This document shows, in pieces, positions 1 through 53,547 of a stretch of DNA of 53,547 nucleotides. The first letter of the stretch is position 1; each line of letters begins with the position of its first letter. Source of the stretch: Moraxellaceae bacterium (GTDB lineage Bacteria; Pseudomonadota; Gammaproteobacteria; Burkholderiales; Rhodocyclaceae); the NCBI GenBank assembly GCA_031119205.1, contig JAVHYF010000032.1, positions 1 through 53,547 of the forward strand. Reading direction: 5' to 3'. The notes beneath the pieces are model-generated. The model was not told the DNA's origin. It did not search any database and saw nothing but the letters and a program-made list of their open reading frames with translations. The position numbers and the translations under genes were made by a program.

Positions 1-122
1 CCCACCCCGAGTCGCACTACTTCGCGGTCAGCAAGATCGGCGAAGACCAGTTGAAAGACTGGGCGGCGCGTGCGGGTTTCAGCGAGGCGGAGGCGAAGCG
101 CTGGCTGGCGCCGTTGCTGTGA
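1..122 (+). CDS. metH: Methionine synthase (cobalamin-dependent), C-terminal end only
   Basis: Only the last 39 codons are present, read from base 3 to the TGA at 120-122. The translation begins HPESHYFAVSKIGEDQ and ends in RWLAPLL. This matches the extreme C-terminus of MetH, where E. coli has a comparable HPQSTYYAVAKI...VERWLAPNL segment. That segment belongs to the S-adenosylmethionine-binding activation domain, which takes part in reductive methylation of the B12 cofactor. The rest of the gene lies outside the window, so domain completeness cannot be judged. MetH transfers a methyl group from methyltetrahydrofolate to homocysteine in the cytoplasm. Confidence 0.88.
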   Translation, partial: HPESHYFAVSKIGEDQLKDWAARAGFSEAEAKRWLAPLL

Positions 123-159
123 CCAGCAGCCCCCACGCGTTCAGGTCATTGAGCCATAC

Positions 160-651
160 ATGAGTCGGCGGCGCATCGGTTGGTTCGTGATAGCGGCTGT
201 GGTCTTCTTGGCTGTATGCGTCGCGACCTTCGGCAGTCACTACGGTGCGTTCGCCAGTCGTGACCTCGTGGTTGTATCCGGGAAAATTCGTGCGGTCGAA
301 TTTCAGAACTACAGCTACTACAAATCCAGTGAGGCCGGGAGGCGGGCCGACTTCTGGTTTGACGGCACGCGTGGCCGCTTTGTCTTCGGAGTTACTGGCA
401 GGAAAGACGTAGAGGACGCGCTGAAATCACTCCCGGAAGTTCGTTTCTCCGTCGAGCGTGATGCTTACGAGAGGATGACCGACGGAGACAGCCTGCGGGT
501 GTTTGGGCTGAACATTGCGGGTGTTCCGATTAGCACTGTCGCGGAAGATCAGTCCCGAGGCCGCTTGTCGCTGGGCCAGGCGACATTCTTTTCCCTTGGA
601 ACATTGGCGCTCCTGGCCGGGGGCACGTGGCCGAGGCTCCGCATTCTATAG
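160..651 (+). CDS. Small hypothetical membrane protein
   Basis: A protein of 163 residues that I do not recognise. The ATG at 160 is chosen because upstream codons in this frame overlap metH and encode an Arg-rich, unlikely N-terminus. Residues about 6-24 form a hydrophobic segment after MSRRRIG, so the N-terminus is probably cytoplasmic. A second hydrophobic stretch lies near residues 140-157, just before a short basic tail. The roughly 115 residues between are soluble and probably periplasmic. It lies 38 bases after metH on the same strand and may be cotranscribed, but no functional link is visible. The two-helix arrangement with an extracytoplasmic loop resembles DUF3592-type proteins, but I cannot confirm that. 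Confidence 0.6.
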   Translation: MSRRRIGWFVIAAVVFLAVCVATFGSHYGAFASRDLVVVSGKIRAVEFQNYSYYKSSEAGRRADFWFDGTRGRFVFGVTGRKDVEDALKSLPEVRFSVERDAYERMTDGDSLRVFGLNIAGVPISTVAEDQSRGRLSLGQATFFSLGTLALLAGGTWPRLRIL

Positions 652-898
652 CCCGGCAAGGGGCCTAGCGTGCCCACGCGCTCCGTGGTTACACGCGTAT
701 GCAAGATCTGTCCCGTCAGATTCTGCGTTTGTTGACGGAAGTGCGGTCGACAAGGCGCGTGACCCAAGATAATGCTCAGAGCGCAGGCAAGCCGCTGGCA
801 TAGAGCGCTGGGCAGGCAGCGCGCCTCAAGATCGTGAAACAAGGTTCCGCTGGGATACGCCTACATCCAGCTAGAACACACACTCAAGGCCCACTTCA

Positions 899-2128
899 AT
901 GAGCATCATCTCCCGACTGTCCTCCGCCTTCATGCGCGGCAACCTGATCCTGCTCATCCTTGCCGGCATGGTGTGCGGTGCGCTGCTCGCGCTGGCATGG
1001 CCGGATGCGGGCAAGGCCGCGTCGCTGCTCGGTGCCATGTTCGTCGGTGCGCTCAAGGCCGTTGCGCCCTTGCTGGTGCTGCTGTTGGTGGCCTCGTCGA
1101 TTGCGAACAAGAGCCGTGGCGGTGCCACCGGCATGCAACGTGTGCTGTTGCTGTATCTGATCAGCACCTTCGCTGCGGCGGTGGTCGCCGTCTGCGCCAG
1201 CTTCCTGTTTCCGTCGACGCTGACGCTGGTGAGTGCCGCGGACGCAGGCAAGCCACCGACAGGCATCCTCGCCGTGATGCGCGGCCTGTTGATGCAGGTG
1301 TTCGTCAATCCCGTGGAAGCTCTGGCCGACGCCAACTACATCGGTGTGCTGGGCTGGGGCGTTGCGCTGGGGTTCGCGCTGCATCACAGCAGCGAACCGA
1401 CCCGGCAGATCCTCGCCGACGTCTCGCATGCCGTGTCGCGCATCGTGCAGGTCGTCATCCGTTTCGCGCCCCTGGGTGTGCTCGGCCTGGTTGCCGAATC
1501 GGTGGCTGACACCGGGTTCTCTGGGCTGCGCAGCTACTCCCATGTCCTGCTGGTCCTGCTTGGCGCGATGGCCTTCGTTGCGCTGGTAGTCAACCCGCTG
1601 ATCGTCGCGGTGGTGATCCGTCGCAATCCCTATCCGCTGGTCTTCACCTGCCTGCGAGAGAGCGGCATCACGGCGTTCTTCACCCGTAGCTCGGCCGCGA
1701 ACATTCCGGTGAACATGCAGCTGTGCGAGAAGCTGGGTCTCAACGAGGACACCTACTCGGTGTCGATTCCGCTCGGTGCCACGATCAACATGGCCGGTGC
1801 GGCGATCACCATCACGGTGCTGACACTGGCGGCCACGCACACGCTGGGTATTCCGGTCGACCTGCCGACTGCGCTGTTGCTGTGTGTGGTGGCGAGCCTG
1901 GCCGCATGTGGTGTTTCGGGCGTGGCTGGCGGTTCTCTGCTGCTGATTCCGATGGCATGCAGCCTGTTCGGCATGTCGCTGGATGTGGCGATGCAGGTCG
2001 TCGCCATCGGCTTCATCATCAGCGTGATCCAGGATTCCGCGGAAACCGCACTCAACAGTTCGACCGACGTGTTGCTCACCGCGGCGGCGTGCATGGCCAG
2101 TCCGCAGGACAGCGCGAAAGCCAGCTAG
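899..2128 (+). CDS. sstT: Serine/threonine:sodium symporter SstT
   Basis: A protein of 409 residues, the normal length for SstT, a member of the dicarboxylate/amino acid:cation symporter family that imports serine and threonine with sodium across the inner membrane. Hydrophobic segments run the length of the protein. The family signatures are clear: [12 protein letters not shown] near residues 260-272, followed by [17 protein letters not shown], which forms the substrate and ion site. The N-terminal [18 protein letters not shown] also matches SstT. The ATG at 899 has no strong ribosome site. It stands alone, with about 250 bases of unannotated DNA upstream and an intrinsic terminator downstream. 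Confidence in the family is high; exact substrates are inferred. Confidence 0.93.
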
Positions 2129-2190
2129 GGCTCTCGTCGTGTCACGGCGCGCTGTTGTGTGGCGCGTCCGGACCCGCAGCAATCAACCAC

Positions 2191-2216
2191 AAAGGGGCCG
2201 GATGGCCCCTTTGTTC
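2191..2216 (+). terminator. Intrinsic terminator after sstT
   Basis: AAAGGGGCC and GGCCCCTTT form a nine-pair stem with a short GAT-containing loop, followed by TTGTTCTTCT. It lies 62 bases after the sstT stop and fits a rho-independent terminator. Confidence 0.75.
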
Positions 2217-2517
2217 TTCTCGAGCGGAGCCCGCTGCGGGTAGTTGTGCTGAACGCGGAAAACTTCCTGTCGCTGGCGCGGCTGCAGCAATGCTGGTCGT
2301 TCGAGCCAGTGATTCCCGTAGCTCTGCAAAGGCGCGCCGCAGCATTGCGTCGGCGTTTCTCGTGTTCATGACGTTTGCCGCATTTGCAGCCCTGGCGGTC
2401 GGGAAGCAGGATCTTTTCCGTGTGCTAGCCTGACTTCTGGCCGCGCCCTTCAGGCTCTGCGGCTGAATCACAAAAAACCAGAACCACGAGGCAACCCGTC
2501 CAGAGGAGGACATCGAG

Positions 2518-3360
2518 ATGACTACTACCCGCGTATCAAAACTGCCCGCGCTGGCAATCCTTGTGATTGCCCCGGCCTTCGCCATGCAGGCGCACGCCGC
2601 CGACACCAGCAAGATCCCGTCGAAGCCCACTTCCCCGATCGTCGTGCAGAGTGGTGAGACCTATGACTTCGGTGGCCGCACGCTGGACGGCAGCAACATC
2701 ACCGACAACGGCTTGTTCCGCTGCTGGGGCAAGACCAATGTCACCATCAAGAACGTCACGGTGAAGAACAGCCCGCGCTACGCGATCCTTGCGCGTGGTT
2801 GCACCAATGCCACCATCTCCAACTTCCACATGAAGGACATGAAGAACAGTGTGGGTGGCATCCGCTTCGACATCGATGGCGATGCCAGTGGCCTGAAGAT
2901 GAGCAACATCACCGGTTACGACGTGGGTGGTCAGGCCATCGAGATCTGGAATGCCAATGGCTTCACGATCGGCGACGTGCGCATCGACCGCTCCGGCGGC
3001 AGTGGCCTGCTGCTGAACAACAGCCGCAATGGCACGGTCGGCACGGTGACTGGCAACTACAACAACCAGAACGGTGGCTATGCGACTTTCCGCGTGGCGA
3101 ACAACAACGGCTCCGTGCGGGTCAAGAAGATCTACTCCCGCAATTCGGGCCGCGGCTTCTTCAGCGTCAGCGGCAGCCGAGATGCTGTCATCGAGTCGGT
3201 GGATATCGCGTCGTCCTCGAGTGAAGGCATCTACATCCAGGATTCCTACAACACCAAGGTCCTGAGCGGGAAGGCCCGCAGCAACTCGGCCAACTGCCGC
3301 ATCCGCGGTGGCTCCGGCAACTCCATCAACGCTGACTGTGGCGGCACCATCCACAACTGA
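2518..3360 (+). CDS. Exported right-handed beta-helix protein
   Basis: A protein of 280 residues with a signal peptide ending near AMQAHAA (residue 28). After it come repeating short beta-strand turns rich in Asn, Gly, Ser and Thr (for example GLLLNNSRNGTVGTVTGNY and NTKVLSGKARSN), typical of parallel beta-helix (PbH1) folds seen in pectate lyases and other polysaccharide-active proteins. No catalytic set can be assigned by eye, so lyase activity is unproven. Cysteines near the first rung and in the last 25 residues could form disulfides. A GAGGAGG-like ribosome site lies about ten bases before the ATG. The gene is monocistronic, with a strong terminator at 3421. Beta-helix fold: fairly sure. 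Polysaccharide role: inference. Confidence 0.8.
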   Translation: MTTTRVSKLPALAILVIAPAFAMQAHAADTSKIPSKPTSPIVVQSGETYDFGGRTLDGSNITDNGLFRCWGKTNVTIKNVTVKNSPRYAILARGCTNATISNFHMKDMKNSVGGIRFDIDGDASGLKMSNITGYDVGGQAIEIWNANGFTIGDVRIDRSGGSGLLLNNSRNGTVGTVTGNYNNQNGGYATFRVANNNGSVRVKKIYSRNSGRGFFSVSGSRDAVIESVDIASSSSEGIYIQDSYNTKVLSGKARSNSANCRIRGGSGNSINADCGGTIHN

Positions 3361-3420
3361 GCGTCGGTCATGATGTAACCAGAGAGGGATGATTTCCCTT
3401 CCCCTCTGCGTCACGCTGAA

Positions 3421-3448
3421 GGGCGGCCTCGTCGGGGCCGCCCTTTTT
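3421..3448 (+). terminator. Intrinsic terminator after the beta-helix gene
   Basis: GGGCGGCC (3421-3428) pairs perfectly with GGCCGCCC (3436-3443) around a seven-base loop and is followed by TTTTT. It ends the beta-helix transcript and lies just before the 3' end of the convergent ATPase gene. Confidence 0.85.
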
Positions 3449-3478
3449 CCTTCGGGGCCTCTGGCAATCCCCCGGGTA

Positions 3479-4183
3479 TCAAAGCGGAAGTTCGTCCAGC
3501 GCTGCGTAGATCGTGCGCAACCAGGTCTTCACGCGCTGACGTTCCAGCATGCCGAGCGCGTCCGGTGTATCGCGGCTATTGAGCGCGGCCCAGAAGCTCA
3601 CGTTCTGGCGATCGATCTTATGCATGCTGGCTTCGTGCAAGGCCGGCAGCGTGAGGATGCGGCCACCCATGTCGAGCACCCGCTGCAAGGCGGGCGACTG
3701 CTCCAGCAGCGTGAAGTCCGAGCCGCGCCCCAGATTCCTGACGACGAAGTAGTTTGGTCCCTCGCCATAGGTGTCGATCAGGCGCCCCAGCAGGTCGACC
3801 GAGTCCTTGCCGCCGTCGGCCAGGTGCCAGAAGTTGACCGCCACGCGCATCTCGGCGAACAGCGGCAACAGGTCGGACTCCTTGATCCAGCGTGCGAGCG
3901 GCGCGGCGGTCTGCGCGGCCAGGTCGACGATGGCGCTGTTCTGCCGGCCGTCTGGCGTCGGATGCTCGAAGGCATGGGCAATCTGGTCCATTGCCTCGTA
4001 GCGCTCCACGATCACCGGCGAAGCGAAGTCTCCGTAGAAGCGCGCAAAGGACGTGTGCGAGCGGTCGGTATCGAAACCCGTGAAAGGCTGCCCGCGGTCG
4101 ATGAAGTACTGCGCCAGCACGCGGGCCGCAACCGACTTGCCGACGCCGCCTTTCTCTCCGCCAATGAAATTGAGTGAGCTCAT
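3479..4183 (-). CDS. Orphan ParA/MinD-type P-loop ATPase
   Basis: A protein of 234 residues. It starts with MSSLNFIGGEKGGVGKS, a deviant Walker A motif (KGGVGKS) diagnostic of the ParA/MinD/CobQ ATPase class. A second conserved element, GFDTDRSH, follows near residue 36, and a Walker B-like AIVDLAAQT lies near residues 84-92. I chose the ATG at 4183, because GGCGAG stands six bases upstream; an ATG five codons earlier lacks a ribosome site. Family members use ATP-driven dimerisation to position plasmids, chromosomes or protein clusters. There is no parB-like gene or adjacent cargo here, so the partner is unknown. Nearby parS-like sites were not seen. Cytoplasmic. Confidence 0.8.
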   Translation of the reverse strand: MSSLNFIGGEKGGVGKSVAARVLAQYFIDRGQPFTGFDTDRSHTSFARFYGDFASPVIVERYEAMDQIAHAFEHPTPDGRQNSAIVDLAAQTAAPLARWIKESDLLPLFAEMRVAVNFWHLADGGKDSVDLLGRLIDTYGEGPNYFVVRNLGRGSDFTLLEQSPALQRVLDMGGRILTLPALHEASMHKIDRQNVSFWAALNSRDTPDALGMLERQRVKTWLRTIYAALDELPL

Positions 4184-4604
4184 GTTCTCGCCGTTCATGA
4201 ATGGCCGCGCTTGCAGCCGTGGGGTAGGGGCGGGACTGTGCGATCAGCGCCTGAGCCTGTCTGCTGGCGCATCCCGTAGAGGTCCGCATCATGGCGTCGT
4301 CGGTAGCAGGGGCGCCCCGGCAGCATTTGCCACTGCGCGCCATGTGCCGACAGCCAGCAAGGTACCGTGGACACCCGCCTTGCCGGGCGTATACCGCCAC
4401 GCCGCCACGCGCGATATTTGCACGAATCCGTGACGCGACCGTGGTCCCGCCTTGTGGGCACGCTGCGTGACCGCTGGTGGCGGGTCGCCCGCAGTTGCAG
4501 TGTACGTCGTTGCATCCCCACCACCGGCCTGCGCCTGCACGTGTCGTCAATCGCGAGTACTGTTGTGCGTTCAGACAACCCGCACATGCGACAGGAGCCC
4601 GGAC
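4184..4604. other. Intergenic region, nothing identified
   Basis: This stretch separates the divergent ATPase and DsbA-like genes. I find no convincing gene, RNA or inverted repeat; promoters for both flanking genes presumably lie here. The base composition is as GC-rich as the surrounding genes, so promoter boxes are not obvious. Confidence 0.5.
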
Positions 4605-5186
4605 ATGGCAGACAGCACTACCCCTATTCCCACTCTTATCCCCGACCCGCTGGAATGGGGTCATGGCAGGAAAATCCTCGAAGTCTTCCTGGAGCCGACC
4701 TGTCCGTATTCCGGCCGCGCCTTCGGCAAGCTCGATGCGCTGCTCGCCCTCGCTGGGGAAGACAGGCTGACGATCAGGATCCGCCTGCAGCCACAGCCCT
4801 GGCACATGTTCACCCCGGTCACCACGCGCGCCATCCTCGCGGCATCCACGACCGCTGGTGGGCGTGAGGCGGCACGCAAGGTCATGGCCGCCATCTACGC
4901 GCACCGCGATGAGTTCGAACCCGTCGACCACTGCCGCGGCCCGCTGCTGGACAAGGCGCCGGCCGAGCTGCTGGCGCGCATCGAGGAGCTCAGTGGCTTC
5001 GCGCTGCGCGCGGCTTTCGAGGACAGCGCGCTGACGCAGCCCGTGAAGTGGCAGGCACGCTACGCGCGGCAGAATGGCATCCATGTCTCGCCGAGTTTCA
5101 TGGTCGACGGGCTGCTGGTTCCGGACATGAGCAGCGGGGACGAGGTGGAGGCCTGGCTGAAGAAGATCGGACTGTCCGCAGGGTGA
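4605..5186 (+). CDS. DsbA-like thioredoxin-fold protein with CPYS site
   Basis: A protein of 193 residues with the DsbA-type thioredoxin fold. An N-terminal strand precedes EPTCPYSGRAF (about residues 31-41), a helical insertion fills the middle, and VSPSFMVDG near residue 162 carries the Ser-Pro (cis-Pro) loop. The active-site motif is CPYS rather than CXXC, so the second cysteine is absent and ordinary disulfide exchange is unlikely. There is no signal peptide, so it is probably cytoplasmic. The ATG at 4605 follows AGGAG with about eight bases of spacing; longer in-frame starts lack a site. Related proteins act in glutathione-linked, isomerase or nitroreductase-type chemistry. The function here is unknown. 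Confidence 0.75.
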   Translation: MADSTTPIPTLIPDPLEWGHGRKILEVFLEPTCPYSGRAFGKLDALLALAGEDRLTIRIRLQPQPWHMFTPVTTRAILAASTTAGGREAARKVMAAIYAHRDEFEPVDHCRGPLLDKAPAELLARIEELSGFALRAAFEDSALTQPVKWQARYARQNGIHVSPSFMVDGLLVPDMSSGDEVEAWLKKIGLSAG

Positions 5187-5949
5187 GCACCGCGACCGGT
5201 TCCTGCCGGCGCTGCTGACTGAGGTTGTCCGTGGGCTGCGCCTGCACCGCGCCGTGGACATGTCGCGATCACGCGAAAACGGTGCAGGCTGTGTGAGCTG
5301 TGCGCCGCGTCGGGGCACGCTGCCGACAAGTGAGCGGCAGACGCAGCTTGATGCGGGCTCGCTGCCGGCAGGCGCTGGCAGTGCGGATTTGACGACGATC
5401 AAACTGCGCGCAGTGCAATGACAAAGGTATTTCTGGGCGAAGCCTTTGATATTCCTGCGCTTGTGCGTTTGCCGGGCAGGCGCAGGCCATCGCCGGCCGG
5501 AGTCAGGGCCTCGCGTGCCGGAATTTCTGGCACGGTGAGTGCAAGGAGCAGGGCGGTGCTGCTTACCATGCATGCATGGCAATCACCGTGGTTCCCGTCC
5601 AGGAGATGTTTCCAGTCGTAGCGAACCAGGTGGAATTGCGTGCCGGCGCGGAGTTTCGGGAAACTCCGGCCGTTCAGGACGGGCAGGCCGCCGGCGCCCT
5701 CCCCAGCCGTTGTATCAATCAGGTGCGTTCTGCGCCTGAAGGGAATGAGCGCTGCCCATTCCCCTTTCCTCTGTCACGCAAGGTGTGTCCGGCCGCTCTC
5801 ATTTCGTCGTGAGGCCCCGGCGTGTCTGCACGCCTGTGATCGTAGCCATGAAGTCGCGGCGCCTTTTCAGGGCGTTGGCCCTTGAAGATCGGTAGCTGGA
5901 TGCGCGTCCGCGTCCGGCAGTTGAACGAATCTGACGAGGAAATCGGATC
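5187..5949. other. Long intergenic region without a convincing gene
   Basis: These 763 bases hold only short open frames with biased, low-complexity translations, and none has a good ribosome site. An imperfect hairpin (GAAGGGAATG with CATTCCCCTTTC) lies near 5738-5769. The region could hold a regulatory RNA or the remains of a gene, but I cannot support either. Confidence 0.4.
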
Positions 5950-6522
5950 ATGCAAGCTGTACGTCACCCCCTTCCCATTCGTGTCCTGCACTGGGCCGTT
6001 GCCGTCATGGTCATCGCCGCGCTGGTGATGAGCACCTTCATCATGTCGCAGATCCCGGACGACGATCCGGAGAAAATGGCATCTGCATTACGTCACATGA
6101 GCGTCGGCCTGCTGATCTGCGTCGGCTCACTGGTGCGCCTGGTCTGGCGCCGCCGCACCCGGCGCCTGCCGTCACTCAGTTCCGGCATGCCCTGGGCCGA
6201 TGTGCTGGCCGGCATCGTGCATCGCGGGCTGGACGTGCTGGTGCTGACCATGATCATCAGTGGTATCGCCATGGCCATCCAGCTCGGCCTGCCCATGATG
6301 GCGTTGCGTGGCGAAGCCTTCCCGCCGCAGATCGTCTCGCTGTTCGCGTTCACGGTGCACGTGGTCGGCGCCTGCGTGCTGAGCGGCGCCTTGCTGCTGC
6401 ACATCGGCGGCGCGCTGTACCACCAGTTCATCCTGCGCGACGGCCTGCTCTCGCGCATGGGTTTCGACCTGCCATTGCTGGAGCGTCGTGCGCAACCGCA
6501 GGCGGAGGGGCGCGACGCCTGA
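5950..6522 (+). CDS. Cytochrome b561 family membrane protein
   Basis: A protein of 190 residues with four transmembrane helices and the histidines that coordinate two b-type haems in the CybB family: His14 (in VLHWAVA), His49 (in LRHMSVG), His137 (in FTVHVVG) and His151 (in LLLHIGG). Members pass electrons between quinols or superoxide and membrane acceptors. GAGGA stands about ten bases before the ATG. It is monocistronic, with no partner electron-transfer gene nearby. The C-terminus is a short soluble, charged tail. Family assignment is firm; the physiological electron donor is unknown. Confidence 0.9.
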   Translation: MQAVRHPLPIRVLHWAVAVMVIAALVMSTFIMSQIPDDDPEKMASALRHMSVGLLICVGSLVRLVWRRRTRRLPSLSSGMPWADVLAGIVHRGLDVLVLTMIISGIAMAIQLGLPMMALRGEAFPPQIVSLFAFTVHVVGACVLSGALLLHIGGALYHQFILRDGLLSRMGFDLPLLERRAQPQAEGRDA

Positions 6523-6587
6523 GGGCAAGAAGGGAAGACTGCGAATGCAGTCGTTGCGTCGCAGCGATAGGTTCGCCGCCAGGTACC

Positions 6588-6625
6588 CAAAAAAGAGTCG
6601 GCCGGCAGGGATACCTGCCGGCCGA
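6588..6625 (-). terminator. Intrinsic terminator of the Kelch/BACON gene
   Basis: An eleven-pair stem (CGGCCGGCAGG at 6599-6609 with CCTGCCGGCCG at 6614-6624) lies just past the stop. On the minus strand it is followed after a few bases by TTTTTT (6594-6589). Confidence 0.85.
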
Positions 6626-6641
6626 TGTCTGGTGCCTGGTG

Positions 6642-8954
6642 TTACTGAGTGAGACCCAGGGTCAGGTTGTAGGCGCCTGTTGAGCCGGAGTAGTAACTGG
6701 TCACCTCGATGGTATAGATGCCCGCGCTGCCAGCGGGCAGTGTCAGGACGCCACTGCCGGCAGGAATCCGCGAGTTGGTACCGCCGCCGCCGTCATCGTT
6801 TGCGGCGATGACTGTGCCTGCCGGATTCTTCAGGTAGACGTAGGTGTCGAATGCCGAAGAGCTGAGCTGGATGGACACGAGATTGCCCGGCGCGGCATTG
6901 AAGGTGTAGCGATACGTGTTGTACGACGTGCCGCGCGACCCTGCTGGACAGCCGGCCACGAGATTGCCCGCGTGGCTGCCGCTCGTGATGTGCGTGCTGC
7001 AACTTGCCGGCGGTACTCCGCCCGCAGCCTGGCTCAGGTTGGCGCTGCTCGCCACGCCCGGGCCGGACACCTGGAAGGACGCGGAGCGCGCACTGCCGGT
7101 GTTTGCCGCCACCTGGAACGATACCGAGCCGTTGCCCGTGCCGCTGGTCGCCGAGGTCGCGGTCGCCCAGCTCGGCAGGCCGCTGAGCGTCCAGGTGCAG
7201 GTCGAGGCCGCGCTGATCTGGATCGACGACGACGTGGCTGCCGCGCCGAAGCTGAAGAAGGTCGGGCTCAAGCTCAGCGCGGACGGACAGGATCCGCTTG
7301 TCGAAGCTGCCTGACTCACCTGCACGCTGTTGCTGTAACTGGCGCTTGAGACCAGCAAGGACGCGTTGCGCGAACTGCCGGTATTCGCTGCGACCTGGAA
7401 GCTCACGATGCCGTTGCCGGAGCCGCTGATTGCGGAGGTCGGGGTGATCCACGACGGCAGGCCGCTCAGGCTCCAGGCGCAGCCGGCATTCACGAACACC
7501 TGGAACGAGCCGGTCGTGGCCGCTGCGGTTAAGCTCAGGCTGGACGGAGACATCGTCGGTGCTGCGCACGAGGCCACCGGAAACTGCGTGATGGTGGCTG
7601 CGTTGTTGCCGAGAGACAACGTGGCACTGCGTGAGCCACCCGTCGAGTTTGCAGTGGCTGTGAACGTGACGGTCAGGCTGCCGGACGCCGGCATGGTCTG
7701 CGCGCCCACGGTGCTCGCGGTCAGCCAGGCGGGGACGTTGGCAATCTCGAAGCGGCAGCCCGCCGCGGCCGTCAGCGTGAAACTGGCCTGACCACCCGTG
7801 GTGGCCAGGGTCTGGGAGCTGCTTCCCGACAAGGCGATGACCTGAGGCGCGCAGGCCTTGCTCCAGATGTACGCCGCATTGCTTGCGTCGTTCTGCTCCG
7901 CCCCACCGGCCAGCAGCAGGTCGCCACCGGGCAGCAGTGATGCAGTGCTGTTACGCACGGCTGCCCGCTTCGGGCCGGTCAGGTTCCATTGTGCGGACGC
8001 CGCCTGGTAGCGGATCAGGCTTCGGGTGTAATTCCCCATCAGAATGACGTCGCCATTGTCGAGCCGCGTCGCGGAAGACACGGCGGTGGCGATGGGCATG
8101 GCAGGGCCGGCAAGGAACTGTCCGGTCGCGGGATCGTAGATTTCTGTGCTGGAAAGCGAAGAAGTGTTTCCGCCACCTGCCACCAGCACCCTGCCATCAC
8201 TCAGCAGGAAGGGTTGCACGTCCTGACGGGGCTGTCCCATCGGCCCGGTGCCAGTCCATTGGTTGGTTGCCGGATCCCACAATTCGGCGCGGTTCAGATA
8301 GCCGCCTGCACTGTCGAAAGCCAAGCCACCTACCTTCAGGACGCGGCCATCCTGTAGTACGACCAGGCCGTACCAGCCACTCACGTCGATCATGTTGCCG
8401 GTCTTCGTGAAGGTATTCGTCACCGGGTCATAGACCTCGGCAAAACGCACGCCGTTGTAGTGGTCCGCGTTCATGACGAAGACCTTGCCGCTCGACAGCA
8501 GGCGTGCGGTCGCACGGGTGCGCGCCACGTTCATGCTGGCCGCTGGCGTCCATTGGCCGGTGGCCGGGTCGAAGATCTCGGTCGTGGCAGTTCCGACCAG
8601 GCTAGGGCTGGTGACGGTCGTGCCGCCGAGCACCATCACGCGACCATCGCGTAGCGTCACGGCGGCGTGCTCTGTCCGTGCCTGCAGCATAGGCGCAACG
8701 GCAGTAAACACGCCGGTCACCGGGTCATAGCGTTCCGCACTGGCATAAGGCGCGGTGCCGGGTCTCGCATAGCCACCGGCAAGAAGGACCTTTCCGTCGG
8801 CCAGCGTACTCGCGCTGTGCATCATGCGCGGAACGGTCGTGTTGCCGGTGCTGGTCGTGGCTGGGGAGACGGTGGAAAAGAGGGAAAGAAAGAAGAGAGC
8901 GAAGACTGCCAGAATGCTGCGGTGCTGCCGGTTGGACGTGCGGAGCCTGTGCAT
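6642..8954 (-). CDS. Exported Kelch-type propeller protein with BACON and PPC domains
   Basis: A protein of 770 residues. A signal peptide occupies about residues 1-32. Residues about 40-365 hold seven or so Kelch-like repeats, each with a GKVLLAGG or GRVLVAGG strand followed by a YDPATGQW-type element, predicting a beta-propeller. Residues about 365-640 carry three Ig-like BACON-type repeats, with recurring GLPSWITPTSA and VSFQVAANTGS elements. The last 100 residues (from SCSTHITSG) match a bacterial pre-peptidase C-terminal (PPC) domain, including FDTYVYLKNP and AANDDGGGG. Nothing enzymatic is visible, so a surface-binding or carbohydrate-recognition role is inferred. It is monocistronic with a terminator at 6588; the ribosome site is weak. 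Confidence 0.85.
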   Translation of the reverse strand: MHRLRTSNRQHRSILAVFALFFLSLFSTVSPATTSTGNTTVPRMMHSASTLADGKVLLAGGYARPGTAPYASAERYDPVTGVFTAVAPMLQARTEHAAVTLRDGRVMVLGGTTVTSPSLVGTATTEIFDPATGQWTPAASMNVARTRATARLLSSGKVFVMNADHYNGVRFAEVYDPVTNTFTKTGNMIDVSGWYGLVVLQDGRVLKVGGLAFDSAGGYLNRAELWDPATNQWTGTGPMGQPRQDVQPFLLSDGRVLVAGGGNTSSLSSTEIYDPATGQFLAGPAMPIATAVSSATRLDNGDVILMGNYTRSLIRYQAASAQWNLTGPKRAAVRNSTASLLPGGDLLLAGGAEQNDASNAAYIWSKACAPQVIALSGSSSQTLATTGGQASFTLTAAAGCRFEIANVPAWLTASTVGAQTMPASGSLTVTFTATANSTGGSRSATLSLGNNAATITQFPVASCAAPTMSPSSLSLTAAATTGSFQVFVNAGCAWSLSGLPSWITPTSAISGSGNGIVSFQVAANTGSSRNASLLVSSASYSNSVQVSQAASTSGSCPSALSLSPTFFSFGAAATSSSIQISAASTCTWTLSGLPSWATATSATSGTGNGSVSFQVAANTGSARSASFQVSGPGVASSANLSQAAGGVPPASCSTHITSGSHAGNLVAGCPAGSRGTSYNTYRYTFNAAPGNLVSIQLSSSAFDTYVYLKNPAGTVIAANDDGGGGTNSRIPAGSGVLTLPAGSAGIYTIEVTSYYSGSTGAYNLTLGLTQ

Positions 8955-9136
8955 GTGTCATTCCATGTGAGTGAAGCCTGCGCCCTGGGGACCGATTCCC
9001 CTGGGTGGCCCGACTATAACGACCGAGGTGCCCACGCTCTTCGTGGCATGCCCGCAAGACCGGGCGGTTGGCGGACAGGCGGCGGGCTGGATTGCCCGGG
9101 CGTATCTGCGTTGCCGTTGCCCGGCATGGCAGCGGG

Positions 9137-11059
9137 TCACTGCAGCCGTATGGCGTTGTCTAACACCCAGCTCCTGCGCAACTCGATGACGTCGTACTCG
9201 CGTGCCAGGCCTGCGGAGAACGGTGGATAGGGCGCGGCGCTTTCCACGATCTTGCGCACGGCGGCGTCGACGGCGGGCGTGCCGCTGGAGACGACGAAGG
9301 TGATGGCTTCCACCGTGCCATCGCTGCGTAGCGCAACGGTGACCAGTGGTTGGTTGTGGGGCAGTTTCGCCAGTTCGCGCACGGTGTCGACCGGGGTGTT
9401 GAGCTGGATCTTGCGGGCCCAGGCCTCGGCGTAGAGGACCAGTTCCTGGTTGGGGTCGCTGCGACCGAAAAGGCGGGCGCGGCGGACGCTGCTGGCGCTG
9501 GGTAGCGGCGGGCGTGGTGGGGTGAGGGTGCTGGCGGCAGCTTCGCGCTGGGCGCGTTCTTCATCCAGCTGGCGGCCGATTGCGCGCAAGCGTGCTTCGC
9601 GGGCGGCTTCCTGTTCGGCACGGGCAGCATCCTGCTGGGCCCTGGCGGCCCGTGCCTGTTCCTGTCTTGCGGCCTCCTGGCGCTGGGCTTCCGCGCGGGC
9701 GGCATCGGCGCGTTCGCGTTCCTGCCGGGCGACGGATTCCTTCTCGGCGGCGATGCGTGCGGCCTCGGCGCGGGCAGCCTCCTGGCGCGCAGCTTCCGCC
9801 CGCGCTGCGTCCTGCCGGGCTGCTTCGATGCGCGCCGCCTCTTGTCTTGCGGCTTCCTCGGCGCGTTCGCGTTGAAGCTGGGCCTGGCGTGCCTGCTCCG
9901 CGCGTTGGGCTTCCAGACGCTCGCTCTCCCGACGCGCAGCCTCGCGCTGCTCTCGCTGTTCCGTTTCGCGGCGTGCAGCTTCGATACGGGCAGCCTCCAG
10001 CCTTTCGGCTTCGAGACGCGCGGCCTCCACGCGTGCAGTCTCGGCGCGTGCCGCTTCCTGCCGGTCGGCCTCGCGTTGTGCGGCGATGCGCGCTTGCTCC
10101 TGCTTCAGCGCTTCGGCACGCTCCCGTTCCGCGATGGCCGCGGCCTGCCGTGCTGCTTCGACGCGTGCGGCTTCCTGTCGCACGAGTTCCTGCTCGCGTT
10201 GTTGTCGCTGCTCCGCTTCGATGCGCGCGGCCTCGCGGCGTTCGGCGTCCTGCCGGCGGGCCTCGGCTTGCTCGCGTTCCAGTTGCACGGCGGCCTGACG
10301 CGCCGCTTCGAGGCGGGCGGCCTCCAGTGCGGCGGCTTCGCGCTGGGCGGCAGCCTGGCGTGCCTGTTCCTGCCGCATGGCTTCTCCGCGCTCGGCAGCG
10401 AGGCGGATGGCTTCCTCGTTGATGCGGTCCTGCTCGTCGGCCAGTTTCTGTGCGGACTGACTGGCGTGCAGTGGCGTCGGCCTTTCGGGCTCGGCAGCCG
10501 GTGCGCTCTGGTCCAGTGCGATTTCCGGTGCCTGCATCGGCGGTGCATCCGGCGCGACCCGGATGGTGGCGGGCGAGGGCTCCGGCTTTGTCAGCACAGG
10601 CGGGCGATTCGGGCTGGGGAGTGGTGGCGGAGGGGGCGGTGCCGGTGGCTCGGGCGCAAGGGCCTCGGCGGTGCCGGTGGCTTCGCTACCGGGTGAGGGC
10701 AAGGTGACGGTGGTGGCATTCGCTGCCGGTTGCGGGGCAGGCAGACCGGAGGGCGGCGGTGGCAGAGGTGGTGCCGCGCTGTCCGGGTTGGCATTGGCGG
10801 CGTCCGGCATGTGCTGGGCAGGCGCTGCGGCGGGGGCCGGTGGTGGTGCCGTGGCTGCTGTCGTCACCGGCGCCGGGGCCAGCACGACGCGCAGGTCGTC
10901 GGGCTGGAAGCGACGGTCGCGCAGGAAGTCGAGACCGGGCAGACCGAGCCCCTGGCCGCTGAGGCTGAGGTTCAGCAGCAGGCCATGCACCAGCAGCGAG
11001 AGCAGCAGGGCGGCGCCGAGGCGTCGGCGCTCGCGCAGCGAGGCGGGGTCGGTTCTCAA
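9137..11059 (-). CDS. TonB/TolA-like energy-transducing protein with long charged helix
   Basis: About 640 residues if translation starts at the TTG at 11059. A single transmembrane helix (AALLLSLLVHGLLLNLSL, about residues 15-32) fits a TonB/TolA anchor. A Pro/Ala-rich stretch follows to about residue 190. A continuous helix rich in Ala, Arg, Glu and Gln runs from about 195 to 510, as in TolA domain II. The last 90 residues (LVTVALRSDGTVEAITF...PYPPFSAGL) form a TonB-type C-terminal domain. The frame stays open upstream, but the preceding codons cross repeat DNA and give implausible sequence, so a short cytoplasmic N-terminus is more likely. No exbB/exbD or tol genes are adjacent. It probably bridges inner and outer membranes. 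Confidence 0.82.
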   Translation of the reverse strand: MRTDPASLRERRRLGAALLLSLLVHGLLLNLSLSGQGLGLPGLDFLRDRRFQPDDLRVVLAPAPVTTAATAPPPAPAAAPAQHMPDAANANPDSAAPPLPPPPSGLPAPQPAANATTVTLPSPGSEATGTAEALAPEPPAPPPPPPLPSPNRPPVLTKPEPSPATIRVAPDAPPMQAPEIALDQSAPAAEPERPTPLHASQSAQKLADEQDRINEEAIRLAAERGEAMRQEQARQAAAQREAAALEAARLEAARQAAVQLEREQAEARRQDAERREAARIEAEQRQQREQELVRQEAARVEAARQAAAIAERERAEALKQEQARIAAQREADRQEAARAETARVEAARLEAERLEAARIEAARRETEQREQREAARRESERLEAQRAEQARQAQLQRERAEEAARQEAARIEAARQDAARAEAARQEAARAEAARIAAEKESVARQERERADAARAEAQRQEAARQEQARAARAQQDAARAEQEAAREARLRAIGRQLDEERAQREAAASTLTPPRPPLPSASSVRRARLFGRSDPNQELVLYAEAWARKIQLNTPVDTVRELAKLPHNQPLVTVALRSDGTVEAITFVVSSGTPAVDAAVRKIVESAAPYPPFSAGLAREYDVIELRRSWVLDNAIRLQ

Positions 11060-11352
11060 ATCTGGCCCTGTTCGGGATGCGGGGGGAGCTGCAGGCGCGC
11101 CGGGGGAGGTCGTAGCCTGCTTTTTATCATCCTTCGGTGTGCTGGATGGAGGAGATGGCCATCTGGTGTGGTTCGGGCGTCGCTTGCTGGTCGCCGGGCG
11201 GTAGCTTGTCGCCCTGTTCGTGAAGGACGGAAGCCCAGCGGTCTCTTGTGTGTGGTGCCGGTCGGCCGGGCGGTTGGGTGGAAGCGGATTGCTGCCTTCG
11301 CAGGAGTGACGGGGTTCTTGCGGGGTCGGTAGCCGTGTCTGTCGCGCCAATG
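11060..11352. other. Upstream region of the TonB-like gene, with a repeat fragment
   Basis: The minus-strand frame stays open here but looks non-coding. At 11291-11312 is GCTGCCTTCGCAGGAGTGAC, a partial copy of the repeat found as an inverted pair at 48886-48994. The promoter of the TonB-like gene should lie here. Confidence 0.5.
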
Positions 11353-11377
11353 AAAAGGCCCGCGTCATGCGGGCCTT
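11353..11377 (-). terminator. Intrinsic terminator of the peroxiredoxin gene
   Basis: AAGGCCCGC (11355-11363) pairs with GCGGGCCTT (11369-11377) around a five-base loop. On the minus strand the second arm ends in TTTT, giving a short intrinsic terminator 47 bases after the stop. Confidence 0.75.
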
Positions 11378-11423
11378 CGGGGTGCGTGCGGCGTGGATGC
11401 GCCGCGCGTCGGGTTCGAGGAGA

Positions 11424-12080
11424 TCAGCCCGGCTGCTTGGTGGTGCGCAGGTAGGGCTTGATGGTCTTGAAGCCGGGGAAGGCCTTCTCGGCATCTTCGT
11501 TGCTGACGGCGGGGGTGATGATGACGTCGTCGCCGTTCTTCCAGTTCACCGGGGTGGCGACCTTGTGCTTCGCGGTGAGCTGCATGGAGTCCAGCACGCG
11601 CAGGATTTCGTCGAAGTTGCGGCCGGTGGTCATCGGGTAGGTGAGCATCAGCTTGATCTTCTTGTCCGGGCCGACGATGAACACCGAGCGCACGGTGGCG
11701 TTGGTGGCGGCGGTGCGGCCTTCGCTGGTGCCGGCTTCATCGGCGGGCAGCATGTTGTAGAGCTTGGCCACGGCCAGATCGGTGTCGCCGATCATCGGGT
11801 AATTCACTTTGGCGCCCTGGGTCTCCTCGATATCGACCGCCCACTTGGCATGGTTCTCGACCGGGTCGATGGACAGGCCGATGAGCTTGGCACCGCGCTT
11901 GGTGAACTCGGGTTCGATCTTCGCCATGTAGCCCAGCTCGGTGGTGCACACCGGGGTGAAATCCTTGGGGTGCGAGAACAGGATGGCCCAGCTGTCGCCG
12001 ATCCAGTCGTGGAACCTGATGGTTCCCTGAGTGGTGGTGGCGGTGAAATCGGGAGCGGTGTCGTTGATGCGCAGGGACAT
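11424..12080 (-). CDS. 1-Cys peroxiredoxin (Prx6 type)
   Basis: A protein of 218 residues, the typical length of the Prx6 group. The peroxidatic cysteine is Cys45 in the P-x3-T-x2-C motif (Pro38, Thr42, Cys45, within SHPKDFTPVCTTELG). No other cysteine is present, so this is a one-Cys enzyme that needs an external thiol, such as glutathione or a thioredoxin-like protein, for recycling. The C-terminal extension (VATPVNWKNGDDVIITP) is also Prx6-specific. It reduces hydrogen and lipid peroxides in the cytoplasm. The GAGAGG ribosome site is good and a terminator lies at 11353. It is divergent from the lipid operon starting at 12409, whose acyl-lipid products could be oxidised substrates; that link is speculation. 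Confidence 0.94.
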   Translation of the reverse strand: MSLRINDTAPDFTATTTQGTIRFHDWIGDSWAILFSHPKDFTPVCTTELGYMAKIEPEFTKRGAKLIGLSIDPVENHAKWAVDIEETQGAKVNYPMIGDTDLAVAKLYNMLPADEAGTSEGRTAATNATVRSVFIVGPDKKIKLMLTYPMTTGRNFDEILRVLDSMQLTAKHKVATPVNWKNGDDVIITPAVSNEDAEKAFPGFKTIKPYLRTTKQPG

Positions 12081-12318
12081 GATGACCTCTCTGTTTTGCG
12101 TGTTCGCGCGTGGCGTGGGTAAGTGGCGGTAAGGCAGGGGGATCGTCGCCGGAGCCTGGGCAGGACGGCGAAGTGGGCTTTTCCGGGCGCGTGTGAGTGC
12201 GATGGACAGCCGGAAAATACTAGCACTGCGTCGTCATGCTTTTCATGCCTTTCTGGCACAAGCAAATGCCCGTGGGGGGCGGGTCGGTGGGCCGGTCTGC
12301 GAACCTGCCGACCCGTAG

Positions 12319-12378
12319 CCCTTGGCTTCCCTTGGTCGCCCTTGGTGGCCCTTGGTGGCCCTTAGGTGCCCTTGTCCT
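12319..12378 (+). repeat. Six-unit tandem repeat of 10 bp upstream of the lipid operon
   Basis: The units are CCCTTGGCTT, CCCTTGGTCG, CCCTTGGTGG, CCCTTGGTGG, CCCTTAGGTG and CCCTTGTCCT, end to end. The array ends 30 bases before the ATG of the first operon gene, so it lies in the promoter or leader. The 10-bp period is close to one helical turn. The rest of the 328-base gap (12081-12408) has no visible gene. Confidence 0.85.
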
Positions 12379-12408
12379 GCCGAGCGCTCTCGGAGACACT
12401 CCGACGCC

Positions 12409-13011
12409 ATGAGCATCTATGCCCTGAAGCCGAAATTCCAGTCCCTGTTGCGCCCCCTCGTCCGCCAGCTGCATGCCGCTGGCGTGACGGCCAACCAGGT
12501 CACCCTTCTCGCCTGTCTCGTCTCCGTCGCACTCGGCGTCTGGCTGTGCCTGCAGCCACAGCCCGCGCTGTTCCTGTGGGTGCCGCTGTGGATGTTCCTG
12601 CGCATGGTTTTCAACGCGGTGGATGGCATGCTGGCGCGCGAGTTCGGCCAGCAGTCGGCGCTCGGCGCCTATCTGAACGAACTCACGGACGTCATCTCGG
12701 ACGCCTGCCTTTACCTGCCCTTTGCCTTCCTGCCGCACTTTGCGCCGCTGTGGGTAGGCGTATTCATTGCCCTGTCCATCGTGGTGGAAATGACCGGTGT
12801 GGTTGGCCTCATGGTCGGCGCCTCGCGCCGTTACGACGGGCCTTTCGGCAAGAGTGACCGGGCGTTCGTCATTGGCGCGCTGGCGCTGGCCGTCGGGTTC
12901 GGCCTGCCGGCGCAGGGCTGGCAGGCGCTGGCCTTCCCGCTCATGGCCGGTTTGTGCTGCGTCACGATCTGGCGTCGGGTGCAGCGCGGGCTGCAGGAAG
13001 TCCGGTCATGA
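12409..13011 (+). CDS. ynbA: CDP-alcohol phosphatidyltransferase family protein (YnbA-like)
   Basis: A protein of 200 residues with several membrane helices. It carries a CDP-alcohol phosphatidyltransferase motif starting NAVDGMLARE (Asp72, Gly73, Ala76, Arg77), then Gly86 and LNELTDVISD (Asp94, Asp98). Such enzymes swap CMP of a CDP-linked lipid for an alcohol head group at the inner membrane. The classical motif is D-x2-DG-x2-AR-x8-G-x3-D-x3-D. Here the first Asp is Asn69, and the third is either Asn90 or shifted by four residues. First gene of the six-gene operon; its closest remembered relative by context is E. coli YnbA, whose substrate is unknown. Start chosen at 12409 because upstream codons lie in the tandem repeat. 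Confidence 0.85.
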   Translation: MSIYALKPKFQSLLRPLVRQLHAAGVTANQVTLLACLVSVALGVWLCLQPQPALFLWVPLWMFLRMVFNAVDGMLAREFGQQSALGAYLNELTDVISDACLYLPFAFLPHFAPLWVGVFIALSIVVEMTGVVGLMVGASRRYDGPFGKSDRAFVIGALALAVGFGLPAQGWQALAFPLMAGLCCVTIWRRVQRGLQEVRS

Positions 13012-13057
13012 TGTCCGCGTCATGGATCAATCGGCACCGTTGTGCCAGGGAGCATGC

Positions 13058-14836
13058 ATGAGTCGTCAGGTGATTGAAGCGCAATTCTCGACGAGCGATG
13101 GCGAGCAGTTGTTCTATCGCCACTGGCCGGCTCAGGGGGACAAGCCACGCGGGGTGATCGTGCTGTTCCACCGTGGCCACGAGCATTCCGGCCGCATGGC
13201 GCATGTGGTCGACGAACTGGACCTGCCGGACTTCGCTTTCTACGCCTGGGATGCACGCGGCCACGGCCGTTCGCCGGGTGTGCGTGGTTTCAGCCCGAGC
13301 TTCGGGCGTTCGGTGCGTGACGTGGACGAGTTCGTGCGCCACGCCGCCGCACAGAGCGGCGTGGCGCTGGCGGACGTCGGCGTCGTGGCGCAAAGCGTGG
13401 GCGCCGTGCTGGTCAGCACCTGGGTGCATGACTACGCGCCGGACATCCGCTGCATGTCGCTCGCGTCGCCGGCCTTCAAGGTCAAGCTCTACGTGCCGCT
13501 GGCGGTGCCGGGGCTGGCGCTGATGCACAAGCTGCGCGGCAACTTCTTCGTCAATTCCTATGTGAAGGCGAAGTTCCTCACCCACGACCCGGCACGCATC
13601 GCGTCCTACGACAGCGACCCGCTGATCACGCGGCCGATCTCGGTCAACATCCTGCTGGCGCTCTACCAGGCGGCCGAGCGCGTGGTGTCGGACGCCGGTG
13701 CGATCCACGTGCCGACGCAGCTGCTGATCTCCGGTGCCGACTGGGTGGTCCACCACGGTCCGCAGCATGCGTTCTTTGACGGCCTCGGCAGCCGCATCAA
13801 GGAGCGCCACGTACTGGACGGTTTCTTCCACGACACGCTCGGCGAGAAGGACCGTCACCTCGCCATCGCCAGGCTGCGTGGCTTCCTGCTGGCGCGGTTC
13901 GCGGAGGCGCCGCAGCGTCCGGCCTTGCTCGATGCGCACAAGAGCGGCTACAGCTACGACGAGTACAAGCGACTCGAACAGCCGCTGTCAGTCTTCAACC
14001 CGAAACGCTGGGTCTTCGCCATCTCGCGGCTGTCGATGGCGACGCTGGGTCGCCTGTCCGAAGGCGTTCGACTGGGCCTGAGTACCGGCTTCGATTCCGG
14101 CAGCACGCTGGACTACGTGTACCGCAACGAGGCGCGCGGCGTCGGTTTCGTCGGCCGCCTGTTCGACCGCAATTACCTCGACGCCATCGGCTGGCGCGGC
14201 ATCCGCCAGCGCAAGCTGCACGTGGAGCAGTTGCTGCAGTGGGCCATCGGTCAGTTGCGCGCGGCGGGTCAGCCGGTGCACGTGCTGGACATCGCCGCCG
14301 GTCACGGGCGCTACATCCTGGAAGGCATCGCGCAGTTGCCGCAGCAGCCGGACTCGGTGCTGCTGCGCGACTACAGTCCGCTCAACGTCGAGAAGGGCAA
14401 CGCACTGATCGCCGCCAAGGGCATGCAGGGCGTGGCGCGCTTCGTCGCCGGCAATGCCTTCGAGCGCGCTTCGCTGTCCGGGCTGTCGCCGCGTCCCACG
14501 GTGGCCGTGGTGTCCGGTCTCTACGAACTGTTCCCGGACAACGCGTTGCTGCGCGATTCGCTCGCCGGCCTCGCCGATGCGGTGCCGGAAGGTGGTTACC
14601 TGGTCTACACCGGACAGCCCTGGCACCCGCAGCTGGAGTTCATCGCCCGCGTGCTGTCCAGCCACCGCGACGGCAAGCCCTGGGTGATGCGGCGTCGCGT
14701 GCAGGCGGAGATGGATCAACTGGTGGAAGCTGCCGGTTTCAGCAAGTTGCAGACGCTCAGCGACGAGTGGGGCATCTTCAGCGTGTCGGTTGCACAGCGG
14801 GTCGCACCGCAGGTCGCGCAGCGCCGTGCAGACTGA
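13058..14836 (+). CDS. ynbC: Alpha/beta hydrolase fused to SAM methyltransferase (YnbC-like)
   Basis: A protein of 592 residues, close to E. coli YnbC. Residues about 5-290 form an alpha/beta hydrolase of the lysophospholipase or monoglyceride-lipase type: FHRGHEHSGR near the oxyanion site, WDARGHGRSPG, nucleophile Ser113 in VAQSVGA, and a late His in DGFFHDTLGEKDRH. Residues about 380-580 form a class I SAM-dependent methyltransferase, with motif I VLDIAAGHGRYI near residue 408. AGGGAG precedes the ATG at 13058; an ATG 12 codons earlier lacks a site. No signal peptide. The fusion implies that acyl-chain release and methylation act on one lipid-linked substrate, which is inference. The stop overlaps the next gene. 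Confidence 0.88.
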   Translation: MSRQVIEAQFSTSDGEQLFYRHWPAQGDKPRGVIVLFHRGHEHSGRMAHVVDELDLPDFAFYAWDARGHGRSPGVRGFSPSFGRSVRDVDEFVRHAAAQSGVALADVGVVAQSVGAVLVSTWVHDYAPDIRCMSLASPAFKVKLYVPLAVPGLALMHKLRGNFFVNSYVKAKFLTHDPARIASYDSDPLITRPISVNILLALYQAAERVVSDAGAIHVPTQLLISGADWVVHHGPQHAFFDGLGSRIKERHVLDGFFHDTLGEKDRHLAIARLRGFLLARFAEAPQRPALLDAHKSGYSYDEYKRLEQPLSVFNPKRWVFAISRLSMATLGRLSEGVRLGLSTGFDSGSTLDYVYRNEARGVGFVGRLFDRNYLDAIGWRGIRQRKLHVEQLLQWAIGQLRAAGQPVHVLDIAAGHGRYILEGIAQLPQQPDSVLLRDYSPLNVEKGNALIAAKGMQGVARFVAGNAFERASLSGLSPRPTVAVVSGLYELFPDNALLRDSLAGLADAVPEGGYLVYTGQPWHPQLEFIARVLSSHRDGKPWVMRRRVQAEMDQLVEAAGFSKLQTLSDEWGIFSVSVAQRVAPQVAQRRAD

Positions 14837-16139
14837 GGCTGCCCGGCCGCAACGTCCCTGGGGCTGGGCCTGTATCTGGGGCCTGGCGCTGGGGGTGCTT
14901 TTCTTCAGCAGCTACAACACGGTCAACAGCTTCACCGCGCAGCGCAGCGACGTCGGCGTCTACGTGCTGGCGTGGGAGCGGTATATCCCCTTCCTCGCGT
15001 GGACCATCGTGCCGTACTGGTCCATCGATTTCCTCTACGGCATTGCGCTGTTCGCCTCGCGCAGCAAGGCCGAGCTGTTCCGCCTCGGCAAGCGCCTGCT
15101 CGCCGCGCAGGTCATCTGCATCAGTGGCTTCCTGCTGTGGCCCCTGCATTTCAGCTTCCAGCGGCCGGACAGCGATGGCCTGTTCGGAGCGATGTTCGAT
15201 GCGCTGGCGGGCTTCGACCTGCCCTACAACCAGGCGCCGTCGCTGCACATCTGCCTGCTGGTCGTGCTGTGGCGGCACTACAGCGATCTGGCCGGACACA
15301 GCGTCTGGCGCTGGCTGCTGCATGGCTGGTTCGCGTTGATCGCCGTGTCGGTGCTGACGACCTGGCAGCACCACAGCATCGACCTGCTGACCGGTTTCTG
15401 GGCCGGTGCGTTGTGCCTGCTGGTGGTACCGGACCAGCAAGCCAGCTGGCGCTGGCGCGGCGCGCAGCCCGGGCGTCTGCGGCTGGGTGCCTTCTACCTG
15501 CTGGGCGCTCTGCTGGCTGCCGCGACAGGGGCTGTGTTGTTCCCGGCAGTGGCGGCCTGGCTCTTCTACTGGCTGGCTGCCGCACTCGGCTTCGTCGCGG
15601 TGATCTACTTCGCGGGCGAGCCTGCGCACTTCGGCAAACAAGGCGCACGCATGCCCTGGCGCAGCTGGATGGCGCTGGGCCCCTACCTGCTGGGCGCGCG
15701 CCTCAACGCCTGGTTGTGGACGCGCAAGCTGCCGGTCGGCTCGGCGGTGGGGGATGGTGTCTTCCTCGGTCGCCAGCCGGACGCTGCGCAGCTGCAGGCG
15801 CAAGGTGTGGCCACCGTCATCGACCTGTGCGCCGAGCTGCCCTTGCCGGCAACGCCGGCCGCCTATGAATCACATCCCCAGCTCGATCTGTTGCCGCCGG
15901 ATGCTGCCGCGCTGGCGCGCGCCGCGCAGGCCATCGATGCCGCACGTCAGCACGGCCCGGTGTGGGTGTGCTGTGCGCTGGGCATGTCGCGCAGCGCCGC
16001 TGCGGTGGTGGCCTGGCTGATCCGCCATCGCCAGCACACGCTGGAGGAGGCGCTGGCCCGTGTGCGTGCCGCGCGGCCGCAGGTCGTGTTGTCTGCAGCC
16101 GTGCTGGCGACACTCGCCGGCCTCGCAACGCGGCCATGA
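14826..16139 (+). CDS. ynbD: PAP2-like membrane phosphatase fused to dual-specificity phosphatase (YnbD-like)
   Basis: A protein of 437 residues. The first 300 are hydrophobic, with PAP2-like elements: YNQAPSLH near residues 135-141 (in place of PSGH) and HHSIDLLTGF near 183-192. The C-terminal 130 residues form a soluble dual-specificity phosphatase with the signature CALGMSR (C-x5-R) near residues 381-387. Together they could remove phosphate from lipid pyrophosphates or phosphatidyl-alcohol phosphates, as PgpP/PTPMT1-type enzymes do for phosphatidylglycerol phosphate. The start is uncertain: I chose GTG 14826, overlapping the previous stop by 11 bases, which suggests translational coupling. 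Overlaps the next gene by ATGA. Same architecture as E. coli YnbD. Confidence 0.86.
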   Translation: MQTEAARPQRPWGWACIWGLALGVLFFSSYNTVNSFTAQRSDVGVYVLAWERYIPFLAWTIVPYWSIDFLYGIALFASRSKAELFRLGKRLLAAQVICISGFLLWPLHFSFQRPDSDGLFGAMFDALAGFDLPYNQAPSLHICLLVVLWRHYSDLAGHSVWRWLLHGWFALIAVSVLTTWQHHSIDLLTGFWAGALCLLVVPDQQASWRWRGAQPGRLRLGAFYLLGALLAAATGAVLFPAVAAWLFYWLAAALGFVAVIYFAGEPAHFGKQGARMPWRSWMALGPYLLGARLNAWLWTRKLPVGSAVGDGVFLGRQPDAAQLQAQGVATVIDLCAELPLPATPAAYESHPQLDLLPPDAAALARAAQAIDAARQHGPVWVCCALGMSRSAAAVVAWLIRHRQHTLEEALARVRAARPQVVLSAAVLATLAGLATRP

Positions 16140-16636
16140 CGCCCGACCAGCAACTCGCCGCGCTGACTGCCGCTTTCCTGCGCAGCGGTCGCGGCATCGC
16201 CGTCTTCGGCTGGTTGCTGTGCCTGCTGGCCGGCCTCGCTGCGCTGGAGGCTTCCACGCGGGGACACACCCTGGCCCTGGTTCTGCACGGCTGTGCATTG
16301 ACGACCGGCTTTGCGCTGGGCTGGCAGACCTTGCGCATGCGCTTCGACATCGCGGCGTTCGAATTCATCGCTAGCGATGATCGTTCACTCACCGCGAGTG
16401 ATGATCCTCCACTCCTCGCTCGCGACGAGCGTGATCCCGTCGCACGCGACGACGCGCCCGCACTGGCAAGATTCGACCTTGCGCTGAAGCGTCTGGGCCT
16501 GCGCGACGGCAGCGATTCGCGTGGCCTTGAACAACGTGCCGCCGCCACGCGCAGGATGGTGACGCGGCTGGCCTGTATCGTTCTTCTGGAATTCCTTCTC
16601 GTCATTGCCGGACTGCTTGCCCGCCATGCTGCTTGA
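16136..16636 (+). CDS. Small membrane protein of the lipid operon, unknown function
   Basis: A protein of 166 residues that I do not recognise. Helices at about residues 20-37 and 43-62 form a membrane hairpin. A charged, Asp/Arg-rich soluble region with the near repeat ASDDRSLTASDDPPLLARDE follows, and a third hydrophobic segment (LACIVLLEFLLVIAGLL) ends the protein. It starts in an ATGA overlap with the phosphatase gene, and its last codons overlap the acyltransferase gene, so it is almost certainly translated with both. I know of no counterpart in E. coli ynbABCD. A scaffold or accessory role for the lipid enzymes is a guess from position. Confidence 0.7.
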   Translation: MTPDQQLAALTAAFLRSGRGIAVFGWLLCLLAGLAALEASTRGHTLALVLHGCALTTGFALGWQTLRMRFDIAAFEFIASDDRSLTASDDPPLLARDERDPVARDDAPALARFDLALKRLGLRDGSDSRGLEQRAAATRRMVTRLACIVLLEFLLVIAGLLARHAA

Positions 16637-17240
16637 CCGACTCGCCGGACGTTTCCTCATTTTCCTGGCCCGCCTGCTGACCGGCGCCTATGCCAACTGG
16701 GTCGGCAGCCGGCCCGAGCCGCAGCAGCGGCTGTACTTCGCCAACCACTCCAGCCATCTCGACTTCCTGTTGTTGTGGGGCCTGCTGCCACCGGCGCTGC
16801 GCTACCGCACGCGACCGGTGGCCGGTGCGGATTACTGGAATGCCACACCGCTGCGGCGCTACCTGATCCATCGCGTGTTCCGCGGCGTGCTGGTGGAGCG
16901 TGGCCGCAAGGACGCGGCCGACAATCCGCTGGCGCCCCTGCAGGCGGCAATCGATGCGGGCGACTCGCTGATCTTCTTTCCCGAGGGCACGCGCTCGCAG
17001 ACCGACGAGATGCTGCCCTTCAAGAGCGGGCTCTACCACCTGGCGCAGGCCAACCCGGCGCTGGCGCTGGTGCCGGTGCGCATGGAGAACCTCAACCGCG
17101 TGATGCCCAAGGGCGAGCTGCTGCCCGTGCCGCTGGTGTGCATCCTCACTTTCGGCGCAGCTGTCGCACTGGGCGAGGGGGAATCCAAGTCCGCCTTCCT
17201 CGAACGTGCACGCCAGACCATCCTCGATTTGCGAGCCTGA
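16626..17240 (+). CDS. PlsC-type 1-acyl-glycerophosphate acyltransferase family protein
   Basis: A protein of 204 residues with the acyltransferase block I motif NHSSHLDF (H-x4-D, about residues 38-45) and block III FFPEGTRSQTDEM (about residues 116-128). Arg/Gly-rich VLVERGRKD lies between them. The length and the short hydrophobic N-terminus fit LPLAT/PlsC enzymes, which acylate lysophosphatidate or similar glycerolipids at the inner membrane using acyl-CoA or acyl-ACP. The ATG at 16626 overlaps the preceding gene by 11 bases. As part of the ynb-like operon it would feed phosphatidate to the CdsA-like enzyme encoded next; that role comes from context. Confidence 0.9.
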   Translation: MLLDRLAGRFLIFLARLLTGAYANWVGSRPEPQQRLYFANHSSHLDFLLLWGLLPPALRYRTRPVAGADYWNATPLRRYLIHRVFRGVLVERGRKDAADNPLAPLQAAIDAGDSLIFFPEGTRSQTDEMLPFKSGLYHLAQANPALALVPVRMENLNRVMPKGELLPVPLVCILTFGAAVALGEGESKSAFLERARQTILDLRA

Positions 17241-17242
17241 CC

Positions 17243-18226
17243 ATGAGCCTTGCCAGCAGCCTGCCTGTCATTTCCAGCAACGTCCCCGAAGCTGCACGCG
17301 TGCAGACGCTGACGCTCTTCATGGGCATCGGTGCGGTGCTGCTGTTCGCCAGCGTGGTGGGCTGGTTGTTGCGCTGGCGGCTGGGTGCAGGCAACGCGGT
17401 GGTCGCCAACCTCAATGCGCGCATCAACGCCTGGTGGGTGATGGTGGCGGTGATCGGGTTGGCCCTGCTCGGCGGGCGCACCGGCGTGGTCGTGCTGTTC
17501 GGCCTGGTGTCCTTCTTCGCGTTGCGCGAGTTCCTGACCCTGACGCACACCCGGCGCGGTGACCACCTCGCGCTGCTGGCCTGCTTCTTCCTGTTCCTGC
17601 CGCTGCAGTACCTGTTCATCTGGCACGACTGGTACGGCATGTTCTCGATCTTCGTGCCGGTGTATGCCTTCCTGCTGATGCCCTTCCTGTCCTGCCTCGG
17701 CAGTGACACGACGAACTTCCTGGCGCGCGCGACGCAGACTCAGTGGGGCCTGATGATCTGCGTGTATGCCATCTCGCATGTGCCGGCTCTGCTGGCCTTG
17801 CAGATCGTCGGCTTCGAGGATCGCAACCTGCTGCTGATCGTGTTCCTGATCCTCGTCGTGCAGTCCAGCGACGTGCTGCAGTACGTGTGGGGCAAGCTCT
17901 TCGGCCGCCACAAGATCGCGCCCAACGTGTCGCCGTCCAAGACGGTGGAGGGTTTCATCGGCGGCATCGCCAGCGCGACAGCACTGGGCGCCTCGCTGTG
18001 GTGGATCACGCCCTTCAGCCCGCTGGCTGCCGCCGGCATGGCCTTGCTGATCACGCTGACGGGTTTCGTCGGGGGACTCGTGATGTCCGCGATCAAGCGC
18101 GACCGTGGCGTCAAGGACTGGGGCCACATGATCGAAGGGCACGGCGGCATGCTCGACCGCCTCGACTCGGTGTGCTTCTCGGCACCGGTGTTCTTCCACG
18201 CGGTGCGTTACTTCTACGTGAGCTGA
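17243..18226 (+). CDS. ynbB: Phosphatidate cytidylyltransferase (CdsA family, YnbB-like)
   Basis: A protein of 327 residues with about eight transmembrane helices. The CdsA signature is intact near the C-terminus: SPSKTVEGFIGG (about 230-241), then KRDRGVKDWGHMIEGHGG and MLDRLDS (about 285-310), which hold the metal-binding acidic residues. The reaction is CTP + phosphatidate to CDP-diacylglycerol. Last gene of the operon, two bases after the acyltransferase stop, so its product would supply CDP-lipid to the phosphatidyltransferase encoded first. From memory, E. coli YnbB is a CdsA paralogue reported to be linked to glycolipid biosynthesis. Convergent with the AraC gene 16 bases away. This is probably a dedicated paralogue, with the housekeeping cdsA elsewhere. 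Confidence 0.92.
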   Translation: MSLASSLPVISSNVPEAARVQTLTLFMGIGAVLLFASVVGWLLRWRLGAGNAVVANLNARINAWWVMVAVIGLALLGGRTGVVVLFGLVSFFALREFLTLTHTRRGDHLALLACFFLFLPLQYLFIWHDWYGMFSIFVPVYAFLLMPFLSCLGSDTTNFLARATQTQWGLMICVYAISHVPALLALQIVGFEDRNLLLIVFLILVVQSSDVLQYVWGKLFGRHKIAPNVSPSKTVEGFIGGIASATALGASLWWITPFSPLAAAGMALLITLTGFVGGLVMSAIKRDRGVKDWGHMIEGHGGMLDRLDSVCFSAPVFFHAVRYFYVS

Positions 18227-18241
18227 GGCCTCAGGGCTTCC

Positions 18242-19216
18242 TCAGGCCGGAAGCGCTGGTCCGCGTGAGTCGCCACTGCGCCATTTGCCCGGCGTGATGC
18301 CGAACTCTTTCTTGAAGGCACGACAGAACGCAGCCTCGGATTCATAACCGATGGCTTCCGCGATGCGGCCCAGCGGCTGACGGCCGCCGCGCAGCAGGCG
18401 GGCGGCCTTGGCCATGCGCCAGCGGATCAGGTACTGGATGGGTGGCGTTCCCACCAGTTCGTTGAAGCGCTGGGCCAGCACGCTGCGCGAGCTGTGCACC
18501 GCTTCGGCCAGCGCGTCCACCGACCAGTCGCGTGCCGGGTCCGCGTGCATCAGCGCAAGGCATTTCCCGACATGCGGATCGCGCAGGCCGGCCAGCCAGC
18601 CGCGATCGTTGTCCGGCAGGTGGTCGATGTAGCTGCGCAGGCTTTCCACGAACAGCGCCTCCGCGACACGCGTTGCAACGGCGGAAGTGCCGGGGGCCTC
18701 GACGGCGCTCTCGGCGGTGACGTAACTGATCGAGTGACGCAGCCATTCGCCTGCGGCCTGGCGCGAGAAGGACGAGACGAAGACGTTGGGCAGGCTCTTG
18801 AGGATGGGGTGGGGGATGTCATCCTCGTAGGCAAACCAGCCGCAGACCACGCGGGTGAGGTCGCCACCACCGCCGTAGCGCACGGTGCGCATGTTGGGTG
18901 ACACCACCTTGATCAGGTCATTGGTGCTGACCGGCGCATGTTGCAGGCCACTGCCGATGATGTGCGAGTGGCCGTATGGAAACACCACCGTATCGCCGGC
19001 CTGCAGCGCCAGCCTCTGGCCGTCTTCCAGTTCGACCCAGCATCGTCCTTCCAGCACGGTGTGGCACAGCGCGAAGCCGGGGGTTTCAAGCCGGAGTATC
19101 TGCACCAGCTCGCCGGCTGTTTCGACCTCCACGCACCATGGTTCTTCGAACTCGCCGTTGAAGAAAAGTGCGCCTTGCAGGCGGATGGCCTGCAGCACGT
19201 CCGAAAGTACATCCAC
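18242..19216 (-). CDS. AraC family regulator with cupin-type sensor domain
   Basis: A protein of 324 residues. The N-terminal two thirds resemble the AraC_binding (cupin_6) domain, with LALQAGDTVVFPYGHSH near residues 70-86. The C-terminal 100 residues hold two helix-turn-helix motifs: WSVDALAEAVHSSRSVLAQRF, and the signature IAEAIGYESEAAFCRAFKK with FGITPGKWR. Translation starts at a GTG (19216) after GGAGGG. It is divergent from the methyltransferase gene (19368) across 152 bases, the usual place for control of a target and of itself. Related regulators respond to small organic molecules or oxidants; the ligand here is unknown. Confidence 0.92.
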   Translation of the reverse strand: MDVLSDVLQAIRLQGALFFNGEFEEPWCVEVETAGELVQILRLETPGFALCHTVLEGRCWVELEDGQRLALQAGDTVVFPYGHSHIIGSGLQHAPVSTNDLIKVVSPNMRTVRYGGGGDLTRVVCGWFAYEDDIPHPILKSLPNVFVSSFSRQAAGEWLRHSISYVTAESAVEAPGTSAVATRVAEALFVESLRSYIDHLPDNDRGWLAGLRDPHVGKCLALMHADPARDWSVDALAEAVHSSRSVLAQRFNELVGTPPIQYLIRWRMAKAARLLRGGRQPLGRIAEAIGYESEAAFCRAFKKEFGITPGKWRSGDSRGPALPA

Positions 19217-19367
19217 CCTTTTGTCCCTCCGTTGCCGGCGTTCCGGTCAATAAGTCCGGACGACGCGACAAGAACGTGACTCCTGCCCTCGGCACCATGG
19301 CGCCGCGCTGCAGACGGCATGTCGCCGCTTGCGAGGCACCACTTCGAAAAGCCAGGAGTCACCAGAA

Positions 19368-20225
19368 ATGAGTACTGCCGTTATCGCCCAACCCACGACG
19401 AATTCCGTTCCCAACCCGAACCCCAACCAGGCACTGTGGGAGAAGGGTGACTTCACCCGTCTCGCGCAGACCATGCGGCGCAGCGGCGAAGACGTCGTTG
19501 CCTCGCTGAACGTCGAACCCCACTTCAATACGCTGGACGTCGGCTGCGGCGACGGCACCACCGCGTTGCCGCTCGCCTATCGAGCCGCCCGCGTGCGCGG
19601 CGTGGACATCGCCCGCAATCTTGTCGATGCCGGCAACCGTCGCTTCGCTGCCGCAGGGCTTGCCAATGGCAGCATCCAGCAGGGTGACGCCTGCGATCTG
19701 GCGGGCGTACCGGACGAGAGTTGCGACCTGGTGCTCAGCATGTTCGGCGCGATGTTCGCACCGCGGCCGGTGGATGTCGCCCGGTCATTGGTACGGGTGA
19801 CGAAGGCCGGTGGCCGCATCGTCATGGGCAACTGGATTCCGGGTGACCCGACGCTGGTCGCGCAGATCCTGCGCATCAGCGCCCAGTATGCGCCGCCGCC
19901 GGCCGGCTTCATCAGCCCCATCCTGTGGGGTGTGCCGGACGAGGTGGTGGCCCGTTTCGGCGAGGCCGGCATCCCTGCCGACCGCGTCGAAACCCGTCGC
20001 GATACTTACCGTTTCGAGTTCGCCGGCTCGCCGGCAGGCTTCCTCGCCGTGTTCCGCGACTACTACGGACCGACCATGAACGCCTACGCCGCTGCGCAGG
20101 CCGCCGGCAAGGTGGATGACCTGCACCGCGAACTGACGGCACTGTTCGCCGCGCAGAACCGCAGCACCGACCCGGCGCTGTCGGTGTTCGATGCCACCTT
20201 CCTGCGGGTTACCGTGAGGGTGTGA
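19368..20225 (+). CDS. Class I SAM-dependent methyltransferase
   Basis: A protein of 285 residues. Motif I is LDVGCGDGTTALPLA near residues 51-65, followed by VRGVDIARNLVD (motif II, with acidic Asp) and DESCDLVLSMFGAMFAPRP (motif IV). This is the UbiE/Methyltransf_11 type, acting on small molecules in the cytoplasm. AGGAG stands ten bases before the ATG. The divergent AraC gene upstream is its likely regulator. Its last 17 bases overlap the 3' end of the convergent gene at 20209. The substrate cannot be predicted; a role in modifying a toxic compound is suggested only by the regulator pairing. Confidence 0.88.
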   Translation: MSTAVIAQPTTNSVPNPNPNQALWEKGDFTRLAQTMRRSGEDVVASLNVEPHFNTLDVGCGDGTTALPLAYRAARVRGVDIARNLVDAGNRRFAAAGLANGSIQQGDACDLAGVPDESCDLVLSMFGAMFAPRPVDVARSLVRVTKAGGRIVMGNWIPGDPTLVAQILRISAQYAPPPAGFISPILWGVPDEVVARFGEAGIPADRVETRRDTYRFEFAGSPAGFLAVFRDYYGPTMNAYAAAQAAGKVDDLHRELTALFAAQNRSTDPALSVFDATFLRVTVRV

Positions 20226-20892
20226 GTCCTGCGCGGGCCGGCTGTTGCTGCAGCGGATTGCGGCGCAGCGCGGCCCGTTGCCACAGGGCGAGCAGCAGGA
20301 CCGGTAGCAACAGGCTGAGCGTGGACGGGATGGGTACGAGCTGGGTGCTGCCGCCGGGGCCGCGCGGCTGGATACCCGGTGCGTTGTCGATGGCGCCGGT
20401 GGAGGAATTCGCGCTCAGCGCGCGCGAAGCCTGGCCGAGGAAGTCCAGCAGGCCCTCGTCCGCGAACAGGGCCGCATCGAAGCTGTAGCTCAGGTGGTCG
20501 CTGAAGTAGCTGACTGCTGTGGTTGCCAGTGGCGTGGCGAGGTCAGACCCGGCGAAGAGGTAGGCGGTGCCGGTGTTACCGAGGAAGCCCTGGTGGGCGA
20601 TGCGTTCGAAACCCCAACCGAGGTAGAGACTACCGGTCGCTACGTTCTGGTCGGTATCCAGTCCGAACGTAGACCGGGTGACTGCCGGATCCCAGGCGCC
20701 GTGGAAGTACATCGTGAAGGTGAACTGGCTGGCGTTGGCCGTCACCGTGACGGAGGCGATGTCTGGCGGGCCGCCTGCCCAGGCATCGCCGGCGGGGTCG
20801 ATGACCGTACCGCTGTAAGTCGGTGCGGCATGGGCGTCGATACGCGCGCCCAGTAACAGCAGGACAGCAAGGAAACAGAAGCGGCTCAGCAT
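20209..20892 (-). CDS. Exported protein with PEP-CTERM-like C-terminal signal
   Basis: A protein of 227 residues. The signal peptide runs to about residue 23 (ending DAHAA). The middle, with YSGTVIDPAGDAW, TVTANASQFTFTMYF and GLDTDQNVATG, looks like a beta-rich extracellular domain. Near the C-terminus, VPIPSTLSLLLPVLLLALW is followed by Arg-rich residues. This is the layout of a PEP-CTERM sorting tripartite tail (Val-Pro-x-Pro, hydrophobic helix, basic cluster), although Glu is replaced by Ile and there is a long tail after it. No exosortase gene is in the window. GGAGAG precedes the ATG at 20892. The gene overlaps the methyltransferase 3' end by 17 bases. Function unknown, probably surface or matrix. 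Confidence 0.72.
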   Translation of the reverse strand: MLSRFCFLAVLLLLGARIDAHAAPTYSGTVIDPAGDAWAGGPPDIASVTVTANASQFTFTMYFHGAWDPAVTRSTFGLDTDQNVATGSLYLGWGFERIAHQGFLGNTGTAYLFAGSDLATPLATTAVSYFSDHLSYSFDAALFADEGLLDFLGQASRALSANSSTGAIDNAPGIQPRGPGGSTQLVPIPSTLSLLLPVLLLALWQRAALRRNPLQQQPARAGLTPSR

Positions 20893-21121
20893 GATGTTCT
20901 CTCCCCGGGGTGAACAAGCGACGTGCATCGTGGGTTGGCATGACAGCCGCGCATCCGGCGCATGTCGGTGTATGTCGGTGCATCACGCAAGTTCGGTGCC
21001 GTTGCTGCGACAGGCCGGTGCAGCCTTGATCCGCGCCGTTCCCGCCGGGACCCGTGGCGCAGCCCTGTCAAACAGGCCGACACCATGGGCGGGTCAGTTC
21101 ATGGGTGAGCCATTCCTCGAT

Positions 21122-22105
21122 TCAGCCGGCCAGCGCCGTCACGCGGGGTGGCACCGGGATATTGCCGGCGTAACGGCGCAGGAAGCCTGCGAAGTCCAGC
21201 AGGTCCGGGTGCAGCGCCCGGGTGGCCGTTACATCGCGCGCGGCGCGGAACTCCAGATTGAAATCGCGCTTGTAGGCGAACATGTTGGCAAGGTCGTCCG
21301 CACCCGGAAAACCGAGTGCGGCATAGTCGGCGCGGGAAGGTGAGCTGTGTGTCACCGGTTCCGGCAGCACCCGCGACAGGGCGGCAGCCATCTGCGCACC
21401 GGTCAGGTGTTCGCCGGCGATGCCAACCGAGCGGCCGATCCACGATCCGCCCTGTTGGAAGATCGCGGCGGCACAGGCGCCGATGTCTTCGGCAGCGATG
21501 CCGGGCAGCGGGGCGTCATCCATCGGCAGCGTGAACACCAGCTCGCCGTCCGCATTGCGCTGCGGGCCGAGGCCGAAATGGATCAGGTTGTCCCAGTAGA
21601 ACGAGGTGTGCAGGAAGGTGGTCGGCACGCCGGCCTCGCGGAACAGGCCGTTGGCTTCACCCTTGGCATCGAAGTGCGGCACCTTGTAGCGCTCCATCAA
21701 CGTCGGCAGGCGCGGGTCGGCGAGCGGAACGCGCAGGCGGGTGTCTTCGAGGGTGGACCACACGAGGTGCGCCACGCCACTTACGCGCGCGGCGGCAGCG
21801 ATGTGGCCGGCCTGGGCCAGTTCGCGCTGCGGCGAGAAGTGCTCCCAGAAATTGGTCAGCGCGAACACGCCATGGCTGCCGCGGAAGGCGCGTTCCAGCG
21901 AGGCGCGGTCGTCGCTGTCGGCAGCCACCACCTCGCAGCCGGCTGCAGCGAGTGCGCGCGCGGCGGGGCTGTCGGGCTTGCGGGTGAGCGCACGCACGGC
22001 GAAGCGGCGGGCGGGGTCGTCCAGCAGCGCGCGGACAAGGCCGCCGCCTTGCGCGCCGGTGGCGCCGATGACCGAGATGACGGGGCGGGACGAGGCTTGC
22101 GACAT
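21122..22105 (-). CDS. NmrA-like NAD(P)-binding protein
   Basis: A protein of 327 residues of the atypical short-chain dehydrogenase (NmrA/HSCARG) family. The nucleotide-binding loop is VIGATGAQGGGLVRALL (GxxGxxG, about residues 11-27), followed by VRALTRKPDSP. The segment HLVWSTLEDT replaces the catalytic Tyr-x3-Lys region. Such proteins sense NADPH/NADP or act as quinone or NADPH reductases. The ATG at 22105 is chosen because GGAG lies about eight bases upstream; a start ten codons earlier lacks one. Divergent from the FMN-protein operon (22270) across a 164-base region holding an inverted repeat (22191-22220), suggesting shared control. Confidence 0.88.
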   Translation of the reverse strand: MSQASSRPVISVIGATGAQGGGLVRALLDDPARRFAVRALTRKPDSPAARALAAAGCEVVAADSDDRASLERAFRGSHGVFALTNFWEHFSPQRELAQAGHIAAAARVSGVAHLVWSTLEDTRLRVPLADPRLPTLMERYKVPHFDAKGEANGLFREAGVPTTFLHTSFYWDNLIHFGLGPQRNADGELVFTLPMDDAPLPGIAAEDIGACAAAIFQQGGSWIGRSVGIAGEHLTGAQMAAALSRVLPEPVTHSSPSRADYAALGFPGADDLANMFAYKRDFNLEFRAARDVTATRALHPDLLDFAGFLRRYAGNIPVPPRVTALAG

Positions 22106-22190
22106 GAGTGTTCTCCAGGACTGGGCCATCGACACGACGGCGGGTGACCGGGAGAATAGGGACGCGCGGAAAGCGGCGTTCCTAACTATT

Positions 22191-22220
22191 GCTTAGGGCT
22201 TTGCTAAAAGAACGCTAAGC
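22191..22220. promoter_or_regulatory. Inverted repeat between the NmrA and FMN-protein genes
   Basis: GCTTAG (22191-22196) and CTAAGC (22215-22220) form an inverted repeat with an 18-base spacer in an unusually AT-rich patch of the divergent intergenic region. Position and symmetry fit an operator. The regulator is unknown. Confidence 0.45.
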
Positions 22221-22269
22221 GCCCTCCGCGCCATGCCCTGCATTTCTGTTCCCAGCCGAGACAACAGTC

Positions 22270-22749
22270 GTGCCCAGCCTCAGTCCCGACCAGATCGCCT
22301 TCTTTTCTGCCGGCATCGCGCACCAGATCGGCAGCGTGACGCCTGAGGGGCGGCCCTGTCTCGTGCGCGGGCTGGCGGCGGACATCGAGGATGATGGTCG
22401 CGTGGTCGTGCTGCTGTCCGGTGCATCCGGCTTCGAGGTGCTGGAGGCGATCCGCGCCACCCGCTGGATCGCGCTGAACATGACGTCGCCCGCCACCTAC
22501 CGCTCGATGATGCTGAAGGGCAGCGATGCGGTGGCCGCAGCGGCCGGCGCGTCCTTCCGCGGCCTGCTGGAAACGCGGCACGCTGCCTTCCGCACCAACC
22601 TCATTCCGCTGGGCTTCACGCTGGAGTACACCAGCAGCTGGTACAGCCTGCCGGACGAGGACATCGTGGCGATCCGCTTCACGCCGACCCTGGCCTGGAA
22701 CCAGACGCCCGGTCCGGGCGCCGGCCAGGCCCTGCCGCTGGGAGGCTGA
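22270..22749 (+). CDS. Pyridoxamine 5'-phosphate oxidase-like FMN split-barrel protein
   Basis: A protein of 159 residues starting at GTG 22270. It looks like a small FMN-binding split-barrel domain: IAHQIGSVTPEGRPCLVRGL forms the first strands, RVVVLLSGASGFEVLEAI the flavin-phosphate region, and RWIALNMTSPATYRSMMLKG the next strands. Family members reduce or oxidise varied small molecules or simply bind flavin. The next gene begins one base after its stop, and that protein also starts with a split barrel, so the two probably work together. Divergent from the NmrA gene. No catalytic assignment is possible. Confidence 0.78.
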   Translation: MPSLSPDQIAFFSAGIAHQIGSVTPEGRPCLVRGLAADIEDDGRVVVLLSGASGFEVLEAIRATRWIALNMTSPATYRSMMLKGSDAVAAAAGASFRGLLETRHAAFRTNLIPLGFTLEYTSSWYSLPDEDIVAIRFTPTLAWNQTPGPGAGQALPLGG

Positions 22750-22750
22750 G

Positions 22751-24103
22751 ATGGCCGACTCTGCCCTGACACTCTTCGGCGTCCGCCGCATGCTGGAAGG
22801 CGTGGTGCCGCCCACCATGGTCAGCGTGGGGGAGGACGGCACGCCGCACACCAACTACCTGTCGCTGGCCGAGTACGTGGACGCCGAGCACCTCGCGCTG
22901 TCCTTCCAGTTCTTCAACCAGTCGCGCAAGAACGTGCTGGCCACGCGCCGCATCGCGCTGTCGCTGGACGACCCCTATACCGGCGCGGGCGTGGTGCTGC
23001 AGGCCGAGTACGTGCGCACCGAAACCAGCGGCCCGGTGTTCGAACGCCTGCGCGCCAAGCTGGCCGGCGTGGCCTCGCACTCCGGCATGGAGGCCGTGTT
23101 CGTGCTGCGCGGGGCGGATGTCTTCCGCGTGCTGGAGATGCGCTACGTGCCGGGCCGCAAGGAGCTGCCGGCCGCACTGCCGCGCTGCGATCTCGCAGCT
23201 GGCGCACGCGCGGTGTCGGAAAGCCTGGCAGCCTGTGGTGACCTCGGTGATCTGGTCGACGCCATGATGTGCGGACTGGCCGAGCAGTTGCGCATCGAGC
23301 ACGCCATGCTGTGGATGCTGGAGCCCAGTTGCGAGGCCATGACCCTGCTGGCCAGCCATGGCTACCCGGAGCGCGCGACAGGGGCCGAACTCCCGCTTGG
23401 CGATGGCCTGGCCGGCATCGCTGCGCGCGAAGGCGTGCCGGTGCGCATCGGTCACATCGCGCAAATGCGCATCTACGGCCGTGCGGTACGCGAGCGCGCC
23501 AGCCAGCTCGGCCTGGACCCGCTGTGCAATGCCGAAATTCCGCTGCCCGGCCTGGCCGAGCCACGTAGCCAGATGGCCGTACCGCTACGCGCGATGGGCC
23601 GCGTCATCGGTGTGCTGTTCGTGGAGAGCGAGCACAACCAGTTTTTCGGCTACGACGACGAGGACGCGCTGATGCTGCTGTGTGGCCAGTTCGCCATGTC
23701 GCTGGACCGCCTGCGCGCCATCGGCGAGGCGGAGGCCGAAGTGCCCGCGCCGGTCGTGCCTGCACAGTCCGGTCAGGCGCTGCGCGTGCGCCGCTTCAGT
23801 CAGGACAACAGCATCTTCCTGAACGACGACTACCTCATCAAGGGTGTGGCCGGCGCCATTTTCTGGAAGCTGGTACGCGACTACACGCGCGAGCAGCGCA
23901 GCGAGTTCACCACCCGCGAGCTGCGCCTGGCCGGCACCGAACTGCGCCTGCCCGACCTGCAGGACAACCTCGACGTGCGCCTGTTGCTGCTGCAGCGCCG
24001 GCTCGCCGAGCGCGACGCGCCGGTGCGCATCGAGAAGACCGGTCGTGGCCGTTTCCGCCTGTGCGTGGCCTGCAGCCTGCAACTCATCGACGAGATGCGC
24101 TGA
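22751..24103 (+). CDS. FMN split-barrel, GAF and C-terminal (possibly DNA-binding) fusion protein
   Basis: A protein of 450 residues. Residues about 1-140 are a PNPOx-type split barrel (MVSVGEDGTPHTNYLSLAEY, then FQFFNQSRKNVLATRRIAL). Residues about 155-330 form a GAF sensor domain (MMCGLAEQLRIEHAMLWML to MAVPLRAMGRVIGVLFVES). Residues about 345-450 form a basic helical domain (FSQDNSIFLNDDYLIKGVAG, FTTRELRLAG, LLLLQRRLAERDAPVRIEK, GRGRFRL) that resembles a winged helix but is unproven. GGAGG lies just before the ATG and within the end of the previous gene, so the pair is coupled. It could be a redox- or flavin-responsive regulator. The architecture is uncommon in my experience. Confidence 0.78.
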   Translation: MADSALTLFGVRRMLEGVVPPTMVSVGEDGTPHTNYLSLAEYVDAEHLALSFQFFNQSRKNVLATRRIALSLDDPYTGAGVVLQAEYVRTETSGPVFERLRAKLAGVASHSGMEAVFVLRGADVFRVLEMRYVPGRKELPAALPRCDLAAGARAVSESLAACGDLGDLVDAMMCGLAEQLRIEHAMLWMLEPSCEAMTLLASHGYPERATGAELPLGDGLAGIAAREGVPVRIGHIAQMRIYGRAVRERASQLGLDPLCNAEIPLPGLAEPRSQMAVPLRAMGRVIGVLFVESEHNQFFGYDDEDALMLLCGQFAMSLDRLRAIGEAEAEVPAPVVPAQSGQALRVRRFSQDNSIFLNDDYLIKGVAGAIFWKLVRDYTREQRSEFTTRELRLAGTELRLPDLQDNLDVRLLLLQRRLAERDAPVRIEKTGRGRFRLCVACSLQLIDEMR

Positions 24104-24107
24104 ACGC

Positions 24108-24137
24108 ACCGGGCGGCTCTTGCAGGAGCCGCCCGGT
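24108..24137 (+). terminator. Strong hairpin between convergent genes
   Basis: ACCGGGCGGCTC (24108-24119) pairs perfectly with GAGCCGCCCGGT (24126-24137) around a six-base loop, five bases after the stop of the GAF gene. There is no T-run, so termination may depend on stem strength alone; it could also serve the convergent gene at 24178. Confidence 0.6.
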
Positions 24138-24177
24138 TGCGGGTCATTGCAACTGGCTACTACGACCTGCTTACGAC

Positions 24178-24852
24178 CTACCTCGTCGCGAAGCAGTACA
24201 CGAAGCCACCGCCACCGGTGGCTGCCAGTGCTTCCGGGCTGCAGCCGCGCGAGGCATGTGACTGCACCCAGGACTTGGCAGGCGGCAGGTCGTTGAGGCC
24301 CTGACGGTCATGGTGTCCCACCATCGCCGAGCCCGTGCTGCTGGATGTCCAGTTGCTGCAGGTCGTGTCGCCGCTGCCGCCGAAGGCCATGCCCATGGAA
24401 TCGGTGCCGGTGAGGATGTCGTGCAGGTTGGGCTTGTCGCCACGACCGTTCACGACATCACCTTTCTCGGTGAGCGCGGTCTGCTTGGTCAGGTTGTTGC
24501 TGCGGTGGAGCTCGTCCACGTTCTTCGCGATCAGCTCGCCCTTGGCGTTGTACCAGGGGCCTTTGCCGATGCGGTCGCGCGCATTCACCGCCTTGGTGCC
24601 GCCACTGGCCTGCGCGCTCAGGTAGGCGCGCCAGGTCTTCTTGCCGGCACCGGCCGCTTCCGCCAGCGACTGGCACAGCTTGTCGGCGCCGGCCAGGCCA
24701 CCGAGATCGCCGCCCTTGCCACCGCTGGTGCTGCTGATGAAGAAGCTCATTGCGTGCTTGTCCGCTGCGTGGGCGGGCATGAAGCCCAGTGCGGACAGGC
24801 CGACAGCACCGCACAGGGCCACGGCGTGCAGGTTCCTCTTGGTGTTCATCAT
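24178..24852 (-). CDS. Exported lectin-like (DUF1554-type) protein
   Basis: A protein of 224 residues with a signal peptide ending near MPAHAA (residue 29). The mature part begins with FFISSTSGGKGGDLGGLAGADKLCQ, followed by KKTWRAYLSA. These segments match DUF1554/endostatin-like lectin domains, in which cysteines and acidic residues form a carbohydrate- or metal-binding site. The C-terminus contains paired cysteines (CSNW, RGCSPEALAAT, VYCFA) likely to form disulfides. AGGAGG stands eight bases before the ATG at 24852. It is monocistronic between convergent and tandem neighbours. The ligand is unknown. Confidence 0.78.
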   Translation of the reverse strand: MMNTKRNLHAVALCGAVGLSALGFMPAHAADKHAMSFFISSTSGGKGGDLGGLAGADKLCQSLAEAAGAGKKTWRAYLSAQASGGTKAVNARDRIGKGPWYNAKGELIAKNVDELHRSNNLTKQTALTEKGDVVNGRGDKPNLHDILTGTDSMGMAFGGSGDTTCSNWTSSSTGSAMVGHHDRQGLNDLPPAKSWVQSHASRGCSPEALAATGGGGFVYCFATR

Positions 24853-24998
24853 TGATGACTCCTCCTGGCTCAGATGGTCTTCATGAGGGACATCGCATGC
24901 GCGCGTAGCCACCGCTCCAATCCAGCGCTGCGCGCTATGCCATGTGTATTCACTATATGTGCCCGCGCGCAGAATGCACGGAGAGATGCAGCGCCAGC

Positions 24999-25829
24999 TC
25001 AGCTGTCGGCCTGCGTCTTGCGCCAGTCACGCGGCGACTGGCCGGTGCTGGTCTTGAAGGCACGCGAGAAGGCGGCCTCGCTGCCGTAGCCCACCTCGGC
25101 GGCCACCACTTTCAACGGCCGGCCATGCAGTAGCGCGCGCTGGGCCAGGCTCACCCGCCAGCGCTGCAGGTAGACGCCCGGCGTGCAGCCCACGCTGTCG
25201 CGGAAGGCGTTGGCGAACACGCTGCGCGACATGCCGGCGCTGTCCGCCAGGTCGTCCAGCGACCAGTCGCGTGCGGGCTGTTCGTGCATCGCCACCAGCG
25301 CCAGGCGCAGGCGCGGGTCCGCCATGCCGGCCAGCATGCCGACCTGGGTGCGGCCTTCTTCCATGAGGTGGCGCAGCACCTGGATCAGCACGATCTCGAA
25401 CAGGCGGTCGAGCATTGCGCGCCGCCCGCAGTAGTCGGCGAAGGCCTCGGCGAACAGCAGCTCCAGCACTGGCGGGCCACCGGGTAGCGCAGACAACGGC
25501 AGGTGGATGAAGGCGGGCAGGGCGGCGGCCACCGGATTGGCGGCGCCACCTTCGAAGCGCAGGTTGGCGCAGGCCATGTCGGCGCCACGGGTCGGGTCGG
25601 TGACGAAGCGGTGCGCCAGCGGGCGCGGGTACAGCAGCAGGCTGGGCTCGCTGATCTGCGCAGCCAGTGCGGCGCCGTGGCGGACTTCCACGTCGCCCTG
25701 GCGGATCAGGTGCAACTGGCCGACGCCGCCATCCCCCGGCAGGTCGTTGATGCCGCACAGCGCGCCGGTGTGGAAGACCCGGGCGCTGACCGAGAAATGC
25801 TCCAGCAGGGCGGCGAGGCGGTCGGCCAT
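24999..25829 (-). CDS. AraC family regulator, divergent from ohr
   Basis: A protein of 276 residues. The N-terminus resembles a cupin_6 sensor ([18 protein letters not shown], then [14 protein letters not shown]). The C-terminal domain has two helix-turn-helix units: [21 protein letters not shown] and [19 protein letters not shown], with GQSPRDWR at the end. AGGAG lies six bases before the ATG at 25829. It is closely similar in layout to the AraC gene at 18242. The divergent ohr gene is 119 bases away across an AT-rich patch with nested inverted repeats (25829-25870). It probably controls ohr and itself. Confidence 0.92.
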
Positions 25830-25870
25830 TTGATACTCCTGATCAAGTTTTCAGGACTATACCTATCAAA
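25829..25870. promoter_or_regulatory. Nested inverted repeats in the araC-ohr divergent region
   Basis: An outer inverted repeat, TTTGATA (25829-25835) with TATCAAA (25864-25870), encloses CCTGA (25838-25842) and TCAGG (25851-25855). The patch is AT-rich against GC-rich surroundings and touches the AraC start codon. It fits an operator or promoter region for one or both genes. Confidence 0.5.
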
Positions 25871-25948
25871 CGGTGTGGCGGAACGGCGCACAGTACGTCC
25901 TGCCAGCCGGCAATCCTGCCGACGCGAAACAGAACAAGGAGCCTCACC

Positions 25949-26377
25949 ATGTCTCTCGACCAGATCCTCTACACCGCCGAAGCCACTGCCAACGGAGGCC
26001 GCGAAGGCCGTGCCGTGTCCTCCGACAAGGCGCTGGACGTGCAGCTGTCCACCCCGCGCGAACTGGGTGGCGCTGGCGGCCCCGGCACCAACCCGGAACA
26101 GCTGTTCGCCGCCGGCTATTCGGCCTGCTTCCTCGGCGCGATCAAGTTCGTCGCCGCCAGGGAGAAGGTGGCGCTGCCGGCCGACGCGCAGATCACCGGT
26201 CGTGTCGGCATCGGCCCGTTGCCCACCGGCTTCGGCATCCAGGCCGAACTGCGCATCAGCCTGCCCGGCGTGCCGCGCGAGCAGGCCCAGGCGCTGGTCG
26301 ACAAGGCCCACATCGTGTGCCCGTACTCCAACGCCACGCGCGGCAACATCGACGTGAATCTGGTGATCGTCGACTGA
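25949..26377 (+). CDS. ohr: Organic hydroperoxide resistance protein Ohr
   Basis: A protein of 142 residues, the normal size of Ohr. The reactive cysteines are Cys60 (GYSACFLGA) and Cys124 ([11 protein letters not shown]), with the conserved Arg20 and Glu50 that activate the peroxidatic cysteine. Ohr reduces organic hydroperoxides, typically fatty-acid peroxides, with lipoylated proteins as electron donors, in the cytoplasm. AAGGAG lies about ten bases before the ATG. Ohr is usually controlled by the MarR-type repressor OhrR; here no MarR gene is adjacent, and an AraC-type regulator takes that place. Confidence 0.95.
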
Positions 26378-26543
26378 GCGACCGCGATCCTCGCGATGCC
26401 TGCGTCATGGTGCCGGCCGCCATGGCGCAGCTCGTCCGACGTCCATCACCCTGTGCGGGACGTCGGGCGAGCGGCATGACGCAATGGCCGGGCGGATGCA
26501 GGTAGGCTGGCGCTCCCGACCGTCGCCACGCTGCCGCGTGCCC

Positions 26544-27704
26544 ATGAACACCACCGCACCCGCCAACCTGTTTGCCGCCATCGAGCAGTGCGATGTCTTC
26601 GCGCTGGAACAACTGCTGCTGGCCGGGGCGGACCCGGACGAAGACGACCTGCATGGCTACCAGGCCACGCCGCTCGCGTATGCCTGCAGCCATGGTGACG
26701 AGGCGGCCGTGCGTCTGCTCTTGCAGGCGCTGGCCGACCCGGACGCGGCCGCCTTCGAGCCGCCCCTGGTGGCGGCCACCCAGCATGGTTTTGCGGACCT
26801 CGTGACGCTGCTGCTGGCGGCCGGCGCGAACGTGGACGCGGGCGACGAGACCGGCGCGACTGCGCTGTGGGTGGCTGCGGCCAACGGCTTCACCGACATC
26901 GCGCGCCTGCTGGTCGAAGCCGGGGCGAACCGGCAGCAGGCGGACAACGACGGCAAGCTGCCGGCCATCGTGGCACTGGAAAACGGCTACGCCGCCCTCG
27001 CGGGCTATCTGGAGGACCCGGCGCGCTATCCGGCCACCCATTCCCTGTGGCGTGGCAGCAAGAAGCGCGCACGCCAGAGCGCCGAAGCGCGCCGCACCGA
27101 GGTCATCGACAAGGCGATGGGCAAGGTGGTCGGCGGTGATGCTGCGCCTGCCGAGGAATGGACCTTCTCCGGTGGCATGGCCAGCAGTCAGTGGGCGACG
27201 CAGGACTTTGCGGCAGTCGCGGGCAGCGGCAAGGTCGAGCTGGCGGCGCGGATGATGGACGCCGGCCTCGACCCGGACTGGACGATGTTCAAGGGCGGCG
27301 CCACGGCACTGATGATGGCCGCGAACGCGGGTGAACTGGAAGCCGTACAGCTGCTGCTCGCACGCGGCGCCAACGCCAACTACCGCAACGAAAAAGGGCT
27401 GACCGCCTTGCACATGGCCTTGCACAAGCCATCGCTGCGGGTACATGGCCCGGTCATCCAGGCCTTGCTGGCGGCGGGGGCGGATGCGAATGCCGTCGAC
27501 GGCGAAGGCCAGCGGCCCTTGCAGCGCGCGCTGGTGCATGCGCTGCCCGGCATCGTGCAGTTGCTCATCGACGGCGGGGCCGACCCCTTCGTGCGCGACC
27601 GCGCCGGCCGTATGCCGTCCGACTGGGCGCCAGTAAGTGGCAAACATGCCGCCGCCATCCAGGCCCTGCTGGAGGCTGCGCGGCAGAAAACGCGCGGGAC
27701 CTGA
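26544..27704 (+). CDS. Ankyrin-repeat protein
   Basis: A protein of 386 residues. At least eight ankyrin repeats are visible in two blocks. Residues about 8-150 include PLAYACSHGDEAAVRLLLQA, ALWVAAANGFTDIARLLVEA and GADPDEDD-type loops. Residues about 225-385 include ALMMAANAGELEAVQLLLARG, ALHMALHK and QRPLQRALVHALPGIVQLL. A basic, non-repeat stretch (GSKKRARQSAEARR) separates them. No signal peptide or transmembrane segment, so it is probably a cytoplasmic binding protein. The ATG at 26544 starts just before the first repeat. It overlaps no neighbour, and the convergent gene ends eight bases away. The partner is unknown. Confidence 0.87.
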   Translation: MNTTAPANLFAAIEQCDVFALEQLLLAGADPDEDDLHGYQATPLAYACSHGDEAAVRLLLQALADPDAAAFEPPLVAATQHGFADLVTLLLAAGANVDAGDETGATALWVAAANGFTDIARLLVEAGANRQQADNDGKLPAIVALENGYAALAGYLEDPARYPATHSLWRGSKKRARQSAEARRTEVIDKAMGKVVGGDAAPAEEWTFSGGMASSQWATQDFAAVAGSGKVELAARMMDAGLDPDWTMFKGGATALMMAANAGELEAVQLLLARGANANYRNEKGLTALHMALHKPSLRVHGPVIQALLAAGADANAVDGEGQRPLQRALVHALPGIVQLLIDGGADPFVRDRAGRMPSDWAPVSGKHAAAIQALLEAARQKTRGT

Positions 27705-27712
27705 ACGCCGCG

Positions 27713-29434
27713 TCAGGTCGCTGCGTGTTGCAGGCCGCTGTCGCGGGCAATGCGTTCCATCATCGCTTCCGCCATCGGCTGGCCGCGTAGCGTGTCCGCC
27801 ACGACGATGTGGCTGCCCTTGTCCAGTTTCGCGACCACGCGGTAGATCGTCTCGTGGCGCGCGCCCTGCTGGGTGCGGAAGCTGACGTCCAGCGCCAGGT
27901 GACGGATGTCCTGCCGGCGTGCGCTGCGCCGGTGTACGGGAATGCCGAGGAAGCGTCGCTCGGTGCGCAGTCCGCCGCGGTCGATGTGTACGCGCAGGCT
28001 GTTGCCCAGTCCCCACAGGCCGAAGCCGGTGATCAACGCACCGAACAGGCTGAAGATGATGAGGAAGAACACCGGTGCGCCCATCATGTACGCGCCGATG
28101 CCGGCGCCGCTGAAGATCAGGCCGAACACGAACCATCCGATGGCCAGGCCGGCATGCCGCGCCGGGGCGAAGTACAGCTCCAGTGCGTCGCCGTGCCGGG
28201 TGATCTGCGCCAGTTCTTCCACAGCGGCGCTGCGCTGTGCCTGCACTGCCGGTTGGTCCTCGCTGTCCTGCGTGATCAGGCGTGCGCGCGAGCCGGTGGC
28301 GAACACCGGAATCGCGAAGCGGCGCGAGAAGCGTGGCGTGCCTTCCTCGCTGTCGAGTTCGACGCGCCAGCCGTGGTGGCTGCCGTCCTCATCCGGATCG
28401 CTGCTCGCCGGCAGGTCGCGTGGCACGTCGAAGCGGAATGACAGACGGGTTCCCTCCGCCGTCCGCGCTGCCTGCGCCAGGCCATCGGTCTGCCACAGCA
28501 GGCGCTCCTGCCACTTCGTCTCGCCGCCGCTGCGGTTGCGCCAGTGGTTGATGCAGCTGAGCACCACCTTGTAGCGGTGTTGCGGGTCGTGTCGTGTACG
28601 CAGCGTCAGGCTGCCGCCGACGTGCCCGCCCAGCGAACCGGGAAAGGGGTCCAGCTGCAGGCGCAGGTCGCCATGACGACGCCATTCCAGCGTTGCGCGG
28701 ACGGCCCAGACCAGCAGACCCACTCCAGCGATCGGAAACAGCATCGCGATGATCACGCCGGGCTTCGGGTTGTCCAGGAGCTTTGGTCCATGCAGGAACA
28801 TGATGGGCGCGCACAGCAGGTTCCAGAAGCTGGCGAAGCCCCAGGCGACGTAGACCTCCATGCGCTTGTCGGAGCGGATGCGGTTGTCCGCCCACTCGCG
28901 CTTCGCCAGCCAGGGTTTGCCTTCGGTGCCCGGCGGCACCACGACGGGCCGCGGCTTGCGCCACAGCAGCCAGATGAAGCCGGCGCCGAAGCCGCCGAAC
29001 ATCAGCACGAACACCATGTGAAACAGCAGCAGGGGCATGCGCAGGCTGCGATCCAGCACGGCGTCCTGCGGCGCATCGGGATTCACCCAGGCGGTCACCG
29101 GCTGCTCGTGCGCCAGTGCGTGCTTCAGGTCATGGGCGAGGATCTGCTGGAAGTCGCCGATGTCGTCGGCGCGGTCGACGATCGCCACGCGCCGGCTCTC
29201 GTAGTCGATGCCGTTGAAACGGTAGCGGTAGTGCGCCGTGGCAAGGTGGGACGTCCTGCCGCCGTCACCGGCCTTCAGCAGTTGTGCCTGCACCGGTTGC
29301 CAGGCTTGCATGCGCGCCCAGTCGTACAGCATGGGCACCACGTTGTAGGACAGGACAAAGATGCCGGTGGCGAGGAAGGGCAGGGAGAACAGCGTGCCCA
29401 GCCATCGGCTGACTGTGTGTTTCGGTCGATGCAT
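27713..29434 (-). CDS. DUF3592-type integral membrane protein
   Basis: A protein of about 573 residues. A first transmembrane helix lies near residues 13-33, followed by an extracytoplasmic segment of the DUF3592 type (VQAQLLKAGDGG..., THYRYRFNGIDYESRRV-like, then VTAWVNPDAPQDAVLD). Further helices follow near residues 130-155 and 200-255. A large beta-rich soluble domain comes next, then two more helices near 440-490 and a soluble C-terminal domain. The pattern WVNPxxPxxAVLDR is typical of DUF3592. The start is uncertain: ATG 29434 or ATG 29482, neither with a clear ribosome site. No enzymatic motif. Function unknown. Confidence 0.72.
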   Translation of the reverse strand: MHRPKHTVSRWLGTLFSLPFLATGIFVLSYNVVPMLYDWARMQAWQPVQAQLLKAGDGGRTSHLATAHYRYRFNGIDYESRRVAIVDRADDIGDFQQILAHDLKHALAHEQPVTAWVNPDAPQDAVLDRSLRMPLLLFHMVFVLMFGGFGAGFIWLLWRKPRPVVVPPGTEGKPWLAKREWADNRIRSDKRMEVYVAWGFASFWNLLCAPIMFLHGPKLLDNPKPGVIIAMLFPIAGVGLLVWAVRATLEWRRHGDLRLQLDPFPGSLGGHVGGSLTLRTRHDPQHRYKVVLSCINHWRNRSGGETKWQERLLWQTDGLAQAARTAEGTRLSFRFDVPRDLPASSDPDEDGSHHGWRVELDSEEGTPRFSRRFAIPVFATGSRARLITQDSEDQPAVQAQRSAAVEELAQITRHGDALELYFAPARHAGLAIGWFVFGLIFSGAGIGAYMMGAPVFFLIIFSLFGALITGFGLWGLGNSLRVHIDRGGLRTERRFLGIPVHRRSARRQDIRHLALDVSFRTQQGARHETIYRVVAKLDKGSHIVVADTLRGQPMAEAMMERIARDSGLQHAAT

Positions 29435-29536
29435 CGGGTGCTGCGGCGCTGACAGAGGCAGAGGTGTGCCGCATCCTGCCATGCACCCACAGCGCTGTGT
29501 CGCCCGGGGTGCCGGGCGGCAGACACTTGCGGGAAG

Positions 29537-29576
29537 TGACCGTTGCCGGCGCGGTATCCCGCGCCGGCAACGGTCG
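29537..29576. terminator. Perfect 17-pair hairpin after the polyserine esterase gene
   Basis: CCGTTGCCGGCGCGG (29540-29554) pairs perfectly with 29559-29573 around TATC. Two more flanking pairs, then a G-T wobble, extend it. It lies just past the minus-strand stop at 29584. There is no T-run, so it may act as a transcript-end stabiliser or factor-independent terminator. Confidence 0.6.
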
Positions 29577-29583
29577 CGTGCGC

Positions 29584-30702
29584 TTACTTCAGGTGCTGCA
29601 CCAGCGGTGAGTTGAGGTCACGCAGGCCATCCACCACCAGCTTGCCGACAGCGATGGCGCCGGTCTCGCGGAAGTGCGTGTTGTCCTGCGTGTCAGACGT
29701 GTAGTACGGATAGCCTTCCGAAGCCTTCACCCACATGAAGTGCGCCTTCGAGCCTTCCTCACCCACGCTCTTGAAGAAGGCCATGCTGCGCGCGGTGAGG
29801 TCGATCACCGGCGTGTTGGTGGCCGTACCCAGGTTGCGCACCGCCTGCGGGTAGTCGCCGCCCTTGGTGGTGATGTGGCTGTTGCGCATGTTGCCGGAGC
29901 CGTCGGTGGCGAAGGTGCGGCGCGTCACCGGGGTGATCAGGATGGGGTGGGCCCCCACGCTGCGCGCGTAGTCCACGTAGCTGGTCTTCAGCGTGTTGTA
30001 GAAGGTGGTCGCGGCAGGGTTGCCGTCCTCGTCGTTGTGGCCGAACTGGATCAGCAGGTAATCACCCGCGCGGATCTGGTTCTTGATGTTCGTGTAGTTC
30101 GAGGTGCTGAGGAAGCTGGTGGTGCTGGCGCCGGACTTGGCGTGGTCCACCACGGTGGCCGTGTCCTTGAAGTACATCTGGAAGGGCTGGCCCCAGCCCA
30201 TGCGCGGGTAGCGCGCGGCTTCGTACAGGCTGGCGGTGGAGTCGCCGGCGATGAAGATGCGGATGCCCGACGTGCCGCCGGAACTGCTGGACGAGCTGCT
30301 CGACGAGGAGCTCGATGAACTCGACGAGGAAGAGCTTGAGCTCGAAGAGGAGCTGGACGAAGAGGAACTGGACGAAGAAGATGACGACGAGCTGGAACTG
30401 CTGGAGCTGCTGCTCGACGAGGATGATGAGCTGGACGAGGACGAGCCGTTCGGCACCGAGCACTCGTTGACGCCGCCAGCGATCTTGCCGCCGAAGGTGG
30501 CTTCGCTGCAGGCGAAGGCGCCGTTCAGGGTCTTGTACAGGAACTGGTCGGCGCGGCCGAAGGCCACGTTGGTGGAGACGGCGACGGAACAGGCCGTGCC
30601 CTCCTTGCAGATCGTCACGTAGCCCGCCGGGCGGTTGGCGGCGAATGCACTGCCTGCGGCGACGGCCAGCACGGCCGTCAGCCACCATTGTTTCAACTTC
30701 AT
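29584..30702 (-). CDS. Exported SGNH-hydrolase (rhamnogalacturonan acetylesterase type) with polyserine linker
   Basis: A protein of 372 residues. A signal peptide ends near SAFA (residue 21). A module of about 65 residues with four cysteines (PAGYVTICKEGTACSVAV to GGVNECSVPNG) follows, then more than 50 consecutive serines. The C-terminal 220 residues are an SGNH hydrolase of the carbohydrate esterase family 12 type: nucleophile Ser in FIAGDSTASLY, Gly in AKSGAST, Asn in QFGHNDEDG, and Asp/His in DTQDNTHFRETG. CE12 enzymes remove acetyl groups from rhamnogalacturonan. Serine linkers are known from secreted polysaccharide-degrading enzymes of gammaproteobacteria. The gene at 31591 carries the same N-terminal module and linker. 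Confidence 0.9.
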   Translation of the reverse strand: MKLKQWWLTAVLAVAAGSAFAANRPAGYVTICKEGTACSVAVSTNVAFGRADQFLYKTLNGAFACSEATFGGKIAGGVNECSVPNGSSSSSSSSSSSSSSSSSSSSSSSSSSSSSSSSSSSSSSSSSSSSSSSSSSSSSSSGGTSGIRIFIAGDSTASLYEAARYPRMGWGQPFQMYFKDTATVVDHAKSGASTTSFLSTSNYTNIKNQIRAGDYLLIQFGHNDEDGNPAATTFYNTLKTSYVDYARSVGAHPILITPVTRRTFATDGSGNMRNSHITTKGGDYPQAVRNLGTATNTPVIDLTARSMAFFKSVGEEGSKAHFMWVKASEGYPYYTSDTQDNTHFRETGAIAVGKLVVDGLRDLNSPLVQHLK

Positions 30703-30968
30703 TGTCGTCTCCTCCTGGGTTCAGGTCGGCACCTGGCCGCCTTGTTCTGGTCTGTGTCGGGCCTGCGCAGGGCGGCCACCTTGTGGTGGCGGGCGCGTCA
30801 AGCCCCGCGCAAGCTAGCGTCGATGCCGCACCGTGACTTGATCGGGATTGCGCTTTTCGAAGCCCGCGTGACCGCCTTCACGTCGCTGCTTGCTGCGCCG
30901 CCGCAGCCTCCGGCGCCAAGGCGTGCCAGCATTCGCGTCTTCTGCAACCCGAGATACCTGTTCCCGCC

Positions 30969-31382
30969 ATGCGTACCCGTCTCACCACCACCCTTGCTGC
31001 CGCCACCGTTGCGCTGGCCCTGTTCACCGGCTGCGCCAAGGAACCGGCCATCGATGCCGACCAGGCCGAGCGGGCGGTCCCGCAGTTCCATACCGCACTG
31101 AACGACGGCAACTTCGACGCCATCTACGAAGCGGCCGCCCCGGCGCTGAAGAGCAGTCAGCCGCAGGCGGACTTCGTGAAGTACCTGCAGGCCGTGCGCG
31201 GCAAGCTCGGCATGATCCGTGGCACCCAGCGCACCGGCACCAAGGTGGACGGCAAGCAGGCGACGCTCACCTACAAGTCGGACTACGAGGGCGGCGAAGC
31301 GAGCGAGGAGTTCGTCATCCTGCTGGAGCCGGAGAAGGAGCCGGTGCTGGTCGGCTACCGCATGTTGTCGCCAGCGCTGTAG
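30969..31382 (+). CDS. Small lipoprotein, DUF4019-like
   Basis: A protein of 137 residues with a lipobox LFTGC (Cys22), so it is probably a lipoprotein in the periplasmic face of a membrane. The mature part has a helix (AERAVPQFHTALNDGNFDAIYEAAA) and a beta-sheet region (GTKVDGKQATLTYKSDYEGGEASEEFVILL) that suggest an NTF2/DUF4019-like cone fold. It lies between the two divergent polyserine genes but has no sequence link to them. Monocistronic. Function unknown. Confidence 0.75.
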   Translation: MRTRLTTTLAAATVALALFTGCAKEPAIDADQAERAVPQFHTALNDGNFDAIYEAAAPALKSSQPQADFVKYLQAVRGKLGMIRGTQRTGTKVDGKQATLTYKSDYEGGEASEEFVILLEPEKEPVLVGYRMLSPAL

Positions 31383-31590
31383 GAAGCCGCAACAAAATGG
31401 TTCTGGCGTTATTGCATCTCCTTGCCGTACTACTTGCACTGGCAGCAAAGATGCGCCTGGCCAGAACCGCTGCGCTCCATCCTGTCGCGGCTTCCACGGC
31501 GTAGCCACGGATTCCTGAAACATCTGCAGCGCATGCTGGGCCCGCGCGGCAGCGTCGCCGCGCGTGGATAACAACAACAGGAGCGTGATG

Positions 31591-32784
31591 ATGAAGTGGA
31601 TGCAGGGATGGATGGCCGCTGCGATGCTGGCGGCCGCGGGAACGGCCATGGCCGCCAACCGGCCGGCCGGTTACGTGACGATCTGCAAGGAGAATGCTGC
31701 TTGCTCGGTGGCGGTGGCGAGTAACGTCGCCTTCGGCCGTGCGGACCAGTTCTTCTACAAGGTGATCACCGGCAGCTTCAGCTGCAACGATGCCACCTTC
31801 GGCGGGCGCGTCGGCGGTGGTGTCAATGAATGCTCGGTGCCGGGCGGTGCAGGTTCGTCCAGTTCGTCGTCCAGCTCGTCCTCCAGTTCATCGTCTTCTT
31901 CCTCGTCATCCTCGTCGAGCAGCTCCTCCAGCAGTTCTTCAAGCAGCTCGTCCTCGTCTTCGTCGTCATCGTCGTCTTCCTCTTCCTCTTCCTCTTCCTC
32001 GTCGAGTTCCTCTTCGGGTTCGTCCGGCGGCGCCAGCGGCAGCGCACTCAACCTCGCGCGCTACGCGCTGGCCGGCAACCATGTACTGCCGTCGTCGAAC
32101 GCGGCTGAGGCTTCCAGCGTCACCTGGAACTGGGACACCGACACGCTGTTCGTCATCGGTGACGAAGGCAAGCGCATCGTCCAGGTGAGCAAGCAGGGCG
32201 TGCAGATCGACACGATGACGCTGTCCGGCTTCGATGACACCGAAGGCATCACCTACGCCGGCAACGGCAGGTTCGTCGTCACGGAAGAGCGCCTGCAGGA
32301 CGCGTATGAAGTCCAGTACGTGGCTGGTGCCACGGCGAAGCGCGGCGACCTCACCGTACTGTCCATCGGCGCGACGGTGGGCAACGAGGGTATCGAGGGC
32401 ATTGCGCTGGACCGCATCTCCGGTCGCTACATCGCGGTGAAGGAGAAGTCGCCGCAGGCCGTGCACGACCTCACGCTGAACTTCGCCGCGAAGACCATCA
32501 ACGTGGCGACGCTATTCGCGCCGACGCCGCTGGGCCTGGTGGACCTCTCCGACGTACAACCGCTGGCGAACGTGGCGGGCCTGGACGTCACCGGCCGCAT
32601 GAACCTGCTGATCCTCAGCCAGGAATCCTCGCAACTGCTGGAGGTGACGCGTAACGGCGAGGTGGTGAGCCGGCTGGATATCAGCGGCATTTCCACCGAT
32701 ATCGAGGGCGTGACCGTGGATGCCAGTGGCACGATCTATCTCGTGGCGCAGACACCGCGGCTGTATGTGCTGAGGCCGAACTGA
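31591..32784 (+). CDS. Exported SdiA-regulated-type beta-propeller with polyserine linker
   Basis: A protein of 397 residues. After the signal peptide (ending AMAA, about residue 22) comes the same cysteine-containing module as in the esterase gene (PAGYVTICKENAACSVAV to GGGVNECSVPGG), then about 55 serines. The C-terminal 240 residues resemble the SdiA-regulated (YjiK) beta-propeller family: LPSSNAAEASSVTWNWDT, GFDDTEGITYAGNGRFVVTEE, NEGIEGIALDRISGRYIAVKE and STDIEGVTVDASGTIYLVAQ. AGGAG stands seven bases before the ATG at 31591; an ATG one codon earlier is possible. A hairpin follows at 32812. The propeller ligand is unknown; a polysaccharide-related or surface role comes from the shared module. 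Confidence 0.85.
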   Translation: MKWMQGWMAAAMLAAAGTAMAANRPAGYVTICKENAACSVAVASNVAFGRADQFFYKVITGSFSCNDATFGGRVGGGVNECSVPGGAGSSSSSSSSSSSSSSSSSSSSSSSSSSSSSSSSSSSSSSSSSSSSSSSSSSSSSSGSSGGASGSALNLARYALAGNHVLPSSNAAEASSVTWNWDTDTLFVIGDEGKRIVQVSKQGVQIDTMTLSGFDDTEGITYAGNGRFVVTEERLQDAYEVQYVAGATAKRGDLTVLSIGATVGNEGIEGIALDRISGRYIAVKEKSPQAVHDLTLNFAAKTINVATLFAPTPLGLVDLSDVQPLANVAGLDVTGRMNLLILSQESSQLLEVTRNGEVVSRLDISGISTDIEGVTVDASGTIYLVAQTPRLYVLRPN

Positions 32785-32811
32785 GGCTGCGCTGACTCTG
32801 GTTGACGCTGG

Positions 32812-32838
32812 CCGTGCGGGCGACAGCCGTCCGCACGG
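32812..32838 (+). terminator. Hairpin after the polyserine propeller gene
   Basis: CCGTGCGG (32812-32819) pairs with CCGCACGG (32831-32838) around an eleven-base loop, 28 bases after the stop. It is followed by TTATCAT rather than a full T-run. Confidence 0.45.
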
Positions 32839-32877
32839 TTATCATCGGGCCACGATTCTCCTCACGGAGCGAGCACG

Positions 32878-33294
32878 GTGGTCCATCAGGAAAACTTCAT
32901 CGTTAGCACGGTCCGCCGCGGCATGACCGAGGTGACCGACCCCGTCGCTGCTGTGGTCGCCCGCACCGGTTTCGCGGCTGGCGTGGTGCACGTCTTCGTA
33001 CGCCACACCAGTTGCTCGCTGCTGATCACGGAGAACGCCGACCCCACCGTGCGGCGCGATCTCGAAACCCTCGCACAACGCTGGGCGCCGGATGGCGATT
33101 CGGCCTACCTGCATGACACCGAAGGCGACGACGACATGGCCGCGCATGCACGCGCCGTGCTGACCGGTACGTCGGTCAGCGTGCCGCTGGCGCAGGGCGA
33201 GCTGTTGCTCGGCACCTGGCAGGGCATCTACCTGTGGGAGCACCGCAGTCACGGTCATCGACGCGAGATTGTCGTGACCGTGACCGGAGAATGA
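32878..33294 (+). CDS. yjbQ: YjbQ family (UPF0047) protein
   Basis: A protein of 138 residues, the family length. The segments VVHVFVRHTSCSLLITENADP (residues about 37-57), RDLETLAQRW, DTEGDDDMAAH and GELLLGTWQGIYLWEH are characteristic of YjbQ/UPF0047, including the His and Asp cluster that forms a metal or phosphate site. Some members show weak thiamine-phosphate synthase activity; the true role is unsettled. Starts at GTG 32878, with GGAG about eight bases upstream. Convergent with the gene at 33334, with a hairpin between. Confidence 0.92.
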   Translation: MVHQENFIVSTVRRGMTEVTDPVAAVVARTGFAAGVVHVFVRHTSCSLLITENADPTVRRDLETLAQRWAPDGDSAYLHDTEGDDDMAAHARAVLTGTSVSVPLAQGELLLGTWQGIYLWEHRSHGHRREIVVTVTGE

Positions 33295-33300
33295 GAAAGT

Positions 33301-33323
33301 GCGGCCGGACATCGCCCGGCCGC
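33301..33323. terminator. Hairpin between convergent genes
   Basis: GCGGCCGG (33301-33308) pairs with CCGGCCGC (33316-33323). It lies between the stops of two convergent genes and could act in both directions. No T-run. Confidence 0.5.
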
Positions 33324-33333
33324 GACCTTCGCC

Positions 33334-34698
33334 TCAGCGTGCGCGCAGGAACTCCGCGACCTCCAGCAGGATGAACTCGTTGTCATCCGCCTGGTTGGGG
33401 TCGCGGCTGCTGGAGAAGGGCAGGTTATTGTCGTTGCCGATCACGATGTGGCTGGCGTCGACGACGTCCACGTTCTCGATGGTGAAGAACGGGAAGGCGA
33501 GTGCGCCGTTGTCCAGCGGCTTGCGCGCCAGCTTTTGCGGATCGGCGATGTTCATCAGATCGATGTAGCCGATCTTGCGCAGCGGACCGCCGACGTTCGC
33601 ATCCGTCATCTCCACCTTGTAGACACGCTTGAACTTCGCGGTGTCCTTGAAGCAGCGCGTGGTGTCGGTGGCGCCCTGGGCGCAGGCGCGCGCTTCGGTG
33701 CCTTCGCCGTTGTCACGCTCGATGATCAGGCCGGTGGTGTTGTCGATCATGTTGAAGTCGCCAATCGCCAGGCCGTTCTTCTCCAGCAGGTACTTCCAGT
33801 GGCGGCCGGTCCAGCGTTCGCTCTTCACGTCGAACTCCAGCACGCGCAGGTACTCGCGGCCATCCAGCTTCTCGCTGTCCTTCGTGGTTGCGTCCCACGC
33901 CGGTCCTTCCAGCAACGCGTACAGCTTGCTGCCGTCCGGCGAGGAGGCCATGCCCTCGAAGCCCTTGGAGCGGCGGATCTCGAAGCTGGCGGTGGCGTTC
34001 GGCGCGGCGGGCGAGGCAACGGCGGGGTTGTCCGGCGAGCGCACCGGCTTGCCGTCCACCAGCGTATCGAACACGGCCTGCACGCGGCCTTTCATGTCGA
34101 CCTTGATCAGCCAGGGGCCGAACTCGTCACCGATCCACAGCGCGCCGCCGGCGAGCTGGAAGCTCTCGGTGTCGAAGTCCGCGCCGGTGAGGTAACGCTC
34201 CTTCGTGCCTTCGTGGACGATGCGGAACGGCACCTTCCTGTCCGGGTCCTGCAGATACACGATCTCGCGGCGCTGCGCGCTGCCGCTCTTGAAGTCCAGC
34301 GTATAGCGGTTGAGGAACAGCATGCTGTCGGCGGAATTGTTCTTCGCGCCGAAGCCGTTGTCGGTCAGCACCCAGTAGCTGCCGTCGCCCATGCGCTTGA
34401 TGCCCGAGTGGCCTTGCAGGGGCTGGCCGCGGAAAGGCACCGACACGCCGGTGGGGCGACCGGCCGACAGTCCCACCACGCTCTCTGCATCTTCCACGCG
34501 CTTGCCGGTGGTGAACTTGCCGCTGAGGCGGAAGTCGGCCGGCGCATCACCCGGCGGGGTGACGAAGGAACGCGCCGGAATCACGACGTGACCCGCCAGC
34601 GTGGCAGGAAAGGCCTTGTCCTGCGCGTGCAGCGGGGCGGTGGCCAGTGCGGCAGCACCCAGGGCGGTGAGCAGGCGGAACTTGCGTGTGGACAGCAT
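33334..34698 (-). CDS. Exported esterase-like phytase family protein
   Basis: A protein of 454 residues with a signal peptide ending near LHAQ (residue 26). The mature protein has features of the esterase-like activity of phytase family (PF13449 type): GHSGIKRMGDGSYWVLTDNGFG near residues 95-117, LAGGALWIGDEFGPWLIKVD near 182, KGFEGMASSPDGSKLYALLEG near 245, and NVDVVDASHIVIGNDNNLPFS near the end. These are likely blades of a propeller with acidic residues for calcium or substrate. The substrate is probably a phosphorylated or esterified compound in the periplasm. AGGAT lies about ten bases before the ATG. Monocistronic. Confidence 0.87.
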   Translation of the reverse strand: MLSTRKFRLLTALGAAALATAPLHAQDKAFPATLAGHVVIPARSFVTPPGDAPADFRLSGKFTTGKRVEDAESVVGLSAGRPTGVSVPFRGQPLQGHSGIKRMGDGSYWVLTDNGFGAKNNSADSMLFLNRYTLDFKSGSAQRREIVYLQDPDRKVPFRIVHEGTKERYLTGADFDTESFQLAGGALWIGDEFGPWLIKVDMKGRVQAVFDTLVDGKPVRSPDNPAVASPAAPNATASFEIRRSKGFEGMASSPDGSKLYALLEGPAWDATTKDSEKLDGREYLRVLEFDVKSERWTGRHWKYLLEKNGLAIGDFNMIDNTTGLIIERDNGEGTEARACAQGATDTTRCFKDTAKFKRVYKVEMTDANVGGPLRKIGYIDLMNIADPQKLARKPLDNGALAFPFFTIENVDVVDASHIVIGNDNNLPFSSSRDPNQADDNEFILLEVAEFLRAR

Positions 34699-34944
34699 GG
34701 ACAGGTGATCCTGTGTGAGGGGAAAGCCGCCGTTCTACAAAGCGCGCGTGACAGTGCGATGAAGGCCCGCCTGTGGCACGCGGGAGCGGCACGCAGGACC
34801 GGCTCCTTACAAACGATTACAACCGCGTGTCGCCGGCTGCATGGAGGCCGGCGTTGATTGCCCATGCCCACAAGAATGCGGCGATCCGGCTGTTGTGCCC
34901 CCACGACAACCATACAAGTGATCGCTGCGAACAGGAGACCGTCC

Positions 34945-36129
34945 ATGCCTTCCTCCGCGCTTTCCATACCCCTGCAGCGCCTGCGCCTTGGCGCGCTTGC
35001 AGTGGCCGCTGCCGCTGTCTTCGCCAGCGTGCCGGAAGACAGCCGCGCCGCTGTGAACGTCGACATCCAGATCGGCTTCCCCGGCGTCTTCATCGAAGTG
35101 TTCGACCCGCCACCGCCGCCACGTGTGGTGGTACTGCCCTCACCGCGCCGTGGCTACGTGTGGCGCCCCGGCTTCTGGGAATGGGATGGTTACCGCCACG
35201 TCTGGATCGATGGTGTGTGGTTGCGTGAGCGTCCTGGCTACATCTGGGTGCCGGAGCGCTGGGTGTACATCGACCGTGGCTGGCGCTTCGCCCCGGGTCG
35301 CTGGGATCACCATCCGCGTGACTGGCGTGGTGAACAACGCCGCGAGTACGACCGCTGGCGCCACGAGCGCGAACGTTGGGACCACGAGCGCGTGCGCTGG
35401 GAGCGTGACCGCGACCGCCACGAACGTGACCGTGACCGCTGGGAGCGCGAACACCGCGAGCGCCAGCGCGAATGGCAGGCGCAACGTGAGCGTGCGGAGC
35501 GCGAACGGGATCGTGACCGCGAACGTGCAGAGCGTGATCGTGAGCGTGAGCATCGCGAGGCCGGACAACGCCAGCGCGAACGCGAGCAGCACGCCCGCGA
35601 GGAAGACCAGCGCCGTCGCGAGGCACGCCAGCGTGAAGAGCACGAGCAGCGTCGCATTGCGCAGGAGCGTGAACGCAACGAGGAACAGCGTCGCCAGCAG
35701 GAGCATCAGCGCCAGCGTCAGGAGGTGGAACGCCGTGACCGCGAGCGTGAGCAGCAGGCGCGCGAGCAGGATCAGCGCCGTCGCGAGGCGCAGCAACGCG
35801 AGCATGAAGAGGTGCGCCGCGTGGCCTACGAGCGCGAACGCCAGGAAGGCGAGCGTCGTCAGCGCGAACAGCAGCAACAACAGCAGGAGCAGGAACGGCA
35901 GCGCCGCGACCAGGACCGGCAGCGCCAGGAGGCGGAGCGCCGCGAACGCGACCGTCAGCAACAACAACTAGCGGAGCGCAGGGACATGGACCGTCAGCAC
36001 AACGAACGTCGCCAGCAGGATTGGGATCGTCGCGAACGCCAGCAGGAGGCCCAGCGTCAGCCGGACCGCCATGAGGCCCGCCGCGAGCATCAGCGCGAGC
36101 AGCGCGAACATCACGAGCGCGGCCGCTAG
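34945..36129 (+). CDS. Exported YXWGXW-motif protein with very long Arg/Glu/Gln-rich helix
   Basis: A protein of 394 residues. A signal peptide ends near DSRA (about residue 35). Residues about 70-130 hold Y-x-W-x-P/G-x-W repeats (GYVWRPGFWEWDGY, GYIWVPERW, WRFAPGRWDHH) of the YXWGXW type, found in envelope proteins. From about residue 135 to the end, the sequence is almost only Arg, Glu, Gln, Asp and His with regular i/i+4 charge patterns, predicting a single stable alpha-helix of about 260 residues (nearly 40 nm if continuous). AGGAG lies nine bases before the ATG at 34945; codons before it lack a signal peptide. The helix could span the periplasm or bind nucleic acids or polyanions; this is inference. 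Confidence 0.8.
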   Translation: MPSSALSIPLQRLRLGALAVAAAAVFASVPEDSRAAVNVDIQIGFPGVFIEVFDPPPPPRVVVLPSPRRGYVWRPGFWEWDGYRHVWIDGVWLRERPGYIWVPERWVYIDRGWRFAPGRWDHHPRDWRGEQRREYDRWRHERERWDHERVRWERDRDRHERDRDRWEREHRERQREWQAQRERAERERDRDRERAERDREREHREAGQRQREREQHAREEDQRRREARQREEHEQRRIAQERERNEEQRRQQEHQRQRQEVERRDREREQQAREQDQRRREAQQREHEEVRRVAYERERQEGERRQREQQQQQQEQERQRRDQDRQRQEAERRERDRQQQQLAERRDMDRQHNERRQQDWDRRERQQEAQRQPDRHEARREHQREQREHHERGR

Positions 36130-36191
36130 GCTTCCGCAACAGAGCAGTCCCGGCGAGGCACTCCGCTGCGGGTGCCCGGCCGCACCACCTG

Positions 36192-36926
36192 CTACAGGAA
36201 GGGGCGGCCGCGTACCGGGATGGCGTTGTACTCGGCGATGCGCTGCATGCGCGTCAGGTCGCCGAGGCGCAGGTGGCCGTTGTCCAGTTCGTACAGGCCT
36301 TCGCCGGCCAGCCGGCGCAGTGTGCGGTTGGTATGCACCAGTGACAGGCCGAGCGCATCGGCAATGTGCTGCTGGGTGATCGGCAGGTGTATGCCGCGCT
36401 CCCCGACGAGGCCCAGCACCTCGCTACGCTTGTAGAGGTGCACCAGCAGCATGGCCACCCGTTCCAGCGCCGTGCGCCGACCCACCGACACGAGGTTCTC
36501 GTCGACGATCAGTTCCTGGTGTGCGCTCAGCCAGGTGAGGTCGTAGCCCAGGCTGGGAAAGCGGCTGTACAGGTCCCACAGGCGGTTGCGCGGAAACACG
36601 CATAGCTGTGCAGCGGTCAGTGCTTCGACGCCGTAAGGCGTGTTGCCGGCGACTTCCTGTTGCAGGCCGGTCAGGTCACCGGGGAGCAGGAAGTTGAGAA
36701 TCTGGCGGCGGCCGTCGCTCAGCGTCCGGTAGCGGAAGGCCCAGCCGCCGCGCAGGGTGTAGAGGTCATCACTGGTGGCCGCCTCGCGCACGATGGTGTC
36801 GCCGGCCTCGACGTGCAATTCCCGCTTCCTGAATTCATGGATGAACGCCGTTTCCTCCGGCGTGTGGGGCGAAAACACCTTCATCGCCTTCAGCGGGCAA
36901 TGACGGCAGTCGATCTCGTTGCGCAT
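36192..36926 (-). CDS. Crp/Fnr family transcriptional regulator
   Basis: A protein of 244 residues. A cyclic-nucleotide-binding-type beta-barrel occupies about residues 25-145 (VEAGDTIVREAATSDDLYTL, ILNFLLPGDLTGL), followed by a dimerisation helix and a winged helix with ITQQHIADALGLSLVHTNRTLRRL. Cysteines at 7 and 10 (CRHCPLK) resemble the start of an FNR cluster, but I see no full set of four, so oxygen sensing is doubtful. AGGGAGAAG stands before the ATG at 36926. Divergent from the BLUF-like gene (37070) across 143 bases, so it may regulate that gene. The effector is unknown. Confidence 0.9.
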   Translation of the reverse strand: MRNEIDCRHCPLKAMKVFSPHTPEETAFIHEFRKRELHVEAGDTIVREAATSDDLYTLRGGWAFRYRTLSDGRRQILNFLLPGDLTGLQQEVAGNTPYGVEALTAAQLCVFPRNRLWDLYSRFPSLGYDLTWLSAHQELIVDENLVSVGRRTALERVAMLLVHLYKRSEVLGLVGERGIHLPITQQHIADALGLSLVHTNRTLRRLAGEGLYELDNGHLRLGDLTRMQRIAEYNAIPVRGRPFL

Positions 36927-37069
36927 TCGTTCTTCTCCCTGATCCGCGCTGAAGGTTCCCGATGACACGAGCGTGCCCCTGACCTGCGCGGCACCGGTAT
37001 GTCTTTTGATATTTCGCGTCGCGCACGGCGTCCCTACAGTGCGCGCTCCCTGAAGGAGGCGAATCCCGG

Positions 37070-37465
37070 ATGAGTACACTCTTCCACATTGTCTGCACCA
37101 GTGTCATCAGCGCCAGCGCACATCCCAACCATGTGGTGGACAGCGCGCGGATTGCGCGCAACCGCCACGAGTCGGCCGACATCACCGGCGTCATGGCCTT
37201 CGATGGCTGGCGCTTCCTGCTGTACCTGGAAGGCGAGGAGGATCGGGTCAGCGAGATGGTCGCCGCCCTGCAGCGCGATCCCTGCCACCAGGCCTTCACC
37301 ATCCTGCACAAGGCGTCATTCGACGGTCCGCGCCGCTTCCGTGACTGGTCCTCTGGTTACCCGATCGATGCCGGTGACGACACCTTGCGGCGGGTATCGC
37401 AGCTGACCGGCGAGGAGGCCCTGCGCGCGCTGGAGGCCGCGCTGCCCCAGCTCTACCTGGGCTGA
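37070..37465 (+). CDS. BLUF-domain-like protein lacking photochemical residues
   Basis: A protein of 131 residues, covering a BLUF domain (about 1-95) and a short helical tail. The fold signatures are present: ITGVMAFDGWRFLLYLEGEEDRV (written here as ITGVMAFDGW then FLLYLEGEEDRV), LQRDPCHQAFTILHK and RRFRDWSSGY. Against the blue-light sensor AppA, the flavin-site Tyr21 aligns with Cys, Asn45 with His, and Gln63 with Leu (FLLYLEG for FFQWLEG), while the Trp near the end (RDWSS) is kept. The usual light-driven hydrogen-bond switch is therefore not possible. It may bind flavin differently or act as a light-independent interaction domain. GAAGGAGG precedes the ATG. Divergent from the Crp/Fnr gene. 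Confidence 0.82.
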   Translation: MSTLFHIVCTSVISASAHPNHVVDSARIARNRHESADITGVMAFDGWRFLLYLEGEEDRVSEMVAALQRDPCHQAFTILHKASFDGPRRFRDWSSGYPIDAGDDTLRRVSQLTGEEALRALEAALPQLYLG

Positions 37466-37585
37466 CGGCCCTGGTGCCGATGACGCGGCAGCGCTGTGCC
37501 TGCTGCATTGCCGGCAGCTGCGGCACGCAGCACAATGCGTCGTGATGACATCGTGAAGGTGGCTGCAAAGCAGCCGGTACGCGCC

Positions 37586-38515
37586 ATGAATGACGCACAC
37601 GTAGAGCGCCTCTCCTATCGCCAGGCCTGGATCGGGCAGGCGCGCCAGCATCCGCTCACCACCGCTGGCCTCGTGATGGCCGCACTGTGCGTACTGTGGC
37701 TGCTGGCGCACAGCCTGGTGAGCGTCAGCCGTGGCGAGGCCAGCCTCAACCTGCTGCATGGCCTGATGGCGGGTGGTGCAGGTTTTCTGGCGACGGCGCT
37801 GGGTGCCGCGTCCGGCCTCGTGCTGCGCGACCTGCGTGCCCGCACCGAGGACACCATGCTCGGCTTCGCCGCCGGCATGATGCTGGCCGCCAGCTCCTTC
37901 TCGCTGATCCTGCCCGGCATCGAAGCGGCGCGTGGCATGACCGACAGCGCCGCCATGGCCGCGCTGGTGGTGGTGACCGGGCTGGGCCTGGGGGTGTTGC
38001 TGATGCTCGGGCTGGACGAATTCACCCCGCATGAACATGCCAGCACCGGGCCCTGCGGGCCGGCAGTGGCGCGCGTCAATCGCGTGTGGCTGTTCGTGCT
38101 GGCGATCACCCTGCACAACCTGCCGGAAGGCATGGCGATGGGCGTCAGCTTCTCGCAGGGCGACCTCTCCGTGGGCCTGCCGCTCAGCACCGCGATCGCC
38201 ATCCAGGACATTCCGGAAGGGTTGGCGGTGGTGATGGCGCTGCGCGCGGCCGGCATGAGCAGTGGCCGTGCCGTGTTGCTGGCAGCGGGCTCCGGCCTCA
38301 TGGAGCCGTTGGGGGCCTTGCTCGGCGTCGGCCTGGCCGGCGGCTTCGCGCTGGCCTATCCGTTGGGCCTCGGCCTGGCAGCAGGGGCGATGATCTTCGT
38401 GGTGTCGCACGAGGTGATTCCGGAGACCCACCGCAACGGTCACCAGACCCCGGCGACCCTGGGCCTCATGGCAGGCTTCGCCCTCATGATGGTGCTGGAT
38501 ACGGCACTGGGCTGA
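37586..38515 (+). CDS. ZIP family metal transporter
   Basis: A protein of about 309 residues from the ATG at 37586, with eight predicted transmembrane helices. The metal-binding signatures HNLPEGMAMG and QDIPEGLAVV (helices IV and V) are those of the ZIP family (GufA/ZupT type), which imports divalent metals such as zinc into the cytoplasm. A His-containing loop (FTPHEHASTG) lies between helices III and IV. Earlier start codons (GTG 37496, ATG 37535) would add up to 30 residues and none has a clear ribosome site, so the start is uncertain. Tandem with the MscS gene 31 bases downstream. Confidence 0.9.
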   Translation: MNDAHVERLSYRQAWIGQARQHPLTTAGLVMAALCVLWLLAHSLVSVSRGEASLNLLHGLMAGGAGFLATALGAASGLVLRDLRARTEDTMLGFAAGMMLAASSFSLILPGIEAARGMTDSAAMAALVVVTGLGLGVLLMLGLDEFTPHEHASTGPCGPAVARVNRVWLFVLAITLHNLPEGMAMGVSFSQGDLSVGLPLSTAIAIQDIPEGLAVVMALRAAGMSSGRAVLLAAGSGLMEPLGALLGVGLAGGFALAYPLGLGLAAGAMIFVVSHEVIPETHRNGHQTPATLGLMAGFALMMVLDTALG

Positions 38516-38546
38516 ACCGGAGGCGACGCGCACTGTCGATCCATGC

Positions 38547-39644
38547 ATGGATGAACTGATCGCCAACCCCTACGTCGCCCTCGTCATCGCCCTGTTGGTG
38601 GCGGCCGTGGTCGGCACCCTGATCCATCGCAGCGGTCGCATCGTGCTGGCGCGCCTCAGTGCGCCGGTGCCCATCGCGCAGACGGTGCTGCAGAAGATGA
38701 GCGTGCCGGCCGGCTACGCGCTGCCGCTGCTGCTGATGCAGCTGGTACTGCGCGGTGCGCCGGACGACCTGCGCGGCATCGACCCGTTGCGCCACGTCTG
38801 CGCGGTGCTGCTCATCATCGCCATCACCTGGCTGCTGCTGCGCGTGGTGTCCGGTCTGGCGCGCGGCATCACCGACCGCCATCCGCTCAACGTCATCGAC
38901 AACCTGAACGCGCGGCGCATCCACACCCAGACCAATGTGCTGATGCGCACCGCCATGGTGGTCATCGTGCTGTTCGGCCTGTCGGCGGTGCTGATGACCT
39001 TTCCGTCGGCGCGCACCCTGGGCGCCAGCCTGCTGGCCTCTGCCGGCGTGGCCGGCATCGTGCTGGGCATGGCCGCCAAGCCGGTGTTCGGCAACCTGAT
39101 CGCCGGTGTGCAGATCGCACTCACGCAGCCGATCCGCGTGGACGACGTGCTGATCGTGGAAGGCGAGTGGGGCTGGGTGGAGGAGATCACCGGCACCTAC
39201 GTGGTGATGCGCCTGTGGGACCGTCGTCGCCTCATCGTGCCGCTGCAGTGGTTCATCGAACATCCGTTCCAGAACTGGACGCGCACCAGTGCGTCCATCA
39301 TCGGTTCGGTGTTCTGGTGGGTGGACTACCGCATGCCGCTGGAGCCGCTGCGCGCCGAATTGCGCCGCCTGTGCGAGGAAGTGCCCAAGTGGTGGGACAG
39401 CGACGTGGTGGTGTTGCAGGTGGTGGACTCCGGTCTGGAGTCCATGCAGCTGCGCGCCCTCGTGTCCGCGCGCAACTCGCCGGACTGCTGGGACCTGCGC
39501 TGCCATGTGCGCGAAGGCATCGTACGTTTCGTGCAGCGTGACTACCCCGAGTTCCTGCCGCGCCTGCGCGCCGAGATGTCGGCCCTGCCGGGCGAGGAGA
39601 ACGCAGCACGGCCGCTGCCGCCAGCATCTGCTCCGCTGGATTGA
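38547..39644 (+). CDS. MscS family mechanosensitive channel
   Basis: A protein of 365 residues with four N-terminal helices and an MscS core. The pore helix region is LLASAGVAGIVLGMAAKPVFGNLIAG (described here as LLASAGVAGIVLGMAAK then PVFGNLIAG), near residues 162-190. The beta domain follows with ITQPIRVDD-like ALTQPIRVDDVLIVEGEWG and a C-terminal vestibule. Such channels open under membrane tension to release solutes in hypo-osmotic shock. The ATG at 38547 is chosen; a nearby ATG four bases earlier is out of frame. Possibly cotranscribed with the ZIP gene. Confidence 0.93.
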   Translation: MDELIANPYVALVIALLVAAVVGTLIHRSGRIVLARLSAPVPIAQTVLQKMSVPAGYALPLLLMQLVLRGAPDDLRGIDPLRHVCAVLLIIAITWLLLRVVSGLARGITDRHPLNVIDNLNARRIHTQTNVLMRTAMVVIVLFGLSAVLMTFPSARTLGASLLASAGVAGIVLGMAAKPVFGNLIAGVQIALTQPIRVDDVLIVEGEWGWVEEITGTYVVMRLWDRRRLIVPLQWFIEHPFQNWTRTSASIIGSVFWWVDYRMPLEPLRAELRRLCEEVPKWWDSDVVVLQVVDSGLESMQLRALVSARNSPDCWDLRCHVREGIVRFVQRDYPEFLPRLRAEMSALPGEENAARPLPPASAPLD

Positions 39645-39719
39645 GCGGCCATGCCCGTCGCCGCCGGCGTCCCTGCCGGCGAACACAGGGAACCCAGAGC
39701 GGGGATCTACACCGGCGAT

Positions 39720-40121
39720 CTACACCGGATAGGTCTTGCTGACCTTCTCCTTGTTGCTGTCCTGCTGCGCCAGCAGGCGTTCCTTGATCTTCTCTGCGAT
39801 GGCCTCTTCGGCGACCTTGCGCGTCTCCGGGTCCATGGCGTTGAGGTCGTCCTCGGTCAGCCCCAGCTCCTTCATGACCGCTTCGCGCAGGCGCTCTTCC
39901 GGCGATTTCTTCATGTAGGCGAAGAACTCCGCCTGCGCGTCGTTGATGTACGGGTTGCGCGCTTCTTCGGTCTTGCCTGCGCTCAACGTGGCTTCGCCGG
40001 AGCCGCCTGCCCCGCCCTGGGTGGCGCGGGTCAATGCGTCCTGGAAACTGCCGCCGGATACTTCGACGCCCTTGGGCCACTGGCGGCCCAGCGGGGTTTG
40101 TGTGGCGGGATCGATCTTCAT
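39720..40121 (-). CDS. Small soluble protein with conserved helical tail, unknown function
   Basis: A protein of 133 residues. The N-terminal half is flexible ([28 protein letters not shown]). The C-terminal half is helical, with [18 protein letters not shown] followed by [17 protein letters not shown] and [10 protein letters not shown]. This pattern of an x-YM-x-x-[ST]PEER helix followed by LGL[TS]-xx-[ED]L is one I recognise in many small proteobacterial proteins of unknown role. No signal peptide, so it is cytoplasmic. AAGGA precedes the ATG at 40121. Convergent with the MscS gene; divergent from the FKBP gene. Confidence 0.72.
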
Positions 40122-40306
40122 GGCCTGTCCTTCGCGAAAACGATGCAGGGTGTGGATCTGCATATCGCGTGCCATGCTTCAAAGGGTCTGGGGACGGCAT
40201 TTCCATGCCCGTAGCGGCAGGCTTTGCCGGTTGGCACGGCAGGGGCTGCCACGGCGGCTTGCCGCTTTCGGTAACATCCCGGTTCTCCCAACGAAAGGAC
40301 TCCGCC

Positions 40307-40654
40307 ATGAGCGAACCCGTCACCACCGAATCCGGCCTCATCTACGAAGACAGCATCCTGGGCACCGGCGCCGAGGCCAAGGTCGGCCGCACGGTCGTCG
40401 TGCACTACACCGGCTGGCTCACCGACGGCAGCAAGTTCGACTCCAGCAAGGATCGCGACGACCCCTTCATGTTTCCGCTGGGTGGCCGCCGCGTCATCGC
40501 CGGTTGGGACGAAGGCGTGCAGGGCATGAAGGTCGGTGGCACCCGCAAGCTGACCATCCCGCCGCAACTCGGCTACGGCGAGCGCGGTGCCGGCGGCGTG
40601 ATTCCGCCGAACGCCACCCTGGTGTTCGAAGTGGAACTGCTGGAAGTCCTCTGA
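40307..40654 (+). CDS. FKBP-type peptidyl-prolyl isomerase
   Basis: A protein of 115 residues forming one complete FKBP domain: [18 protein letters not shown] (residues about 30-47), [56 protein letters not shown]. The active-site Tyr, Asp, Trp and Phe positions are kept. It catalyses cis-trans isomerisation of proline bonds. There is no signal peptide, so it is cytoplasmic. AAAGGA lies about nine bases before the ATG. Its stop is 31 bases before the AraC gene, so it may be cotranscribed. Confidence 0.95.
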
Positions 40655-40684
40655 CCCCGCGCCAGCGTCCAGCACGAAGTCACC

Positions 40685-41530
40685 ATGAACGCACCCCTGA
40701 CGCAACGCGACCAGCTGATCGCCAGCCTGACCGAGATGGTCCGCAGCGATTCGCTGCTGTCCTGCGTGAGCGTCAAGTCGGTGAATGACTACCTGCTGCA
40801 TGCCTGCGAGATCGATGGCGCCTTGCTGACCCTGCCGCTGCAGGGCTGCAAGCGCGCCAGCGAAGGCGGCCAGGGCGATGACTGGCTGGAGATCCGGCCG
40901 GGCGAGCTCTTCGTGATTCCGAACGCACGGGTGCTGGACATCGCCAACGTGCCCGATCCGCGCACCGGCGAGTACCTCGCCATCGCCATTCCGTTGTGCG
41001 AGCAACTGCTGGACATGGTGCGCTACATGCTGCCGGAGGCCGTCACCGCCGATCGCGGCCGCATCTCGACCGTGTCGCTGGATGGTCTGGCCGAGCCGCT
41101 GTTGCGCTGGGCCGAGGCCGCTGGCAGCGGGCGCAGGCCACAGGCCTATCTGGCCCTTGCCGGCGTGGTGGTTCAGCTTTGCGAGATGGGCTGCACCAGC
41201 CTGCTGGCGCCAACGCCGCCGCGCCTGTGCGCACGCATCCGCACGATGATTGCCGGGGCGCCTGCGCGCGACTGGTGCTCCGCGGATTTCGAGCAGGAAC
41301 TCGGCATCAGCGGCCCCACGCTGCGTCGCCGCCTGGCCGAGGAGGGTACCGGCTTGCGCGAGCTGATTGCCGACGCCCGCCTGTCCAGCGCGCTGCAGAT
41401 GCTTCTGGCATCCCGCCTGCCGGTGAAGACCGTGGCTGCTCGCGTCGGCTATGCCTCGACTTCCAGCTTCGTGAAGCGCTTCAGCGCACGCTACGGCGTG
41501 GAGCCCTCGCGGGTTAGCGCTGCAGCGTAG
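40685..41530 (+). CDS. AraC family regulator
   Basis: A protein of 281 residues. The N-terminal part is a beta-rich sensor region (LLTLPLQGCKRAS, WLEIRPGELFVIPNARVLDI). The C-terminal domain has WCSADFEQELGISGPTLRRRL and VKTVAARVGYASTSSFVKRFSARYGVEPS, both helix-turn-helix units. It resembles regulators of the AraC type found in virulence and stress genes, with the N-terminus shorter than usual. It follows the FKBP gene on the same strand. No obvious target lies divergently, and the ligand is unknown. Confidence 0.88.
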   Translation: MNAPLTQRDQLIASLTEMVRSDSLLSCVSVKSVNDYLLHACEIDGALLTLPLQGCKRASEGGQGDDWLEIRPGELFVIPNARVLDIANVPDPRTGEYLAIAIPLCEQLLDMVRYMLPEAVTADRGRISTVSLDGLAEPLLRWAEAAGSGRRPQAYLALAGVVVQLCEMGCTSLLAPTPPRLCARIRTMIAGAPARDWCSADFEQELGISGPTLRRRLAEEGTGLRELIADARLSSALQMLLASRLPVKTVAARVGYASTSSFVKRFSARYGVEPSRVSAAA

Positions 41531-41802
41531 CCCCGGTTGCGCTGAACCGGGTGGGTCGGGTTGAGCGAAGCGGTTTGTGCCCCTTGAAGCGCCATCGCTG
41601 CTTTGCTGTTGGGCTTCGCGGTGCTCAGCGCCAACCTACGCCATAGCAAGGCGCCAATCTGGAGGCGGTGGGTTGGCGCTGAGCGCCACGCACACGATTC
41701 TGAGCGAATCGCATCGTCATGCTCCGCTAAGCTGGATTTCCGACTGATCGTGGCCCGACAACACAGGTCCCGCGGCAGCCTCCCGTCATTCCGGAGATTC
41801 CC
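41531..41802. repeat. Intergenic region with inverted repeat elements
   Basis: Near 41623-41638, GCTCAGCGCCAACCTAC is matched in inverted orientation at 41669-41684 (GTGGGTTGGCGCTGAGC). A related shorter element (GGTCGGGTTGAGCGAAGCGG) lies at about 41553-41572. These resemble widely scattered intergenic repeats with a GGTTGGCGCTGAGCG core. A similar GGGTGGGTTCGGCGAGCCCACG sequence is at about 51877. No gene is seen in this stretch. Confidence 0.65.
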
Positions 41803-42804
41803 ATGATGCCTACATCCTCATTCTCATCCTCTCCCGCGCGTGCCTTGCGCCGCGCTTCCGCCGCCTTGCTGCTGGGCCTCGGCCTGCTGAGCAGCGCCCT
41901 CGCGGCGCCGCCGCAGGTGCGCGACCAGGTACCCGGCTTCTACCGCCAGGCGCTGGGTGACTTCGAAGTCACCGCGCTGTACGACGGCTACGTCGACCTC
42001 GCGCCCGGGCTCCTGAAGGGCATCAGTGCCGAGCGCCTGCAAAGCGCGCTCGCACGCATGTTCATCGCCAACAGCAAGGGCGTGCAGACCGCGGTCAATG
42101 CCTACCTCGTACACACCGGCGAGCGTCTGGTGCTGGTGGACGCCGGCTCGGCCAAGTGCTTTGGCCCGACCATGGGCAACGTGGTCGCCAACATCCAGGC
42201 TGCTGGCTACAAGCCGGAAGATGTGGACGCCGTGCTGCTGACCCACCTGCACCCCGACCACCTGTGCGGCGTGCTCACCGCCGATGGCAAGCCCGCCTTC
42301 CCCAGGGCCACGCTGTGGGCCACGCAGGCCGACGCCGATTTCTGGCTCAGCGAGAGTGCCGCACAGGCCGCACCGCCCGACTTCCGCCCCTTCTTCGACA
42401 TGGCCCGCAATGCCGTCGCGCCGTACCGCGCTGCCGGCAGCTTCCGCAGCTACAAGCCGGGCGAGCCGCTGTTCGCCGGTGTGACGGTGGTCGACACCGC
42501 CGGCCACACCCCCGGTCACAGTTCCTACCTGTTCAGCTCGAAGGGACAGGAGATGCTGGTCTGGGGCGACATCGTGCACAGCCACGCCGTGCAGTTCGCG
42601 CAGCCGGACATCTCCATCGAGTTCGACTCCGACCAGAAGAAAGCCATCGCCGCGCGCCGCAATGTCTTTGCCCGCGCCGCGAAGAACGGCTGGTGGATCG
42701 GCGGCGCCCACCTGCCGTTCCCCGGCATCGGCCACGTGCGCGCCGAGGGCAAGAGCTACGCCTGGGTGCCGGTGGAGTTCGGGCCGATCCGGACGGACCG
42801 CTGA
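41803..42804 (+). CDS. Exported MBL-fold metallo-hydrolase
   Basis: A protein of 333 residues with a signal peptide ending near SSALAA (about residue 34). The zinc-binding motif T-HLHPDHLCG starts near residue 147 (His148, His150, Asp152, His153). A further His lies in DTAGHTPGHSS near residue 231, an Asp in LVWGDIVHSH near residue 250, and a final His in GGAHLPFPGIGH near residue 307. This is the full metallo-beta-lactamase-fold dinuclear site, of the lactonase or general hydrolase kind rather than class B beta-lactamase. The periplasmic substrate is unknown. A bidirectional terminator follows at 42850. Confidence 0.9.
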   Translation: MMPTSSFSSSPARALRRASAALLLGLGLLSSALAAPPQVRDQVPGFYRQALGDFEVTALYDGYVDLAPGLLKGISAERLQSALARMFIANSKGVQTAVNAYLVHTGERLVLVDAGSAKCFGPTMGNVVANIQAAGYKPEDVDAVLLTHLHPDHLCGVLTADGKPAFPRATLWATQADADFWLSESAAQAAPPDFRPFFDMARNAVAPYRAAGSFRSYKPGEPLFAGVTVVDTAGHTPGHSSYLFSSKGQEMLVWGDIVHSHAVQFAQPDISIEFDSDQKKAIAARRNVFARAAKNGWWIGGAHLPFPGIGHVRAEGKSYAWVPVEFGPIRTDR

Positions 42805-42849
42805 TCCATCCCCGCGACGAGGCGTACCCGGAAAAGGGGTCGAAAACCA

Positions 42850-42876
42850 AACGGGCCGCGATGCGGCCCGTTCTTC
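42850..42876. terminator. Bidirectional intrinsic terminator
   Basis: AACGGGCCGC (42850-42859) pairs with GCGGCCCGTT (42863-42872) around a three-base loop, with TTCTTC on the plus side and TTTGGTTTT on the minus side. It lies between two convergent genes and suits both. Confidence 0.8.
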
Positions 42877-42894
42877 ATCGGAGTGATGAAGCCT

Positions 42895-43881
42895 TCAATC
42901 CACCTTCGCACCCGAGCGCTTCACCGCAGCCGGCCAGCGCGCCCACTCGGTTTTCAGCAGCGCGGCGAAGTCCTCCGGCGATCCGCCTGCCGGTTCGGCG
43001 CCGGCGGCGAGCATCCTGCTGCGCACGTCGGGCATGGCGAGGATGTCGGCGATCAGCTTGTTGAGTCGCGCCACTTGCTCGCGCGGCATGTCGGCGGGGG
43101 CGAGGATGCCGTTCCAGGTGGTGGCGTCGAAGCCCTTGAAGCCGAGTTCGGCAATCGTCGGTACGTCGGGGATGGCGGCCGAGCGCTTGCCGTTGGACAG
43201 GGCGAGGATCCTGATCTTGCCGGCAGCCACCAGCGGCTGTACGTTGGACAACGCCATGAAGCCCATGTCCACCTCACCGGCCGCGATGGCCTGGGCGGCT
43301 TGCGGGCCGCCGGGATAGGGGATGTGCACGCTGAACACGCCGGCGTCGACCTTCAGTGTTTCCATGGTGAGGTGCGACAGCGAGCCGTTGCCGACCGACG
43401 CGTAGTTGAGTTTGCCGGGGCGGGCTTTCACGTAGCTCACCCAGTCCTTGAAGTTGTTCACGCCAAGCGTGCTGCGCACCACCAGCACCTGCGGCTGGGT
43501 GGCGGCGAGGATGATGGGTGCAAGGTCGCGCGCCGGGTCGTAGGCGAGTTTCGAGAACAGCGAGGGCGCTACCGTCAGCGGGCCGTTGTAGCCGAGCAGG
43601 ATGGTGTGGCCGTCGCGTGCCTTGGCCGCGTTGTCCACGCCGATGCTGCCGCCCGCGCCGACGCGGTTGTCGACCACCACCGGCTGGCCCAGCGAGTCCT
43701 TCAGCTTGTCGGCGATCAGCCGCGCGACGATGTCCGGTGAGCTGCCGCCCGGCGCAGGCACCACCAGGCGCAGGGGGCGGGTTGGCCAGGTCTGCGCATG
43801 GGCGGTGGCGGCCAGCAGGCCGGCCAGGCCCAGACCGAGCAGGACGTTGCGGATGAAGGAAGAGCTACGGCATACGTGCAT
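42895..43881 (-). CDS. Bug/TctC family periplasmic solute-binding protein (orphan)
   Basis: A protein of 328 residues with a signal peptide ending near ATAHAQ (residue 30). The mature start WPTRPLRLVVPAPGGSSPDIVARL is typical of tripartite tricarboxylate transporter receptors, as are PVVVDNRVGAGGSIG, PGKLNYASVGNGSLSHLTME and IPDVPTIAELGFKGF. Such receptors bind carboxylates or aromatic acids in the periplasm. No TctA or TctB membrane genes are nearby, which is common for Bug proteins in betaproteobacteria but worth noting here. GGGAG precedes the ATG. The ligand is unknown. Confidence 0.93.
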   Translation of the reverse strand: MHVCRSSSFIRNVLLGLGLAGLLAATAHAQTWPTRPLRLVVPAPGGSSPDIVARLIADKLKDSLGQPVVVDNRVGAGGSIGVDNAAKARDGHTILLGYNGPLTVAPSLFSKLAYDPARDLAPIILAATQPQVLVVRSTLGVNNFKDWVSYVKARPGKLNYASVGNGSLSHLTMETLKVDAGVFSVHIPYPGGPQAAQAIAAGEVDMGFMALSNVQPLVAAGKIRILALSNGKRSAAIPDVPTIAELGFKGFDATTWNGILAPADMPREQVARLNKLIADILAMPDVRSRMLAAGAEPAGGSPEDFAALLKTEWARWPAAVKRSGAKVD

Positions 43882-44115
43882 GGATGATGACTCCCGACGA
43901 CGATGTAGGAAGGCGCCGATACAGTGGTGCCCGGCAGGCGCGTATTGTCTTCGTCATGAATGGCTGTCGGTAGTGGCGGAAACCGCAGGTGGAGGAGACC
44001 GGGCAAAGCGCGCGCCGTGTCCTTGCCGGAACAATGGGCGCAGATCCCGCACTAACAGCACGAGGCTGCCCGCCAAGAGGCGGCCCATCGCCCCCTGCGA
44101 CTTCTGGACCGGATC

Positions 44116-44889
44116 ATGAGAGAGAGCATCCTGACGCGTGCGGCCGTACTGGCCGCCTGCCTGGCACCGCTTGTTGCCAGCGCCCAGCCCACCGACAAGG
44201 ACATCGGCCGTTATGTGAGGACACCCACGCTGGGTGGCGACGGCAGCTGGAACGGTTCCCTCGGCCTTGGCTTCACCCTCAACCGTGGCAACAACAACTC
44301 CACCCAGGGCAGCCTGTTCGGCGATGCGACGCGCTCGCGCGTGCAGGACCGCGCGGTGTTCCGTGGCCTGGCCATCCGCAATTCGAACAACGGCAAGACC
44401 ACCGACGACAACTCCAACCTGGGCGGTCGTTACGAGCGCAACGTCACGGAAAGCGCCTTCGGCTACGGCGACCTGCTGTTCGAGCGCGACGCCCGCCAGG
44501 ATCTGGAGTTGCGCCAGTCCTACAGTACCGGGGCGGGTTACCGCGTGTTCAACACCGATCGCACGCAGTTCAACCTGTATGCTGGTGTGGCCTATGTCAT
44601 CGAGGACAACGTGGTGAAGCCCAACGAGAGTGGCGTCGAACTGCAGTTCGGTGAGGACTTCGCCTATGCGCTGACCGACTCCAGCAAGATCACCCAGCGC
44701 TTCATCGTGGTGCCGAAATCGGTGGGGCAGGGTGGTGCGCGCTATGCATTCCAGATCGATCTCAGCACCAAGATCGTCGACAAGCTTGGCCTGCAGCTGA
44801 GTGTCCTGCACAAGTATCGCGAGAACGTGCTGCCGAACCAGAAGCAGTCGGACCTGACGGTCTTCACCGGCGTCACCGCCAAGTTCTGA
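44116..44889 (+). CDS. DUF481 family outer-membrane protein
   Basis: A protein of 257 residues with a signal peptide ending near VASAQ (residue 24). The mature sequence alternates polar and hydrophobic residues (GSWNGSLGLGFTLNRGNNNST, LRQSYSTGAGYRVFNTDRTQFNLYAGVAYV) and ends in aromatic TVFTGVTAKF, a beta-barrel C-terminus recognised by the BAM complex. It fits DUF481/YdiY-like salt-induced outer-membrane proteins. Followed ten bases later by the kinase-like gene on the same strand, so possibly cotranscribed. Function unknown. Confidence 0.87.
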   Translation: MRESILTRAAVLAACLAPLVASAQPTDKDIGRYVRTPTLGGDGSWNGSLGLGFTLNRGNNNSTQGSLFGDATRSRVQDRAVFRGLAIRNSNNGKTTDDNSNLGGRYERNVTESAFGYGDLLFERDARQDLELRQSYSTGAGYRVFNTDRTQFNLYAGVAYVIEDNVVKPNESGVELQFGEDFAYALTDSSKITQRFIVVPKSVGQGGARYAFQIDLSTKIVDKLGLQLSVLHKYRENVLPNQKQSDLTVFTGVTAKF

Positions 44890-44899
44890 GCGCAGCCTC

Positions 44900-45739
44900 A
44901 TGGCGGCCCCGCCCTCTCCCGTCGAGGACCTGGCCGCGGAGTTCTCTCCCTGGCTGAAGCGCTGGCAGCTGACACCGGACGGCGCGCCCTTTTCCACGCG
45001 TGGCAGCTACCTGATGCCGGTGCGTCATGCCGGCCAGCCTGCGATGCTGAAGGTGGCCCTCGATGCCGAGGAGCAGAACGGCGCCCGCCTGATGCACTGG
45101 TGGGAGGGCGACGGCGCGGCGCGGGTGCTGGCGCATGCCGACAATGTGCTGCTGATGGAGCGCGCCACGGGCGAAGGCTCGCTGTTCGACATGGCACTGG
45201 ACGGCCGTGACGACGAAGCCAGCCGCATCCTGTGCGCCACCGTCGCGCGCCTGCATGCGCCGCGGGAGCGGCCACCGCCGGAGCTGCTGCCGCTGGAGCA
45301 GTGGTTCATCGCCTTGTGGCCTGCGGCCGCCATCCACGGCGGCATCCTGACGCGATGCCAGCGTGCCGCGGAGGCCTTGCTGGCTTCACCGCGCGAGCAG
45401 GTGCCACTGCATGCCGACATCCACCACTGCAACGTGCTGGACTTCGGTCCGCGCGGCTGGCTGGCCATCGACCCGAAGTGGGTGATCGGCGAGCGCGGTT
45501 TCGACTATGCCAACATCCTGTGTAACCCGGACCTGCCGATCGTGACGCAACCGGCCCGCCTGCGCCGGCAGGTGGAGGTGGTGAGCGAGGCCGCGGGGCT
45601 GGAGCGGCGCCGCCTGCTGCAATGGGTGCTGGCCTATGCCGGCCTGTCGGCGGCGTGGTTCATGGAAGACGACGACCCGCTGGCCGAGAGCGACCTGCAG
45701 GTCGCCCGCCATGCCGCCACCCTGCTCGACGCGGCCTGA
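44900..45739 (+). CDS. Aminoglycoside phosphotransferase (APH(6)-like) family kinase
   Basis: A protein of 279 residues. The kinase-like catalytic loop is HADIHHCNVLDF (His171, Asp173, Asn178) and the metal-binding Asp is in LAIDPKWVIGERGFDYANIL (about Asp191). The N-lobe has PAMLKVALDAEEQNGARLMHWW with the ATP-binding Lys. The pattern of IDPK-x-x-GERGFDYAN matches the streptomycin 6-kinase/hydroxyurea kinase family (PF04655 type). Chromosomal members often act on metabolites rather than drugs, so drug resistance should not be assumed. It starts ten bases after the DUF481 gene. Cytoplasmic. Confidence 0.85.
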   Translation: MAAPPSPVEDLAAEFSPWLKRWQLTPDGAPFSTRGSYLMPVRHAGQPAMLKVALDAEEQNGARLMHWWEGDGAARVLAHADNVLLMERATGEGSLFDMALDGRDDEASRILCATVARLHAPRERPPPELLPLEQWFIALWPAAAIHGGILTRCQRAAEALLASPREQVPLHADIHHCNVLDFGPRGWLAIDPKWVIGERGFDYANILCNPDLPIVTQPARLRRQVEVVSEAAGLERRRLLQWVLAYAGLSAAWFMEDDDPLAESDLQVARHAATLLDAA

Positions 45740-45770
45740 TCCGCTTCGGGTTGTGCCTGCGCTTCAGCGC

Positions 45771-46016
45771 CTACTTCAGCTTGTCAGCCGTGAAGATGGT
45801 GGCCTTGTTGCCGACGAAGCTCACGCTCGCGCTGGCCTCGCCTTCGCGCCACACGCAGTTGCGTACCATCAGCGCGTCGCTGCATTCGGTGGGCTCGCCG
45901 ATCAGCGCCTTCACCTCGTCGAAGGACATGCCGAGCTGCACCTTGTCGTAGTTGGACAGCGTCAGCTTGCTGCAGCCAGCCAAGGCAAGCAGCAGTAGCA
46001 GGGCGATCTTGTGCAT
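45771..46016 (-). CDS. Small lipoprotein of SmpA/OmlA-like fold
   Basis: A protein of 81 residues with a lipobox LALAGC (Cys15) at the end of a short signal peptide. The mature part, NYDKVQLGMSFDEVKALIGEPTECSD and VWREGEASASVSFVGNKA, has the layout of the BamE/SmpA-OmlA or DUF3862 fold (beta hairpin after two helices). It is a probable outer- or inner-membrane lipoprotein. Cysteines in TECSD and VRNCVW could form a disulfide. It follows dusA on the minus strand with a gap of 33 bases and could be cotranscribed. Confidence 0.82.
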   Translation of the reverse strand: MHKIALLLLLALAGCSKLTLSNYDKVQLGMSFDEVKALIGEPTECSDALMVRNCVWREGEASASVSFVGNKATIFTADKLK

Positions 46017-46049
46017 GGTGTGTGGTCTCGTTGTTGTAATGAATGGTGT

Positions 46050-47060
46050 TCAGGCTGCTTCGGCGTCCGGCCGCGTGCCGACCTGTGCCCAGGCCTGGCG
46101 TATCAGTTCCGGCTTCGCGTCACGCAACAGTACCGGGTCGGACAGCATCTGGCGGAAACGTCGCGCACCGGGCAGGCCGTTGGCGAAGCCCAGCACGTGG
46201 CGGACGATGGCACGCAGATGCGTGCCGTGTTCGCGCTGCTCACGTTCCGCGTAGTCGACCAGCGTGTCGATGATCGATTCGCGTGATGGCGCCCATGCCG
46301 GGTCGAAGAAGGCGCGCTCCCATTCCGTCAATGCCCAGGGGTTGTGATAGGCCTCGCGCCCAATCATCACGCCATCGGCATACGTCAGTTGCGCCGCCAT
46401 CGCCTCGGTGGTGGCAAGCCCACCATTGGCGATGATCTCCAGCTGCGGGAATTCGGCCTTCAGCTGCGCCACGATGTCGTAGCGCAGCGGCGGAATCTCG
46501 CGGTTCTCCTTCGGCGACAGGCCCTTCAGCCAGGCATTGCGCGCATGCACGATGAAGGTGCTGCAGCCGGCTGCGCTCACGCTGGCGACGAAGCCGCGCA
46601 CGAAGTCGTAGTCCTCCACGCGGTCGATGCCGATGCGGTGCTTCACCGTCACCGGCAGTTGCGTGGCCGCGCGCATCGCGCGCACGCAATCCGCCACCAG
46701 CTCCGGCTCGGCCATCAGGCAGGCGCCGAAGGCACCGCGCTGCACCCGCTCGCTGGGGCAGCCGCAGTTGAGGTTCACCTCGTCGTAGCCCCATTCCTCG
46801 GCGAGTTTCGCGCAGCGCGCCAGATCATCCGGCTCGCTGCCGCCCAGCTGCAATGCCAGCGGGTGTTCCGCCGCGTCGAAGCGCAGGTGGCGCGCTACAT
46901 CGCCATGCAGCAGCGCGCCGGTGGTCACCATCTCGGTGTACAGCCAGGCGTGCGGCGACAACAGGCGGTGAAAGTGGCGGCAATGGCGGTCGGTCCAGTC
47001 GAGCATGGGCGCGACGGACAGGCGGCGGGGCGGCAGGGTGGGGCTTGCGACTTCAGACAT
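46050..47060 (-). CDS. dusA: tRNA-dihydrouridine(20/20a) synthase DusA
   Basis: A protein of 336 residues, the DusA length. It has the FMN TIM-barrel signatures LSVAPMLDWTDRHCR (residues about 14-28), HPLALQLGGSEPDDLARCA, and the catalytic Cys101 in NLNCGCPSERVQRGAFGACLM (given as NLNCGCPSERV then GAFGACLM). KHRIGIDRVEDYDF, FIVHARNAWLKGLSPKENR and GVMIGREAYHNPW follow, all DusA-specific. It reduces uridines 20 and 20a in tRNA D-loops using NADPH. The ATG at 47060 is chosen; the longer open frame is not homologous. No clear ribosome site. Confidence 0.96.
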   Translation of the reverse strand: MSEVASPTLPPRRLSVAPMLDWTDRHCRHFHRLLSPHAWLYTEMVTTGALLHGDVARHLRFDAAEHPLALQLGGSEPDDLARCAKLAEEWGYDEVNLNCGCPSERVQRGAFGACLMAEPELVADCVRAMRAATQLPVTVKHRIGIDRVEDYDFVRGFVASVSAAGCSTFIVHARNAWLKGLSPKENREIPPLRYDIVAQLKAEFPQLEIIANGGLATTEAMAAQLTYADGVMIGREAYHNPWALTEWERAFFDPAWAPSRESIIDTLVDYAEREQREHGTHLRAIVRHVLGFANGLPGARRFRQMLSDPVLLRDAKPELIRQAWAQVGTRPDAEAA

Positions 47061-47156
47061 GGGCGCGATTTTACCGTCTGCCGCACTGTGATCGTTTTCT
47101 GGTGGGTGCGAAGCGGGATAATCATGCTCTCCTGGTGTTCCGCTTCTTTCCCCGGC

Positions 47157-47741
47157 ATGTCCCTGCAACCCTATCTCGCTCCCGGTACTTACGTGGACGC
47201 GGACCATCCCGCAGTGGTCGAGATGGCGCGCGTACTGGCACGTGATGCCAGCGACGAGCATGCGCTGGTGCGCCGCTGTTTCGAGTTCGTCCGCGACGAG
47301 GTGAAGCACAGCTGGGACTACCAGCTGAACCCGGTCACGCTGAAGGCGTCCGAGGTGCTGCTGCACCGTACCGGCTTCTGCTACGCCAAGAGCCATCTGC
47401 TTGCCGCGCTGTTGCGTGCCAATGGCGTGCCTGCCGGCCTGTGCTACCAGCGCCTGTCGGTAGGCGAGCGCGGTGCGCCGTACTGCCTGCATGGCCTCAA
47501 CGCCGTGTTCCTGAAGGACCACGGCTGGTACCGGCTGGACGCGCGCGGCAACAAGCCCGGCGTAGCGGCAGATTTCACACCACCGCGCGAGGCGCTGGCC
47601 TTTGCGATCCGCGAGGCCGCAGAGCGCGACCTGCCGGAGATATGGGCCGAGCCCTTGCCCGTCGTCATCGCATCGCTGCAGGCCGGCGCTACGGTGCAGG
47701 ACGTGGCCGCCAATCTGCCTGACGTGGTACTGAGCGGCTGA
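47157..47741 (+). CDS. Transglutaminase-like cysteine protease family protein
   Basis: A protein of 194 residues with the transglutaminase-core triad: Cys75 in RTGFCYAKSHLL, His112 in APYCLHGLNAVF, and Asp128 in WYRLDARGNK. Members of this group act as peptidases or amidases in the cytoplasm. The first 45 residues (PYLAPGTYVDADHPAVVEMA) are family-specific. The start is ATG 47157 or ATG 47124; the first gives the usual N-terminus. Divergent from dusA across about 96 bases. The substrate is unknown. Confidence 0.87.
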   Translation: MSLQPYLAPGTYVDADHPAVVEMARVLARDASDEHALVRRCFEFVRDEVKHSWDYQLNPVTLKASEVLLHRTGFCYAKSHLLAALLRANGVPAGLCYQRLSVGERGAPYCLHGLNAVFLKDHGWYRLDARGNKPGVAADFTPPREALAFAIREAAERDLPEIWAEPLPVVIASLQAGATVQDVAANLPDVVLSG

Positions 47742-47795
47742 GCTTCGCTGTGCGAATGCCGCCTTCCTTCAATCCTTTCCCTTGCCGAGGTCTCC

Positions 47796-48848
47796 GTGTC
47801 CGCCGTGTCTTCAGTTCCGTCCGATAGCCCGTTCCGCATTCCCTACGACCAGCTGTGTGCTCTCGTGGCCGCCGCACTGCGCGCTCACGGCGTACCCGAG
47901 GCGCTGGCCAGCACCGAGGCCGCGATTATGGCCGAGGCCGACCTGCACGGCACGCCGTCGCACGGCGTCAAGATGCTGCCGGCGCTGCTGCGCGCGCTGG
48001 ACAGCGGGCTGGCCAGCGCCGACCCGCAGATCCGCACCGTGACCGACTTCGGCGCCATCTGCGTGGTGGATGGCGACAACGGCATCGGCCGCCATGTCGC
48101 GCTGACTGCGATGCAGACCGCCGTGCAGCGCGCCAGGCAGTTCGGCGTCGGCGTCTGCCTGGCGAAGCGCACCACCCACTGGGGCCGCGCCCATGCCTAT
48201 GCACTGCGCGCCGCGCAGGCCGGCTGCATCGGCTTCTGCACCACCAACGCGGTGCGCTCGATGGCTGCCTGGGGCGCCACCAAGCCGGTGATCGGCAACA
48301 ACCCCATCGCCATCGGTGTGCCGCGTGGCGATGCCGAGCCCATGGTGCTGGACATCGCGATGAGCCAGGCGGCGGTCGGCAAGGTCACCACCTGGCTGCG
48401 CGAAGGCCGTCCGCTGCCGGCAGGCTGGGGCGTGGACGCCAGCGGCAAGCCGTCCAGCGATCCGCAGGCCATACTGTCCGGCGCCGTGTCACCGATGGGC
48501 GGGCACAAGGGCAGCGGCCTCGCGCTGATGATGGAGATGATGACCGCCGCGCTGGGCGGTGGCGACTTCTGCGACGACATCGTGGTGCCGCCCGGCGGCA
48601 TCGAGACCAATGCCAGCAAGATCTTCATCGCGCTGAATGTCGAGGCCTTCGGCGCCGCCGCGGATTTCGCGCCACGCATCGACGCCTTCATCGACTACCT
48701 GCGCGCCGAGGCCGCGGACACCGAGCCCTTCCTGTATCCCGGCGAGCGCGGCTGGCAGGACAGTGCGCGCAACCTGCGCGAAGGCGTGCCGCTGCACGAG
48801 GAGATCGTCGTGTTGCTAGAGCAGGCGGGTGTGAAGTTGCGGGGCTGA
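47796..48848 (+). CDS. Ldh family (malate/L-lactate dehydrogenase type) oxidoreductase
   Basis: A protein of 350 residues of the Ldh_2 family (YlbC/ComC type). Distinct from classical LDH, it has ADLHGTPSHGVKMLP near residues 48-62, VVDGDNGIGRHVALTAM, RTTHWGRAHAYALRAA, NNPIAIGVPRG and LSGAVSPMGGHKGSGLALMMEM. It reduces or oxidises 2-hydroxy or imino acids with NAD(P). Starts at GTG 47796 after GAGG. Cytoplasmic. Tandem with the transglutaminase-like gene, 54 bases apart. The exact substrate cannot be predicted. Confidence 0.9.
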   Translation: MSAVSSVPSDSPFRIPYDQLCALVAAALRAHGVPEALASTEAAIMAEADLHGTPSHGVKMLPALLRALDSGLASADPQIRTVTDFGAICVVDGDNGIGRHVALTAMQTAVQRARQFGVGVCLAKRTTHWGRAHAYALRAAQAGCIGFCTTNAVRSMAAWGATKPVIGNNPIAIGVPRGDAEPMVLDIAMSQAAVGKVTTWLREGRPLPAGWGVDASGKPSSDPQAILSGAVSPMGGHKGSGLALMMEMMTAALGGGDFCDDIVVPPGGIETNASKIFIALNVEAFGAAADFAPRIDAFIDYLRAEAADTEPFLYPGERGWQDSARNLREGVPLHEEIVVLLEQAGVKLRG

Positions 48849-48885
48849 GGTCAAGGACACCGAAGTGCAGCACAGCCTCTGTTCC

Positions 48886-48994
48886 CGTCGTCCCTGCGCA
48901 GGCAGGGACCCAGTGTCTTTGGCTCTTCTACAGGCTCTGCCCGACCCGACGTTTTTTAGAACGACGCTGGGCTCCTGCCTTCGCAGGAGCGACG
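48886..48994. repeat. Pair of REP-like elements in inverted orientation
   Basis: Two 32-base arms, 48886-48917 and 48963-48994, are imperfect inverted copies (about 27 of 32 positions match). Each contains a self-complementary core (CCCTGCGCAGGCAGGG and TCCTGCCTTCGCAGGA). Between them is a 45-base spacer with GTTTTTT. A partial copy of the right arm is at 11291-11312. It fits a REP-type doublet in the intergenic space. Confidence 0.75.
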
Positions 48995-49059
48995 GCGTGT
49001 TGATGGCAGCGCATCTCCTGACGGACTTGCGCACCACCCCGCACTAAGCTCACGCGCCC

Positions 49060-49536
49060 ATGACTTCCCGCGCGACGACACCTCTTCCTCCCGACTGCTG
49101 GCTCATCCACTGTGATGGCACGGCCCTGCCCAACCCCGGTCGCATCGGCGTCGGCGTGGTGCTGCGCGCGCCGGATGGCAGCGAGCATCGCATTTCCCGC
49201 ACGCAGGGCAACGGCTGCAACAACGAGGCCGAGGCATGCGCGCTGTTGCTGGCGCTCGCCGAAGCGCAGCACCTGGGCGCGCAATGCCTGCGCCTGTACA
49301 GCGACAGTGACGTACTGGTGCAGCACGTCGCCGGCACGGCGCACACAGCCGTGCCGCGACTGGCGGCGCTGTTTGCCGAGGCGCGTGACGCCCTGGCGCA
49401 ATTCAGACACGCTGAATTGCACTGGCTGCCACGCCACCGCAACGGCGATGCCGACACACTGGCACGTGCAGTGCTGGGCCTGCCGCCCAAAGCCAAGCGC
49501 GTGTCCAAGGCGCCGCGCAGCGGGCGGCGTCGCTGA
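49060..49536 (+). CDS. RNase HI-like protein
   Basis: A protein of 158 residues with an RNase H fold: CDGTALPNPGRIGVGVVL (Asp19), GNGCNNEAEACALLLAL (Glu56), LYSDSDVLVQHV (Asp82) and LPRHRNGDADTLARA (Asp130 or Asp132). This is the type of small RNase HI-like domain related to Bacillus YpdQ/RnhA-like nucleases. It degrades RNA in RNA-DNA hybrids if active. The C-terminus is basic (AKRVSKAPRSGRRR). It is followed 17 bases later by dinB, suggesting an operon of nucleic acid enzymes. Confidence 0.87.
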   Translation: MTSRATTPLPPDCWLIHCDGTALPNPGRIGVGVVLRAPDGSEHRISRTQGNGCNNEAEACALLLALAEAQHLGAQCLRLYSDSDVLVQHVAGTAHTAVPRLAALFAEARDALAQFRHAELHWLPRHRNGDADTLARAVLGLPPKAKRVSKAPRSGRRR

Positions 49537-49553
49537 GCGCTGCCTGTCGTCTC

Positions 49554-50711
49554 ATGAGCACCCCGCCACGCCGCATTGCCCACCTCGACATGGACGCCTT
49601 CTACGCGTCGGTCGAGTTGCTGAAGTATCCCGAGCTGCGCGGTCAGCCGGTGGTCATCGGCGGCCGTCGTGACCACCAGCCGGTGATGCAGGCGGACGGC
49701 ACGCGCCGTTTCGCGCGCCTGCGCGACTACGCCGGCCGCGGCGTAGTCACCACCTCCACCTACGAGGCGCGCGCGCTTGGCGTGTTCTCCGCCATGGGCG
49801 TCATGAAGGCCGCGCAACTCGCGCCGGACGCCATCCTGCTGCCCACCGACTTCGACGCCTACCGTCACTACTCGCGCCTGTTCAAGGCCGCGGTGCGCGC
49901 CATCGCGCCGCAGGTGGAGGACCGCGGCATCGACGAGATCTACATCGACCTCAGCGACATCGACGAAGCCAGTGAACCGCTCGCACGACGCCTCAAGCAG
50001 GCTGTGCGCGATGCCACCGGCCTGTCGTGTTCGATTGCGGTGACTCCCAACAAACTGCTGTCGAAGATCGGCTCCGACCTGCAGAAGCCGGACGGCCTCA
50101 CCCTGCTGGGCATGGACGACGTGCCCACGCGCATCTGGCCGCTGGCGGTGCGCAAGATCAACGGCATCGGCCCCAAGGCCGGCGAGAAGCTCGCCGCGCT
50201 GGGCCTGCACACTATCGGCGAACTGGCTGCCGCTGCGCCGGAGCTGCTGCAGGAGCACTTCGGCCTCAGCTATGCCACCTGGCTGCGCGCCGTGTCACAG
50301 GGGCAGGACACGCGCGAGGTGGTCACCGAATCCGAACCCAAGTCGATCAGCCGCGAGACCACCTTCGAGCGCGACCTCCACGTGCGGCACGACCGCGCCG
50401 CGCTCACCGAGATCTTCACCGCGCTGTGCATGAAGCTGTCGGACGACCTGCGCCGCAAGGGCTACGTGTCGCGCACCATCGGCATCAAGCTGCGCTTCGA
50501 GGACTTCCGCACCGTCACGCGTGACCTCAGCCTGCCGGTGGGCATCGACGACGGCGCAGCGATCCGTCGCGCGGCCGGCGAATGCCTCAAGCGCATCGAA
50601 CTGAACCAGCGTCTGCGCCTGCTGGGCGTGCGGGCCAGCACCCTGAGCCCCGTCACCGACGACGACTTCCCGCAGCCGGAGCAACAGCAGTTGCGGCTGG
50701 ACGGAGGCTGA
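49554..50711 (+). CDS. dinB: DNA polymerase IV (Y family)
   Basis: A protein of 385 residues. Catalytic residues are in HLDMDAFYASVE (Asp12, steric gate Phe16 or Tyr17) and DRGIDEIYIDLSD (Asp127, Glu128). Helix-hairpin-helix KINGIGPKAGEKLAALGLHTIGEL (KINGIGPKAG then LAALGLHTIGEL) and the little-finger domain follow. An insertion of about 20 residues (HQPVMQADGTRRFARLRDYA) separates the first strand from GRGVVTTSTYEAR. The C-terminus QPEQQQLRLDGG resembles a beta-clamp binding peptide. Pol IV copies damaged DNA. No LexA box is obvious upstream; 17 bases separate it from the RNase H-like gene. Confidence 0.95.
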   Translation: MSTPPRRIAHLDMDAFYASVELLKYPELRGQPVVIGGRRDHQPVMQADGTRRFARLRDYAGRGVVTTSTYEARALGVFSAMGVMKAAQLAPDAILLPTDFDAYRHYSRLFKAAVRAIAPQVEDRGIDEIYIDLSDIDEASEPLARRLKQAVRDATGLSCSIAVTPNKLLSKIGSDLQKPDGLTLLGMDDVPTRIWPLAVRKINGIGPKAGEKLAALGLHTIGELAAAAPELLQEHFGLSYATWLRAVSQGQDTREVVTESEPKSISRETTFERDLHVRHDRAALTEIFTALCMKLSDDLRRKGYVSRTIGIKLRFEDFRTVTRDLSLPVGIDDGAAIRRAAGECLKRIELNQRLRLLGVRASTLSPVTDDDFPQPEQQQLRLDGG

Positions 50712-50825
50712 ACGCGACACCGAGGTGGGCACTCGCTGCCTGCACGATGCAGTGCCTACACGCCACACCCTGAATCCCTTTGTCATCCTGCCGCCGGCAC
50801 CGGCCGTTGTCTTCCGCATCACACC

Positions 50826-51722
50826 ATGCCTGTTCCCCACGACTTCCTCGCGCTCGCCGCCGCCACCTGCTGGGCCGTAGGCGCCATCCTGTCGGTGACA
50901 CCCGCGCGTCACCTGGGGACTTTCGCCTTCAACCGCTGGCGCATGTTCTCGGTGGCGCTGATGCTGTGGACCGTCACCTTTGTCAGCGGCGGGCCGGGCA
51001 GCCTGTCGCCGTGGATGCTGACCACCATGGCCATCAGCGGACTCGTCGGCATCTTCGTCGGCGATAGCGCACTCTTCGCCGCCATGAACCGCCTCGGCCC
51101 GCGCCGGGCCGGCGTGCTCTTCGCGCTGCATGCCGTGTTCAGCGCCGCGCTGGGCTTTGTCTTCCTGGGCGAGCGCATGGGCCTGCAGGCCGCACTCGGC
51201 GCCGCGCTCACCCTGTCCGGCGTGATGACCGCCGTGCTGCTCGGCCGCCGTCGCGAGGAAGACCACGCCTGGGAAAGCGACCGCGGCCCGCTGGTCGTCG
51301 GCGTCGCACTGGGCTTGCTGTCCGCGCTGTGCCAGGCGGTCGGCACCTTCATCGCCAAGCCGGTGATGGCCGCCGGCATGGACCCGTTCGTGGCCTCCGC
51401 CATCCGCACCACGGTGTCCTGCGCCGCTCACTTCGTGTTGCTGTGGGCCGGCTTTGCCGGCGCACGCGCGCATCAACCGCTGACTCCCCGCATGCTCGGC
51501 CAGACCGCGCTCAACGGTTTCATCGGCATGGGGCTGGGCATGAGCTGTCTGTTGTGGGCACTGCGTTACGGTGACGTCGGCACCGTGGCGATCCTGTCCT
51601 CGGTGTCGCCGGTGGTGGTATTGCCCTTGCTGTGGTGGCGGTTGGGGCGCGCACCCGCGCCGGGGGCGTGGGTGGGAGCGGGGCTGACGGTGTTGGGGAC
51701 GGCGTTGATTTTGTCGCGTTAG
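50826..51722 (+). CDS. EamA/DMT family transporter
   Basis: A protein of 298 residues with ten predicted transmembrane helices in two EamA repeats (residues about 5-140 and 155-298). Motifs are FAFNRWRMFSVALML, LGPRRAGVLFALHAVFSAALG and GDVGTVAILSSVSPVVVLPLLW. It probably exports or imports a small metabolite across the inner membrane. Short basic linker RRREEDHAWESDRG between the halves. Monocistronic. Substrate unknown. Confidence 0.9.
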   Translation: MPVPHDFLALAAATCWAVGAILSVTPARHLGTFAFNRWRMFSVALMLWTVTFVSGGPGSLSPWMLTTMAISGLVGIFVGDSALFAAMNRLGPRRAGVLFALHAVFSAALGFVFLGERMGLQAALGAALTLSGVMTAVLLGRRREEDHAWESDRGPLVVGVALGLLSALCQAVGTFIAKPVMAAGMDPFVASAIRTTVSCAAHFVLLWAGFAGARAHQPLTPRMLGQTALNGFIGMGLGMSCLLWALRYGDVGTVAILSSVSPVVVLPLLWWRLGRAPAPGAWVGAGLTVLGTALILSR

Positions 51723-51808
51723 CGAGGGTGGCAATCCACGTGGCCGCTATGCACGTCACGACAGCGCGCTACGTGAGCTTCGCTCCCTGAGCCCCGGTCC
51801 CTGAGCTT

Positions 51809-51862
51809 GTCGAAGGGGTCGAAGGGGTCGAAGGGGTCGAAGGGATCGAAGGGATCGAAGTG
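51809..51862 (+). repeat. Six-unit tandem repeat of 9 bp
   Basis: GTCGAAGGG occurs four times, followed by ATCGAAGGG and ATCGAAGTG, end to end. The first copy extends a CCCTGAGCTTGTCGAAGG element, a sequence known as a scattered intergenic repeat in many proteobacteria. It lies downstream of the DMT transporter gene. Confidence 0.85.
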
Positions 51863-51981
51863 GTCGATGCCGCTGTAGGGTGGGTTCGGCGAGCCCACGC
51901 GCCTTGGCTCTTCTGCCGGCTCCCGCCATAGGGCCTGTGGTCGCGCGTTGCGCTTGGCCGGGAGTTCGCCCCGGCGGGCGA

Positions 51982-52011
51982 GTTACTTCTTGCTGCGCGG
52001 CAAGAAGTAAC
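51982..52011. other. Hairpin next to the left inverted repeat
   Basis: GTTACTTCTTG (51982-51992) pairs perfectly with CAAGAAGTAAC (52001-52011) around CTGCGCGG. It lies six bases before the left copy of the long repeat and may be part of the same element, but it is not matched in the visible part of the right copy. Confidence 0.7.
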
Positions 52012-52016
52012 CAAGA

Positions 52017-52208
52017 AGCGCGCCCCGCTTCCGCCGCCGTGCTTCGCACGGTTCCCTGCGCTGCGCGCCATGCCGAGCGGCTCCGCAACTCGCCCTCAGT
52101 CTGTCGCTGCGCTCGGCCTTCGGAGCTCAGACATGCTCGCCGTCGCGCTGCGCGCGATCCCTCGTCACGGCTGTGCTGCTCGGCGGCTACAGAGGGGGGA
52201 TGGGGCCG
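52017..52208 (+). repeat. Left copy of long inverted repeat flanking the nuclease gene
   Basis: This stretch matches the reverse complement of 53371-53540 in two blocks: about 52017-52097 (starting AGCGCGCCCCGCTTCCGCCG, nearly identical) and about 52130-52208 (including GATCCCTCGTCACGGCTGTG). A divergent segment of about 30 bases separates them. The region 51723-52384 has no other gene. Between the repeat and the nuclease gene are a ten-codon open frame (52279-52311) after GTGTGACC and a perfect palindrome CCGATATCGG (52341-52350). Confidence 0.85.
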
Positions 52209-52384
52209 TGCCGGATTGCCGCGCTTTGCCTATGTGGGTGGCGCCATGTAAAGCATGCAGACGGTATGCTGTGTGACCATGAAGGAGATACCACTTATAG
52301 CGAACGGTTGAGCGGACGCTAGTAGTGAATGCGCGCCGATCCGATATCGGGCAACGAAGTGCCCACAAAACGAGCTAGCCACAA

Positions 52385-53311
52385 ATGCACTCTGACGGGA
52401 AACAACTTGAAGCGCTGATCGCATTCGTCGAGGAAACGTTAGTACCCCCCGGTTTCGAAGTGAAGGCGAATAGTCGTGTGTTCAATGACGAGGGTGTACA
52501 GATTGCTGAGTTTGATATCGAGATTCGCGGCAAGGTAGGCTCGACGTCTATCGCATGGTTGATCGAGTGTAGAGACCGTCCAGGGCAAGGTGCGGCTCCC
52601 GGATCATGGATTGAGCAACTTGTTGGCCGCCGAGACCGATTCGGATTTAACAAAGTCACGGCTGTTTCGACTACAGGTTTTGCCACTGGAGCTGCTGACT
52701 ACGCACGGCGCGCGGGGATCGAACTTCGCGAAGTGCAGAGCATCGATCCGGACAGCTTCAAAGGCTGGTTGCAGATATCTGGGATTACTCAGATCAGTAG
52801 GATTCATGATCTTAAACACGCGAGAATCATCCTTGGCTCAGACGAGCCAGAGGCGGTGAGACTCGCAGCGTTGCGCGCAATTGAGCGCTCAACTGGTAAC
52901 GATGCTGTGTTAGTGATTGCGCTGACGAAAGAGCATGTGACTGTGACGGAAGCGTTTATGGGGGCCGTACAAGCAGAGTCTTCGGCGTTTGACGGTGTCA
53001 CAGTCGAGCACCCCAAGAACGTGCGCATTACTGTTCAGTACCCGGAAGGCAATCACTTCTACATCGAAACAGAGGAGGGTGACGCCAAGGTGGACCGGAT
53101 CGAGTTTTTCGGAGAACTGAGAGTCGAGGAGGCTTTGATCCCAGTTGTTCGCTCTGAGGAATATAGGCAGGTGGAAACCGGCGAGGTGATATCGCAGCTG
53201 GCCGCGTTTGCACCTCATTCCGTCATGGGAGTGAAGCTCGCCTTTGAGCTGCATCGTATGGGAGAGGATGGAGAAACTCACATTCTTATGAGGCGGCTTC
53301 CGGGTGATTAA
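52385..53311 (+). CDS. Mrr-like (PD-(D/E)XK) nuclease protein in a repeat-flanked cassette
   Basis: A protein of 308 residues. The first 125 resemble the Mrr-type restriction endonuclease fold: AEFDIEIRGKVGSTSI (Asp near residue 44), AWLIECRDRPGQG (Glu near 61, with Arg where the E-x-K lysine is usual), WIEQLVGRRDRFGFNKVTAVSTTGF and DYARRAGIELREV. The remainder (about 130-308) is not recognised. Codon use and GC (about 48% in the first line) are clearly unlike the neighbours, suggesting transfer. The ATG at 52385 lacks an obvious ribosome site. No methyltransferase or second subunit is adjacent. A role in defence against foreign DNA is plausible but unproven. Confidence 0.75.
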   Translation: MHSDGKQLEALIAFVEETLVPPGFEVKANSRVFNDEGVQIAEFDIEIRGKVGSTSIAWLIECRDRPGQGAAPGSWIEQLVGRRDRFGFNKVTAVSTTGFATGAADYARRAGIELREVQSIDPDSFKGWLQISGITQISRIHDLKHARIILGSDEPEAVRLAALRAIERSTGNDAVLVIALTKEHVTVTEAFMGAVQAESSAFDGVTVEHPKNVRITVQYPEGNHFYIETEEGDAKVDRIEFFGELRVEEALIPVVRSEEYRQVETGEVISQLAAFAPHSVMGVKLAFELHRMGEDGETHILMRRLPGD

Positions 53312-53370
53312 TTCCGGCCAACATCATCGCAGGATGATCGGGCATATGAAGTACGGCTTGGCAATGTGGG

Positions 53371-53540
53371 ACGGCCCCCATCCCCCTCTGCAGCCGCCGA
53401 GCAGCACAGCCGTGACGAGGGATCGCGCGTAGCGCGACGGCGAGGATGTTTGAGCGCGTAAGCGCGAGTTCCGCAGCCGCTCGGCATGGCGCGCAGCGCA
53501 GGGAACCGTGCGAAGCACGGCGGCGGAAGCGGGGCGCGCT
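53371..53540 (-). repeat. Right copy of long inverted repeat flanking the nuclease gene
   Basis: In reverse complement this stretch matches 52017-52208, with the first block of about 75 bases nearly identical and the second about 80 bases highly similar. It begins 60 bases after the nuclease stop and ends near the window edge, so it may continue beyond. Confidence 0.85.
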
Positions 53541-53547
53541 TTTGGGT

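What the first reader, a model, noticed from the sequence alone, without database searches (positions are those of the whole stretch)
12409..18226. Expanded ynbABCD-like operon: a possible complete pathway for an unknown membrane lipid
Seen: six plus-strand genes, the last five joined by overlaps of 4-11 bases or a gap of 2 bases. They encode a CDP-alcohol phosphatidyltransferase, a hydrolase-methyltransferase fusion, a PAP2/dual-specificity phosphatase fusion, a small membrane protein, a PlsC acyltransferase and a CdsA-type enzyme. Known: E. coli ynbABCD has the first three and the CdsA type, and its function is unsettled. Inference: acylation (PlsC), CDP-lipid formation (CdsA), head-group transfer (YnbA), dephosphorylation (YnbD) and deacylation/methylation (YnbC) would make or remodel one lipid, much as phosphatidylinositol-phosphate or PGP is made and dephosphorylated. 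The acyltransferase makes the route nearly self-contained.
Basis: partly seen in the sequence, partly recalled or inferred. Interest (0 to 1): 0.82.

Follow-up and report, generated by a model that had tools for sequence, protein, structure and literature searches.

The report
Membrane-lipid operon of the Arc1 type
Six neighbouring genes form a conserved bacterial operon that matches one linked in Pseudomonas aeruginosa to surviving membrane-attacking toxins of rival bacteria, and its key lipid-joining enzyme carries two unusual active-site changes that make its unknown product worth chasing.

Summary
In detail: six plus-strand genes at 12409-18226, with the junctions described. "Expanded ynbABCD" points the wrong way: the six-gene form is the common one (21 of 26 other carrier genomes in an even phylum draw), and E. 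coli ynbABCD lacks two of the genes. The set fits arc1A-F of P. aeruginosa (PA2541-36), published as a phospholipid-type cluster; loss of arc1A sensitises cells to type VI lipase effectors. I file it as a new member of that known kind. The fit rests on gene number, three printed gene annotations and recall; PAO1 sequences could not be compared.

What the tools add: (1) the CDP-alcohol phosphatidyltransferase has Asn at two of the four metal-binding Asp positions (N-D-N-D) in 106 of 107 distinct relatives, E. coli YnbA included (the exception is a broken frame that keeps both Asn); 31 of 31 other family members read are D-D-D-D. (2) It lies nearest inositol-phosphate-type synthases and keeps both acceptor-phosphate arginines, so the acceptor is probably an alcohol phosphate. 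(3) Single loci from two other phyla share CdsA, this transferase and the methyltransferase, so a methylated phospholipid is a reasonable guess. (4) The window's genome also has an Arc3A-family protein and a type VI gene, but no CsrA match.

The parts
12318..12374 (+). Tandem array of a 10-bp unit, GCCCTTGGTG, about 5.7 copies, directly upstream of gene A; possible regulator site or replication slippage
   Evidence: 4 matches in the window against 0.08 expected; in the whole genome (up to 2 mismatches) only this array and one isolated 2-mismatch site
12390..12404 (+). 6-bp hairpin enclosing the GGAG nearest to the start of gene A; weak candidate for start-site masking
   Evidence: present in the centroid structure, but the 61-nt segment folds no better than shuffles (z 0.15)
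12409..13011 (+). Gene A (YnbA type): CDP-alcohol phosphatidyltransferase, 200 aa, motif N69-x2-D72-G-x2-A-R77-x8-G86-x3-N90-x3-D94
13058..14836 (+). Gene B (YnbC type): monoglyceride-lipase-like hydrolase (S113, D228, H258) fused to a SAM methyltransferase (PF12147)
14826..16139 (+). Gene C (YnbD type): membrane PAP2-like domain (PSLH; H141, H182, D186) plus dual-specificity phosphatase domain (C383, R389)
16136..16636 (+). Gene D: fast-evolving small membrane protein, 166 aa, no named family
16626..17240 (+). Gene E: PlsC-type lysophospholipid acyltransferase (N40H41-x4-D46; F118PEGTR123)
17243..18226 (+). Gene F (YnbB type): CdsA-type CDP-diacylglycerol synthase paralogue

Best explanation
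This is an Arc1-type operon: a dedicated second phospholipid pathway, separate from the cell's housekeeping one, that helps the envelope tolerate lipase attack. Proposed route: E acylates lysophosphatidate (and perhaps other lysolipids); F turns phosphatidate into CDP-diacylglycerol; A transfers the phosphatidyl group to an alcohol phosphate, giving a phosphatidylinositol-phosphate-like lipid; C removes the head-group phosphate (dual-specificity domain) and may move or trim the head group (PAP2 domain); B methylates the lipid and its lipase half removes acyl chains from damaged lipid; D is a membrane partner. Shown here: gene content, conserved clustering, fold classes, conserved catalytic residues. 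Shown in print by others for P. aeruginosa arc1A: protection from lipase effectors. Inferred: that this operon is the arc1 counterpart, every reaction and its order, the alcohol-phosphate acceptor, the methylation, and the same role in this organism.
For: PA2541-36 = arc1A-F: six genes, five lipid-related, four resembling phosphatidylglycerol-synthesis enzymes (PMC8926400). PA2536 phosphatidate cytidylyltransferase, PA2537 acyltransferase and PA2540 putative phospholipase sit where F, E and B sit here. In P. aeruginosa also lacking tssM1, loss of arc1A raises sensitivity to V. cholerae (less so without active TseL) and to A. baylyi carrying only lipase Tle1 (PMC12663445). Six genes together in 21 of 26 other carrier genomes; A, B, C, E and F clustered in 65 of 66 named loci with enough flank. 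A: best NCBIfam model is archaetidylinositol-phosphate synthase (70.9 bits) against 24.7 for pgsA; R151 and R190 align with MtPIPS R155 and R195, held to bind the acceptor's phosphate, and are kept in 106 of 107 distinct sequences. B hydrolase: human and M. tuberculosis monoglyceride lipases, target TM 0.81-0.89. A second CdsA and two ordinary CDP-alcohol enzymes lie elsewhere in the genome. E. coli YnbB overproduction raised MPIase like CdsA, but YnbB could not replace cdsA (data not shown in PMC6362211): a specialised, not bulk, role. The genome has an Arc3A-family protein and a T6SS gene.
Against: No lipid product has been seen here or in the papers found. Printed annotations were seen for three of the six PAO1 genes only; that PA2541 is a CDP-alcohol enzyme is recalled, neither arc1 paper uses those words, and primer fragments for PA2541 matched no fetched locus better than control. 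The Gac/Rsm control of arc1 is not visible here: no CsrA match in the genome, no A-N-GGA in the leader. Two of A's four metal-binding Asp are Asn, so its chemistry could differ. No PF07994 inositol-phosphate synthase in the genome. In PMC8926400 no single tested B. thailandensis effector explained the arc1 defect, and arc1 loss also modestly helped the attacker survive. In PMC12663445 arc1A looked auxiliary to arc3A. Kosakonia has a B-like protein without A, E or F beside it.
Confidence: 0.58

Rival explanations
1. Damage repair only: B clears lysolipids, E re-acylates them and F/A/C rebuild ordinary phosphatidylglycerol. No new lipid is made; the operon is an inducible back-up of the standard route.
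For: Four arc1 products resemble phosphatidylglycerol-synthesis enzymes (PMC8926400); lipase-effector phenotype; B is lipase-like and E is PlsC-like.
Against: A scores far lower with pgsA than with inositol-phosphate-type synthases (24.7 against 70.9 bits) and lacks two signature Asp; a PF12147 methyltransferase accompanies A and F in one locus each of two other phyla; YnbB could not replace cdsA.
Confidence: 0.22
2. A sugar-phosphate acceptor: A (or F itself) joins CDP-diacylglycerol to a sugar phosphate, making a glycolipid or a diacylglycerol pyrophosphate-sugar related to MPIase.
For: YnbB overproduction raised MPIase in E. coli (PMC6362211); A keeps acceptor-phosphate arginines.
Against: Deleting ynbB did not significantly change MPIase; no glycosyltransferase was recognised by eye among the 22 largest clusters of flanking frames (a weak test: many are anti-sense frames).
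Confidence: 0.1
3. Gene A has lost transferase activity through the two Asp-to-Asn changes and is a CDP-diacylglycerol-binding or regulatory subunit; the working parts are the others.
For: D1-D3 bind metal in solved relatives (PMC4634129; PMC6506517).
Against: D2, D4 (the likely base), both acceptor-phosphate Arg and Lys148 are kept in 106 of 107 distinct sequences, the exception being a broken frame that keeps D2, unlike a decaying enzyme; arc1A is the arc1 gene whose deletion gave the phenotypes.
Confidence: 0.08

Closest known systems
Arc1, antagonism resistance cluster 1 (arc1A-F = PA2541-PA2536, Pseudomonas aeruginosa; PMC8926400, PMC12663445)
   Same: Six genes, five lipid-related; cytidylyltransferase last, acyltransferase next to last, putative phospholipase second. 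PA2541 as CDP-alcohol enzyme is recalled.
   Different: No CsrA match in this genome and no A-N-GGA in the leader. Protective role here untested. No sequence comparison with PAO1.
Escherichia coli ynbABCD
   Same: Homologues of A, F, B and C at 45, 39, 58 and 38% identity in one cluster.
   Different: No D and no E; order A-F-B-C, as in the A-F-E-B-C loci (4 of 66) minus E.
Prokaryotic phosphatidylinositol-phosphate and archaetidylinositol-phosphate synthases (NF045883, NF040950; structures 6h53, 5d91)
   Same: Closest by profile; both acceptor-phosphate arginines kept.
   Different: Far below the curated cut-offs (50.2 of 170; 70.9 of 180 bits); D1 and D3 are Asn; no PF07994 inositol-phosphate synthase in the genome.
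Plasmid cluster of Pseudanabaena sp. ABRG5-3 (NZ_AP017564.1, L182)
   Same: A-F-E plus a stand-alone PF12147 methyltransferase, with the same N-D-N-D motif.
   Different: No hydrolase, PAP2/phosphatase or D gene annotated or found in the 10.8-kb stretch.

Membership tests
Arc1 gene cluster | Six genes of the stated kinds, in the order of PA2541 to PA2536 | tested here: inconclusive
   Gene number, 'five of six lipid-related' and printed annotations of PA2536, PA2537 and PA2540 fit in order; annotations of PA2538, PA2539 and PA2541 not seen in a call
Arc1 gene cluster | Orthology by sequence to the PAO1 proteins | tested here: inconclusive
   No named P. aeruginosa sequence fetched; a 20-nt primer part matched 0 of 25 genomes of one genus; primer parts fit six fetched loci no better than control, though four of the six A proteins begin Met-Ile-Ser as the printed primer does
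Arc1 gene cluster | Protects against type VI attack / lipase effectors | not testable with these tools
   Shown in print for P. aeruginosa only
Arc1 gene cluster | Gac/Rsm control (described for P. aeruginosa; PMC8926400 says arc clusters are spread wider than Gac/Rsm, so not taken as defining) | tested here: not met
   No CsrA family match in a genome about 96% complete; no A-N-GGA in the leader
CDP-alcohol phosphatidyltransferases (gene A) | PF01066 match above the curated cut-off | tested here: met
   42.1 bits, cut-off 22
CDP-alcohol phosphatidyltransferases (gene A) | Signature D1xxD2GxxAR...GxxxD3xxxD4 with four Asp | tested here: not met
   D1 and D3 are Asn in 107 of 107 distinct sequences from 109 sources; D4 is Asp in 106 of 107. 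31 of 31 other members read are Asp at D1-D4 (for L134 the second of two pattern hits is the real one). Filed as a divergent branch of the fold family, not a canonical member
Phosphatidylinositol-phosphate / archaetidylinositol-phosphate synthase (gene A) | NCBIfam equivalog cut-off | tested here: not met
   50.2 of 170 and 70.9 of 180 bits
Phosphatidylglycerophosphate synthase PgsA (gene A) | TIGR00560 cut-off | tested here: not met
   24.7 of 109.1 bits
CdsA-type enzymes (gene F) | PF01148 above cut-off with the conserved K-D...H-G-G...D-R segment (motif recalled) | tested here: met
   237.6 bits, cut-off 24; K291, D292, H300, G301, G302, D305 and R306 at 97% or more of 75 rows
PlsC-type acyltransferases (gene E) | NHx4D and FPEGTR motifs (recalled) | tested here: met
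   N40, H41, D46 and F118-R123 at 97% or more of 74 rows

The most novel reading that the evidence does not exclude
The Arc1/Ynb transferase is a new mechanistic class of CDP-alcohol phosphatidyltransferase, with Asn at two of four metal-binding positions and so probably a reduced or different metal site. With its own CdsA and a dedicated SAM methyltransferase it makes an undescribed methylated phospholipid that resists or buffers phospholipase attack. This three-enzyme core is found in Pseudomonadota and, so far in one locus each, in Cyanobacteriota and Fusobacteriota.
Probability: 0.3. Interest if true: 0.82.

Novelty: new member of a known kind. Interest (0 to 1): 0.5.

Why it matters
Arc1 and ynbABCD have been described separately; in the searches I saw no paper that connects them (most hits seen only as listings; PMC8926400 does not mention ynb). 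Joining them puts the question into E. coli K-12, where for instance a ynbB deletion is already in use. The N-D-N-D signature gives a sharp biochemical test: a transferase with two of its four metal-binding aspartates replaced should either need another metal arrangement or do other chemistry. If a new lipid is found, it could explain how cells resist lipase effectors by a route distinct from Aas/LplT and Arc3.

Tried and rejected
'Expanded ynb operon': rejected, the six-gene form is the common one. Housekeeping phosphatidylglycerol synthesis: not favoured, ordinary CDP-alcohol enzymes and a second CdsA lie elsewhere. Inositol lipid by de novo inositol-phosphate synthesis: no PF07994 match. 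Gac/Rsm control here: rejected. Hairpin at the start of A: no better than shuffles. Steady extra neighbours as substrate clues: none recognised by eye in the 22 largest flank clusters, many of them anti-sense frames, others housekeeping genes such as ruvB and tyrS (names recalled from sequence). Foldseek on C: the 50 rows shown, of 517 matches, are phosphatases or complexes and fusions holding one, so the PAP2 fold rests on Pfam matches of relatives and motifs. Foldseek on B: the 50 rows shown are lipases, esterases, hydrolases and a thioesterase, so the methyltransferase half has no solved relative named here; a sequence search of that half gave one chance-level hit. T6SS link: 19 of 27 carriers against 69 of 371 others have TssB/VipA (odds ratio 10.4, p 3e-8), but genomes are related and size was not controlled, so it is not used as proof. 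My likening of the PAP2 motifs to Aur1-type transferases is recall.
Full report
What is there. Six plus-strand genes fill 12409-18226. A is a CDP-alcohol phosphatidyltransferase, B an alpha/beta hydrolase fused to a PF12147 methyltransferase, C a PAP2-like plus dual-specificity phosphatase protein, D a small membrane protein without a named family, E a PlsC-type acyltransferase and F a CdsA-type enzyme. A peroxiredoxin gene lies upstream on the other strand, and an AraC-type regulator gene follows, also on the other strand.

How common the arrangement is. A search of 398 genomes drawn evenly from the phylum found PF12147 in 27, the window's own genome included, in 13 of 213 genera. I fetched the region in all 26 others: 21 of 26 have A-B-C-D-E-F (in one of them, L163, about 2.2 kb lie between B and C); 2 have A turned round with B-C-D and no E or F in the stretch; 1 has F-E turned round ahead of A-B-C-D; 1 has A-B only; 1 has A-B-E-F. 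A separate set of the 80 closest named loci (best 80 of 420 relatives) is biased towards near relatives; one of the 26 (L156) is nearly identical to one of them (L068). Of the 80, 66 had enough flank and 14 were left out. Order by script: 52 A-B-C-E-F, 2 A-B-C-D-E-F, 3 the same with A turned round, 4 A-F-E-B-C, 1 E-F-A-B-C, 1 A-B-C-F-E, 1 with a split F (L009), 1 A-B-C-E (L062, whose F is listed but lay beyond the script's distance limit) and 1 (L053) without a recognised A and with E under the score limit. So 56 of 66 have the window's order and 65 of 66 have all of A, B, C, E and F. D was too divergent for that single-sequence search. A D profile made from the window and 64 of these loci found D in 24 of the 26 regions, at E <= 1.7e-13, or 23 of 25 without L156. 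E. coli K-12 ynbABCD lacks D and E.

It fits a published system. PMC8926400 (abstract, find passages and sections 5 and 6 read) names PA2541-36 arc1A-F in P. aeruginosa: six genes, five lipid-related and four resembling phosphatidylglycerol-synthesis enzymes, under Gac/Rsm control, needed for survival against the type VI secretion system of B. thailandensis and not for heat, peroxide, salt or detergent stress. No single tested effector explained the arc1 defect, and arc1 loss also modestly raised the attacker's survival. PMC12663445 (find passages read) finds, in strains also lacking tssM1, that loss of arc1A raises sensitivity to V. cholerae (less without active TseL) and to A. baylyi with only the lipase Tle1, with arc1A auxiliary to arc3A against V. 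cholerae. Printed annotations of PA2536, PA2537 and PA2540 (passages) fit F, E and B. Annotations of PA2538, PA2539 and PA2541 were not seen; that PA2541 is a CDP-alcohol enzyme is recalled, and the two arc1 papers do not use the words. Primer parts printed for PA2541 gave no match. The label Arc1 is therefore a well-supported fit, not a tested orthology.

Gene A is unusual. The CDP-alcohol signature D1xxD2GxxAR...GxxxD3xxxD4 is described as eight absolutely conserved residues, with D1-D3 binding metal and D4 the likely base (PMC4634129, passages); in M. tuberculosis PgsA1 the four Asp hold a two-metal site (PMC6506517, passages). In A the residues are N69, D72, N90 and D94. The alignment has 133 rows: 24 re-read genomes already present, leaving 109 sources, among which 107 distinct sequences remain over window residues 10-190; 106 read N-D-N-D with K148, R151 and R190, and 1 (L069, a broken frame) reads N-D-N-T with the rest missing. 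No A was picked for three named loci (L010, L027, L053). As a contrast, all 31 other PF01066 proteins read (two in the own genome and 29 strong hits of a 100-genome draw) are D-D-D-D; that sample is taken from the highest scorers, mostly PgsA-like by eye, and so is not a survey of the whole family. The motif also holds in one cyanobacterial (Pseudanabaena) and one fusobacterial locus; in Fusobacterium and Moraxella the signature Arg is replaced as well. By profile A lies nearest archaetidylinositol-phosphate synthase and phosphatidylinositol-phosphate synthase, far under their cut-offs; the same order holds for E. coli, Fusobacterium and Pseudanabaena A. R151 and R190 align with MtPIPS R155 and R195, whose mutation cripples use of inositol phosphate. 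This suggests an alcohol-phosphate acceptor and fits the presence of a phosphatase domain in C. The genome has no PF07994 match.

The other enzymes. In B the Ser-Asp-His set S113, D228, H258 is kept (roles assigned by me from the fold class), and the AlphaFold model (mean pLDDT 88) matches human and mycobacterial monoglyceride lipases. C models well (pLDDT 92); its phosphatase half matches dual-specificity phosphatases and keeps C383 and R389; its membrane half keeps PSLH and the H182/D186 pair. E and F keep their motifs. YnbB, the F homologue, raises MPIase when overproduced; its deletion did not significantly change MPIase and it could not replace cdsA (PMC6362211, passages).

The core. Pseudanabaena has A-F-E plus a stand-alone methyltransferase and no hydrolase or phosphatase found. 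Fusobacterium has B-A-F. In Moraxella osloensis the A domain and the first part of the hydrolase share one frame, the remainder of B lying in the next, with an F-like gene nearby on the other strand. What these share is A, F and the methyltransferase half of B. These are 3 of the 5 records that I opened out of 35 plasmid hits; of the others, Burkholderia ambifaria has all six genes with F-E turned round, and Kosakonia has a B-like protein beside fatty-acid genes without A, E or F, so the pairing is not universal.

Regulation and setting. PA2541 is listed as having one known RsmA site around its ribosome-binding site (PMC4066749, passage). I placed a start in 83 of 107 leaders of gene A: 66 have no A-N-GGA, 13 one, 4 two. 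Eight leaders of family f15 carry 11 such motifs against about 1.2 in mononucleotide shuffles, but they are related to one another; the window's leader has none and its genome has no CsrA match. A 10-bp repeat array sits upstream instead. The genome also holds a type VI sheath gene and an Arc3A-family protein (PF10101, the family PMC8926400 used for Arc3A). Carriers of PF12147 more often have the sheath gene (19 of 27 against 69 of 371); shared ancestry is not corrected for.

Other phenotypes in print. An E. coli ynbC disruptant accumulates polyphosphate, possibly through cell stress or polar effects (PMC2435150, abstract and passages). A PA2537 mutant is listed with reduced survival in mouse airways (PMC2246019, passages).

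Verdict. A real, conserved operon and, as best one can tell, a new member of a known kind. The open question, which lipid it makes, is not answered here, but the N-D-N-D signature, the acceptor-phosphate arginines and the methyltransferase core narrow it and make it testable in E. coli K-12.

Noticed in passing
12318-12374: Array of about 5.7 copies of GCCCTTGGTG just before gene A; no second array in the held genome at up to 2 mismatches.
   Followed up: partly
18242-20225: AraC-type regulator with cupin domain (minus strand) and, divergent from it, a methyltransferase gene of the Methyltransf_11 type; no sign that they belong to the operon.
   Followed up: no
9137-11494 (minus strand): 785-residue frame with a long Ala/Glu/Arg-rich repeat region; looks like a TonB/TolA-type energy-transducing protein by eye, not searched.
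   Followed up: no
L182 (Pseudanabaena plasmid), 2688-5843: Minimal four-gene version of the operon next to nitrogen-fixation genes.
   Followed up: partly
L179 (Moraxella osloensis plasmid), 5281-13224: The transferase and the first part of the hydrolase share one frame; a patatin-like phospholipase and an SDR gene follow; two C-like pieces lie beside a transposase gene.
   Followed up: partly
L152, L153, L167, L168 leaders of gene A: Two adjacent A-N-GGA motifs (CACGGACAAGGA) before the start codon, fitting direct RsmA control in those genomes.
   Followed up: partly
own genome G000:C2:66663-68966: Arc3A-family (PF10101) protein, so Arc1-type and Arc3-type genes are both present in a genome without a CsrA match.
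   Followed up: no
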